From Zygnema cylindricum (Eukaryota; Streptophyta; Zygnematophyceae; Zygnematales; Zygnemataceae), in NCBI GenBank assembly GCA_037447655.1, contig JBBHKE010001811.1, positions 22,501-86,500 on the forward strand: a stretch of DNA of 64,000 bases, in the 5' to 3' direction. The translations under genes were made by a program, and so were the position numbers. How positions within the stretch are numbered: position 1 is the stretch's first letter; every line of letters begins with the position of its first letter. The notes beneath the pieces are model-generated. The model was not told the DNA's origin. It did not search any database and was given only the letters and a program-made list of their open reading frames with translations. Below are positions 1 through 64,000 of the stretch, one piece after another.

Positions 1-299
1 CCACAACGGTGCACCGTATAACACCTTCTCTCTACTAAACTTTCGGTGCACCGTAGACCTACTAACGTCTCCGAGACAGCCTTTCTTAAAAACTTGGGAT
101 TTTTTTTTTTAGGAATCTTTAGGGTTTTTTCTTCCTTAAAAACTTGGAACTTGGAACCTTAGTGAGAGGAAGAAGAAGAGGGAGAACGATAAGGAGAGAG
201 AGAGAGAGAGGGTAGTGGGAGAGGGAGAGGGAGACTTACGTACGACTAGTGTTTTAATGTTAAAATTACATTTTGTTTACCTTTTTTTCCTACCATTAT

Positions 300-436
300 T
301 TTACCAGGTTACCCTCCGTTGGCAAAGAACCGTCCCCCGTTTTGCTCATTTTTGCTAAAAAAAGCGTTTTTTGCAAAAATGTACAAGAAACGGTTGCCTC
401 CCATTGGACCATTTTATTACCATCCTTTTTTTCCAT
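300..436 (-). pseudogene. Truncated third copy of the secreted-protein gene first exon
   Basis: Read on the minus strand from an ATG at 436, this stretch resembles the first coding bases of genes A (7584) and B (32955): the same start context, a second ATG eight codons on, a GGAGGCAA block and a GCAAAAAACG block. It has small deletions and runs into a stop before the signal-peptide part. The upstream promoter block at 655-950 matches in the same inverted order, so this is the 5' end of a third family copy, cut off toward the window start. I regard it as dead. Nothing recognisable of exons 2 or 3 lies within the window on this side, though they could lie beyond base 1. Confidence 0.6.
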
Positions 437-654
437 TTGTTTTACATTAAAATTGTAATTTTGTGATCAGCATGCATTCAGAGGGAGAGGGAGAGGGTGA
501 TGGGAGAGAGAGAGAGAGAGGAATAGCAAGAGGGAGAAGAAGAAGGAGAGTGATTCCAAGGTTCAAGGTTCAAAAATTCCTTCTTTTTTGGGATTTCTAA
601 GGATTTTTTTTTTTAGGGTTCAAAAATTCTTTCCGACAGAGCCTCTGCAATCAT

Positions 655-950
655 CCAGATGCCACGTGGCTTTCAAATCATCTCTCTTCCACAATATGCC
701 ACGTGGCAACACCTCCATTCCCATTCATTCCCCTCACCTTCTTTTTTCCCGCCCTAGTTTCGCACGTGCGAAGAAAACCTTCCAGCCAAATGCCAAATGA
801 AGCTTTTGACCAAATGACACTTCAAGCTTCTTCGTAAAAGTCAAAAAGATGTTTTCCACGTGTAGAAATCTTCGAAAAACGGTCAAAAAATCGCTCAAAA
901 TCGCTCATAATCGGTCAAAATCGGTCAAAATCGGTCAAAATCGCCTAGAA
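655..950 (-). promoter_or_regulatory. Inverted copy of the gene A/B promoter block with G-boxes
   Basis: Two GCCACGTGGC palindromes about 40 bases apart, a CGCACGTGCG palindrome near 760, and a run of imperfect AATCGGTCAA units at 870-945 reproduce, in reverse, the block upstream of genes A and B (about 6900-7280 and 32640-32900). CACGTG is the classic plant G-box/ABRE core bound by bZIP and bHLH factors; activity here is inferred, not shown. It belongs to the truncated gene copy at 300-436. Confidence 0.6.
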
Positions 951-1011
951 CGTTGGTTGTCTCGTACATAGTCGATGAATAAGGAAAGAGAACGAACTAG
1001 AACTGTTGGAT

Positions 1012-1190
1012 TGGCACGTGAAGCCGGTCCAATACGGGGTAGAATATGGAAATATCCATACTCGAGCCGCCCGTAATAAATCGGTACGGACCCGCCTGTC
1101 TCAACATCCAGCTGGTGGCACAGTGGTAGTGCGTTCGCAGCTGAAGTGAAAGGTCCCAGATGAACGTGCTCAAATACGCGTTGTTGATGT
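1012..1190 (+). repeat. Dispersed repeat containing a tRNA-like segment (copy 1)
   Basis: Shares sequence with the repeat inside intron 2 of gene A (10448-10696, opposite strand): a GTTGGATTGGCACGTGAA start, an ACGGACCCGC block, and a GTGGCACAGTGGTAGTGCG segment that resembles a Pol III box A. The box B part here (near 1160) is degenerate. The tRNA-like part is internal to the repeat, so it is not a textbook SINE head. The 1190-1480 stretch beyond it holds nothing I can assign. Confidence 0.5.
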
Positions 1191-1699
1191 TGGACGTTAG
1201 TGTTGGCAATGAGAGATTGAAAAGTTGCTTTTGAGCGTTCGAGGGTGATATTGCACGAGCTCAAAGGAGAGCTTAGTGAAAAGGAAAGAGATCGTCCTCC
1301 ACCGTGGAGACAACTTAAGATACAATAGGGACATCATCCACAATAAAACAAAAAGTGATATACGATAGCGGACGAATTTCCGAGTAAAGATTGTTATAAA
1401 AGGAACTCATCTTTTTTCACCACAGACAATATAATACTGGGAATTCTCCACATTTGCACCTTTTCAGTCAAATGAGAGACGAGGCACCTTTTCCTTCATA
1501 TTTTCTCTCTCATACTTCGTTGTGGCTCAAATTCATTCTAGTTCTCCGGATCTTCTTAAACAACACGCAGTCCACTTGATTTAGAAGTCAAAGATTTTTA
1601 GGTTTCCGAAGGCATTCAGGTACTTTCACTTCGAGAATCACCTCCAATGTTTTCCAAATTCAAATTTTCTGAAAATTTCCTCGTCCCTCTTTTAACCTT

Positions 1700-2480
1700 G
1701 GAGGCCAAATCGAACTCAATGTCCCAGTACATGCCTTTAATGTCAGGAAAATTTTGAATATCAGGAAATGGTCTACGTCGCGCTTCAGAGGCAAACCTTC
1801 CAGGAGCGTTGGGGGAAAGACATCACCATACTCCTCGAGAAGCTTTGTTACGACTTCCGAGGCCTCTGCGGAAGTCTTTCCTGAGCCGTGACCTCTTTTT
1901 GAGTCGAAGAAGGGATCTTTCTTACTCCATTCCTCCGAAATCCCCTCTTTCGTTTCCTATACGGGTCTGACGACCGCCATTCCATTAGTCTCCCCTTTCT
2001 TTAGTGCCTTCTTTAGCTGTAAGGCCGAAAGTAGGCGTCCCTGTTGCACTTCCTTACCAGCCCCTCCCACATTTACCTCAAACTCTTTTTCGCCTTTCCT
2101 AACTTTCAGGCTACCGTTTCTCTAATCGTTTGTCGTGTTCCATTTCCGCAGCCACTGTTTCTTTAGAATTACCTCATGGTTTCCAAGAGGTAAGACATGA
2201 AGCGTGTCATACAATTGGAATTTCCCTATTCGGACGCGTAATCTTGTGGTGCGATGGGTAATCGAGAGGGAGCTTCCGTCGGCCAATTGAACCGTCTGAC
2301 GATCTTGTAAAAACCACGAGAGGAAGTTTCAACTTTTTCACCTTCATCTCGTTGATGAAGTTCCCCGACGTGCGGGAGTCCACCATGAAGCTAGCAGCGC
2401 TAAATCCGATCCAACCTTAGAAAATCAAATGGTCTTCCCCTTTGCCAGCTAACCTCATGACATTAAGCTTGCCCTTTTTA
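1700..2480 (-). pseudogene. Ty3/gypsy protease-region remnant
   Basis: Read on the minus strand after the zinc knuckle at about 2484-2552, the sequence continues into an aspartic-protease-like stretch near 2350-2420 with a VDS...SGNFI signature, which in this family is normally D-S-G-A-T/S followed by NFI. The glycine of the DSG triad is lost and the frame is broken several times. Downstream (toward 1700) only short open pieces remain; I see no reverse transcriptase. A phrase with TTAATGTCAGGAAAATTTT near 1737-1760 recurs near 3958-3980, so part of this end may be LTR-derived. Confidence 0.5.
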
Positions 2481-2483
2481 GGA

Positions 2484-3330
2484 CCTCTCCGTTTTGGGCA
2501 ATCTTTGGCCATATGGTCCAGGTAACCGCATTGGAAGCATAAACCGTTTTGCTTTCTCCGCTAGAGCTATTCGTGGGACAGGTCATTGGTCTTGGCCTTC
2601 AAAGTCTTCTTTTTCTTCCTCAGTACATTGACCATGTCCTTATCCTTATCAATCGCCCCGAGCTCCATGGAAGTCGGACCATCGTCTCGACGCCCTCCCC
2701 CGCCGTTGCTGGACCCAAAATGATAGGATCTACGGAGGGTGAAGTGTATCGAATCGGTCCGTTCCGCAAACTGGATAATTGCTGAGAGGCTAGGAGTCGT
2801 ACTTTCTTGATCGAGCCATTGTTCCACATCCCTCGTGGAGGCCTTGAGCCCCTTCATGTAACGATCTACGGCTTCGTCCTTCGTCATCGTTGGTATTTAA
2901 ACCTTACATTCCAAGAATCGTTGCGTGTACTCTGACACCGAGGTGCGTTACTTTAGAGCCGAGATTGAGTCCCTCGCAGCCTTGACTGTGTTCACGGGTT
3001 GCCAAGAGTCACGGAGAAGTTGAATGAAAAGGGTCCAATCAGTGGGTATCTCCTCACTCTCGACCATGGTCCTCCACCATGCTCCCTCTGTCCCTTTTAG
3101 AAGACCGCCTGTATAATGAATCTTCACGATCCGATAGGCTGGGAAAATTCCCAAGGTAATTTGCAATGGAAAACAACCACGCATCGAGATTCGTGTGTCT
3201 GGCCGGGTCAAACTCGTCGCGAAGTCTCAACTTAGGTCGCCTCAAATCTCTCTCTATGCCTACGTGAGTTCTTTCACCAAGACGAGAGTCCAAGTTTGCG
3301 GCGGTGTCACTCAGGTGAGCATTCTGTAAT
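2484..3330 (-). pseudogene. Ty3/gypsy gag remnant with CCHC zinc knuckle
   Basis: Three minus-strand reading pieces (from about 3293, 3211 and 2887) together read as a retrotransposon gag of the plant gypsy type. There is an N-terminal NLDAWLFSIANYL stretch, a GLLKGT..WWR segment, then a W..F...L...W.PVN..KAARD core and a YMKGLK motif. It ends in a zinc knuckle CFQCGYLDHMAKDC at about 2500-2545. The frame changes between pieces show frameshifts, so no intact gag is made. The order PBS, gag, knuckle, protease reads right to left and fits the LTR at 3432 onward. Gag forms the virus-like particle and the knuckle binds element RNA. Confidence 0.75.
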
Positions 3331-3418
3331 CTAACGTTTTTTAACTCCGAAGAACTTGCGCCAACATTTTCGATGTGGATACGCTGTGCTCACCCATGTT
3401 GTCAAGTCACGAGGATCG

Positions 3419-3430
3419 GCTCTGATACCA
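3419..3430 (-). promoter_or_regulatory. Primer binding site (initiator Met tRNA type)
   Basis: On the minus strand this reads TGGTATCAGAGC, the common LTR-retrotransposon primer site complementary to the 3' end of initiator Met tRNA. It lies one base inside an LTR edge that ends ...CCTTTTACA and fixes the orientation of the gypsy remnant. Confidence 0.85.
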
Positions 3431-3431
3431 A

Positions 3432-4000
3432 TGTAAAAGGAATGAGAATAATACACCCCACCCACAATGCACAGCGGAAATAACCCCAAGAATCCTCTCG
3501 TAGCAACAGTAGAGACACACAGTATTCAAAGTAAGAGTTGAACTTTATTGATCGGGAAGAGATTACAAGTTGAAGGCTCACTGCGATATTCTACCGCGAA
3601 AGAGAGTGTCTTTCCACTAAGTCTATTTGGCTATATAAACTAGTTATCTCATAGTAAACTTGGCGTTACTTTGATGTACACGTATACATTCTCGGTCAAC
3701 CACAATCTATCCAAACTATCTTCTAAAACAATATGTTCCAAACTATGCTCTGCGGCGTTGCAATGCTGCTATGCTATGTTGTTATGCTGCCACGATGCGC
3801 TGCTATGCTACATTACTAAGTTGCTATGGTGCTATGCTGCGATAACCTGGCATCGCAGCTGCGCTGCTCTGAACCACGACTATAACAACCCTGTTTCTAA
3901 CCTGCAAGGTATACAATTTCGTAACCCTGTTACAAAATGTCCTGGTATATGCCTTCAATGTCAGGAAAATTTCGAACATCAAAATCTTCATAAAAATTAA
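3432..4000 (-). repeat. 5' LTR of the gypsy remnant (outer end uncertain)
   Basis: The inner edge is set by the primer site: on the plus strand the LTR starts TGTAAAAGG at 3432. It contains a TATATAAA-like box for minus-strand transcription near 3632 and a short imperfect ATGCTGCT-type repeat at about 3757-3860. The outer end is not defined; 4000 is a guess based on loss of recognisable structure. No matching 3' LTR was found to the left, so the element is truncated. Confidence 0.55.
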
Positions 4001-4428
4001 GATTCGAAAAACTCTTCGTCGATCGAGAAATCGTGGATAAATGGTCCTCATAAAAATCCACATTGGGGATTCCTCAATGATATTAGAAGTCGGATCATTA
4101 ATCTAATAAAGGCTCCTTTCGTGGCTAAAACCAAGAAATAACCGGACCAAGTTCGAGATGCAAATTTTCCCTCCTCTTTTGAGATTTCACATAGACCATA
4201 GCAGAACACCTCTAAAGCGTCTAACAATCGGGAGCAAATTTCCGGGGGAGGAAGAAATCGTGCACCCTAGAGGTGCATGATTGAAACAAACTACAATATT
4301 GATTTTTTTTTTCATTTTTCTATAATTGTCTCGCTTTTCGATTCCTAGATCAACATATTCTCTTCACTGTAAACCACCTTCTAAAGACGTTTGAGACTTT
4401 ATTGACCTTTTGTTTATTTCTTCCATGA

Positions 4429-4840
4429 TTAATAGTTTGTCCCTCTAAAGAGGACGGTATTTTTGGGCATCATTTGAACTTGCTCCTCCTTGTCACTCCA
4501 TTCATCAAGGTCAAAAAAATCTTTAGTGGGAAGTTTTCCCTTCCAAATTACCTGTTTTCTTTCCTCCTCATCCTCCGTACATCCATCCGGATCACCAATT
4601 CTTAGATCGAGATTCGGATCTCCGAAGAATGAAGATCTCCCTACACGATTTCTTTCGGATATTCGTTTATCTACATAGTGACAAAGGCCGTCAATTAATT
4701 TTTGGCGATGGTGGTCCTCGATGTTGTTCACCTTTTTCTTTCCCTCATTTGATCGAATTGACCGGTGGGGAGAGAATCCTCAAAAGATGCCATGTTGAAC
4801 GTAAAGTAGGCTTCCCTTGCTTTCAAATTCGGTGAGGATT
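4429..4840 (-). pseudogene. Ty1/copia gag N-terminal fragment
   Basis: The minus-strand peptide (ATG at 4731) has an acidic, low-complexity segment followed by MPKNTVLFRGTNY. It matches the start of the gag globular domain in the complete copia element at 24.6-31.2 kb, which has MPRKTVVFNGSNY in the same place. After this point the frame stops, so only the gag N-terminus survives. It is probably the stump of an element whose LTR lay to the right (4840-5400), where a GACGCGAAACGAAAC phrase recalls the LTRs at 25.0 and 31.1 kb. The 4000-4430 and 5400-5900 stretches hold no recognisable gene. Confidence 0.6.
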
Positions 4841-6664
4841 CAGATCGCTCGACGGAGCCAAATGTGGAGGATGTGGAATGAAAGGAGGTAGGCGCTTCTT
4901 TTTTTTCCCTCCCATGGCTGCCAAACTAGCCACTTCTCCCGCCTCACACGAGCACACAAGGCTCCTATACCACTTAATGGATCGTCAGACAAAGACAACT
5001 TTAAAAAAGATAAGAGGAAGCAATAGAAATAGATCACAGAAGAGAGGTCATTCCACGGAAACAAATATATTCCTTGGGAAATATTTATTCACAAAATGAT
5101 ACTTCACTCTCTCTCTGTACGTCTCAATATATAATTTCTTCAATCGTAATGTAACAACTTCTATCGAAACGAAATTTTAAATAAAATGTGCACTATGCAC
5201 CTACCAATTAATTGACTAATATAAGCGAAACAACATTTGTACAACATTTATATTCAAATATGTTCAACTAGAATTTAGCTGCCGCGAAGCAAAATCTATG
5301 CAAGACTAAGAACTATGACGCGAAACGAAACATAAACAATCTTAAACCAAACTAAACAATCGAGCGTAAACTCGTGCAACGGCTGATTACATAATCGAAC
5401 CTTATAGTCCATTGTGACATGTATCTTTATCATCCACATGCAGCGCTTCTACACTTTTTCTCGTTGACTACCACCTCCATGAGGAGATTAGCGCAAATAT
5501 GGAAACGTTTGAGCGATTGCTTCATGGATGAACACCCTAGCATAATCCAACGGTTATTGTTGACTCTCGCAGCTTTGGAGAATCTTGATAAAATCTTATG
5601 AAATGTTATTTATATTGAACGAAACAAAAAACAATGTACGACATGGTACGGAAAGGGACAAATTTCAAAACATAGCCTCACTTTTGGTTTGTTGGAGCTT
5701 CATCCTCATCGATTGAGAAAAGAAAAAAAACAAAATAAAGAAGCCATGGCCTAAAGTTCTAAAATTAGTGAGATCGACGCTGTCAGAGTGCGCAGGACGT
5801 CACGATGTCTCAAAAACATACACATCCACAATATCACAAAATAATAGACATTTACAAATTTGAATCGTAAGATGATTATGTAGCGTCTACAATTTTCACA
5901 GAATAATCAATGATCTCGTTTTCGCACACTGGAACACTCCAAAAACCAATGTACATACAGAGAATCGTCACGAAACAAGTGAATCGGTTTGCCTCAGTTA
6001 AATCGGCACACAGCTTACAAGAGGAAGAGGTCACAATCGGGTCCCCGAATCCGTACACGATCTGTACCCAGCCGGCCGGCATTGGATCCGGAGCGGATTC
6101 GACTGCCGTTTTTTCCGGGGCGGCCGGATTCGGCCGTTTGATTCAGAAACAACAAACAAAAAAACGGTTGTCTTTGTCTTATTCACGGTAAGTTTCGCGA
6201 GGCGGTCGCTGATGTCGACACGAGCGGCGCATTAAATTCAAGCCGGATAAAATGTTGCCTCGTCAGCATGCTTGACTTTGACTTTGACTTCAATGGTGTT
6301 GCTTAGCGTTTTAAATGTTTCATGTCTTAATCTTAAAAACGTTTAAACAGCTTTTCGAAGTTTTAGAGTCCAAGGCGTCGTTTTTTTTTTTTTTTTAATG
6401 CCGTATACAAACTATACAAGGTTCAAACAGTATAAAGTGTGGTTGAATCGGAAAAACGAGGGTTAAATCGTAACTACTAGAGGTCAAAAATGAAACAAGA
6501 GGGTTAAACCGTCACATCACATGTCTTGGTCGTTTAGACGGCGTGCACGCGTACGGCCATCGCACGCGAGGCACAAATGCCAGCGCATGCATTCCTTCCA
6601 TTTGCCATTCTCGCCGCGCCGCCACGCCTGCCTGCGAAGGCGGATAACTTTAGATATATGTAAC

Positions 6665-6710
6665 GTGGAATTCAATAAATAATATATATAAATATATATA
6701 TAAATATATA

Positions 6711-6803
<93 letters not shown>
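6665..6803. repeat. (TA)n microsatellite
   Basis: More than 100 bases of near-perfect alternating T and A in the upstream region of gene A, not present at the corresponding place upstream of gene B. Such tracts are cruciform-prone and length-variable. Confidence 0.95.
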
Positions 6804-6914
6804 TGAAGATATAATATATCGCCGCGCCTGCCTGCGAACTGTGACTTGCGGCGTCACGTTAGTTCCTCGCAGCGACAAATTGCGCGACAAATTGCGCGAC
6901 ATTGCCAACATAAT

Positions 6915-7050
6915 TTTCGGGCGATTTTTGGGCGATTTTGAGCGATTTTGAGCGATTTTGAGCGATTTCGAACTATTTTGAGCGATTTTAATCGATTTTG
7001 AGTGATTTTGAACGATTTTGAGCGATTTTTTGGGAGATTTGAGCGAATTT
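6915..7050 (+). repeat. GCGATTTTGA minisatellite upstream of gene A
   Basis: About a dozen imperfect copies of a 10-11 base unit (AGCGATTTTG with C/A and T/C variants). The same type of repeat lies inverted at 870-945. Gene B retains only a short version near 32675-32690 (GCGATTTTGACCGATTTT), so the array has changed length between duplicates. Confidence 0.85.
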
Positions 7051-7079
7051 GTGAACGATTTCTGATCGAATTCTGCACG

Positions 7080-7583
7080 TGGAAAACCTTTTTGGACTTT
7101 TACGAAGAAGCTGGAGGTGTCATTTGGTCAAAAGCTTCATTTGGCATTTCGCTGGAAGGTTTTTTTCGCACGTGCGAAATTAGGGCGGGAAAATAGAAGG
7201 TGAGGGGAATGTTGGGAATTGGAGGTGTTGCCACGTGGCATATTGTGGAAGAGAGATGGTTTGAAAGCCACGTGGCAGCTGGATGATAGCTGAGATTTTA
7301 TCGCAACGAATTTTCGAACCCTATAAAATCCTTATAAAATCCCAAAAAAAAAGGAATTTTGAACCTTAAACGTTGGAATCACTCTCCTTCTTCTTCTCCC
7401 TCTTCTCTTCCCTATCGCTCTCCCTCTCTCTCCCTCGCCATCTCCCTCTCCCTTCCTTTCCATCTCTCTCTCTCCCTCTAAATGCATGGTGACTTGGAAC
7501 ACAAAATAACGATTTAATTTTAGCATGTGTTATGTTAAACTCAAATTGTTCACTTTTAAAAAACGAAAACAATGTAAAAACAA
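7080..7583 (+). promoter_or_regulatory. Gene A promoter and 5' leader: three CACGTG palindromes, TATA boxes, CT-rich leader
   Basis: Visible elements are CGCACGTGCG at 7167-7176, GCCACGTGGC at 7230-7239 and again at 7267-7276, TATAAAA at 7322 and again at 7333, then a CT-rich leader at 7380-7480 and the ATG at 7584. G-box pairs of this kind in plants bind bZIP/bHLH regulators in light or abscisic-acid responses; that role here is inference. In gene B the region from just after the last G-box (about 7290) to about 7545, which contains the TATA boxes and CT-rich leader, is missing. Confidence 0.65.
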
Positions 7584-8574
7584 ATGGCAAGAAAGGTTGG
7601 TACTAAAATGGACCAAATAGGAGGCAATCGTATCTTGGCAGGTGGCAAAACGAGTAACGATTTTTTTCGCAAAAAACGTTTTTACAAGAGAATGGCAAAA
7701 ACGATGTCCTCCGCCTTCTTCCTCTTCCTTGCCATTGCCATCCCTCCCTTGGTGTCGGCCACTCCTCTTTTGACACACAAAGATGGTACGTCCCTCCTTA
7801 CGTGGATTGACTTTTTCCTTTGGGAAAGAGTTTGTGCTCTCTCGCGCTCAGCTCTCTCTCTCTCTCTCTCTCTCAGCCATGGCTCTTTTGTTTGAACATT
7901 CATAAGAGTCATTTGCATCATTTTCTATTCATTGTCCCTCGATATTTATTCAGTATTCAAATCTTTATTTGTTGTTCAAGATGCAACTTATGACATTGAA
8001 ATATACAATAGAAAGATTTGAAAACTAGGAAAACATGTTAATGCTGACGGGCATGCAATTTTTTTGATATTCTTTTTCAACCAAACTATTTTTTTATGAC
8101 ATTGAAATGACGTCGATGACACATTTGTTTGTATGTTTATGGATGTTAAACACGTTCGTATTTTTTGCAGCTATTTAATTCCTACGTATACTACTTGTAT
8201 ATACAGTGTTTATTAAGACACGACTCTAATTAGAGCTATTTGGCAAAAAGTTTTGGGAAAATGAAAGAATGTGCAAAACATTTTTCCAAATTTCAATTGC
8301 GACGTATATATTTTCGAGTCGGTAAACAAAAAAAGTATTTTTCGGGAAATACCCAAAGAAAATTATGGCATATACGCAATACATACATATGTTTATGCAT
8401 AATCGGCTTACACCTCTTCCTCTTTTTTTGTCGTTTTTCAGCTTCTTTAGAGTCCATACGCACAATTTTAGAGTTTCTACATGCTCTAACATTCCTGGGA
8501 CATGTGCCTTTCGTTCTCTTCTCTCTCACTCTCTCGCCCCCATCCACTCTCTCTCTCTCTCTGTTTCTCTCTCT

Positions 8575-8611
<37 letters not shown>

Positions 8612-10035
8612 CCCCTTTTCCTAAGCCAGAATCATTTTAAGGTATCCTCTCTCTTTTTCCCTCTCTACCTCCCCTCACTAGATTGTTTTGTACCTAAATT
8701 TCTTTCTCACGTTCCACGATTGATCTTTTTCTTGTGATATCTTTGATTCATTTTCCTTTTCCATTTTGCTTTTACTTTTGGGATGTAAGTCTTGTGACAT
8801 CCTCATGTTCATATATTTTACAATTTGGACGATTATTATTTCTTTGAAATCTTTCACCAAATAACATTTAGTATTTTGTTTGAAAAAACTACCTATAAAC
8901 TGATTAACAATACTTGTTTTTTAACGATATAACCGTGTCTTGAATATGTTTTCCAAAGAAAATCCTCAATTTTCTACGAATTCACAAAATGAACAAGTAC
9001 TTTTCTATTAAACTAACCAAATAATAATCAATATCCTACTAAGCTAACAAATGAACACTCAATTTTCTTCCTCCTTCCCCCATTCTCTTCCACTCCTTGC
9101 CCTCTCCCCCTCTCGTTTTTCCTCGCCCTCTCCCTCTCCCACTTCCTATCCCTCTCTCTCTCTACTCCATCTCCCCCACCATCTACTCCCTCTCCTTCTC
9201 TATATTCCTTTCCCTCTCCCTGTTCTTCTTTCTAATCTAGTATGTCTACGAATTGTGGGTTTGTGGGATTTTCTTTTTTGCAGATATAACTGTCCTGACT
9301 TCTGCATCCAATGGGACTAATCCATTAAGTGGAAATTCGACTTTATTCGAAACCAAAGAGCGCAACATCACAACATCGATTGAAGAAAAAGTAAGCTCAC
9401 TCACCCTATTCTCACTCCCATCATCTCTCTCTCCATCCCTCTCTCTCTCCTCTCTTAACACTATCTCCTTCTCTGTCTCTCATTCCACGCAATCCATCTC
9501 TCCCACTTTCTCTCTCCTCTCTCTCTACCCTTGTTCTCTCACCCCGTCTCTCCGTCATTTTCACTCCCCCCACTCTCACCCACTCTCTCGATAACTCCCT
9601 CCCTTTCTCATTTTACCTCTCCTCACTTTCTCTTGTTTTCCCTGTCTCGCACACTCCCACTTCCTTCCTCTCACCTTCACTCTCGTGCACTCTCCCGTTT
9701 CATCTCACTTTCTTTTTCATCTATCTCACTTTTTCTCTCACTCTCCCTCTCTCTCTTCACCTCTCTTTCTATCTCCATTCTGCTCTTACTCTCTCGCTCT
9801 ATCCTACTCTCCCTACCCCCCTCCTCTCCCCCCCTGTTTTTGTTCCTCTCTGCCTCTCGCACTCCATCTCTTTCTCGATATCCATCTCACTTTCTCCCTC
9901 TATATCCCGTTTTCTCTCCGCACCCACTTTTCATCTCTCCCGTCTCTCTCTCCACCTCTCTCTCGATCCCTCTCTCTCTCTCTAATTTCTAGCTCTATTT
10001 TTTTACTCTTTCTCAATCTCTTCTATCTCTCTCTC

Positions 10036-10080
<45 letters not shown>

Positions 10081-12211
10081 TCACTCTCTCTCCATCTCTC
10101 TCTCCGTCCTCTTTCTTTATCTCTCTATCCTTCCCCCGTATCTCTCTATCTCATTCTCGCTCTCTCTCTATCACTTTCCCTCTCCTCTCTATTTTTCTCT
10201 CCTCCTCTCTCCTTCTCTCCATCGCTCTCTCCACCTCTCCCCAACTCTCTCCCCCTCTCTCCTCCATATGTCTTTCTCGCCTCTCGCCACACCTTTCTCA
10301 CTCTCATTCCCCACTTTATTTCTCTCTGTCTCTGTCCCTCTCTTTCTCTCTCACACTCGATCTCGCGCTCTCCTCTCTCTTTCCCTTCTCTCTCTCCCTC
10401 TCCCTCTTTCTGTCTCTGTCACTTTCTCTCTCTTACTCTCCCTTTGTGTTGATTTCGTGAAATCCGGGATTCGGTATGTCCCATACTAGGGAAAAGTGAG
10501 CCGGCCAGGGCTCGAACATGGGACCTCTGACTTGAGCTGTCAGCGCACTAACCTTGAGCTGTCAGCGCACTAACCACTGTGCCACAAGCTCAATGTAGAG
10601 CCTTGCGGGTCCGTACCTATTTATTTTAGGCGGCTTCGAGTGTGATGTCTCACATTTTACCCCGTAATGAACCGGCATTCACGTGCCAATCCAACACTTT
10701 GTTCCTCTCTTTCTGTCATTCTTCTCTCCCCCTCCGCTGCCCTCCCTTCCCCTCTCCTTCCCTCTCTAACTCCCTCAATCTCTCTCATTTTACCTTTCCT
10801 CTCATTCTCTTGTTTTCTCTGTCTCGCACAATCCCACTTCCTTTCTCTTGCCTTCATTCTAGCCCACTCTCTCTTTTCATCTCACTTTCTTTTTCATCTA
10901 TCTCACTTTTTCTCTCACAATTTCTCTCACTCTCCCTCTCTCTCTTCACCTCTCTCTCTATCTCCATTCCACTCTAACTCTCTCGCTCTATCATACCCTC
11001 CCTACCCCCCTCCTCTCCCCCCTTGCTTTTGTTCCTCTCTGCCTCTTGCTCTCCATCACTTTTTCTATGTCCATCTCTCTTTCTCCCTCTATATCCCATT
11101 TTTTCTCCTCACCTTTTTCTCTCTCTCCGTCTCTCTTTTCACCTCTCTCTCGATCCCTCTATCTCTCTATTTTCTTGCTCTATTTTTCTGCGCTTTCTCT
11201 ATCTCTTCTATCTCCCACTCCCTCTCTTTCTCTTCACCACCTCACCTCCATCTCTCTCTCTCTCACTCTCTCTCTCTCTCTCACTCTCTCTCTCTATCTC
11301 TCTCTCCGTCCTCTTTCTTTATATCTCTATCCTTCCCCCATATCTCTCTATCTCATTCTCGCTCTCTCTCTCTCCATCAATTTCCCTCTCCTCTCTACGT
11401 TTCTCTCCTCCTCTCTCCTTCTCTCCATCGCTCTCTCCCCCTCTCCCCAACTCTCTCCCCCTCTCTCCATCTCTCTCTCCCTATTTCTAGCTCTCTATCT
11501 CTTGATTTCCATCTCCCCTTTTTCCTTGTTTCTTTTTCTCTCTCCTCCATGTGTCTTTCTCGCCTCTCGCCCCACCTTTCTCATTCTCATTCCTCAATTT
11601 ATTTCTCTCTGTCTCTATTCCTCTCTTATCTCTATCTCACTCGATCTCGCGCTCTCCTCTCTCTTTCCTTTCTCTCTCTCCCTCTCTACCTCTCTCCTCC
11701 TCTCTCTCCGTCTCCATTTCTATCTCTCTGTCTCTATCATTTTCTCTCTCTATTACTCTCCCTTTGTTCCTCTCTTTCTATCTCTCTACTCTCCCCCTCC
11801 GCTACCCTCCCTTCCATTCTACTTCCCTCCTCTTCCCCTTCCCTCCTCTCCTTTTCGCTGTTTCCCTCCCCTCTCCTCTTTCTCTATCTTTCACTCTCTT
11901 TGTTTCTCGATGACTCTATCCCTGTCTTACTCTCTCTTTCCCTCTCTATAGCCCTCTCGCAATCTTTCACTCTCTGTCTCTCTCACTCTCTCTCTAATTC
12001 TTTCTCTCTCTACTTTCTTTCAATTGTGCAGGTTATTCTTCCACTTGCCTTATGTGCCTTTAGGTGCAAAGTGAACAGGAAATATTCATGTTCTTATCTC
12101 CTCCTTAATTACTACCAAAACTCAAAAACAAAGTTTGCTAACTGCAATAATGGTCTCTCATGCTTTGGATCTCCTACGGTAGTATACATAGCAGTTTCAT
12201 GCCCACCATAA
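7584..12211 (+). CDS. Gene A: secreted six-cysteine protein of unknown function, three exons
   Basis: Exons 7584-7785, 9284-9390 and 12032-12211 join through GT-AG introns (GTACGT/TTGCAG and GTAAGC/GTGCAG) in consistent phases (1, then 0) to give 162 residues. A signal peptide begins at the second in-frame ATG (7692; MAKTMSSAFF, then a hydrophobic core ending near VSATP), so translation from there would give a secreted protein. The 36-residue basic extension from 7584 may be leader. Exon 2 has three N-X-T glycosylation sites. Exon 3 carries six cysteines: CAFRC, YSC, NC, SC and a C-terminal SCPP. I do not recognise the family. Gene B (32955-36938) matches in exon lengths for exons 1 and 3, in phases and in cysteine spacing, which supports the model. 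Signal peptide plus cysteines suggest an extracellular peptide, perhaps wall or defence related; that is inference. Confidence 0.75.
7786..9283 (+). other. Intron 1 of gene A
   Basis: Begins GTACGT and ends TTTTGCAG. It includes (CT)n at about 8540-8610 and pyrimidine-rich DNA at 9060-9230. A segment after TTTTTCAG at about 8441 is conserved in gene B (34018 on) and could be a skipped exon, but its phase would put a stop into exon 2, so I left it out. Confidence 0.7.
9391..12031 (+). repeat. Intron 2 of gene A: 2.6 kb of nearly pure pyrimidine DNA
   Basis: Apart from the tRNA-like repeat at 10448-10696, almost every base is C or T, in CTCTCT, CCCTCT and TTTCTC patterns. Two blocks repeat each other in order (about 9590-10450 and 10765-11770), sharing phrases such as TCTTTTTCATCTATCTCA and ATCTCGCGCTCTCC, so the intron grew by an internal duplication of roughly 1.2 kb. 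Gene B's intron 2 has the same character. Long translated frames here are low-complexity artefacts, not genes. Confidence 0.85.
10448..10696 (-). repeat. Dispersed repeat containing a tRNA-like segment (copy 2), inserted in gene A intron 2
   Basis: A 249-base non-pyrimidine island flanked by CTTTGT at 10442-10447 and 10697-10702, a likely 6-bp target duplication. The duplicated pyrimidine block at about 11754-11830 reads straight through this point and shows the empty site. On the minus strand it holds GTGGCACAGTGGTTAGTGCG (box A-like) and TGTTCGAGCCC (box B-like). A 22-base unit, TTGAGCTGTCAGCGC..., is tandemly doubled at about 10530-10575. It matches the repeat at 1012-1190. Confidence 0.75.
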
Positions 12212-12965
12212 GCCGTAGCTAAGTAATGCAAAATGCTTTAATAACTTTTCGGAGAAAGAAAAACTATATATATATTTTTATATACATATATGTACATATG
12301 TTTTTAAGGCCATGGTATGTGTGTGCGAGTAGTGGGCACATAAGGCCTTGTACCACTCTCCGTGGAAAAAACAAAATGAAACAAGAGACATTCCAATTCT
12401 AAAACGAATTGGGACAACACAAAACATACCATTATCATGTCGTGACCAATAAGTACCTATGTGTTGCATACAGTTAGCTTAGTTTTTGACATTTTATTGA
12501 TTTATTTGTATTTCCAAGGACCATTTGCCAGTCATGTCTATTTCTAATTCTTTTTTGTTGGACAAAGCGTAATGCTGCTTGTAGGTTCTTAAAAAACCTA
12601 AATGATTCTAAACAGCTCTTAAAAAGGTAGTATATTGAATTCACGTAAACTTCTCCATTCGTGCCTTTTGCGAAAACACACATTGACATGAATGTGTGAT
12701 TTTTATTCTTGCCACAAGTGAAAAGGTAATGCTTGTAACTATCTCGATTGAACATTTCTTAAGCAACTCCACAACACCACTATTTCATGTGTAACCACCA
12801 GTTCATTTGAAACAACTATTTTACATGTTTGTCGAAATGAACTGGATGCAATCTGAGTTGGGGGGGTGAATTCAAGGTCTCCTCACGCTTTATATTATAA
12901 TTCTTTTCTTCAAGCAAGAGTTAACTTTTTTATGGGTAATAAGATATCACAATGATGATGACAAT

Positions 12966-14570
12966 TACGTCCGATCGTCATATGGAAAGAGGGTTTGTTC
13001 TCTAGTCCCTTGATATGACAAAATGCCATGTTGATCCAATATTTGTTCACCTGCTTGCCGTCTGCACCCTCTTAGGTTGGGACTCCATTAGGGAATATAG
13101 ATACCATGTGGAAGATGACCAGAATTGTGGATGTATGGAAGGTGTTTTTTTCCTACTTCATAGTAACACAAAATCCCATGGCATGAAGGGTCTTTGTCAG
13201 TTTCCACTCTTTAACGACGTGTACCTAAGCCAATCTTGATGTAGAGCTATCTGTAAATTTCTATGCCGACTGTGTCCCCCTTTCAAACACCACAACTCTT
13301 TTTATAATGAGTTGTTCCACTTTCTTTTGACTATCCATCTGTAGCGTCACTCTAGCTTGTGCAAATGCAACCCCCCTTACAAAATGGGACTGCGTCCAAA
13401 TAGGATGACGTATTAGTTGTGCTTAAAGAGGGAAGATTTTTTGATCAACAAGTATCCCATGGCAATCTAAGGAACGTGAAGATCCTACTGCCCCAGAACT
13501 TCTAAAAGAGAAAATTTCTTGAGTGCGGTTTTCACAGTTTGTACACAATTGTTTGCCAACATCCGCCATAGGGATGATCCTTTCTGGTCAATCTATGGTA
13601 AACTCCATTTTGTTGGCAAGTTCCTTTCCAAGTTTTGAAGCTTGGTCCTTCAAAACCTTGATTGGTGCCTCTAAATTGAGCTAATACCATATCAACGAAG
13701 GCATCTACTACCGTTCAAGACTCCTTCCAAGAACTAACCACCAACTTGATTGACTTAGAGAATGTTAAATCATAAAAATCAAGTAACACCAACTTGTGGG
13801 AAGAGGTTCCTTTTCACGAACCGCTCTTAAGGAATAATATTTAGCACCTCTAAGAGCCGAGAGGGCGCCGGTGGGGTGTCGCCGCTGAGCCAGCACTAGC
13901 GCGGGTGCTAGCGCAGGTTTGGCGTTGGTAGTACGTCAATTTCGTTTGACAACAACCAAAGTACGTCTTTCGGTTCACAACATTTCGTTTGGTTGGTTGA
14001 TCAAAATGGGTGGCGTAGGTTTTTTCAGGTGTATTTGATTTCGTTTCGCCGTAAGGGTGGGAATACATTAGGCAAAAAGTGAGGTTGTTTTTGGAAGACG
14101 AACCTCTCCGTTCTACGCCGTACTGTTTGTTTTTTTTTTATTTTTAAACATGTTAAATTGAGATTCGCCAAGATTCTCCAAAAATTTTGGCAACAATTTC
14201 GACGGTCTGATTTTGAGTTTTGAAGCAAACATTCATTCTATCCAGTGTCTAGTCAGTCTCCTCAATTGTCTCCAAGAGGACACTTGCCACACATTGGAAG
14301 TGTCTATAAATACACTTGGAAACGAAAGACAAAATCCACTGCGGACAAGCAGTAATAATCTAACAATTGGCAAAGGCCATCAACCTTCTTACAAGGTGGA
14401 TAAAAATCCACCAAGCGCGACGTAAAAATCTTTGCCGGGGGATATTCTTTAACGCTTATTTTCTTTTTGCAAAAATGAATTTGTGTTAAAAACATAATAG
14501 AACGATTCCTTATAGTTGTAAACTAGGACAGTACAAACGTTAAAAATTAATAAACTATTATAAATCATAA
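12966..14570. other. No recognisable gene
   Basis: Past the end of the segmental duplication the sequence is AT-rich with only short open frames (for example 13015-13239, 74 codons, no family recognised, no intron or homologue support). A GC-richer patch at 13860-13925 (GCGCCGGTGGGGTGTCGCC) stands out but has no clear structure. Probably eroded repeat DNA. Confidence 0.5.
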
Positions 14571-14744
14571 ATTGCATCTCTTCGTGAAATTCTGTGGTCT
14601 CCATTGACCCACAGAATAAGCAGCCTATGTAAAGCCTCTAGAATAATATTTGCCCCTGCCACTTTCCCACTGAATAAGTGTTGCCCAGGCACACAAATAT
14701 TCTTACCACCCTCACCCCTGTAAGGACAAGTCTCCCTTGAGTCA
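14570..14744 (-). pseudogene. Leader and gag-start stub of an adjoining copia element
   Basis: Read on the minus strand beyond the LTR at 14745-15655, this repeats the leader and gag start found at 20100-20268, including the CTATGTAAAGCCTCTAG phrase (plus strand) and the bases just upstream of the gag ATG, and then breaks off. So the LTR at 14745-15655 ended one element and began another, as in a shared-LTR tandem, and the second was truncated here. Confidence 0.6.
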
Positions 14745-15655
14745 AACGCAAAAAGAATCACTGAATGCTCCCCTAAGCAGTAAGTTATGGCTGGTCAAAG
14801 ATGAGCTTTATAGTTACAAGCTCTCTTAGAGAGAAGTACCTAAATATTACTAAGTCTTGGTCTGCCTACTCACGACTACCTACTACTAAACCCTAGTCCA
14901 ATAGGAACATTATATAGTACAAGAAGGTACAATGGGCGATGTACTTAGTGTACGTCTATTGTACAACATAGTCTACAAGGTAACACCTCTCAAATTGGGA
15001 GCCATGGTTCCTCCTCCCATCTTCTCTGGTATCAAACAATGCGGCGCCTTGTGGCACCGCGTGACGTTATCTCCGAATTCCGCCACAAGCTCCTTTTGGG
15101 TGGCGGCTAGAATGTTGGCCGTCCGATCAAAACATATTTTACACAGTTTAGATTCGTGTACGTGCATGAATTGTTCCTCTTCGTTAGTTTGGTGTTAATT
15201 AGCCGGTTCGTTAATGTTTATATATCTTTGAAATCTTTCACGTGTATCGTTTCGTAGCGCCCTAATGGTTAAGGCTCCCGGCTAAATAGAATCTAGAGGT
15301 TGCAATTTCAAATCTAGACTTAGGCAATGTTTTGGTAAAATATCATCTACTTCAAAATCTATCACTTTCTAATTATGGCGGCAGCCATGGCGTGCCTTTG
15401 ATCTTCACTCTCCCTCTCTCTCTGTAAAGTATAAATAAAATAGAGAAGTGAACTATTAATTACCTCTTTTCAACAATAACTGTCTATCTCTCTCTGGATA
15501 GCACATGCAACCATGGCTCTAGCTCCCTCTTTAACCTTCAGTGACTGCGACAAGTGTGGGAGTTGAAAATAGGAGTTAGAGGCAGACTGCCTCGGCTTTT
15601 TTTCTACATTTTATTTTAGACCTAGAAAATACTAAAAGAACCATTAATTTCTACA
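14745..15655 (-). repeat. 3' LTR of the 15.7-20.1 kb copia element
   Basis: Matches 20268-20996 over its left four-fifths. On the minus strand it starts TGTAGAAATTAATGG directly after a polypurine tract and runs to about 14745. It belongs to the same LTR family as those at 42262, 44587 and 57067, as the TTAGTATTTTCTAGGTC and CACACTTGTCGCAGTCACT blocks show. The inner end is placed by comparison with the other LTRs and may be off by a few bases. Confidence 0.75.
15256..15325 (+). other. tRNA-like segment inside the LTR, antisense to the element
   Basis: Reads CGCCCTAATGGTTAAGGC (box A-like) and, 35 bases on, TTTCAAATCTAGA (box B-like). The same segment lies at the matching LTR position in four other copies, always antisense to the retrotransposon. 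It is not a functional tRNA gene: no convincing acceptor stem or anticodon loop. Confidence 0.5.
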
Positions 15656-15735
15656 CTCCCCTTATTTTCTAGTCACTCTTTAATTTCAGACCATTACACT
15701 CCCCTTATTTTTCTAGTCACTCTTTATTTTCAAAC
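15656..15735 (-). promoter_or_regulatory. Duplicated polypurine tract
   Basis: Two copies of a roughly 40-base unit, each with AAATAAGGGGAGTGT on the minus strand, stand side by side next to the LTR start. The polypurine tract primes plus-strand DNA synthesis; the copy at 15656-15672 abuts the LTR and is the one in the correct place. Confidence 0.7.
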
Positions 15736-16390
15736 CACACTTCTCCCTGCAGAAAATTAGCTTAGGGGAAGGCATAGGTTTTGTCATCATGTCTGCTACC
15801 ATCTCGCTATCTGGTCTATACTTTAAACTGATTATTTTGTTTTCTACCTTCTCTCTAACAAAGTTAAGTCTTATGTCTATGTGTTTGGCTTTAAAATGAT
15901 GTTTAGGATTGGCAGCATTATCGATTGCTGCTTGATTATCACAAAAAAAATTCTGCACACCACTCTTAAGGTGACCAAGCTCACCAAGCAAAGACTTGAC
16001 CCACATCAATTCTTTTACAGCAGAGCAAGAGGCCATATACTCAGCCTCCATGGTGGACTGAGCAACTACTTTTTGTTGCTTGCTACTCGAACAACATACA
16101 CCGGATCCAATTTGCAACATATATCTAGTCGTACACCGCCTTGAAAGCACATCTCTATAACTAGCATCACTCCAGTTGGTGATGTCAGTGTGCTCCCCTC
16201 CCAAAAGCAACCATAATTCCCTTGTCCCCACCAGATACCTCATCACCCTTTTGGCAGCCTCCCAATCTCTCTTTCTTGGTTCATTTAGACTTCTACTAAG
16301 GACACCTACAGCTGCAGCTATATCCGGACGGGTATAGTGTATAAAATAAATTAAATTGCCTACAATCTGACGATAAGGAATATTTTCCAT
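15713..16390 (-). pseudogene. Ty1/copia RNase H domain
   Basis: About 225 residues of copia-type RNase H. The motifs are MENIPYRQIVGNLIYF, then RPDIAAAVGVLSRS, TNWSDASYRDV, MEAEYMASCSAVKE, FFCDNQAAI and KHIDIRLNFVREK. This domain removes the RNA strand during reverse transcription. It ends next to the polypurine tract and LTR as expected. It is in a different frame from the reverse transcriptase just upstream, with a stop between them, so the polyprotein is broken here though the domain itself reads through. Confidence 0.9.
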
Positions 16391-16467
16391 AAATTATCTT
16401 TCTATCTCATCCATCTCATCATTAATGATCAATATTCCTCTCTCTTCACTCCCCTCAGACACTTTCT

Positions 16468-17226
16468 TCAAATCATAGGAGTAGTATATCCGTTTGCCTT
16501 TTCCATCTGAAATTTTTCGAGCATATTATCGATTGCTTCTTTTTGAGTGAGTCTTATAATTATATTCCCTCTATCTCTCTCCATCTGAATTCCCAAAATA
16601 TACTTTGCTTCGCCAAGATCTTTCATATCAAAACTTCTTCTAAGATCCCGTTTTAGTTTGTTAATTTTATCTAAGGACTTGCTTAAGACCAACAAATCAT
16701 CCGCATATATAGCAATAAATATCACTTCATTCTCATCCTCAAATAAATATATAGAGTGATCTGAACTAATTTTGATATACCCTAAACCGGTCAGAAATTC
16801 GTCTAGCTTTATATTCCACTGTCGCGGGGCTTGCTTAAGCCCATAGAGTGATTTTATCAGTTTGCAAACTTTATTTTCTTCCCCACTTTCCACGAATCCT
16901 TCCAGTTGCCTCATGTTAATTTCTTCTTCCAACTCTCCGTGCAAAAAGGCCGTTTTAATATTCATCATGTGGATTTCCATATCCTGCGGTGCGGCTATAC
17001 TTAAAAGGATTCTAACAGAAGGAAATCTGACTACAGGTGCAAAGGTTTCTTCGTAGTCTATCCCCTCTTTCTGAGTATAACCTTTTGCAACTAACTTAGC
17101 TTTGTACCTCTCAATGGTATTATCCGGGTTTAATTTAAGTTTAAACACCCACTTACATCCGATCGGTTTTCGGTCCGGTGGACAATCTACCAACTCCCAT
17201 GTATTAGCTTCCATGATAGAGGCCAT
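16468..17226 (-). pseudogene. Ty1/copia reverse transcriptase
   Basis: A readable copia RT (RVT_2). In order, the motifs are NTWELVDCPPDRKPIGCKW, then YKARLVAKGYTQKEGIDY, NIKTAFLHGELEEEI, SLYGLKQAPRQWN and the catalytic YADDLLVLS, where both aspartates are present. The usual residue in TAFLHGEL-type stretches is also kept. The domain is full length but lies in a different frame from the integrase (ending near 17284) and the RNase H, so at least two frameshifts separate them. It copies element RNA in the virus-like particle. Closest relative in the window is the RT at 59724-60809. Confidence 0.92.
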
Positions 17227-17283
17227 TTCTTCATTTATAGCTGTGATCCACCGGCTACTTTTTGGAGTGTTTATGGCCTCTAA

Positions 17284-18590
17284 TTATGTTTGAGGTTCAT
17301 CTGGGTGAGACATCTTTGTGAGTTGGTTATTTACTTGTTGTTGTTGAAGTCGTTTACTACTTCTTCTTCCCCCTTCAAAATCGGACGCCGATATGGAATG
17401 CATCCTTGGGTTTCGTTTTGGGAGATATTCAACTCCCCTATCTTCCAATTCTGGTGTCTCATCAAGTTCCCCATCGGTTTCCACTTCGTAATTTTGCGTT
17501 GCCTCGAATGTTTTTTTTCCTCCTTCTCCTTTGGTAGATCTGCAGATTTTTCTTTTTCTCCCTCTTCCTTCTCTTTATTTTCAAAGTCAAAGTCAGAAAA
17601 CTGATCCGTTTCAAATCTGATTTTGACTTCCTTATTATAATTGAATGGATCAATCGACTTCACTTTATTCATCACCAGTATGTGTTTTACAAAACTTTTA
17701 TCTCTCTTTTTCAAGTCATACACCCGGTATCCTTTTGTGCTTTCATCATATCCTACAAGATATCTTGGTTTCCCTCTTCCCTCTAACTTCCATTTAGTCT
17801 TATCGGAATCCAAACTATAAACTTGACTTCCGAACACTCTCAAACTAAACAAATCAGGCTTTCATCTTGTCCACCTCTCATACGCAGTTTCCTCCTTATT
17901 TGCTGAAGTTATGACTCTATTTTTTATGAAATTAGCATAGTTCATAGACTCAGCCCAAAACTGCAGCCCTATCCTCTTATCACTTAACATACTTCTGGAC
18001 ATATCTCCTAAAGTTCTATTCACTCTTTGTGCTACTCCATTTTTTTCCGGATTATAGGGAATAGTTTTCTCATGATGAATTCCTTCTTCTTTGAGATATT
18101 CTTCAAATTCCCTTGAGGTGTATTCTTTCCCAATATCACTTCTTATCTCTTTTATTGAGGTTTCATGCAGCTTTTCACTCCATACTTTACACTCTTTGAG
18201 ACATCTTAATACCTCTAACTTATGGTTGAGAAAGTATACCATCGTGTATCTAGACCAATCATCTGTGATAGTTAACATCCATCTCTTCCCCCCATGTGAA
18301 GCATACCTAGCAGGTCCCCAAACATCAGTGTGAATTAGATCTAATACTTTCTCTCTCCTAAATGTGGTTGCCTTTGGAAATGGAAGTCTATGAATCTTCC
18401 CTTGGGCACATCCACTAAAATCATCAAAGGTCTCATCATCTTCAAAAGTAATACCCTCCACTATTCCCTTTTTCTTCATTTTCTTTAATCTATCTAGATG
18501 CACATGCCCCAACCTTTTATGCCAAAGCATCATCTCACTTGCACACGAGTAGAGAACACTCTTTTCATTGCAAAGAACAATTCTGAACAT
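17284..18590 (-). pseudogene. Ty1/copia integrase with catalytic E to Q change
   Basis: An N-terminal zinc-binding part (LWHKRLGHVHL, then a CAQGK cysteine), the core D residues (LIHTDVWG and IRSDIGKEY) and a C-terminal part with GYDESTKGYRVYDL run from about 18590 to 17331, with one stop near 17855. The third catalytic position, normally the E of NGVAERxNR, is a Q (NGVAQRVNR; codon at 18027-18029), so strand transfer should be lost. The N-terminal GAG-pre-integrase segment is included. After about 17400 the frame passes into an acidic linker before RT. Confidence 0.88.
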
Positions 18591-18818
18591 TCCTTGATTA
18601 CCCTTCTCAGCTATGAAATAAACCTCATTATCAAAGCTTGCAGTGAAGATTCCTTTCCTAGTTCCTGTTTAAAACTCCTTTTCATCTAGGACAGCTTTTT
18701 AGAATTGGTTCTTGCCAAGCTGTGGAATGTAAAGAACGTCTGAGAGTGTTACAATTGAGGCCTTTCCATCAACTAGAACCTTCAAGTCAATAGTTCCAAC
18801 AAGACTTCAGGTTTCTAC

Positions 18819-20129
18819 TCAACCATCTCCGTACTCTATCTCAACTGTTGGGATCTTTCTTAGTTTCGTGAACCATCGCTTATCTTTACACATATGCATT
18901 GAAGCCCCTAAGTCTATGATCCACCCATCCTCGGGTGGATCCCTCTTACCTACGAAAGCACACTTTTGTCTCCGTGGAATGTTTTTCGGATTAAGAAGAA
19001 GCTCCTCAAGCTCATCTTCTTGTTCAGTTTTATCTTCCACTTCCTCATCATGAACTTGAGTCAGGAAAGCCTTTTTCTTTCCTCCATCCCTTGAGGCTCC
19101 TTGACCATCTTTCAGTCGAAGATCTGCAAGTTTGACACAATCATTCATATAGTGTCCCGGTTTCTTGCAGAAGTGACATAATCCTCCTCGAGAAGTTCCT
19201 CTCCCCTGTCTATCAAATTTAACACCTCCTTGTCCTCTTCCACCAAAGTTTCGATAGGGATTTTTCCCTCTCTCCTCATCACGCTTCCGCCAATCAGCTC
19301 CTGCAGACAATGCTTGAACCCTTGGACTCCCTCTCCTAAGCTCTACGGTGATTTCTTTCACTAAAATCATTCCCACTGTGTCATACCAATTCCAATTGCT
19401 ATCTCCTTTGTCTTGCAATCGGTTAATGATATTGTCATACTCTTCAGGTAGTTTCATCATTAATGTGTTCACTCTTTGTCTCTCAAACCATGAGTTACCT
19501 GCACTCTCTAAATCTCCAAATAATGCTCCTAAATCATTGCAATAATTATTCATACTTCCTCCTTTATAAGTATAAGCTGTAATCTTATTTTCCGCCAACT
19601 TTTGTTGCTTCAATGATCCACTCTTTTATTTGTTAACTAGTGATATCCAAATATGAGATGAAGATTTTACATGCATAAGGGGAATGACAATTCCCTTTGC
19701 TACACTTTTAAGAATTAAGAGCTTAGCAACCTTGTCTTTGTAGTTCCACTTTTCATACTCTGATCTTTCGGTCCGAACCCTTGTCACTGTTGTTGGTGGT
19801 GCTGCTGCCGGTATCGCCTTGGACAATGGTTTCACTTGAGTTACAACTCCTCCCTTTTCTCCTTCCATGACAATCTACTCTCCTTCCTCATCTTCATCAT
19901 CGGTGATGGTGGCAGATGTTCTACCAACTGTAGTGGCGAAGGTGCCAGAAAAACTTGTCCCTCTAAACCCAGGTGGAGGTGGGCATCGAATTTGTCCAGA
20001 CACTATGCCCCATAGATGCTTCTCAAATAGTTCTCCATCCATCATCATTTTCCAATAAAAAAAGTCTGATCCATAAAATATGGGCACCCTAGAGGGTGGA
20101 CCTATAACCTTAAATTTTGTGGTCTCCAT
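18819..20129 (-). pseudogene. Ty1/copia gag and protease
   Basis: Gag starts at METTKFKVIGPPSR (20129) and continues in one frame through a UBN2-type globular domain (GGSMNNYCNDLGALF..., LPEEYDNII) to a zinc knuckle CHFCKKPGHYMNDC at about 19130-19175. The protease follows with WIIDLGASMHMC near 18885-18920; the usual D-T/S-G is D-L-G here. Two in-frame stops (near 19872 and 19624) interrupt gag. Frame is shared with the integrase downstream, as expected for a copia gag-pol polyprotein. Confidence 0.88.
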
Positions 20130-20267
20130 TGACCCATAGAATGAGCAGCCTATGTAAAGCCTCTAGGACAATATTTGCCCCTTCCACTTTCCCACTGAAT
20201 AAGTGCCACCCGGGCACACAAATATTTTGACCACCCTCACCTTGTGTGGAAAAGACTCTCTTGAGTC

Positions 20268-20996
20268 AAACGCAAAAAGAATCACTAAATTTTCTCCCCT
20301 GAACAGTAAGTTATGGCAGGTGAAAGATGACCTTTATAGTTACAAGCTCTCTTAGAGAGAGGTACCTAAATATTACTAAGTCTTGGTCTGCCTACTTACG
20401 ACTACCTACTACTAAACCCTAGTCCAATAGGAACACTATATAGTACAAGAAGGTACAATGGGCGATGTACTTATTGTACGACCATTGTACGAGAAGGTCT
20501 ACAAGGTGACACCTCTCAAATTGGAAGCCATGGTTCCTCCTCCCATCTTCTCCGATATCAAATAATGTGGCGCCACGTGGCACCGCGTGACGCTATCTCC
20601 GTATGCCGCCAAAATTTCACTTCGCGTGGCGGCTATAATGTCGGTCGTCCGATCAAAACATATTTTACATGGTTCAGATTCGCGTACATGCATGAATTGC
20701 TCCTTTTGGTTAGTCTGTTGTTAATTAGCTGTTGCGTTAATGTTTAAATATTGTTGAAACCTGTCACGTGTATCGTTTCGATAACGCCTTAGTGGTTAAG
20801 ATGTATGACTACATAGAAGTCTACAGACCCAGGTCCAAATCTGGACTTAGGCAACATTTTAGTAAAATATCCTCTAATTCAAAATCTGCCACTTTCTAAA
20901 TATGGCGGCAGCCATGGCGTGCTTTTGACCCTCACTCTCTTTATTTAAAGTAAAACTAAAATAGAGAAGTGAACTATTAATTACCTCTTTTCAACA
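20268..20996 (-). repeat. 5' LTR of the same copia element, truncated
   Basis: Matches 14745-15480 closely but breaks off at about 20996, where the last 175 bases or so of the U3 end should follow (in the left copy that part includes the TGACTGCGACAAGTGTG phrase). Unrelated DNA of another copia copy begins there. The element therefore lacks the start of its 5' LTR. The leader and gag start lie immediately left of 20268. Confidence 0.75.
20782..20850 (+). other. tRNA-like segment inside the 5' LTR
   Basis: CGCCTTAGTGGTTAAGA (box A-like) and GGTCCAAATCTGG (box B-like) 35 bases apart. The box B match is the best of the five LTR copies. Antisense to the element, at the same position as 15256-15325. 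Confidence 0.5.
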
Positions 20997-21440
20997 GTTC
21001 GTACACATACGCCGTTCATATTTTGTGCTTTGGAATCTTTTAATTTTCTCCGTTATATAAACAGGAACCTACATGGTTCAAATTGCATTAAAGCAAGTCG
21101 GCGATAGGTGTCGTGCTAGGACGACCTGATAGGTAAGTGATGTAAATATTACTGCCAGTAAACGTGTCCATACGATTACTAGAACCGCCTGATGGACGAC
21201 GACCCTATGTTGCCAAAGTGAAATTTTGAGGTAGTTCTACGTAGATGTTTACTATTTTGTGTTTGGGGACGATTATATACTTTTAAAACTTCAATTATTT
21301 AGTACCTCTTTGTAAGTGTAGAAAGGTGTGAATTCAGGAGAGTTTTTGTATTTGGAGTTTTTCTCTTAATGTTCTTAGGGGTTTTGGAGGAACATTTTGT
21401 GGTGGATTTATACGCGTTTGTGAATTTTGCTTTTTGCAAT

Positions 21441-21452
21441 TGGTAACAGAGC
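21441..21452 (+). promoter_or_regulatory. Primer binding site of a plus-strand copia fossil
   Basis: TGGTAACAGAGC is one base away from the common initiator Met tRNA site TGGTATCAGAGC. It is followed within 30 bases by a gag ATG at 21479. The sequence left of it (about 21000-21438) is presumably the 5' LTR; its outer end could not be set. Confidence 0.65.
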
Positions 21453-21478
21453 AACATTAATTGGCAATTCTAGCCGGT

Positions 21479-22560
21479 ATGGTGGGGAAAGGGAAATCCA
21501 TGGCGGAACTAAGCGAAAGAGTTATAGATGAATTTGACGAATGGGGAGAAAAAAATGTGAAGATGAACGGGGAGATGTTTGAACGCTTTCAAGAGTTTCT
21601 TAGACAATGGGGAGGAACCCCATGTAGGGGGAAGTGACGACTTTAATGATGCAAATAAAAAGAATAAGGAAGAGAAGGGGAAACCATATCTTTTATCAAG
21701 AGGAAGAGGTTAAACGTCCATGTAATGATCTTAAAGTCTTTAACAAGACCATTTGCTTCACAAGGTCTAACTATGCGATTTGGAAGAGATTCATTCGAGG
21801 AGCATTCACATCGAAGAAGCTTCAAAACATTGTGATTGGGAAAAAGACACGTCATGATCCATTCGTGGATCCAACTAGAGCAAAGAAGTGGGACAAAGGG
21901 ACATGGCGGCATCCACAACGATAACAGAAAGTTGTCACACTTCTATGCAGGAGCATTTTCTCACTCCAGATACTGCTTGTAATGCTGCAAAATGTGTTCA
22001 AAAAATGGATTATAGGAAAACGAAAATTATTTGTTTGAGGATTACACTGGTTTTAGAATGCAAGAGAATGATACCATTAATGATAGAGTTGAATTGTTCA
22101 TCATCATGATAGAGCTCGTTAACTCTCGCAATAGCTTTTCATGGGGAAAAGATTTCATCTTCATGAGTCTTCCAAGTAGATTCACAGTGGCTAAAGAGGT
22201 CATCAAAAGGGGTGAAAAACAAACAATGTCATTATCAATCAACCATTTGAAAATTATAGAGAAGGAGAAGGTGACATCAAAGGAGGAGAATAAGGGCTCA
22301 TCTTCTCTAAGTTATGAGGAAGATGAAAATTGAGAAGTGTACAACTTTAGAGGATCTAGAGGGAGGGGAAGTGGTCGTCGTGGACGTGGAGACAAGACAC
22401 AAAGATGAAGGAGAGCATCATATCCACGTGGTACTTTCTAAATGACATTCGACAATTGTAACGAGACTGAGCATACATCTTTTGAATGCCAAGACAAAAG
22501 CAAGCAATGCAACACCTGACGGAGGTGGGGACATACGACTCGAGGTTGTTACCATTGAAG
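21479..22560 (+). pseudogene. Ty1/copia gag fossil
   Basis: Starts ATG GTG GGG AAA and reads about 50 residues before a stop. Then pieces in other frames show RSNYAIWKRFIRGAF, which matches the gag globular domain start, LNDRVELFIIMIELVNSR-like alpha-helical residues, and a GRRGRG basic stretch with degenerate zinc-knuckle pieces (CNETEHTSFEC) near 22455-22495. Several stops and frameshifts make it non-functional. It belongs to the same orientation as the RT piece at 23640-24110. Confidence 0.7.
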
Positions 22561-23639
22561 AGAAACTTGTTGTTTTTGACGATTTAGTTTCGTGCACTCG
22601 ACGTTTCATGCGTACTCAATGTTTCGTGTGTACGCGGTTTTTATGGCGTACGTTTTCACTTGGTGCACTGTGGAGATTTCGAATATTTTTATAGGTTGGG
22701 GGAGAAGTGAAATTAAATGAAGTTTGACGTACGTAAGTACAATGTAAGTGAGGCGAAGAGCGTAAGAAAATATTATAATGCATTGGAAAAATGGACACCG
22801 GATCGCGAAGCGATCCGATGTAAAATATTCGAAGTGTTTCGAAATGTATGCCGTCCTTACGAAACATAAGGCGATATGAAGAACTTAAGAAAAAGGACGC
22901 CGCCGATACGTAGAATATATTTTAGACAGGTGTACTATGAATATGGCAAGCGGTATTTATGGTGAAGGACGTGGTCTTGGTTCAAAGAAGATTTGATCAT
23001 TTGACTTCGTTTCGTCAAGTGGACTTTAAGACCACGCGGCGAGAGGAGAGGAGAGGAGAGAGTTCATCAGGTAAAGGGAAATTTCTACAACATGGGGCGA
23101 TGGGACAAGAACATGAGTTCTCCGTCTAACTCATTTAAGAATCACAAGAAAAGAAAGAAGATGTCTTATTCCACACATGAGGTAAAAAAGACAAGGGGAA
23201 ATTCAGAAATTGAATCATACACTCTAGCGTCACGTATCACATGTGTTGGGATCCAAGATTATTTATTAATATGAGAACGCTCAATGTGGCAAATTCCATA
23301 GTGGTGGCCAAAGTCTTAATTGGCAGAAAGCATCTTAAATGATAATACACAAAGCCAAGTTATTTAGAGGAAACCACAGTATAAGCTAGCGGATAAAGAG
23401 GGATACCTTCACTTCGCGGAGGTCACCAAGGTATCACCTACACGCACCAACAACATGTCACCATGTAAAAAGTATGAGGAGAATGAAGACAAGGACAAGA
23501 TAAATAGAAATCATTCATAAAATAATTCACAAAGGACGTAAGAAGGTGTAAGACATAAACAAAAGAAGAAGCAATAGGACGTTTCTCATATGGTAGTCAA
23601 CATACAAAGAAATAACCATTTCCTACAAAGATCTTTTCG
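22561..23639 (+). other. Eroded interior of the plus-strand copia fossil
   Basis: Where protease and integrase should lie I can identify nothing. A run of GGAGA units at 23041-23060 and short open frames without motifs are all that is seen. Confidence 0.4.
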
Positions 23640-24110
23640 AAATCCGATAGGGAAGGGCAAAATCTCTTCTTATAAAAGGCAATCCCACGTGCGACTAACC
23701 ATCAATTTTATCAAGAGGCTCGAGATTCGGAAAGATATGAGGAGAAGTGAAAACCAACGCTCATTAAAGAGTTTAGTTTTTTAAAGACAAATGGGTGTTT
23801 CAAAGAAGTAGACTTCCAAAAAGCGAAGAAAAGAACGAATCCAAATTGGGTATTCCAAACGAAGACGAGAAATTCAATAGAAACTCTAAAATATAAGGCT
23901 CGAGTAATATGTAAAGGCTTCCAGCAGAAAGCGAAAAATAATTTTTCAAAAACCTTTCCCTTTGTAGTCAGGTATGATTATTTACGTAAAATTATTGCAA
24001 TGGCGCGAACACAAAGGATGCATATCTAACACATGGATATGAATGCAAATTTTTTGAATGGAGAATTTTGAAAAACTATTTGAAATTTATCAAATATTTG
24101 AAACACCTAA
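23640..24110 (+). pseudogene. Ty1/copia reverse transcriptase N-terminal fragment
   Basis: Pieces in shifting frames give NWVFQTK, YKARVICKGFQQKAK, FPFVVRYDYLRKIIAMAR and MDMNANFLNGEF, the hallmark order of the copia RT N-terminal half. The catalytic YxDD part and RNase H are absent; sequence after 24110 is AT-rich and unassigned up to the copia insertion at 24587. Heavily decayed, older than its neighbours by appearance. Confidence 0.75.
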
Positions 24111-24586
24111 CACTAATGTGGATGTAACCGCGATATTCTATATTCACATGTCTGACGGTTGAACATGTGAGAATAGGTTCTCACGATTCTCCTTCGTCTT
24201 TATGACTTATAATCAATTATGAGTACGCTTTTTCGTGGCGACGCACACAATTTTCCTTGTCGACGCTGTTGCTTAACACTTATTTTGTAAATCTGTACAA
24301 AATAATGAATAGGTATAGTACAAACTGTTACTATTCGTACATTCCACTTTTTAAAAGCAGTCGAAGTTAGAGTAGCTAACGCTGATTAAAAAGTATGCGT
24401 ATTAACATAAAACAAATTATGCGTATTAACATAAAAGTTGATTGAGTTGTAGTAGTATTTTTTATTAGATGTTGTTTTATTTTATGTTGTATTATAAAGT
24501 CAAAGTCGGTCAACGCATTTAATAAAGTTTAAAGTTTTGTTTCTTGCGCATATTCGTTATTTTTTGGGCTTTTCATGCGTGCGTTT

Positions 24587-25152
24587 TGAAAGGATCGATA
24601 ATAAACTTAGAGATCACAAATGAACAATTATAGCAGCAGAAGCATTCATATTGCACAACATTTAATCAACATTGAAGAGACATTCCGGAAAAATTCTCAC
24701 ATTTATACAAAACCGAAATTACAATTTCTCTTCTATCTCTTCTATTCCTCCATATATATCTCCAATTGATTGTTGATTCATTTTACACAAGTCCCTGGTT
24801 ACCCTTAAATAACACACTATCCATGGCGCAACACGTGGAAGAGTGCGCCGCCAAAAAACCTCTAGAAATCTGCCACCTGTCCGCAGATTAGATTAGAACA
24901 CTCTGAATTTCACTAAGTACTCAAACATTGCAAAACGACAAACCAAACGAAAGTAATAGACAAATCTAAAAGTACTATCGTACTAAACTAGACGTGCGAC
25001 AATTATAGACGCGAAACGAAACGACAAATGTTTCTCGAAACAAACATACTAGTACTTCCACGAAATAGTACTTTCGCGATTCATTCTAAAAAGCACACTT
25101 GCGAAATTGTACCGATTCCGCGAGCTTACGATTCTTTCAATAAATCGTAACA
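24587..25152 (-). repeat. 3' LTR of the complete copia element
   Basis: 566 bases, TGAAAGGATCG...AATCGTAACA on the plus strand. It matches the right LTR closely but without the MITE and local duplication found there. It has no tRNA-like segment and belongs to a different LTR family from the 14.7, 42, 44 and 57 kb LTRs. Confidence 0.92.
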
Positions 25153-25165
25153 TTTCCCCTCTTCG
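25153..25165 (-). promoter_or_regulatory. Polypurine tract
   Basis: Reads CGAAGAGGGGAAA on the minus strand, immediately before the LTR start TGTTACGATT. It primes plus-strand synthesis in retrotransposons. Confidence 0.75.
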
Positions 25166-25322
25166 TTGAAAAATCGTCAAATCAGAACAACCCTAATTTA
25201 GGTCTTCCTCTTAAAAGCACATCAAACGTCGCCACTTTAAAAAGCATATCAACAGCTTCCTCAAGTGTCGATACATACAAAAATTCCACTTGTTTTGCCG
25301 CTACCAAATCTCGTACTAAATG

Positions 25323-25925
25323 CTATTGAATCCGTATATGTTTAGTGCGCTTATGAAATACGGGATTTTTCACAAGTGCCATCGAACTCATACTATCGGT
25401 AAAAAGTTTTAAACATCCAATCAAAAATCTAAGTTCGCCTAACATTTCCCTTATCGATATTGATGCCTTACTTGCGTGGCACGCCGTCATATACTCGGCT
25501 TCCGTTGAACTTAGTGCCACCGTTAGTTGGAGACGCAAACCCCACGAGATCGCCGCTCCACCAAACACGAACGCGGATCTGGATGTTGATTTTCCCGAAT
25601 CGAAATCTCCGCCCCAGTCGGCGTCGCAATATCTGACACACTCCAACGATTCGCTTTTAGATTTGAATACAAGACTAATATCGATAGTACCTGCCAAATA
25701 TCGAAATATATGCTTGACGGCCTCCCAATGCGATTTTTTAGGCGCTTCACAATATCGACTTTCAATTGAAACGGCCGCCGAAATATCGTGCCGCGTACCA
25801 ACACTTAGGTACATTAAATTCCCAATCGCTTCGCGGTACGGTATGTCTACCGTCGCTTCTTCCTCGAATCTTTGCAATTGACCTTTTGCGTCCATAGGCG
25901 TCGAAATTGGTTTTGTGTTAAGCAT
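25323..25925 (-). pseudogene. Ty1/copia RNase H domain
   Basis: Reads IPYREAIGNLMYLSVGTRHD, then AVSIESRYCEAPKKSHW, YCDADWGGDFDSGKSTSRS, LSSTEAEYMTACHASKASI and LFTDSMSSMALVKN, ending in KHIRIQ. Catalytic acidic residues (D of CDADW, E of STEAEY, D of TDS) are present. The last part before the LTR (about 25165-25322) continues in a broken frame. It is in a different frame from RT. Confidence 0.9.
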
Positions 25926-26728
25926 GGAAAATCGCGCTAATACCTCCTTACAATATTGCGCTTGACTTTACTTTATATCACCATTCTCATGACGAATCAC
26001 TTCAATTCCCAAAATATATTTTACTTCGCCAAGATCAGTCACTTTGAAATATTGACGTAGGTATGATTTCAATTCGTGTATACGTTCCAAACTAACGTCA
26101 TCAAGAAATTATCGACGTACACTGAAAATATAATTTTATTCATTCCTTGTCCTTTCACGTACACTCCAGAATCCGAAATTGTACGTGTGAAACCAAAGTC
26201 CAAGAGAACTTTGTGTAGGCGTAGAAACCAAGTTCGAGGCCCCTGCTTCAATTGGCAGAGCGATTTTCGAAGATGCCATACCGTGCCTTCCCGTGACATC
26301 ACTCCTTCAGGTACCTTCATATAAACCTCTTCTTCTAAGTCTCTATTCAAAAACGCGGTCTCCACATCCATTTGATGAACGTGTTTCTTCCTTGCCGCGG
26401 TAGTCACCATAATCATTATTAGAGAGTCAAATTTCACAATGGGAGCATCCGTCTCCGTGTAATGTATCCCCTCTCTTTGCTGAAATCCTTTGCATATAAG
26501 TCTCGCTTTATATTTTACTACTCAACCCGATGCACAAGTTTTAGTTTTGAAGACCCATTTTGCGTCAATCACTTTTTTTCCTTCTGGTAATTTTACTTCC
26601 TCGAATGTCCGATTTTCCACAATTGACTTATACTCCTTCTCCCATGTCGGCTTCCACTTTGTTTCCCAATCACACGAGTTTCTCGCCTCCGCGTATGATT
26701 GAGGATTGCCGGCCAAATTCTCGCACAT
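25926..26728 (-). pseudogene. Ty1/copia reverse transcriptase with mutated active site
   Basis: The N-terminal part at 26728-26522 has WETKWKPTWEKEYKSI and KWVFKTK. A stop follows, then YKARLICKGFQQ and HQMDVETAFLNRDLEEEVY at 26437-26300. The catalytic box reads YVDN instead of YVDD (26106-26123), a D to N change that should abolish polymerisation. After that the frame shifts. The N-terminal peptide ends at a stop near 26523, where K-T-K is followed by a broken segment. Confidence 0.88.
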
Positions 26729-26746
26729 TAATTGTTATAAAAGGAA

Positions 26747-28129
26747 TTACGTCTCCTTTGCATTTGAGACGAAATAATGGGAGTTGGAATTTTCTCCACC
26801 AATTTTGTCATAAGAAAGCGGATTTGGTTTCTTTCCTCTTTTCTCTCGAGTACTCTGTCTAAGAACCGGAACTTGTTCCACATTTTTCTCCTCTTCATCC
26901 ACATTTGGTAAACTCGATTTTGAGCTTGAAGATTTTTGACTTTCCGTCGACATTTTGGAATTTCGGCTTACATTACTCCAAACATCAATATCAATGTCCA
27001 ATTTCTCCGAACGCGAATCAACATTTAATTTTCCCTTCTTGATGTTGACAATAGATTCCGGCTCCTCATCCGAATCCGAATCCTCAATGTCCGAGAAATT
27101 GGCAAGATTGTCTACCTCATAAAAATCAAGATTCTTCTTCAATTCCGCCGATTTCTCAATAACCGATATTAAGTCTTCATGAAAATTGACATTTCGGGAT
27201 TCTTCCACGATGCGACGAACCGGATCAAACACATGGTAAAGATTTCCTTTCAAACTATAGCCCACAAAAATTCCGGGCCAACTTCTCGCCGCAAATTTCC
27301 CTTTCCTTTTCACTTGATCCACATACAACGTAGCACGACATCCCCAAATTCGGAGATGATGGAGAGCCGATTTCCACCCATAAAGTAATTCGAATGGTGT
27401 TTTATCACCGGAAACCGAAGTAAGTCTCAGATTACAAATGTAATTGGCCGTGAGGATGACATCTCCCCATAATGAGATACTTAGACCGGCAGAATGCACC
27501 ATCGCCCTCACCATTTCCTGTAAGGTGTTATTCTTTCTTTCGGCTACTCCATTTGATTCTAGAGAATAAGGTGAAGTGAATTGTTGGGTAATTCCTTTCG
27601 CCTTACAATACCTCTCAAATGCAATAAGTTTGCCTCCATTATCCGAACGAATGGCTTTCAATTTTCGTTCGCATTGTCTTTCGGCAAATGCATGCAACTC
27701 AATAAAAGTTTCAAGAGCATCCGATTTCCTCTTCAATAATCAAACCCACGAAAATCTTGAATAATCATCAACGATGACCATAATGTATCGATTTCCTCCA
27801 AAGCTTTCTAGCTTAATTTGTCCACATAGATCATTATGGACAAGCTCCAATGGATGTTGAGCCCGAAATTTCACATCTTTCGTAGGATGTGGTTTCTGAA
27901 TTTTTAGTCCTTGACTACATCCATTGCATCCATTTACTTTTTCACAGGTAGCAAGATCCAATCCTCTCACACATGCCATTTTTATCATTCTCCTCAAATT
28001 TCCTTCGGATGTATGACACATCCGATGTTGCCATACCGTCAAATCTTCTTTTATTTCCGGGATTTGATTTAGAATGCCATTGGAAGGAGCATTCTTCCTT
28101 GGTCGCCTCCATAAAAGTCGACTATGCAT
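26747..28129 (-). pseudogene. Ty1/copia integrase
   Basis: Zinc-binding part LTVWQHRMCHTSEGNL with C..C at CNGCSQG (28129 side); core D at LVHNDLCG, D at AIRSDNGGK and E at SNGVAERKNN, all three catalytic residues kept. Then WGCRATLYV and GIFVGYSLKGNLYHVFDP, followed by an acidic, serine-rich linker (SDIEDSDSDEE) before RT. One stop near 27740 splits the domain between YSRFSWV and the next block. It would insert the DNA copy into chromosomes. Confidence 0.9.
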
Positions 28130-28292
28130 GAATTGGTGACTTCGCCTTCGCCGATTAATTTGCCGTCGGCGAGATATATGCGAATCGCCGAATCACCTCT
28201 AGCGACTACGCTTCCACCGGCACGCTGAATTTGAGGTATGCTTAATAGATTCACTGAACCGGAATATATAGAATGTTCAATAGACGCGCCTC

Positions 28293-28658
28293 TTAAATAG
28301 TTTCATTTCCAAAACAGTCCCACGTGGGTAAATTCAATCGAACGGTACCCACTTTACAAACCATAATTGGTTGTCCACTTGCGACCGTAATTAATTTTGG
28401 TACAGTAAGTGAACGCATGTCGTCTAACAATGTAGCATCCATATACACGTGGTGAGACGCTCCCGTGTCAATAATCCACTCCTTTTCTCTTGCGTCCTCT
28501 CGTGTGTCACTAAGTGAATCAATAGTGAGGTGGAGACAAGTGAACGTTTGTCTTCCTTCGCCTCCTTCAAAATTTCCCAAGCAACAAAATTCCATGGTTG
28601 TCGCCATGGCCGCCATAGCCGCCATAGCGTCCACGACCACGACCATTGTCACGTCCAC
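28293..28658 (-). pseudogene. Ty1/copia protease region
   Basis: Contains EWIIDTGASHHVY with the D-T-G-A active-site sequence intact, followed by SGQPIMVCKVGTVRLN, typical of copia aspartic proteases that cut the gag-pol polyprotein. In another frame from gag, so one frameshift separates them near 28600. A continuation at 28254-28069 (NLLSIPQIQ, then AIRIYLADGKLI) is the end of the protease and spacer and is again frame-shifted. Confidence 0.88.
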
Positions 28659-29998
28659 GGCCGCGACCTCGAAAACTTCGACCGCCTCTTACTCCTCCGC
28701 TACCAAATTTAGGATAGCATTGCTGACTCGTATGGCCTAATTTCCCACAATTGAAGCATTCTCTCTCTTTATCCGGACAAGAGGCCGAAATATGTCCTGG
28801 CCGATTGCAACGGAAACACAAGACGTTACTATTATCATTCTGGACCGTCTGAGGTCTTAGATTTCCGCTCCTATCATGCCATTTTCCACGACCTCTCGGA
28901 CCTCCTCCTTTTCCACTCTCTCTTCCACGGAAATAATGTAAATCCGCGAATTCGGGAGCAGTCACATTAAAGGATCCCGTGCCTAAGGAGCCTTTTGAGG
29001 AGCTAACACAATTACTTTCCGCCATTTTCAAATAGTTCACAATAAATTCGTAAGTATTATTTTCCCTCGCAAGTAAAATCTCCTTGAGGTGGATCCACTT
29101 ATCCGGCAATGCATTCAAAAATCCGGTTACTTATTCCTCCTTCGTGATCACTCTTCCATTGTTAAGAAGTTGCTCCACAATAATATTGAATCTCTTCACG
29201 CTATCGTCAAAAGATTCGTTGGATTTCATTTAGAAGAGCATAAAATCGGAGAACACATATTGCCCCTTGTTTTGGATTCCCCTCTCAAATTGGGATTCCA
29301 ACGCCTTCCAACATCCGTGTGCGGTGCTATGCGTGAGGAAATGATCATGCACGGACACCAAACACGTTTGCATCAATCCGGTGATGGCCGCAAGATTCTT
29401 TTGCTTCCACAAACGACGAGCCTTCGCATCTCCAACTGACATTTTCTCTTCTCTATTTACGACTTTCCAAAGACCTCCCAAAATCAATTGAGCTCGAATA
29501 TACTTCTTCCATGGAGGGTAATTCGAACCATTGAAGACCACGGTCTTTCTAGGCATTTGAAACATTTCTACTCCTCCTTGACTATCCTCCTCTAAATTGG
29601 AATCATCATCTACCTTTTGATTCCCCTTCTTATCTTTCTCTTTCTTCGCCCCTTCATCACCATCATCAGAATCTCGTCCATCCGGATCGGGATCCGGCTC
29701 ACTGTAAGCCAATTCATCAAACCTCCTATCCACGGCTGAGAATTTCTCATCAATCCGACACATAAAACTCTCCAAATACTCTCGCATTTGATTGTCGGAC
29801 ATCGAGCCACCGACACCTCTATTTTGATCAAATGAATCCGTGGGGAATGATGACTCAAACGCTGCTCCGGAAATACTGAACTAATTTTCTTCTTTAGGAG
29901 GATCCTCGGGAGTCGGCAAATTTTCCCAAAATTTCGAAACAGGGGTAGCTGAAGAGGAGGGAGTGAATGGGGACTTCTTTTTGTGCCTTCCTCCCATA
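28567..29998 (-). pseudogene. Ty1/copia gag with two zinc knuckles
   Basis: Starts at an ATG at 29998 (MGGRHKKK), then an acidic stretch (DPDPDGRDSDDGDEG), the globular domain start KTVVFNGSNYPPWKKYI and helices to about 29230. A second open part, 29118-28567, contains MNALPDKWIHLKEILLA and two CCHC knuckles, CFRCNRPGHISASC and CFNCGKLGHTSQQC, followed by an arginine/glycine-rich tail. Stops occur near 29880 and between 29230 and 29118. Gag packages element RNA. Confidence 0.88.
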
Positions 29999-30031
29999 AC
30001 CAAAGGAGATACTACAATGAAGCTCTACCCG

Positions 30032-30043
30032 CTCCGATACCAA
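30032..30043 (-). promoter_or_regulatory. Primer binding site of the complete copia element
   Basis: On the minus strand, TGGTATCGGAGC lies a few bases inside the right LTR (edge at 30050). It is one mismatch from the initiator Met tRNA site. Confidence 0.85.
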
Positions 30044-30049
30044 ATGAAA

Positions 30050-31248
30050 TGAAAGGATCGATAATAAACTCAGAGCTCACAAATGAACATTTATAGCAGC
30101 AGAAGCATTCATATTGCACAACGTTGAATCATTATTGAAGAGACATTCCGAAAAATTCTCACATTTATACAAAACCGAAATTACAATTTCGCTTTTATCT
30201 CTTCTATTTCTTCATATATATCTCCAATTGATTGTTGATTGATTTTACACAAGTCCATGGTTACCTTTAAATAACACACTATCCATGGCGCGACACGTGT
30301 AAGCGTGCGCCGCCAAGAAACCTCTAGAAATCTGCCACCTGTCCGTAGATTAGACTATAACACTTTAACTATAACACTCTCAATTTCACTAAGTACTCAA
30401 ACATTGCAAAACGACAAACCAAAACGAAAGTACACCGCCCATTGTTATTAGGGTTGTGTACGCTAATTTCGTCCCGCTTTTTTTTTTATTCTCCATTAGT
30501 GTAATTCATTCTATTTTTTTCTTTATTCTATTTAGGGTTATTTTCAGCACGTTGTCTCTTAAATAGAGTGGTGTACGGTCAATGTCTGACCATACATAAA
30601 TGTACCTTTTTAAGTTAAAAAGTACAATAAATTAGTTTTAGTAACCATGGACGCATGAGAATGTGCGTTCTAAAAAAGAAAAAAAACCAGGTCGTAAAAT
30701 TCCCGCTCGCACATATTCGTCCGACAGCCGCGTTTCGACCGTGTAAATGTACGATTTGTGTACGATTCGTCAGATTTTGTAGGGATACCTATATTAGTGT
30801 AAGCATGTTTGCGACCGACATTTTTTTTTTCAAAGATCCAAATTACCATAACCAAACAATTAAAATGTATGATTTTTTCCAAAATTTTCAAATTCTTAAA
30901 TAGCGTACACCACAGTAAATATTTATATACGCTAAAAAAACTTACACGCAAATAACGATTGGTGGTGTACTGTACTAGACAAACCTAAAAGTACTATCGT
31001 ACTAAACTAGACGTAACTCAAACATTTCAAAACGACAAACCAAACGAAAGTACAAGACAAATCTAAAAGTACTATCGTACTAAACTAGACGTACGAGAGT
31101 TCTAGACGCGAAACGAAACGACAAATGTTTCTCGAAACAAACATACTAGTACTTTTACGAAATAGTATTTTCGCTATTCATTCTAAAGGCACACTTGCGA
31201 AATTGAACTGATTCCGCGTGTGTACGATTCTTTTAATGAATCGTAACA
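30050..31248 (-). repeat. 5' LTR of the complete copia element, with MITE and local duplication
   Basis: Same TG...CA ends as the left LTR but 1199 bases long. The excess comes from a 539-base MITE (30431-30969) and a roughly 85-base local duplication beginning ACTCAAACATT (one unit interrupted by the MITE, the next at about 31017-31095 intact). The two LTRs also differ by scattered substitutions, so the insertion is not recent. Confidence 0.9.
30431..30969. mobile_element. MITE-like element with TACACC...GGTGTA ends
   Basis: 539 bases inserted in the LTR. Ends are inverted: TACACCGCCCATTGTTA against the complement of the right end, TACACCACCAATCGTTA. The intact neighbouring LTR unit (31017-31095) and the left LTR show the empty site. 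GTAC flanks both sides (30430-30433, 30967-30970); the duplication is TA or GTAC. No transposase coding. The AATTCTTAAATAGCGTA phrase near its right end is shared with the smaller element at 43639-43833. Confidence 0.75.
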
Positions 31249-31381
31249 CGTTTTATGCGCATGAGACATCTATGCCACTGACCAATGTACATACGGTGAA
31301 TCGTCACCAAACAAAGGGAATCGGTATGTCTCAGTTAAATCGGCACACAGCTTGCACACAGCTTGCAGGAGGCATAGGCAA

Positions 31382-31954
31382 AGGTCGCAAAAGTCAAAAA
31401 ATTTAATACCCGAAACCGACCTTTTTTTTTCTTTTCAAAATCTGAGTAACTGACGCCCGACCGAGTTTTGTCACGCTCCAAAATTGTTAACCATTAACCG
31501 ACCGTCGTTTACCAAAAAAAAAAATAACCGAATCTTGATTTTTCGCGACTAACCGTGCCCGCCCGTAACCGAAAAAGTACAAAATTTATCAATGTACGAC
31601 GGAATAAGCCGATAATTACGATTTGACGCGTTCCCTAAGATTTGCGAAATGAATAGTGTTACTACTGTATCAGATTTGCGACGCTTTGTCACGTTGCCTA
31701 AGATTCGAAATAAATAGCTTACTACAGTACCGTGTCAGATTTGCGACGCTAGTCATGATGTCACGTACTTCCACGATGCCCAAAGAGTACAAAAAACAAG
31801 AATATTGGATAATAGGGACAGTACAAAATTTCCATTTTTGGTTGACCGACCGTAACCGCCAGACCCCCAAAATTTGGCAACCGAATCCGTTCCGGATCTG
31901 GCGCGGGCGGTCGGTTAACGGTCGGTCCCGGTTTCGGTTGACCGTTTGCGACCT
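31382..31954. mobile_element. hAT-like non-autonomous element
   Basis: A 573-base insert relative to copy 1 of the duplication. Its ends are inverted, AGGTCGCAAA at left and the complement of TTGCGACCT at right, with CCGAAACCG following on both sides. The interior is rich in CCGACCG/CGGTCGG units, as in subterminal repeats of hAT MITEs. The flanks give an imperfect 8-bp candidate duplication (ATAGGCAA against CTAAGCAG). A local repeat with ATTTGCGACGCT occurs at 31674 and 31739. No coding capacity. Confidence 0.55.
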
Positions 31955-32779
31955 CTAAGCAGAGGTCACAATCGGGTACCCGAATCCGTACACGATCTGA
32001 ACCCTGCCGGCCGGCATTGGATCCGAAACGGATTCGACTGCCGTTTTTTGGGGGCCTGCCGGATTCGGCCGGTTGATTCAGAAAAAAAAAAAAAAAACCG
32101 TTACTGCCAGATTCGGGTACTTGATTGTGACCCTGTGATAGGAGGATGACAGTCGTATCTTTGTCTTATTCTCGGTAAGTTTCGCGAGGCGGTCGCTGAT
32201 GTCGACACGAGCGGCGCACTAAATTCGAGCCGGTTGAGAGTGTGCCACATCAGCATGCTTGACTTTGACTTTGACTTTGGGCTACGTTTTAACGGTTTCA
32301 TGTCTGAATAGTAAAAACGTTTCAACGTCTTTTCAAAGTTTTAGAGTCCAACGCGTCGTCTTTTTTGTTTTTAATGCCGTATAGAAGGTTTAAACAGTAT
32401 AAAGAATGGTTGAAAAGGAAAAAATTGGGTTAAATCGTAAATACTAGATGTCAAGAATGAAACAAGAGGGTTAAAACGTCAAAGCTTGTGCATTCGGCGT
32501 TTAAACACAACATTGAAATTTGGAGAAAGTCAACGCGTACGGAAATCGATCGAGAGGTATAAATAATCCTTCTTTTGCCATTCTTAACATTCCTTGCGAA
32601 ATAAATGTTGTTCTAGTTCGTTCTCTTTCCTTATTCATCGACTATGTACGAGACAACCAACGTTTCTAGGCGATTTTGACCGATTTTTTGGCCGTGTTTG
32701 GAAGATTTCTACACGTGGAAAAATTCTTTTGACTTTTACGAAAAAGCTAAAAGTGTCATTTGGCATTTGGCTGGATGGT

Positions 32780-32954
32780 TAATTTCACACGTGCGAAATT
32801 AGGGCGGGAGAGTAGAAGGTGAGGGGAATGAATGAGAATTGGAGGTGTTGCCACGTGGCATATTGTGGAAGAGAGATGTTTTGAAAGCCACGTGGCAGCT
32901 GGATGATTGACTCAAATTGTTCAATATGAAAAAACATAAAAAATGTAAAAACAA
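32780..32954 (+). promoter_or_regulatory. Gene B promoter remnant: G-boxes but no TATA region
   Basis: GCCACGTGGC occurs at 32850-32859 and 32887-32896, and a CACACGTGCG variant near 32785. The next 58 bases lead straight to the ATG at 32955. Compared with gene A, about 250 bases holding both TATAAAA boxes and the CT-rich leader are gone (junction at about 32906). Confidence 0.65.
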
Positions 32955-36938
<3,984 letters not shown>

Positions 36939-37317
36939 GTCATAGTAAAAGACATACAAAATGCTTCTACATTTTGTTGGAGAAGAAAGAAACATATGAT
37001 TATATATATACATGTATATATATATTACGCATATGTATGTATATATACATATACGTTTAAGTCATGCTATGTGTGTGCAACTAGTGGGTCCATTAGGGCT
37101 TGTGCCACTTTCCTTTGAAAAAACAACAACTCCAAATTTAAAATAAAGATGGAACTATACATATTGACAAAAGTTACCATTAGCATGTTGTGACCAATAA
37201 GTAACTAGGTACTGCATACAGATAGTTTATTTTTTGACAAGCTCATGATTTTTTGTATATCGTAGGGCGTTTAGCTATTCCTTCTAATTGCAAACATTTT
37301 TTTCATTGGAATAAGTG

Positions 37318-38035
37318 TAATGTCATATGCAGATTACTACAAAACCTAAAGCCTTGATTTCAAGGAATCTATTCCATCTATGCCTTTTGTGTGGCCAACA
37401 AGAAAGAATACATCAAAGCAATTGTATAATTATTTTGTTACTCCTTGTTTAAGCGATAAGTCTAATCCTTGCATAGATGTAACTGTCTCCATCGCAATGC
37501 TCATTCGCGTCATTCTTACGCAACGCAACATCACCACTATTTTGTGTATAACCACTATATCTTTTCATGTGTAACTACAATTTCATGTGTAACCACTATT
37601 TCACAATATAAACTGTTTCAATTGTAACCAGTATGAGAAATTGTAACCACTATTTCATGTGTTTGCGTAAATGAATCGGATGGATTCCAAGTTGTGTCTA
37701 TCAATTTTAGGTCTCCTCACGTTTTGTATTTTAATAATTTTCCTCAAGCATTTGTTGACCCTTTGAGGGATAAAATTATTCCACGACGATGATGATGACA
37801 ATTACATCCAATTGGAGCTCCTGCATGACTTGTCTATTTTATTATCAAAATGAATGGACAATCTCACCCGATTGTGGGCAAAAAATCCTTTTCCAATCAC
37901 CGACGATGATGGTTTTATGTCCAACATCAAGAAGATTTTGTTATTTCTTTTCTTTTTATTTTTTTGGTGATTTTTTTTATTTGTAATGGTGCGATGGTAC
38001 ATAGGTATAGCCAGTGATAAATAGTGAGGACATAA
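37318..38035 (+). repeat. Direct repeat, unit 1
   Basis: Starts GTGTAATGTCATATG and ends ...ATAGTGAGGA. About 750 bases recur at 41498-42261 with small indels. The first part also resembles 12560-12960 downstream of gene A. Contains CATGTGTAACCACTATTTCA units. No coding. Confidence 0.8.
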
Positions 38036-39300
38036 CCTAGATAATGAATGTGGCAAATTCTTGAATTTTTCAATATCTTTTCTATTTAAAATGCAACATT
38101 TGTTATTATCAAGGATCATCAAACCCATTTTATGCCTGATCAGATTTTATTTTTTTTTGTTGAATTTGTGTGAATTTGTTTCTTCCAAAATTTGAGGTTT
38201 TGTTAGAACTTCTGAAAAAAACACTCAATGACTTTCGTTTCATAACTTTGAAGTTCCATATGATATTTATGTGGATTTTTTTTTCTTCATTGCATATGTC
38301 ACAATTTTGTTTTTTCCTCAATCCAATTCCTTTCCCACAACGGGAAAGTTGTCAAATTATCCAGAAACATATTATGTAGCTTTGGAATGCTTTGTTTTCT
38401 TCCAGTTTTATGAGGAAAATTTAAACTTGTTTCCAAAACTACTAGAGTGTGGCATCTACTATGACGTAAAAACTTACTTTAATCGCTTATATTGACATTG
38501 ACATATTAATAGGCATAAGATGGCATAACATTTGCATAGTGAATTATATGTTTCGAATCATTTACATTCAAGTCTACGTTAGATATTAATTTTTGGATTC
38601 GCATAGCTGGCTCCGATTTGAGGGAGGAGAAAAATGCATATTTGCCAAATCAAAGAGGAAGAGGAGGAAAAGGGGGAAAGTGCAAATGTTGCCTCCAAAA
38701 GTGAATCCTATAAACGAAATTAAAAGAAAAACAATGGGAGTTGATCTTATGGCCAAAATTGATCTTATGGATAATTCTTGTTGATTTTATAGGCGATTTT
38801 GGGCAATATTGGGTATCGCCGATTTTGTGTGACCGACGTCACATTGTGGAACAGTATCATTTGTACGACAGACGTCAGTATTTGGACGACGTGGAGTTGT
38901 ACAATTTCAACAATCATGAAGTTGTAAATAGTCACGTTCATGTGAACAAGTATGTATAGGCATCATTTCATTGGACCACATTAGAGAGTGCATTATTCAA
39001 AGAGACGGCATTAAAATACAAATAGGCACTCAGAAGAGACAAGAAATATCCCTCATCCATTAATGTCATAATGAGCAGACAAGAAATATCCCTCATCCAT
39101 TAATGTCATAATGAGCAGTACAGACATAGTCAAGTAAGACAAGAAAAAAGTTTGGCTTTATTAAGAAAGTCATTTGTAACACTTTTGTCTTGAGAGGACC
39201 ATTTATTAAAGCTACAGCTTTTGTGCACTTCTATTTTGTCTATTTATCTACTTCATCTGTTTGCTATGAATATCCCTCCCTACTCTTTCCTATCTCTCCT
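38036..39300. other. AT-rich DNA without genes; one 40-bp tandem repeat
   Basis: No domains recognised. At 39037-39116 a 40-base unit (AGACAAGAAATATCCCTC...) is present twice in perfect tandem. An odd TTGATCTTATGG pair occurs at 38740-38770. Confidence 0.5.
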
Positions 39301-41497
39301 ATCTAACTATTTCTAGTGACTCCCCAAGCCCCTCGGCGTGTATTGACCGATGTCCGGTCCAAGCTATCTCTGGCTACGGGAAACTCCTCCCGTTAGCTCG
39401 GATGACCGACCCAGAGCGACAAGTTATGGGCCCACCCATATAGGGCACGAAGGAGTTCGGATTTCTGGAACCGGAGAGCGGCGGCTATCTTGAAACGGCT
39501 GTGAGTAGAGAAGGAGAATTGGGTACATCTGCAACGAAAACACCAAGAGAAGGTGCAGCAAGTCATACCCACGCATTAGATGTCAGTGAAGAGGGAGACT
39601 TGGAGAATGACCTCCAAGGGCTCAAAGGGGAAAAGTTAACTATGGAGACATCAGCCATATCACACAAGATCAAAATAATGCGATCGCTAACTCACGCAGT
39701 CTATGATGAAACGATGTCAATCAAAGAAAACATTACCCATTTCTCTAAAAACCTAGTCAAAACAGAATCAGCTAGTCCAAACCTCCCACCAATTACTAGA
39801 ATTTCATCGCTAATTTTGTTCCTACCTCATTAGTTCACATCGCCTCTCACCATTGTGGAGGGCCGCGAGAGGAAGGAGTGGAAGCGAGAGGAGGTGGTCA
39901 ACAAGCTCATAGCTACCAATGGCTCCACCGAGGTGGTGATGCCTGAGAAGGCCTTCGAGTACAAGCCTAGCATCAAGGAAAGGAGCGGTCATAGATCTGA
40001 CAAGTAGGTGACAGGGTAGAGATCAAGCAAACTAGTCAACACCCAAATCACAAGGATTCTAAATGCTAAACGAGCAAACTAGTCAACACCCAAATCACAA
40101 GGATTCTAAATGCTAAACGAGAATTCAGATCACAAACAAAGACGATCAAAGCAGAGTGGGGACATGCAAGGTAGATAGCAGTGGAGGAGAGGATAATTAA
40201 GATAGAAAGACCTCTCATAACCTCACCACAGACCACACCCCAGACTGCATCATGATCCCAAACGCAAGCATATTTCCAACAAAAAATGCTAAAGAAGGAG
40301 AAAGTCTGCCACGATGGCAAAAAGGAGGAAAACAGGAACTTACCAAGTTTGGGGAATCATACGGGATGATTCACAAAGAGAATCTACAAAGAAAGACTAA
40401 CACAATTTCCATGCAGGATCCCCAAGAGGAGACCCCAAAGCAGACTGCTGACGATAACGTCCAAATGTTTGCAGATCTTGAAGTAGGAAGCACTAAGCGA
40501 TGAGACGCCATCTTGCCAAAGATAAAAGAAGTTGTTAGAGAGGACGACAAAAAAGTTTAGATCCCTTACACAGAGAACCGAAGCAGCAAACAGGTGTGCT
40601 ACACGGTTAGATCCACAAAGGTTGGAGTGATAACAACAAAGATCAATACTGGCTCACGCAAGACGAGCACTAACGGCTTAAAGATGAGCATTCATAGAAA
40701 TAGAGACTCGAGAGTGAAGGAGACTGTTGTTCTGAGACAAGTGTTGGTACTGAAGATGAAGAAGATGCAGCAGTAGTCATCGTAGAACAAATAAAGAGAG
40801 GAAGCTTCCACAAATACCGATGGCTGAACAGAAACTTTGACAGACTATAACTTTCAGAAAAACGCTCCAAACGTCCTGAAAATTTGCCACAGTGTAGATA
40901 ACATACAAAGAAACACACACACAAAATTTCAATCAATTCCGCTCACAAATCTGTGAGATATGTAGAAATGAAATTACATAAAACTGAGTGTACAGTTTTC
41001 ATATCATTTGTTCGTAATGATCAAATTCACTACGTCCTACTTTTATACACCGAAACTACACTAAGCTGTACGGAGGCATTCCAGCCGTACATCTAACATT
41101 CTATCACAAATATTTACACCGAAGTTCAGACAACGTAAAGTGATAATGATCTAGTCACGCCTCGTCACTATTTGTTGGCGGCGGCTGTCAGCGGTCCGAT
41201 TAGAGGATTTGGCACCGTAGAATTGACTTCACTAAGTCCAGTGGTCCTGCCGAATTTCCGTACGTCCACGGAGGACATACTCACGCATTCTCCCAAGTGA
41301 CGACACGTGTCCCAAGTGTGAATGAACTGTGAACTCCCAACTTCACTGTCACACTAATTTCGGTAAGTACTGAACCGAACTCAACCAAAAATAGCTTAAG
41401 TCCTGAACAGCTCTCTCTCACAGCTGAGGCATAAAGAGGACTAAAGCTTTCTAAAAACAACAGAGACAACCGAGAGATCTCACCTTATCTGCTGGTG
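39301..41497. other. Unassigned segment with short reading frames and a codon-biased fragment
   Basis: Open frames at 39501-39833 (110 residues, no family recognised), 40252-40503 and 40594-40776 suggest one decayed coding unit of unknown kind on the plus strand. Part of it (39840-40003) uses G/C at most third positions (GAG, AAG, GTG, CTC), unlike everything around it. A 47-base unit repeats at 40027-40121. No domain or LTR could be named. Confidence 0.4.
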
Positions 41498-42261
41498 TAA
41501 TGTCATATGTAGCTTACTACAAAACATAAAGCCTTGATTTCATGGAATCTATTTCGTTTATTACTTTTGTGTGGCCAACAAGAAGAATACATCAAAGCAA
41601 TTAGGTAATTATTTTGTTACTCCTTGTTTAAGCGATAAGTTTAATACTTGCATAGATGTAACTGTCTCTATCGCAATGCTTATTTGCATCATTCTTACGA
41701 AACGCAACATCACCACGATTTTGTGTATAACCAAAATATTTTTTCATGTGTAACTACCATTTCATGTGTAACCACTATTTCACAACATAATTTGTTTCAA
41801 TTGTAACCACAATGAGAAATTGTAACCACTCTTTCTTGTGTTATCACTTTTTAATGTGTTTGCGTAAATAAATCAGATGGATTCCAAGCTTTTTTTTATC
41901 AATTTTAGGTCTCCTCACGTTTTCAATTTTTATAATTCCCCTCAAGCATTTTTTGGCCCTTTGATGGATAAAAATATTCCATGACGATGATGATGACAAT
42001 AACATCCAAGAGCTCCTGCCAGTTTGTTTTTTTATTATCAAAATGATGGATAATCCTACCCGATTGTGGGCAAAGAATTAATGAGTGGACAATCTCACCT
42101 GATTGTGGGCAAAGAATCCTTTTCTAATCACTGACGATGATGGTTTAATATCTAAACATCAAGAAGATTTTGTTATTTATTATTTTTTTTTTTTTTTTTG
42201 TGATTGTTTTTTGTTATGGTGCAATGGTACATAGGTATAGCCAGTGATAAATAGTGAGGAT
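41498..42261 (+). repeat. Direct repeat, unit 2
   Basis: Second copy of 37318-38035. It breaks off at ATAGTGAGGA exactly where a copia LTR begins (42262), whereas unit 1 continues with CATAACCTAG. Unit 1 therefore displays the pre-insertion sequence of that copia element. Confidence 0.8.
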
Positions 42262-43170
42262 TGTAGAAATGAACGATACTTTTAGTATTTCCTAGGTCTA
42301 AATTAATTGCAGAAAATAAGCTGTGGCAGTCTGCCTCCAACTCCTCACTTCAACTCCCACACTTGTCGCAGTCACTAAAGGTTGAAGAGGGAGATACAGT
42401 CATGGCTGCCTCTGCTTTCTAGAGATAGACAGGCAGATGCTTTCGTAGATTTACTAAAAGGGAATTTGACAAACCTAGGATTTGATCCTCGTACCTACCA
42501 TGTGTGAAGCTAGCCAGTAGCGGTTCGCTTTATCTTTATAGTTTAGGATCGTTGCTGAGACATATATAGTTTGACAAATATTTCAACAGTGACGTGTAAA
42601 CAAATTCATTTAACTCAAACTATAGATGTCGCGCATGGATACGGTCTTGTAAAGTACAGAGTACACTATGAATACGCAACGCACTACGAATACGCAACGC
42701 ATACTGTGCATTTTGTTTCGAGAGCGAAAAAAATATCGCGCAAAGATTTATGACGGCTACGATTAAAATCAAGTTTTGATTGGACGGCAATGAAAGACGT
42801 GTAGATCGCAAAATAGAATTTTGGCGATTTTCCGACACCACCACAAATCGATGACATGTGGCACGATAACATTGGATTACGGCATCTCTGGGGATTATAG
42901 GAACGAATCCAGATGTGACATGTGTTAGATGGTTGGCTATGTTGTATAATGGTTGTATACAAAGTACATTAGCACCTCTACCTTTCTGTACGATACAATA
43001 TTTTGATTGGTGCCATACTTCGGTAGATAGAGTTTTAGAGAGAGATAGGTCTTCAGAAAATTTGGTAAATAGGACCCTCTCTCTTAAAGAGCTTCTGTAC
43101 AAAAGGTCAACTTTGACCCTCCATAACTTACTGCTCATGGGACAAAATTCATAGATTCATTTTGCTATCA
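42262..43170 (+). repeat. LTR of copia element D
   Basis: Begins TGTAGAAATGAACG, ends GCTATCA (TG...CA). It is related to, but clearly diverged from, the LTRs at 44587 and 57067. The start matches the LTR at 14745-15655 best. The family's tRNA-like segment lies at 42466-42530 on the minus strand. Confidence 0.75.
42466..42530 (-). other. tRNA-like segment inside LTR D
   Basis: Minus strand: GCGAACCGCTACTGGCTAGC, then GGATCAAATCCTAGG (box B-like). Antisense to the element, as in the other LTRs; the box A part is the most decayed here. Confidence 0.45.
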
Positions 43171-43324
43171 ACTCAGTGGAGTCTTGCCTTCATATGGGTG
43201 AAGGTGGTCAAAGTTTTTTTCTGCAAGGGTGGCAGTTATTCTTAATGAAACACAAAGGGTTCAGGGTTATCATAGAGGCTTCGTGTGAGCTGCCTACTCT
43301 CAGAACCTATGGAGGTCTCAGAGT

Positions 43325-44580
43325 TGCAAGTTATGAGCCCACCTCTAGAGTGCCAATCTTTAATGGAACTGGCTCCATAAATTGGGAGAGTATGATGACA
43401 GAGCTCTATGTGAGAAATGGTTTTGGGGAATAGTGAGTGGACGGGTGAGGCCTCCATCCACTGTTAGGATCCCTCCAGTGTTTATAGAAATCATATTCAC
43501 CATAGATGCAGATCCATCTCCAAAGGAGGAGGCAAAGGAAAGGGAGGTGGTGGACAAAGGAAAGGAGAAGGAGACAGTCACACCAATAACAACCGGTTCC
43601 GCATTCATGTCACCTATTTTAGGGAACGAGGAGAATGATACACCGTGAATCGCTATTAGCGTCAATGTCTCTAATTGCGGTACACCGTTTTTTTACCCAA
43701 ATTCTCAAATAGAGTTAATAAAAACCCTTTAAAAAACAAATTAGAGTAAATGATTTCCCTCAAAACCCCCAAATTCCTAAATAGCGTAGATAACGCTAAT
43801 TGTTTCATTACGCTAATAGCGATTCACGGTGTACCGATACTTGGGACTACAACAATATGGCGGCAAAGCACTTCATCCTCTGCCATCTTACTCAAGGGCT
43901 TGCATCTCCTCATTTGTAAGTAGAGAGGGCCTCCAATCTTTGCGTAACTCTCATAGAGATGTATCTAAGAGGTACGATTCAGCAAGAGCAGTTGGATGAT
44001 TAAAAAATTAACGCATATATAAACAAGGGAAGGAAGATGTTGGATTTCTGTAATGAGCTCGCAACTCTTTTCATAGAGCTAGAGAGTGCAGGACAGGTTG
44101 AAACTAAAAAGATGAAGGTTAAATGCATGCTCATGAAGTTACTAAATGAGTTTGAGAATATAGTCAACCGTGTGCAGTACTTGCTAGACTCAACGTGGAT
44201 ATGGAATATAGTGGTAGGGATGATTCTCGTTCGAGAGAACACGATTGAGTTCTAAAGGGGAGGAAAGAGTGGGCAAGCTTTGGCAGCTAGGCTGATTGGA
44301 GGAACAACAACTCTAAGAAACCGATCGTAAATTATGGAGGAGGGGGGCAGAAAAATCAAACCGAGGAGTTTCGACCAAGGGCTTCTAAAGGTTGGTGCCA
44401 TTTTTGGAAGAAACCAGGGCACTATATGGGGGAGTACACTAAACTAACCAAACTTAAGTTAAAAGAGGGGCAGATTGGTGGACCTCTAAGAGGAAATAAA
44501 AAGGCTCTTGTGACTCAGGTATAGGAGTAGGAATCCGAGGACGAGGATGGAGAGTTCTTGCTGGATGAGGAGTAGGAGGC
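43325..44580 (+). pseudogene. Gag remnant of copia element D
   Basis: Begins near SYEPTSRVPIFNGTGSINW, matching the gag start of the 15.7-20.1 kb element (GPPSRVPIFYGSDF). After a MITE insertion at 43639-43833 it continues as MLDFCNELATLFIELESAG and LLNEFENIVNRV, the UBN2-like core. The knuckle region is degenerate (CHFWKKPGHYMGEY lacks two cysteines). It is cut at 44586 by the start of the next LTR; no D pol is found. Stops and frame changes throughout. Confidence 0.8.
43639..43833. mobile_element. MITE with 23-bp perfect terminal inverted repeats
   Basis: 195 bases. The left end TACACCGTGAATCGCTATTA and the complement of the right end are identical over 23 bases (through GCG). If the outer TA is the target duplication, this fits a Tc1/mariner-type (Stowaway-like) MITE. 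Interior AAATTCCTAAATAGCGTA resembles the 30431-30969 element. It interrupts gag D, and removal restores local similarity with gag A. Confidence 0.85.
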
Positions 44581-44586
44581 AAAGAT

Positions 44587-45456
44587 TGTTGAAATTTAAG
44601 TATTTTATAGGTCAAGAGATTGTAAAATAAAAGCCAAAACAATGATAGCTTGCTTCTAACAGTTCACTTAAGTCCCCACACTTGTCATAGTCACTAAAGA
44701 CTTAGGGAGGAGTAAGATCCAAGGCTGCCTAGGCTGTCCAAAGAAGACGGAAGGTAAACCTCGATAGAGTTACCTTAAATATTTGACGGACCCATGATTT
44801 GATCCGAGTACCTGCCGTCTATCAAATTAGCCGATAGCCTTAACCTACAACTCTAGGATTAATGATAAAGTATATGAGGTTTGATAAATATTTATTATGT
44901 TACACGTGGACTAGTTCATTTAACGAGATATAGATACATAATGCATAGATACAATTTTGTACAATTTTAATGTAGTATACGAAACGGATACCTCGCATTT
45001 GTTTCAAACACGAAACAAATACCGCGCACGTATTTATGACGGTTATGATCAAAACCTGGTTTCGATCGGACGACCAAAGAGGATGTTGAGATCACGAAAG
45101 AATATTTCGGCGGTTTACGGTCATCGCCACATATGATGACACGTGGCAAATTGACATTGGATCGCGGCATCTCTGAGGATTATGTGAACGAATCTAGAGA
45201 TGACATGTGTCGACATTTTGGCCATGTCGTACGATGGCCGTACAAAAAGTACACCGGCACCTATACTTTTCTGTACGACACAGTAATTTGATTGGTGCCG
45301 TACGTCAGTAGATAGAGTTTTAGAGAGAGATACGACTTAGAAAAATTTACTAGGTAGCAGCCTCTCTCTGAGAGAGCTCCTGTACAAAAGGGTCATCTTT
45401 AACCATTTATATCTATCAATTTACTTGACCATTTTCAATGATTCTTTTTGCTGCAG
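44587..45456 (+). repeat. LTR A (5' LTR of copia element A)
   Basis: Begins TGTTGAAATTTAAG, ends TTTTGCTGCA, about 870 bases. It matches the LTR at 57067-57939 almost throughout. It directly abuts the broken gag of D on its left. Contains ACGTGGCAAATTGACATTGG and TAGAGTTTTAGAGAGAGATA blocks common to the family. Confidence 0.82.
44788..44858 (-). other. tRNA-like segment inside LTR A
   Basis: Minus strand: GTAGGTTAAGGCTATCGGC (box A-like) and GGATCAAATCATGGG (box B-like). Antisense to the element, at the family position. Confidence 0.5.
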
Positions 45457-45761
45457 ACTCAAGGGAGTCCAGGCTACACAAAGGTGTAGTCGGTTAGAGT
45501 TTTTGCCTGCCAGGGTGGCTGCATTTCTAAGGGAAAGTTAAAGTGGGTGAATGTGTCCAAAACTCATATTCTAACTTTGCATTCTGTGGTGGAACTGAGC
45601 ACACAGAAAGTATTATTTCCCACGGGTGAAGCTATAATTGGTTTTTTATTTTCAATGGGTCTGTCATTTGGGTTGATATCAACTTGGAGTCGGCACTACT
45701 TAGATTAGCTTCTTTTGGATATGCGATTTCTGTGGGCAATACAGCACACATAGTTTCAGGT

Positions 45762-46965
45762 TATGGGCCCACCATCTAGGGTGCCTATGTTTGATGGAAC
45801 AAGCTTCACTTATTGGGGATTTATGATGGAGGGATTTCTTTTCGAAAATCACTTATAGGGAATTGTTTCGGGAAAAGTGAGATGTCCGCCAACTGGCTTT
45901 GGAGGAGCTTACTATGGAGAATCATCGGAGGCTGCCCACAATATCAACCGAAATTCAGATGCAACAGAAGTTGAAGGGAAAAACCTTGTCGTGGATGAGG
46001 AAATAGGGGAGAAGGAAAAAGGGACACTTATGGTGAGGGGAGCTAGGCTCTAAGCTATGGTACCACTTGTAGGGACTAAAAATGAGGAAAAAGACAGAAA
46101 AATATGGGAATACAAAATCACTATAGCAAAGCATCTTATACTTAGAAACGTGTCTAAGTCCATAGCTATCACTCTTATTAACTTAAAGAAGTGTTCATAG
46201 ATATGGGAAGCGCTAAGTCAGATTTATAAAAGTGAGACTATTCAGAGGCAGCAATAAGTAAAACAAGAAATAGATGCCTATGTTAATAAAGGCGGTAGCA
46301 TGATAGAGTTTTGCAATGATATTGTTGCGCTATATGTTGAGCTTGCCAGTGCAGGATATGTAGAATCTGAGGAGATAAAGATTAATACACTATTTATGAA
46401 ACTCCCAGATGAGTACGAAAACATCATTTGCATAATTTGTCCTATGCAGGCAATGGGTGTCTCCTCATGGACTTGGAGCTTTACCATGGGTATAATTCTT
46501 GTGAGGGAAAGCACTTTGGAGCTTCGTAGGGGAAGTGACAGAGTGAATGCATTTACAGCTGGTGGTGATTGGCGAGCTAGATGAGAGGAACGACGATGAC
46601 AAGGGGAAGCGTGATGAGAGGAAGAAAGACAAAGGTAAACCTTATCGGAACTTTGGTAGAAAGATAGGGAGAGGAAAAAAAATGAGAGCTTTGAAAAAAG
46701 GGAGTTGCTTCTTTAGTAGGGAACCGGGTCATTATATTGAGGAATGCCCTTGTTTGAAAGAACTTAGTTGGAATGTGGATGAGGAGGAAGAAGGGGAAGA
46801 GGAGTAAAAGGATAAAGATATGTTAGAGCTTCTTCGCATCGGTAGTTTGGGGAAGAGAGAAAAGCAACCAGAAATTCCACGTAAGCAACATTGTGCTTTT
46901 GGAGGTATAAGGGAAGTAAAGAGAGAGGAAATACTTGAGGGAGTTCAAAAAATTGAGGATAGTGT
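45762..46965 (+). pseudogene. Gag of copia element A
   Basis: Starts near MGPPSRVPMFDGTSF and reads, with stops at about 45856 and 46050, into SMIEFCNDIVALYVELASAG and MKLPDEYENII (46300-46584). A basic stretch follows (DDDKGKRDERKKDKGKPYR), then a knuckle in which the second cysteine is a serine (CFFSREPGHYIEEC, about 46707-46750). A protease-proximal piece HCAFGGIREVK follows at 46884 and matches HKCAFGGLKG in element B. The reading then meets the inserted gypsy element. The rest of A's pol is reduced to an RNase H piece at 56650-57000. Confidence 0.8.
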
Positions 46966-48256
46966 CATGCCGTAAGACGTCCGCGGGTATTATTCATCCA
47001 ACTCATACTAATTGTGTCTTTGTGACGTAACAAGTCTGTACGGTAGCATACGGCCTGAAGTACGGGCAGGATAGAAACTTGATTATGTACTCATGTACGG
47101 TACAGAGTGAACGCTGTACGGAACCCACATGGAATTGGGCTGCGGTACAGCATTGGATGTTCAGAACTCAACGGCTTCGAACGTGACAAATGTCAAAGTC
47201 ATGGACCCTCATAGGTTCATGCAATTATTTTTGCTTAGCATAGGGAGGGTTTTGATCCTCGAGGTGTACATGTAAGGCATCCCCAGGCGGCCACGCAACG
47301 GCTGTCTCTAGAACTGGCAGCGTTTGGGCATAATAACCTGCACGCTCAGAGACACATAGAAATTAGTGTAGCTGTACGGTTAGCACAAAGCATAGCATAA
47401 AGGCCAAATGGCACGATAGGAAAAATTGCAAATTTTAAACACGGGAATCCAACATTGTAAAGTTGTTGCTTTCTAACCAGCTCATTCTCAAGATTTGTCG
47501 AACTTGTGGGAATTAGGGTTTCGGCCTGATTATTCATCGCAGACCAGTTTTTGAGTTAGGGTTTCTTCTCTGGACCATAGCTTATGCTTGTATCTGTCTC
47601 TAAGCTTTCTCACATTCTCTTCTAATCAAGTCCTTACCTAAATCTACAGGCGCAAGCCAGCGTGCAAGGTTTCCCTCTAGACTATTGTCTACTTGCCGTG
47701 GTGTATTCATTGTGTTATGTGGATTTAGTATTTTCATGTTTTCAAAGTGTTGATTGTGCGGTCCAGCTCTCCTTTTAGCCTGATCTTGGGGAACGCCGGC
47801 TATCTCGGTTTCTCCGTCCGGTTGGAGGAGGGTTATTGGCTGACCGGTTGGTCTCATGAAGGGAATATCAAAGACTTCAGGGCCTAGTGGCTATTGTCGC
47901 AAATATTCCCGTGTTTAAAATTTAAAATTTATTTTTCTTCCGATTGCTGTTTCTTTAATTTGTTGTTTCTGCAATTTGTTGTTTCTTCAATCTGTTGCTT
48001 TTCCAATTTGCTTATTTCCTTTCAATTTTCTTTATTGCTGGTTTAATTGTTTTCTCTTCAGTTTATGGTTGAATTGTTGGTATTTTATAATACCTGCATG
48101 TTTCATTCCATTTATTGTTCGGTTATTGTTGAGATTGTTCGGTCTGAGATTGCTGAATTGTCCGGTATAGTTTTATCTTCTTTCTTCCTACCGGATTAAC
48201 TCACTCAGAACATCTAGCAAACTTAAAACATTAAAAAAAAAAAAAAAAATCCTCTA

Positions 48257-48340
<84 letters not shown>

Positions 48341-49029
48341 GTTGCACGAATTATCACAAAAACTATAATTGCTTTATAGTTGGGCAGAGCGTGGCATAGT
48401 GCTGATACGCGTGCCCTAACAGGCTACTAACTAAGTTGGTCATTGAGCTGCGGTGTTTCCCGACAATCTGGAATTGGAGAGGGATTGGAGCTCGCAGTAC
48501 CATACTTGGTGCTATCGCTCTAAGGTGAGTATTCGGCTCCTTGTGGTTGCAGGCGCGAAGTAGGTAGTAAGTGCAATCGTTTAGAGGGATTATCGTCAAC
48601 CGAAGGCTGTGCCTTTTGTTTGTATAGAGCATTTGTCGCATTTTCTTAGATCTGACCGTGATTGGTCTTGGATAGCGGCTTCTTGATTTTTTACATCTGG
48701 CCTTGTTGGCCCTGATAGTTCCCTGCTTTTATTAGATCTGGCCACAAGTGGCCCTGAATAGGTGACATGTTTTCTTTTTGGTGTGGTTTGCTGTGAATTC
48801 TTGAGGTCTGCCTAGATCTGGCTGTGAACGGCCTTGTTAGGGGGGGGGTTTCGATTAGACTAACCTTGGTGATTCAGAATAGGCCGAATCGTGGGGGTGG
48901 TGTCTGTTTGCTTGAATTGATATACTTCTTGTGTGGTTGATTGGTAGATCTGGCAGTGGGCATCTGCACACTGACCTTGATTAGTGCGTTTCATATAGTT
49001 GCATCCGGATAGGCCGATTGACTGATTAC
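46966..49029 (+). other. 5' region of the inserted Ty3/gypsy element (LTR and leader not delimited)
   Basis: Non-coding. I expected a 5' LTR and primer site but could not match this sequence to the 3' end at 56130-56350, so the LTRs are undefined. It includes a 19-base perfect inverted repeat pair (47430-47448 and 47904-47922), a (TA)n tract at 48262-48338 and a run of nine G at 48840-48848. The left insertion point is near 46970: CATGC at 46966-46974 recurs at 56361 region and is a candidate target duplication. Confidence 0.5.
48262..48338. repeat. (TA)n microsatellite in the gypsy leader
   Basis: About 38 perfect TA units following an A-rich run at 48232-48249. Confidence 0.95.
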
Positions 49030-50990
49030 ATGCCCACAGAATGGAATAATTTACAGGTTCCGGCTGGTACCACTAGAAGCTCGAGTCTTTACCGTGGACT
49101 GGCTAGGGATTCCATTCCTGTCGGATCCTCTCCGTTACAGTCTCCCTATCATACTGATCAATCTCAGCTTACAGGTTCACCCACACCCAGATCTGGTATC
49201 TCTCTTAGCGATAGAACTACATCATCTGTTTCGTCGTCTTCTTCCCACAGTTGGGGGGAAGATTCTGACATAGACTCCCTTGATATCCGGGATCTGAACT
49301 TACCGCCCTCACTCTTTCCGTTGGGCGGAACTATACACACTAACTCGGGTCCCTTTTGTGTGGACATGGCCTCGTCCATGGACACCGTAGGAGGTAAAAA
49401 TCAGTTTTGTTTTTCGGGTCTCAAAGATACTATGTCCTTGTCACATTTTCGCATGCTTTTTGATACTGAGATGCGCGATCTCGCATTTCGGTATCAAGAT
49501 CGTTATGATTTGCGTGTAGCTTTTTCTTTGCTGGGACGATACCTAAGGGGATCAGCTTTATCCCTCTATACTCGGAAATATGCATTAATTTGTGCTATGA
49601 CTGAGATGGCACCCGACTATCCCGGTTCGCCAGCCATAACTGGCAGCCAGGAAATTCCTTTCCAAGCCGCAGTTCCCGCAGTTTATGACCCTACCGGTTT
49701 TGAAATTTCACCCGAAATACCTGAGATTCCTCATCAATTCGCGGTGGCAGCTCGGGCAGCAATTCTTGCTCGAGCAGCCATGCTGGTTCCCTTACGGGAT
49801 CCGGTTTCGTTTGTTTTTAGTTTGTTACAGGAAGACTACAGAATCCAAAATCCTGACCAAGTCAAAGAACTAATGAATTTTGAACGCAGGCTGGGTGAAA
49901 CTGCCCCGGCAATGCGAGCACGTAGGGAAACCTTACGTGAAGCCCTGCCTGACCTAATGTCAGACGCAGAGGCAGTACAGAAATTTGTAGGACAATTTCC
50001 CACTCAACTTGTCGATTCATTCAAAGTCATCTAACTGAAGCATATGGTCTGAAATTTACTTTCGAGCAGGCTGCAGAATATGCCTTAAGGTATGAAATGC
50101 AGACCAGCTGGTGGGACGCTCACGAGCGGCCTAAACCTTCTCCTAGGGATCACCCAAATCCGAATCCTAATCCTAACCCTCGCCCATGGCCAAATCCCAA
50201 ACCTCCAAGAGTCCCGGCCATGGGATCTCTCCCAACAACCCCCGGGGTGCGTATTTGCTTCCGGTGCGGTAACACCGGTCACGACGCACGCAGCTGTCCA
50301 GATAAGACAGCCACGTGTACTCACTGTAACCAAACAGGTCATTACATTCACAGGTGTCATATTAAAAACCCTGACTTCAGTTATCAAAATCAAATCAAAA
50401 ATGGCGGTATACCTGCCCGCTCGGCAAAATTGGTCACTCCACCTAAAGAGGTAGAGAAAGACGCACCTCCCAAAATCAGCAGGAGGGATCGAGATAAAGC
50501 CGAGATGCAGGCTACCGTTGCGGCCATGATGAAGGAGCAGTTTGCCGCGCTCATGGCGCAGGTCAAACCGCAATTATCTAGAATGGCTCAAACCGTCGTT
50601 CACATGCCCTCCTTTGCAGGTCGATCTCTGCGAGAGTCCACTGTTCAACAGCGGGCAGCTCAGTTTAAAGGGACTCCTAATCATAACCGCGAGTCGAAGT
50701 CCATTAACACCCGTATTCCATTATCATTTGCCAAAGAACCACTCCCGCCTATTCCAGAAACCGCCTCCAGCATCACAGCTGAGGCACTAACAATTCTAGA
50801 GAAAAGTATCCAAGAAACCTATAAGGTCAAAGAGCGGTTGTCCATACTGTCCACCATGCTTCCGGATTTAGTGCGCGACACCAAACTCGCGGATCTAACT
50901 AAATATGATCAATCTGCACATGCATTACAGGCCATTCAGAATAACCGAAACTCTCTCTCTCTCCAAGCAATCACTCTTGAAGAGCGCGCT
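49030..50990 (+). pseudogene. Ty3/gypsy gag with two CCHC zinc knuckles
   Basis: An ATG at 49030 opens a frame with a serine-rich N-terminus. A gag-like helical domain follows (FVFSLLQEDYRIQNPDQV and NFERRLGETAPAMRARRE) and stops at 50034 after a one-base loss. The frame resumes from about 50040 to a proline/asparagine-rich spacer, then knuckles CFRCGNTGHDARSC (50256-50297) and CTHCNQTGHYIHRC (50316-50357), and a charged helix (RRDRDKAEMQATVAAMMKE). It then runs without a break into the protease, so gag and pol are one frame apart from the lesion. Gag is unusually large for gypsy because of the N-terminal extension. It packages RNA. Confidence 0.85.
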
Positions 50991-51600
50991 AGTCTTACAC
51001 CACACATAAGTTTTTTAGATAACAAACTTGGAGTATTCACAGTTAATGGGGTTGCCCCGGCATTACCTCTAATGGACACTGGCGCAAAACCAATTATCCT
51101 CGGGTCGGATTTTGCAATCAAAATAGGTCTGACGGTAGATAAATTACAACCTACAACCACACGTCTGTTGACCTCCGCGGGCACCACAGAACCGGTCCTC
51201 GGAATCACGAAAGAACCAGTCTGTTTCCAGTTCCAGAGTCATTCGGAGACAGATTTCGCAGAGATATATGCCTACGCCTTGGTCACCAAGTGTAGTGATT
51301 ATGAATGCCTCGTTGGCCAAGACGTGATTTTCCGCGTAGGGGGGGGGGGGGTTGATATGCATGATCAAACATTTTCTTACAGGCCGAACAACTTTCCTGA
51401 ACGCAAAATCTGCTTACCTCTTATCTGGGCCCGACAACCTATGCCTACCACGGCTCATTCCCCACTAATTTTGCACGCCTATGCCGCAGTTGGCATAGGA
51501 GCGGATATTCTGGAATCTTTAACAGCGGAAGAAATCTCGTTAGATCCTCCGGGTATACCAGAATTATTTAGCACAACCGGATTTACCATTAATTTTTCAA
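50991..51600 (+). pseudogene. Ty3/gypsy aspartic protease
   Basis: LPLMDTGAKPIILGSDFA carries the D-T-G-A active site (D at 51075-51077), followed by TRLLTSAGTTEPVLGITKE and an LVGQDVIFRVGGGG flap-like end; it cleaves the polyprotein. A run of 13 G at 51339-51351 falls within the reading frame (glycines) and may be a slippage site. Still in the same frame as the zinc knuckles. A spacer of about 100 residues follows before the methyltransferase. Confidence 0.85.
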
Positions 51601-51734
51601 ATTTTGACCGTCTTTATAAGTCCACTATACCAATCCCGTTATCGAGTATTCCGGATCCACCCTCCATTACGATGGATCCGTCAGGGTTCCTGCCTATTAA
51701 TTGGAAACCTGTCAATTTGCAACCCCACCAAAAC

Positions 51735-52700
51735 GGTCTCGTTATCTTAGACCTTTTTGTAATAATAAGAACTTCACTTCTCTCCTCTCTTTAGAACAGT
51801 CTTCTTATTAAGCATTACTATTCCGTAGAAATTGACCCATTGGGTAGACGCGTCCAGTTACACCAGTGTCAAATCCTACACGAACAATATCCTCACCTCT
51901 TACCAAAGTCCGCTTTTCATGACATGCATTCGGCTCTACCACAAGATATCCGTCTCATAGGAAACCACCATTTGTTAGAATTAGAACCGATAGATCTTCA
52001 CTTCGCCGGATGGGAATGTCAGGGTATGTCTAGGGCTGGGAAGGGTTTAGGTCTCGCAGATCCGCGTACTAAGTTGTTCTTCGAGGTGGTGCGCCTTATA
52101 CATTTTTTCCAAACACTGAACCGTCCTTTCGAGTACATTTTAGAAAATATCGTAGCTTATAATGATCCCTGACCCATGGTCCTTGCACATTACAAGCGTA
52201 TTGAATCACTGATTGGACCGCCATTAATTATCGATGCCACACGTCACGGTTCACTGGCTCACAGGGTTCGTTCCAAGTGGACTAACCTGGTAGACATGGG
52301 TCGGCTCCGAAAAGCTAACCTCGCCGTCCGTCCACCTAATCTTTTCATTCAAGATGCACTTCTCCCATTTTATAGAGTCCAGACCTACATTCAGACAGAC
52401 TATCCTCCTGCTTTCGGTCTCAACATTCCTTGTCAACCACTACGTGCACTTCCTACACTAGTCTCATATCCGCACTCTCACGCATATTCACACAACGGAC
52501 CGGGCATGCTCCATGCCCAGAATACTCACACAGGTAGTCTAGAAGAACCCAGTGCTGCAGAACAGGAACACCTTTTACATTTTATCCCAGGCACCACTGC
52601 CGCTCCAGGACTCACCGAGCGGCAACGCTGCACCTTACTCGGTCGGGTCATGGACCCCCAGTCACTTTCATTTGTCTTGGGAATGGGATTTGCAGCTGGT
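51735..52700 (+). pseudogene. C5-cytosine DNA methyltransferase domain inside the gypsy polyprotein (DNMT3-like)
   Basis: In one frame, interrupted by stops at 51792 and 52170, conserved motifs appear in the usual, non-permuted order. Motif I: LVILDLF (51738-51758, with the following glycines lost). Motif II: YYSVEIDP (51816-51839). Motif IV: FAGWECQGMSRAGKG with the catalytic cysteine codon at 52017-52019. LADPRTKLFFEVVRLI follows. Motif VI: EYILENI (E at 52143). Motif VIII: AHRVRSKWTNL after IDATRHGS. The motif IX/target region: RALPTLVSYPHSHAY. Motif X: LLGRVMDPQSLSF. AdoMet-dependent DNA methyltransferases of this family transfer a methyl group to C5 of cytosine. Non-permuted order excludes a plant DRM-type arrangement. 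Such enzymes in gypsy elements are known in charophytes. This copy is probably inactive. Confidence 0.9.
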
Positions 52701-53200
52701 CGATACTCACAGAACAATCCGTCTCAATCAGCTGGGGGGGGGCATACACCATGGAAACACACGGCATCTAAGTCCTCACCTTCTCTCCGAGGTACAAATT
52801 TTCAGCTCTCGCTTTTTCCGCCTTCTGCTAAGTCTGACTCAGCGCACACCATTTATGATTTTTTGGTTCCCAGTCACATGATTTGGTCGCTCCTAGCATA
52901 CACAGCTGCTAGGTCTTAAACACCTCCACAGGTATCCCCACACTGGACAGCTGCCTTTCCATCTAGAAGTTGGCATCACGCAGTAAACTGTTTGCATATG
53001 CTTCCAGTCGAGTATGAGTTGGGCCACTCCTTGATAGCTGATGAACAACTAGCATTTGCACAAGCCATAGAGGCTATGACAATTAGTACTCCTGAAAAAC
53101 AGACATGGAAATTTGGACCCGGACTAACAAAGACTGAACACGAACTTTTAGATGGAGTCATAAATCGACATCTGGACGCATTCGCTTTCTCCATGAAAGA
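52701..53200 (+). pseudogene. Spacer between methyltransferase and reverse transcriptase
   Basis: Same reading frame as the methyltransferase up to a stop at 52917, then open again from 52920. It includes nine G at 52734-52742 and, after the stop, ELGHSLIADEQLAFAQAIEAM. ETEWESVDKR-type residues begin the RT at about 53280. The stretch resembles no named domain. Confidence 0.5.
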
Positions 53201-54130
53201 CTTGGGGCGACACACCACGTACCGAATGTTTATTGACCTGGAAGATGACAGACCCATCTTCAAGCCCAAACATCGTCTATCAGAAACTGAATGGGAATCG
53301 GTGGACAAACGATGCGCGGAATTGGAAGAGGCAGGTATGATTTATAGGTCTGATTCCACTTTCGCGGCGCCCACCGTTATGCCTCGTAAAAAAGACGCAG
53401 AGGGAAATTTTACAGAACGTCGTATGTGTGGAGACTATCGAGAACTAAACTCACGTATGATCCAAGACCGGCACTCGATGCCGTTGGCAGAGGACATCTT
53501 CAATCATGTCGGAGGAGCTGAATATTTAGTATCCTAGATCTGCGACAAGGTTTTAACCAAATCAAGATAGAGGAAAAGGACCGACACAAGACTGCATTTT
53601 AGGGTAATGACGGACGTTGCGAATGGGCGGTTATGCCTTTTGGACTGAAAAATGCACCGGCGGTATTCCAGAAGATCATAGACTTGGTCTTGGGGGCATG
53701 TAACTTTGCCCGTTGCTATATCGACGACTTGATAATCGCCTCGGCTACTATAGAGGAACATGCTGTTCATATAGAGTGGGTGTTGAAGGAATTAAAAAAG
53801 GTAAGACTTAAATGTCATCCTGCTAAATGTACCTGCGGGGCCGAAGGGGTCCCATGCCTTGGGCATTTTATCTCATCTGAAAGAATTACTCCATTAGAGG
53901 TCAAAGTGGAAGCCATTAGTAAACTACCGGCCCCAACTGATTTGACCAATCTGCGAGCATTTCTCGGATTGACTAATTATTACCGCAGGTTTGTTCCCAG
54001 TTTCAGTACCATTGCATCTCCATTGAATGAACTCCTAAAAAAATCAATTCCGTTCTCTTGGGGGCCAACTCAGATAGAAGCTTTTCAGGGTTTAAAGACG
54101 CGTTGTCCACTGCTCCCATTCTTCGTCCTC
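53201..54130 (+). pseudogene. Ty3/gypsy reverse transcriptase
   Basis: HRLSETEWESVDKRCAELE, EAGMIYRSDSTFAAPTVMPR, RRMCGDYRELNSRM and DRHSMPLAEDIFNHVGGAEY form the N-terminal half (to 53536). A one-base loss near 53527 and a W-to-stop change at 53603 intervene. PFGLKNAPAVFQKIID and the catalytic YIDDLIIAS (53717-53743) follow, then GHFISSERITPLEVKVEAI, LRAFLGLTNYYRRF and SSPLNELLKK-type residues. The active site is intact. Copies RNA to DNA. Confidence 0.93.
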
Positions 54131-54560
54131 CAAATCATAAATTACCTTTTTGTCTATAGACTGACTTTGGTAAGCCCGGTATTACTGCAATCCTAACTCA
54201 GCGTGAACTCACTGGTGAGGAATACGTAGTGGCCTACGCCAGTAGAAGCAACAATCAAGCGGAATCAAATTACAGCAGTTACGAGGGAGAATGCCTCGCC
54301 GCAGTTTGGGGTATTGTGCATTTCCGACATTATCTCTATGGCAAGCCTTTTACTCTTCTTACTGATCATCAACCATTGCATTGGCTCATGACCAATGACA
54401 AGCTATCTGGCAAGTTAGCCCGTTGGGCTCTTATTTTACATGAATATGATATGGAGATAATTCATCGACCCGGGCTCCTCAGCTTGAATGCCGACGGGCT
54501 CTCCAGGAACCCTTTGCCCAACTCTGCTGATAACGAGGTACGACAAGATTTTGAGGGCGA
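54131..54560 (+). pseudogene. Ty3/gypsy RNase H
   Basis: After a frameshift near 54100, readable residues TDFGKPGITAIL, YVVAYASRSNNQAESNYSS and YEGECLAAVWGIVHFRHYL follow, then LLTDHQPLHWLM and HEYDMEIIHRPG. Catalytic acids (D of TDFG, E of GECLA, D of LLTDH) are all present, with one stop (TAG at about 54147) in the first part. Removes RNA from the hybrid. Confidence 0.9.
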
Positions 54561-55617
54561 AACTATTGCGTCCCTATCGGCTGGAGGGCATCTCGTTTAC
54601 AGTTTTGCGGCTCCTACGAACCACAAAATCGAACACGATCCATGGCGGGACAGTGCTTTGATTCATTTTCTTTCTACTCAGTCTTTTCGGGTAAGCACTT
54701 TGACAACGGAAGAGGAGCGTGTTTGCAAGAGAGCCCAAAGTTACTTATGGATGATGGGCTCACATATCCGTCTTCTCGCAGATGGAAGCCATCGTCATGT
54801 CCTTCGGCCAACGGAGCAATTATCTCTTATTAATATGATACATACCGACCTTGAGCACTATGGTACCAAGCGGACCCTGAGTTTGGTATAGGCTCGCTAT
54901 TGGTGGGCCGGCATGCAAGCCGACGTAGCATCTGTGTTGCAGGAATGCAGCACATGTGACAGGTTACGGACATCCTTTTCTAACCGGCAGACTACACTTC
55001 AACCATTGCCTATTCGGGGTCTCTTTTACAGGTGGTCGTGCGACTTGGCCGGTCCCTTCTCTATTTCTCGAAGGGGAAAGCAATATATTATGATAATGAT
55101 TGAAAATTTCAGCAAATGGGTGGAAGTTGTGGCTCTCCCGCATAAAACTGCCAAACTTACCACTGCAGCGTTCAAAGAGCATGTGCTCCTCCGATATGGA
55201 GCCCCAGCGGAAGTACTTACAGACCAAGGAACCGAGTTCCGCGGCGAGTTTCAGGAGATGTTGGACGAGGCGCTGATCGATCACCGTCGAACGAGTCGAG
55301 ATCATCCCCAAGCAGACGGTTTGGCGGAAAGAGCCGTGCAAACATTTAAGCGGGCTCTGCGTAAACACTGCTTAGAAAAACAGATTACTGTGTGGGACGA
55401 ATCATTGGGATATATTACCATGGGTTATCGAATGTCTGTACATGCTAGTTTAGCGAATTTTAGTCCATACTATATGTTGTTTGGTCGGAAACCGCTGCTA
55501 GGTAGAAATGTACAGAAAGCTGCTAGTTTGCCTTTGCCACTTATGTCAGATTCTCTTTTTCTGGAAGAACTAACTAACTGGGCGTTGCTTTTCGCTAGAA
55601 ATGCCCATGGCCTTTGA
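54561..55617 (+). pseudogene. Ty3/gypsy integrase
   Basis: Contains the H-H-C-C zinc part (IHTDLEHYGTKRTL, then CSTCDR) split by a TAG at 54889. The core D at SCDLAGPF (55042), D at LTDQGTEF (55222) and E at GLAERAVQTFK (55327) are all intact. Residues AYHPQTDG of many gypsy elements are RDHPQADG here. The domain ends with SPYYMLFGRKPLLGR. A frame change occurs at about 55610 before the C-terminal tail. It would insert the element's cDNA into chromosomes. Confidence 0.93.
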
Positions 55618-56109
55618 AAATTTGCAGATTGCTCAACATCGTGTCTCCTTACGGTTTGCAACAACTCGCAGCGGCAGCTACCGTCCACAACAAAAGCCCT
55701 TCCGATGGGGGATTACGTTTATTTGCGACGGCAAACGTTTGACACCCTCGATACAGATGTCTCACCTCACATTCTGAGGATTACAGCAATTAATCCCAAT
55801 GGATTATTGAGCTTCCAAGGGGCCGAAACTTGGACTTTACGAGAGCATTCGAAAAATTGTGCCCCCTGCTATCTACCCGATCTTTCCCACAGCATGGATC
55901 CCTGGAGGATGCCGATTACTGAGGCCACCGAGTGTCAGTTGTGCCGGCGATCTGATGGAGAAACAACAATGCTGCTCTGTGACTATTGCAATCTGGGATT
56001 TCATATGGAGTGTCTGGTTCCACTTTTACACACTATCCCGGTTGGACAGTGGTTTTGCCACGGATGTCCCGACCTGCCTGCTGTCCTTCCCAACTACCCT
56101 GCAGACTAA
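55618..56109 (+). pseudogene. Integrase C-terminal tail with PHD finger
   Basis: A GDYVYLRRQTFDT segment resembles the GPY/F-like tail, then WTLREHSKNCAPCY. A canonical C4-H-C3 PHD finger follows at 55933-56067: CQLC, LCDYC, FHMEC and the final CHGC; the spacing of all eight zinc ligands is kept. PHD fingers commonly read histone H3 N-terminal tails. Its place at the integrase end, where chromoviruses carry a chromodomain, suggests a role in choosing insertion chromatin; that is inference. The frame ends in TAA at 56107 with the finger reading through. Confidence 0.9.
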
Positions 56110-56360
56110 GGAGCTGGGGGGGGGGAGGGTAATTCCAACCTTACTTACCTTACCTTGCTTTACCTTTTGTTTTTCTCAGTTCATATAATTTGCATATTCG
56201 TTTTTTCCCAACATATTCATTTATTGTTTTCTCGCTGTATAAATGCTTTGTATTTTGGATGCGGTGACAAACACTGTACATATATGTTGATTGGATACAT
56301 TCTGGTGTTTTTTCGGCAACTCAAGCTAGGACTAATGCATGTCCTTCACGGTAGCCTGCC
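56110..56360 (+). promoter_or_regulatory. Polypurine tract and presumed 3' LTR of the gypsy element
   Basis: A G-rich tract (ten G at 56116-56125, then AGGG) directly after the PHD stop is the expected polypurine tract. The following 230 bases would be the 3' LTR, but no 5' counterpart was recognised and its end does not show clear CA. 56361 begins copia DNA again. Confidence 0.5.
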
Positions 56361-57066
56361 ATGCACGACAATAGTTTCATAGATATTTTGGAAACAGAAA
56401 ACTGGTCAGAAAGGGAGACTTCAACGGATTCCGAGGAAAGGGGAGACGTGAAACTAGACGGGGTTCTAAAGGATAGGGGAGAAGAGGAATGTTTAATGAA
56501 AGGTATAGGGGAGGAGAAATATTTAGCGGGAATAAATTTAGAAAGTGATAGTGGAAAGAATTCCATGGGAGAGAGTAAAGAAAGTTCAGAAAATGGGTTG
56601 AGAATCATGGATAAAAATATGAGTTCAGAAGATGTAGATTTTACAAGGAACTTAGTGGGGACTGTTGATTTAAGGATAAATTTGGGGGGTTATGGTTTTG
56701 ACATCACTAATGGGAGTTACCCTCTATAAAAGTGTGCTTGTAGAAGGGTTAGCATCTAAGTATGTGTTGCAAATTGGGGATGGGGCTGATTGTTAAAAAT
56801 GGAAAAAGGAAGAGGGATTTTGGTTGGATGAAAAGGGGAGGAGGTGGATAAAATCTTTGCTCAGATGAAAAATGGCATGCAAAATAAATTGTATGATCGA
56901 CAAGATGAAATTATTTTTGGTCATCTAATAAACTTTCTTAAATATAAAGGTATTCGCTTGAAGCTTCATGAAGGAAAAAGGAAAAATGAAAGGAAGATAT
57001 ATATATAAATGTATTTGTTGTTTTTAAAGGGAGTTGAAAGTAAATTAGACTAGAAAATAAGGGGAG
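56361..57066 (+). pseudogene. RNase H remainder of copia element A
   Basis: After an acidic open frame (56361-56729), the phrases DFTRNLVGTVDLRINLGG, then KYVLQIGDGADC at about 56757 and MQNKLYDRQDEI at 56875, follow the copia RNase H order of the 15.7 kb element (RYLVGTRELWLLLGG, RYMLQIGSGVCC, VQNFFCDNQAAI). Heavily decayed. It ends in a polypurine tract ATAAGGGGAG just before the LTR at 57067. Together with gag A at 45.7-46.9 kb it shows the gypsy element inserted into copia A. Confidence 0.65.
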
Positions 57067-57939
57067 TGTTTAAATTTATGTATTTTATAGGTCTAGAGAT
57101 TGTAAAATAAAAGCCAAAACAATGATAGCTTGCCTCTAACTCTTCACTCAAGTCCCCACACTTGTCGCAGTCACTAAAGACTTGAGGAGGATTTAGATCA
57201 ATGGCTGCCTAGGCTGTCCAAAGAGGACAGGAAGGCAAACCTCGATAGAGTTACCTTAAATATTTGACGGACCCAGGATTTGATGCGGTTACCTGCCATC
57301 CGTCAAATTAGCCAGTAGCCTTAACCTACAAGTCTAGGATTAATGATAAAATATATGAGGTTTGATAAATATTTATTATGTTACACGTAGACTAGTTCAT
57401 TTAACGGGATATAGATACGTAATGCATAAATACAATTTTTGTACGATTTTAATGTACTACATGAAACAGATACCTCGCATTTGTTTCAAACACAAAACAA
57501 ACACCGCGCACGTATTTATGACGGCTACGATCAAAACCTGGTTTCGATCGGACAACCAAAAAGGATGCTGAGATGGCGAATGAATATTTCGGCGGTTTAC
57601 CGTCATTGCCACATATGATGACACGTGGCAAAATGACATTGGAACGCGGCATCTTCGAGGATTACTTGAACGAATCTAGAGATGACATGTGTCGACATTT
57701 TGGCCATGTCGTAAGATGGTCGTACAAAAAGTACACCGGCACCTGTACTTTTATGTACGACACAGTAATTTGATTGGTGCCGTACGTCAGTAGATAGAGT
57801 TTTAGAGAGAGATACGACTAAGAAAAATTTAGTAGGTAGCAGCCTCTCTCCGAGAGAGCTCCTGTACAAAAGGGTCATCTTTGACCATTCATATCTATCA
57901 ATTTACTTGACCATTTTCAATGATTCTTTTTGCTCCGCA
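57067..57939 (+). repeat. LTR B (3' LTR of A, 5' LTR of B)
   Basis: Begins TGTTTAAATTTATG after AATAAGGGGAG and ends TGCTCCGCA. It matches LTR A at 44587-45456. A leader homologous to A's follows, so this LTR serves two elements. The tRNA-like segment is at 57269-57339 on the minus strand. Confidence 0.85.
57269..57339 (-). other. tRNA-like segment inside LTR B
   Basis: Minus strand: GTAGGTTAAGGCTACTGGC (box A-like) and GCATCAAATCCTGGG (box B-like). Same site and orientation as in LTR A. Confidence 0.5.
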
Positions 57940-58220
57940 CTCAGGGGTGTCCGGGCTACACAGAAGTGTAGTCGGTCAGAGTTTTTGCCTGCCAGGGTGG
58001 CTTAATTTCTAAGGGAAAGTTAAAGTGGGTGAATGTGTTCAAAACTCATATTCTAACTTTTTATTCTGTGGTGGAACTGAGCACACAGAAAGTCCTATTT
58101 CATTAGGGTGAAGCTATAATGGGTTTGTGATTGTCAAGGGGTCAGTAATTTGGGTTTATATCAACTTGGAGTCGACCCTCTCTAGATAAACTTCTTTTGG
58201 ATCTGCGATTTCTGTGGGCT
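57940..58220 (+). other. Leader of copia element B, joined to the protease
   Basis: Matches the leader of element A (from 45457) up to the GAAGCACACAAAGTTTC phrase. It then skips what in A is the whole gag (about 1.1 kb) and continues at the protease-proximal sequence. Confidence 0.7.
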
Positions 58221-58435
58221 TTGAAGCACACAAAGTTTCAAAGACCGAGGTCGAAATTCCTCTACAGCACAAATGTGCTTTTGGAGGTTTGAAAGGTGAA
58301 GGAGGTTGGATTGTGGATTGCGGTGCCTCTATACACATGTGTAAGGATAAACACCTGTTCACTGAGATGAGAAAGATTCCCACTGTAGATATAGAGTGTG
58401 AGGCACTACTACTATGGTAGGATAGGTAAATCTAA
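58221..58435 (+). pseudogene. Protease of copia element B (gag-less)
   Basis: HKCAFGGLKGEGGWIVDCG and then ASIHMCKDKHLF with a protease site reading D-C-G-A-S where D-T/S-G-A is usual. Gag is missing between leader and protease. An ATG upstream is not clear (58214 start would be CTG-like). Protease fold beyond this is out of frame. Confidence 0.75.
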
Positions 58436-58628
58436 AAGTCTTAGTGGAGGGAAAGACATCTATAGTGTCATTCTCTAATTTGTTGTTTATTCGAGAGTTA
58501 AATATAAACCTATCTCAACGTCTGTGTTAGATGATAAAGGTTTTGAGACTTGCACTAGGAAGGAAACCTTTACTGCTAACTTTGAGGAGCAAGTTTATTT
58601 CACTCCGAAAAAATAAAGCTAAGGGATG

Positions 58629-59640
58629 TTTAGGCTGATTTTAAACAATGAAAAGAAGAAACATTACTATGCTGGTGTTGATGATATTATGTAGTGGCAT
58701 AAGAGGCTTAGACATGTGCATTTAAATAAGTTGAAAGAAATGAAAAAGATAGGAATAGTGGAAGGAATTCAGTTCGAAGAAAGTGAAAACCTAAGTGACT
58801 CTAGTGGTTATGCTCAAGGTAAAGGACACAGGTTACCCTTCCCAAAGGAAGCCACTTATAAAGGGGAAAAAGTTTTAGACTTGGTACACACTGATATTTG
58901 GGGACTGGCCAAAGTGCCCTCACCTGGTGGTAAAAGGTATATGATGACAATCATTAACAATTGGTCTTGATACTCTAGAGTGTATTTTTTGAAAAATAAA
59001 TCAGAGGTCCCACAAGTTTTTAAGGAATATAAGGCATGGAGTGAGAAACTCCATGAAACCTTTATTAAGAAAGCAAGGAGTGATAATAGGGGAGAGTATA
59101 CCTCTAATTGAGAAGATTGAGTGCAACACCAAAAGACAGTTCCCAAAAATCTTGAGCAAAATGGAGTAGCCGAGAGGTTTAATAGAACGCTAAGTGATAG
59201 TGCCACAAGTATTCTCTCATATAAGAAGATATGAAAGAGATTTTGGGCCGAAGTTATGAATTGTGCAAATTATCTCAAAAAGAGTTCTTACTTTAGTAAT
59301 AAAAGGCCAAACTCCTTATGAGAGATGGACCGTCCGAAAACCTAATGTTTCACACTTATAGGTTTTCAGTAGTCAAGTATTCAGCCTAGACACAGATCGG
59401 TCAAATTTGCAGCTGCATCCGAAAGGAAAACCAGGATATCTGTTAGGATATGATGAAGATGTAAAAGGATATATAGTATATGATCTCAATAGAGAAGATA
59501 TAATCCTAGTATAGCATCTAGTGGTCATGGATGAAGGGAAATCTATAGATCCCTTTAAGCATACAAAGAAAGTCAAAATCAAATTTGAGTCAGAATATTC
59601 TGATGACTTTGAGCTTCCTAACTATCCAAGTTTTTGAGAA
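58629..59640 (+). pseudogene. Integrase of copia element B
   Basis: WHKRLRHVHLNKLKEMKK, YAQGKGHRLPFPKEA, DLVHTDIWGLAKVPSPGGK and then, after a stop at 58968, VYFLKNKSE, RSDNRGEY and NGVAERFNRTLSD. The third catalytic E is retained. INNWS replaces the usual DDWS. Multiple stops after 59100; the C-terminal part decays into pieces (FSRHRSVKF, YDEDVKGYIVYDL). Confidence 0.82.
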
Positions 59641-59723
59641 GATGATGATCTTGCACATACAAATCAAATTGAGGAGAATTCAGCCTTGGAACCTCTAGTG
59701 CAACTCCAACCGAAGCTGAAGAT

Positions 59724-60809
59724 GTGGTGGAAATAGACCCTAAATCGAGGGATGGGGGAGAAGTTGAAACTGTTCGAAAGAATCCACAAGAGCCATCCAT
59801 TTCGCCATCAGAGTTTGAGGGTGGAAGAAGAAGCACCAAAAGAGTGCAAGAGAAACAAGTTAACAACAAGGTAACCAAACTGTCTCATCCCGAACAACCC
59901 CAGACTCATGTTGAGGCGATGAAATGTCATGAAAGGAACCGGTGGAAGACAACCATTAATGAAGAGATGGCTCCGATTATGGTAGCCAATACGTGGGTAT
60001 TGGTGGACTTTCCCCTTGATAGTAAGCCAATTGGGTATAAATGGGTATTTAAATTGAAACTCAACCCGGATAACACCATTAAGCGCTACAAGGCTCGGTT
60101 AGTGGCAAAGGGATTTACCTAGAAAGAGGGAATTAACTACAATGAGACTTTTGCTCCGGTTGTCAAGTTTCCCTCTATTCTGATACTTCTCAATATGGCG
60201 GCAGCAGAAGACATGGAACTACATTAGATGGACATCAAGACGGCCTTCCTAGATGGAGAGTTAGAAGAGGAGATTTTTATGCAACGGCCGGATGGATTTG
60301 TGGAGCAAAGGGAGGAGAGCAAGGTATGCCGATTGATCAAATCTTTGAATGGGCTGAAACATGGGCCTCAGCAATGGAACAAGAAGCTCAAAGAGTTTCT
60401 TAAAGGTTTGGGATATAGTTAGATCAGCTCAGATCACTCAATTTATTTGTTTGAAGATGAGGAATGAATTGTTTTTATTGCAATTTATGTTGATGATTTG
60501 CTTGTTTTAAGTAAATCTATGGATAAAATAAATAAGTTGAAAAATGATCTAAAAAGAAGATTTGAGATGAAGGATATGGGTGAAGCAAGGTATATTTTGG
60601 GAATTAAGGTAGGGAGAGACAAAGATAGAAAGATAATAAGATTAACTCAAAAGGAGGTCATTGAAAACATGTTAGAAAGATTCCAAATAGACAATGTAAA
60701 TAGTTGTACCACTCCTATGGAACTAAAGAAAGGAAGTGAGGGGAGTGTGGAAGAGGGAGTTATAATCTTGGATGATGAGGTAGGCCTGGAAAAGATAAGA
60801 TTTATGTAG
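59724..60809 (+). pseudogene. Reverse transcriptase of copia element B
   Basis: An open piece at 59724-60122 has NTWVLVDFPLDSKPIGYKW and YKARLVAKGFT; a stop follows. At 60228-60422 come MDIKTAFLDGELEEEIFM and KSLNGLKHGPQQWNKKL, then IYVDDLLVLSKSMDKINKL at 60484-60536. The YVDD active site is intact. QKEVIENMLERFQ ends the domain. It is close to the RT at 16468-17226. Three stops break it. Confidence 0.9.
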
Positions 60810-60830
60810 ACCATCCCTTATAGAAAAGTA

Positions 60831-61190
60831 GTGGGCAACCTAAAATATTTCATAAATTGTACCCGTCTTGACATAACCACAGCTGTAGGAGTACTAAGTA
60901 GGAGTGTGAATGCTCCCACTAAGAAAGATTGGGAGGCAACTAAGAGAGTCGTTAGATATCTCATAGGGACTAGAGATCTATGGTTGCATTTGGGTGGGAA
61001 CAATACTCACATCACCACTTGGAGTGATGCCAGCTATGGGGATGCTTCTATGACAAGATTCACGTCTAGGTATGTATTATATGTGGGTGATGGGGCTTGA
61101 TGTTGGAGAAGCAAGAAGCAAAAGGTCATTGCTTAGTCCACCATAGAGGCTGAGTACATGGCCTCTTGTTGTGCTATAAAAGAATTATTT
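60831..61190 (+). pseudogene. RNase H of copia element B, truncated
   Basis: GNLKYFINCTRLDITTAVGV, then RYLIGTRDLWLHLGG, WSDASYGDA, and after a stop IEAEYMASCCAIKELF at about 61141-61188. It stops exactly where a new LTR-like start TGTTGAGATTTG begins, so the end of RNase H and B's own 3' LTR are missing or displaced. Confidence 0.85.
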
Positions 61191-62282
61191 GTTGAGATTT
61201 GAAATCTTTAGTTTAGTAAATAGAATTATGAGAGGAGACCAAAAAGACTTGGAATATTTTTGAAGTAGTTTTATGTAATGCTTACCTTTATTAGTATTAC
61301 AGTAGCAAAAGTACAATAGAGTGTATTATACCTCTACAATCTTTACGGAGTGGCGTTAACACGCGTCACATAGCAAAAAATTGGAATCGCCGGAATAGAC
61401 GGACGAAATCAGGTCTGGATACCTCGGAAAATATATATTACAACAATTTTTGGAGTCATACGAATATCTTGGAAATATATTGCACAGAACATTTTTATGA
61501 TCATTAAATGGAAACGTCCGGATATTTTGGATATGTTTTCTACTATATGATTTATTATCATTCATTACGAGTGGTGTCGACGGGCGCGATTCACCTGGGA
61601 CCACAAGGATGATTCACGTGGGACCGCAAGTGGCGAGGCCTGATTTACTTGGGACCACTAGTGACGAGGCGTGATTCACGTGGGACCACAAGTGACAAAG
61701 CACTTACGTGCTTCCTACTTCATTACGACGGTCGGCTCGACTTTAGCGACTACCATGACTAAGCACCTGCAACATTTTGTATGGTTCGCCATCTAAAAAT
61801 ATTTGAATAAGCATTGTTTTGTAGTTTAGTGTAATAAAAATTAGTGTTTTATTAATTAGGTCTTTCGAGGTACTCACGGTACACTAAAGTACAGGATGGA
61901 TACTTTGTTGTTAGTCAGGATAGTTTTATAGTACGGTCACCAAAATAAGTGTGACGAATAGATACTCACTGTGAGTATATAGTTTAGGACTTAGCCAATT
62001 TTGAATCATCCAGTTTTGGGAATATGATTTTCTAAGGGCAGTTTTTGGGAAACTTCCAGATATCATATCTTATAGTTTACAAAGTCATTTAGGCTGCAAT
62101 TATGGGAATTTTCAGATTACTTTATTTTGTATCATTATGGCAAATTTGAGGCATATTCGCCTTTTGAGTCATATTTTGTGTCAGATCAAAGTTGGTTGTT
62201 TAGTAGGTGCTTTAATATTTTATGTTGTTTTTAATGTCTACGTCCACTACTACTGCTGGTTCTCCACTAGCAATGGTGGTTG
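61188..62282 (+). repeat. LTR/leader of copia element C (limits uncertain)
   Basis: Starts TGTTGAGATTTGAAATC directly after the broken RNase H. Contains three tandem-like GATTCACGTGGGACC phrases at 61606, 61631 and 61675. Gag-like reading begins at about 62283. No primer site was recognised and no second LTR lies within the window. Confidence 0.5.
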
Positions 62283-63240
62283 TAGAATAACAGATTATGG
62301 GCCTTTCGTCATGAATTACTATCTTCAATGGTCAAAAGTATGTGTACTGGCGGCCATGGTTAAATCGTTGTTTAAAACTGCAAACCTATTATGGATCCTA
62401 GATGGCTCCCTTGCTGAAACAGATCCAAGTTGGGCAAGAAAGAATTAAATGGCAACGAACAATCGAATTCTTTATATTTCAGAAAATTTGGTCATGTCTC
62501 GACTGAAAATGAAAAAGGCGAGCGAGATTTGGACATCCCGAAATCCGCTTTTGAGAAAGCGAATGTTCAAAAAAGCTCTTGGTGGCTGAAAAAATTTGGG
62601 GATACAAATACTCGAGGGAACTATGGTGGAGTATTGTGACAATTTTCGTGCACTCATTGATGCTCACTCTTCTAGTGGGGGGCTATTTCCTGAGTTCAAT
62701 AGGCAGCTCTGCTTATTAGAGGTCTCCCTAGTAGCATGAAGGGTGTGTCTATTTAGTTAAAGGGTCATGATTAAGCTAGCTGGTCATTTCACTAAGCGTA
62801 TAATCTTATATTGGAGGAAGATAATAATACTAAACTCCCTGAAGGAAAAGGAAAGGTGGAAGCATTTGCCACAAACTTTGACAAATGAAATTAGATAAAC
62901 CAGAACAGGAGTCAGTTTAACCAAAATCAAAATCAGTTCAATCAATATAAGGAGAGGTAGAATAGGCCATCTTTTACTACTTGTTTTTATTTTTTTGGGA
63001 AGGGTCATGGATACAAGTACTATCCTAAACAGGAAAAAGCTAATGAGACAGGGTTATATAGGCCAAATTGGCAGCAAAGCCTGTATCACAAAGGTTTTTA
63101 TGGAAATCCTACCTGTAGAAATGCTCCTTATTTAGCTTCTGCAACTTATGCAAATGAGTCTCTAAGCTTTAACGAGCAAGAGGAAGCGGAGTCATTTGCT
63201 ATGGCGGCAGCCATGGAGGGTTTAAAGGATGCAAGATGAA
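62283..63240 (+). pseudogene. Gag of copia element C
   Basis: ITDYGPFVMNYYLQWSKV corresponds to the GPPSRVPIF..W start of other gags here; NSLYFRKFGHVSTENEK and SALLEVSLVA-like residues continue with stops. A knuckle would be expected near 62980 but is not intact. PR follows. Confidence 0.6.
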
Positions 63241-63446
63241 TCATGGACACGGGAGCGTCGGCCCACATGTGCTGGAACAAGGCAGTTTTTACGAATTTGC
63301 AGCAAACGTCTCCAAAAAGTATTTACTATGCCTGTGGCATGAGTGTTCAAACTTCAGCTCAAGGTGATGTATCTTTAATGGTAGATGTGGGGGGGAAAGT
63401 CGGTAAAAAGAACCCTTCACAATGTTTTGTATGTTTTATACTTTAA
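63241..63446 (+). pseudogene. Protease of copia element C
   Basis: IMDTGASAHMCWNKAVF has an intact D-T-G-A-S site, followed by SVQTSAQGDVSLMVDVGGK. The frame then breaks near 63446 at a poly-A stretch, with NVLYVLYF continuing in the next frame. It would process the polyprotein. Confidence 0.82.
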
Positions 63447-63649
63447 GAAAAAAAAATATTCTACATCATTAGTGGAGAGCAAAGGCTTTGAAGTCATTCT
63501 AAAAGGAGGAAGACACGTTGTTAGCAAGAAGAGAAAAGACGATGTTAGCAAGAAGGGAAAAGTAGCAGTAACATGAACTAGGGATGCTAGCAAAATATAT
63601 CGGATGGACATGGCTGAATAAAAAAAAAATGATGTTCTCCACTGAAGTG

Positions 63650-64000
63650 TCCAATATGATAATGAGTTGTGGCATAAAAGATTAAGACATATGAATTATG
63701 AGTCTTAAGAAAATGGTCAATTCAGAAAAAGTTGAGGGAGTTTCTCTCACTTCTTATCCTATAAAATCATGTGATGGTTGCTCACTTGGCAAGATCCATA
63801 GATTGCCATTTCCATAGGAAACAAACCACAAATCAAAGAAAGTTCTGCAGCTAATTCACTCTAATGTTCTTGATCCTTCACAAGTGGCTTCAGCTGGAGG
63901 CGTCCACTATATGGTAACATTCATAGATGACTACTCGCGGTACACCAAATTTTACTTCATGCAACATAAAAGTGAAGTGTTTACTCACTTCAAACACTAC
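63650..64000 (+). pseudogene. Integrase N-terminus and core of copia element C (continues beyond window)
   Basis: ELWHKRLRHMNYES and GCSLGKIHRLPFP give the zinc-binding part; VLQLIHSNVLDPSQVASAG has N in place of the first catalytic D (HSNV for HTDV). GGVHYMVTFIDDYSRYTKFY and EVFTHFKHY follow to the window edge. Frames shift near 63700. Confidence 0.8.

Follow-up and report, generated by a model that had tools for sequence, protein, structure and literature searches.

The window, a 64,000-nucleotide stretch of the Zygnema cylindricum genome, contains a Ty3/gypsy retrotransposon with a cytosine DNA methyltransferase (DNMT) domain inside its Pol frame. This element is almost certainly the decayed remnant of one copy in an abundant Ty3/gypsy family of the KnitGypsy-Dnmt3 kind that has recently been active. 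Hosts silence transposons by cytosine methylation, so an element that brings and keeps its own methyltransferase poses a paradox. That paradox was reported in 2018 from few examples of DNMT-bearing elements; the Zygnema genome offers many copies in two separate families, including copies that are open and recently inserted.

The element in the window

The insertion is 9408 bp long, as delimited by several blocks of similarity to a copy elsewhere in the genome (C1344), and its parts are listed in Table 1. We assigned it to Ty3/gypsy by its order of reverse transcriptase (RT), RNase H and integrase and by its Ty3-type DDE integrase, as identified with Pfam and the PDB. Comparing the window with itself revealed no terminal repeat pair for the element, and the C1344 repeat A has only one match there (46963-47905). 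Comparison with other copies explains this: full copies carry split repeats in the order A-coding-B-A-B, whereas the window copy has the form A-coding-B, which, with its target-site duplication intact, is perhaps the product expected of recombination between B1 and B2. A purine tract at 56132 does not open a 3' LTR, a reading that was considered and rejected, since the tract lies at the start of repeat B.

Table 1. Features of the Ty3/gypsy insertion, in window coordinates.
Feature	Position	Strand	Evidence or remark
Whole insertion	46963..56370	+	TGTC at start, GACA at end; matches C1344 in blocks
Left 4-bp target-site duplication, atag	46959..46962		
Right 4-bp target-site duplication, atag	56371..56374		
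Repeat A, 5' copy	46963..47905	+	73.9% identity to the 931-bp repeat A of C1344
Leader; AT microsatellite and spaced AGATCTGGCC-type motifs	47906..49017	+	
gag	49018..50034	+	Open frame; tblastn matches in seven other copies
Zinc knuckle, CCHC	50253..50300	+	PF00098 E=8e-4, slightly below cut-off
Aspartic protease	51039..51215	+	PF13650 E=2e-4, slightly below cut-off
C5-methyltransferase domain, decayed in window copy	51735..52700	+	PF00145; DNMT3A 4.2e-9; L021 counterpart PF00145 8.4e-13
In-frame TAG soon after motif I	51792..51794	+	
Glu-Cys of motif IV	52014..52019	+	E where P is usual
In-frame TGA past motif VI	52170..52172	+	
In-frame TAA between DNMT and RT	52917..52919	+	
Reverse transcriptase, part 1	52992..53537	+	In the DNMT's frame; counterparts in seven other copies
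Reverse transcriptase, part 2; different frame, YIDD box	53633..54196	+	PF00078 3e-13
RNase H	54229..54891	+	PF17917 5.4e-26
DDE integrase	54913..55617	+	PF00665 4e-13; top PDB match Ty3 Gag-Pol 7q5b 2.5e-10
PHD finger 3' of integrase	55933..56067	+	PF00628 3e-10; PDB PHF12, BAZ2B, WSTF, ATXR5
Repeat B	56128..56370	+	Start approximate; single in window copy, B1 and B2 in full copies

A first-pass annotation had placed a C5-methyltransferase in frame between the protease and RT of the Pol region, and this was borne out by Pfam, by a frame test and by seven further copies. Every string that it quoted is present in frame in the translation of 51735-52700, the catalytic Cys codon is at 52017-52019 as claimed, and the motif order is non-permuted, with motif I preceding IV, VI and VIII. 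The profile PF00145 scored 35.4 bits in the window copy against a cut-off of 22, and reached E=1e-8 for the first half of the domain alone (51795-52169); the methyltransferase of another locus, L021, scored 48.9 bits (8.4e-13). When we compared the window domain with solved structures using phmmer (stops written as X), DNMT3A/B/C filled the first 29 of 42 PDB rows (best 4.2e-9), followed by M.HaeIII as the best bacterial match (0.021) and M.HhaI (0.031), while DNMT1, CMT and DRM gave no rows at E up to 1. Frame 0 of 50067-53534 contains 3 stops in 1156 codons, compared with 55-71 in each of the other five frames, a count matched by none of 1000 mononucleotide shuffles. The protease, the DNMT and the first part of the RT therefore share one long-kept frame. 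RT part 1 has no Pfam match when searched alone.

The C-terminal half of the DNMT domain, for which Pfam gave no separate match and whose score is equalled by 2 of 2000 shuffles, a weak margin, is putatively assigned from its position and its likeness among copies. For 'LLGRVMD' as a candidate motif X, the position fits and the copies agree with one another, but the profile test gives it no support, its score being reached by 1732 of 5000 shuffles. Structure prediction from the single sequence gave a pLDDT of 30.9, too low to be of use.

The window copy itself is dead, whatever the rest of the family does. Its DNMT is broken by the TAG at 51792 and the TGA at 52170, and the TAA at 52917 is followed by frame changes in the remaining pol. 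Motif I reads DLFVIIRTSLL, compared with DLFAGIGTSLL in several open copies; with the glycines of the SAM motif lost, the 'LVILDLF' that had been listed among the enzyme's motifs is not a working SAM motif, and motif IV has WEC in place of PC. The proposal that the element might write a mark on its own cDNA or its neighbours is thus impossible for this copy. The CpG observed/expected ratio is 0.81 over 48340-56131 and falls between the values of the window's copia-like stretches (0.49, 0.51 and 1.24), so there is no clear CpG decay. The copia-like stretch with the ratio of 1.24 lies on the minus strand at 25323-29802; the other two are near 0.5.

Several other features of the window caught our attention. 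All four plus-strand G runs of at least 8 fall inside the element (48840, 51339, 52734 and 56116), and C1344 again has G runs in the protease, 3' of the DNMT and 5' of repeat B. Within the leader, 48648-48980 contains five spaced AGATCTGGCC-loop-GGCC-like motifs that resemble a row of small hairpins; the RNA fold of the whole leader stretch was not significant (z=+0.5), and Rfam produced no match at gathering scores. A 1.18-kb direct repeat (44584-45758 and 57064-58240, 91% identical) flanks the gypsy insertion, with copia-like pieces near both of its copies. Tandem duplications of 40 and 47 bp, each matching at 100%, occur at 39037-39118 and 40026-40121.

Copies, selection and a variant catalytic motif

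We searched the genome assembly (352.8 Mb in 2689 contigs) for relatives of the element. The C-terminal half of the domain matches at least 150 places, the window's included, at 58-100% identity (from 1539 candidates), some of which may be allelic duplicates. By tblastn, gag, protease, DNMT, RT, RNase H, integrase and PHD finger were present in all seven copies that we fetched, not all of them unbroken. The first-pass annotation had proposed looking for intact copies, and a copy with an open frame does exist: C1344 encodes all domains in one uninterrupted frame of 2395 codons and carries two identical 931-bp A repeats. Six of the seven copies have an A pair, with identities of 100, 99.6, 99.1, 97.3, 96.3 and 80.3%, and the near-identical pairs indicate that at least some copies are young; the upstream piece of C1407 has none. 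A B pair is present in all seven downstream pieces (186-243 bp, 95.7-100% identical). Exact 4-bp duplications, such as integrases produce, flank C1344, C1063, C2234 and C2602 as well as the window copy; C449 has no such duplication at its flanks, and C2495 and C1407, which were not scorable, stand outside this count. Five copies (C449, C1063, C2234, C2495 and C2602) have an identical score in the C-terminal half (375.9 bits, 70%), which points to a recent burst in a different subfamily.

Purifying selection acts on the methyltransferase. Seven of the 31 loci with a DNMT match are stop-free over at least 93% of the domain, five of the 31 being pieces whose borders cut through it. For dN/dS we used six of these seven, leaving out L022 (99.7% identical to L021), together with a 282-codon part of C449, giving 21 pairs. 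The ratio was 0.06, 0.06, 0.16, 0.21 and 0.31 in the five pairs with unsaturated dS, dS being saturated in the other 16. Being free of stops does not make a domain intact: a motif I glycine and the motif VI Glu are gone from L018, L052 lacks motif I and L056 differs at many positions, so decay contributes to some of these ratios. Across subfamilies (L021 versus L054 and C449), the dN of the DNMT is 0.15-0.17, nearer to that of RT, integrase and PHD finger (0.08-0.15) than to that of protease (0.27-0.28) or gag (0.37-0.40). The blocks GWECQGMSRAGKGLGLA, AAYNDPRPTVL, LIGPPLIIDAA and VRSKWTNL are common to six sequences. Motif I has the form DLFAGIGTSLL in 8 of 31 loci (L020, L021, L022, L026, L030, L053, L054 and C449) and is altered in the window copy and several others.

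The residue before the catalytic Cys sets the family apart. It is Glu in every one of the 28 readable loci (31 with a match, window included; three unreadable), all of which have the Cys, although the motif-reading pattern itself requires that Cys. By comparison, Pro occupies this position in all 18 aligned reference enzymes, 3 of them eukaryotic and 15 from phages and plasmids, and to our knowledge it is near-invariant across C5-methyltransferases at large. The change from Pro to Glu beside the catalytic Cys may impair or alter catalysis. Judged by sequence, membership of PF00145 stands despite the Glu, proline being usual and not profile-defining.

A second gypsy family in the same genome has the ordinary motif. 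PF00145 gave at least 123 matches above cut-off over the whole genome (782 candidates), some at copies of the window family (C1344, C1407, C449 and others), and others covering a longer part of the profile. We examined the second family at three loci, L057 (C1374), L058 (C544) and L059 (C633), whose DNMTs are 39-44% identical to the window's and whose motif IV reads WPCQGYS in all three. An RT follows 3' of the DNMT in one frame in two of these pieces; the third ends before the expected place of the RT. The position of the DNMT before the RT in both gypsy families suggests that they could descend from one old capture. Glu-Cys and Pro-Cys form a natural contrast between like enzymes in one host. 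Together with the many copies, some of them open and recently inserted, this makes two questions directly testable: whether an element's DNMT methylates the element's own copies, and whether selection maintains the domain for its catalysis.

Origin and possible function of the enzyme

Two alternatives concern where the domain came from. It might be an artefact, an assembly chimera or nested pseudogene lying between protease and RT, as the decay of the window copy might suggest; the order gag-PR-DNMT-RT-RNase H-INT-PHD recurs in all seven copies on other contigs, once in a single open frame, which speaks against a chimera and makes this reading exceedingly improbable. Alternatively, the source of the enzyme could have been a methyltransferase of a phage or bacterium and not a host DNMT3, its likeness to DNMT3 then reflecting the kinship between DNMT3 and these phage enzymes. 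Pairwise, the phage enzyme P2559Y scores 3.2e-10 against 4.1e-9 for DNMT3A, the profile phrog_116 reaches 3.9e-12 against 1e-8 for Pfam, tblastn E values go down to 2e-9, and the motif IV-V stretch 'CQG.S.AGK.L...DPR.KLFFE' is phage-like. The best tree with four copies nevertheless unites the family with DNMT3A+DRM (modest support, 81/71), from a set without plant DNMT3 and K. nitens sequences, and AHRxR, P..IDA and EN..A are common to the element and DNMT3A in alignments. Plain LG+G4 trees likewise put the element next to DNMT3A+DRM, at 51/71 with 17 rows and 81/84 with 19 rows. Forcing the four copies together with the phage enzymes cost 1.7 log units (p-AU 0.19), with the bacterial-plus-DNMT1 set 1.0 (p-AU 0.40) and with DNMT1 alone 8.7 (p-AU 0.058); for the window copy alone, p-AU was 0.48 for DNMT3A+DRM, 0.53 for phage, 0.30 for bacterial plus DNMT1 and 0.011 for DNMT1. 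The DNMT of the second family favours neither side, scoring alike against DNMT3A, phi92 and P2559Y, and a search of viral and prokaryotic contigs with exact peptide patterns confirmed no relatives. The enzyme had been called DNMT3-like, and by its best solved match it appears to be; the trees reject neither a phage nor a bacterial-plus-DNMT1 placement. Capture from a phage or bacterium seems to us rather unlikely.

The PHD finger, found by tblastn in all seven copies, offers a possible link to chromatin. Its nearest solved sequences are those of PHF12, BAZ2B, WSTF and ATXR5, of which the last three are chromatin proteins, and PHD fingers of the BAZ2B/WSTF/ATXR5 type read the H3 tail. The coding capacity is present and conserved, and recent movement and 4-bp duplications are documented; beyond this, we propose that the DNMT would be made inside the Gag-Pol polyprotein and enter the particle alongside RT and integrase, where it could act on, or bind, new double-stranded cDNA before or during integration. 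On insertion, copies would then already bear a methylation mark or lie within methylated chromatin, and the PHD finger might direct the integrase to chromatin in a particular state. As a whole, a recently active family of the KnitGypsy-Dnmt3 kind together with this mechanism is the best explanation, and we consider it reasonably probable. Weighing against it are the Glu of motif IV, the weak profile support for the C-terminal part, the CpG ratio of the element, the loss of key residues in some stop-free copies and the yeast result for KnitGypsy-Dnmt3 described below.

What selection keeps in the enzyme is less certain. Methylation of cDNA as the selected function of the element DNMT is possible, though we lean slightly against it. 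A more tentative suggestion is that the Glu-Cys lineage has been kept under selection through recent transposition for an activity that may depart from the usual methylation of CpG (a different base context, a substrate of RNA or RNA-DNA hybrid, or cDNA binding without methyl transfer) and that may be coupled to the PHD reader. Going further, the domain might no longer methylate DNA at all and be retained to bind cDNA, RNA or some host partner, much as DNMT3L is kept without catalysis. The uniform Glu beside the catalytic Cys, where the references and the second family have Pro, points that way; the catalytic Cys in all 28 readable copies, the motif I glycines in many open copies and the purifying selection on the domain point the other way, and we find this reading doubtful. 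Less probable again is action in trans, in which the enzyme would change host methylation across the genome or at the insertion site instead of marking cDNA, even though a route to chromatin could be provided by the PHD finger and integrase that share its polyprotein.

Comparison with known DNMT-bearing elements

The literature covered here, with preprints, most subscription papers, figures and supplements outside its scope, yielded de Mendoza 2018 (PMC5890265) as the only primary report of a gypsy-borne DNMT that we recognised. PMC12344493, citing that study, mentions DNMT3 in LTR 'Copia' and DIRS elements, and the words PHD, methyltransferase and Klebsormidium are absent from PMC6317226, a survey of plant LTR retrotransposons. 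According to the main text of de Mendoza 2018, the DIRS-element enzymes methylated CG in yeast and methylation of cDNA was proposed for DIRS elements, whereas the KnitGypsy-Dnmt3 enzyme gave no methylation in yeast, a result that the authors call inconclusive.

Several enzymes resemble that of the Zygnema family in part. As described in the text of PMC5890265, SymbioDIRS-Dnmt3 and SymbioLINE-Dnmt likewise carry a DNMT within a retrotransposon, and SymbioDIRS-Dnmt3 shares the A-coding-B-A-B repeats, but it has a tyrosine recombinase in place of the DDE integrase and 4-bp duplications seen here. Plant DNMT3, which combines the methyltransferase with DUF3444 in the account of Yaari 2019 (PMC6453930), also has a non-permuted DNMT3-type domain; the element DNMT differs in lying within Pol and has no DUF3444 match in the pieces tested. 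The plant DRM methyltransferases are DNMT3-related as well but permuted, unlike the element DNMT.

The closest counterpart is KnitGypsy-Dnmt3 of Klebsormidium nitens, for which the text of de Mendoza 2018 (PMC5890265) describes DIRS-like repeats, a DNMT encoded within the Pol ORF and Ka/Ks values below 0.2. The Zygnema family likewise has a Dnmt3-like, non-permuted DNMT within a Ty3/gypsy Pol ORF (the single 2395-codon frame of C1344), DIRS-like A-coding-B-A-B repeats combined with gypsy domains (in full copies, not the window copy) and purifying selection on the DNMT. In copy number, at least 150 places match in the Zygnema genome, and the same text gives the K. nitens elements fewer copies than those of Symbiodinium. 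Three points differ from that text. Glu precedes the catalytic Cys here, whereas the key residues there are described, in the text, as conserved; a PHD finger is present here, whereas the word PHD is absent from the main text of PMC5890265; and 4-bp duplications are found here, whereas 'target site' is absent from that main text. The K. nitens elements may share all three features. Compared by description, the testable features agree, and we therefore file the window family as the same kind of element, to which it adds an altered catalytic motif, a PHD finger 3' of the integrase and 4-bp duplications shown at the ends of several copies.
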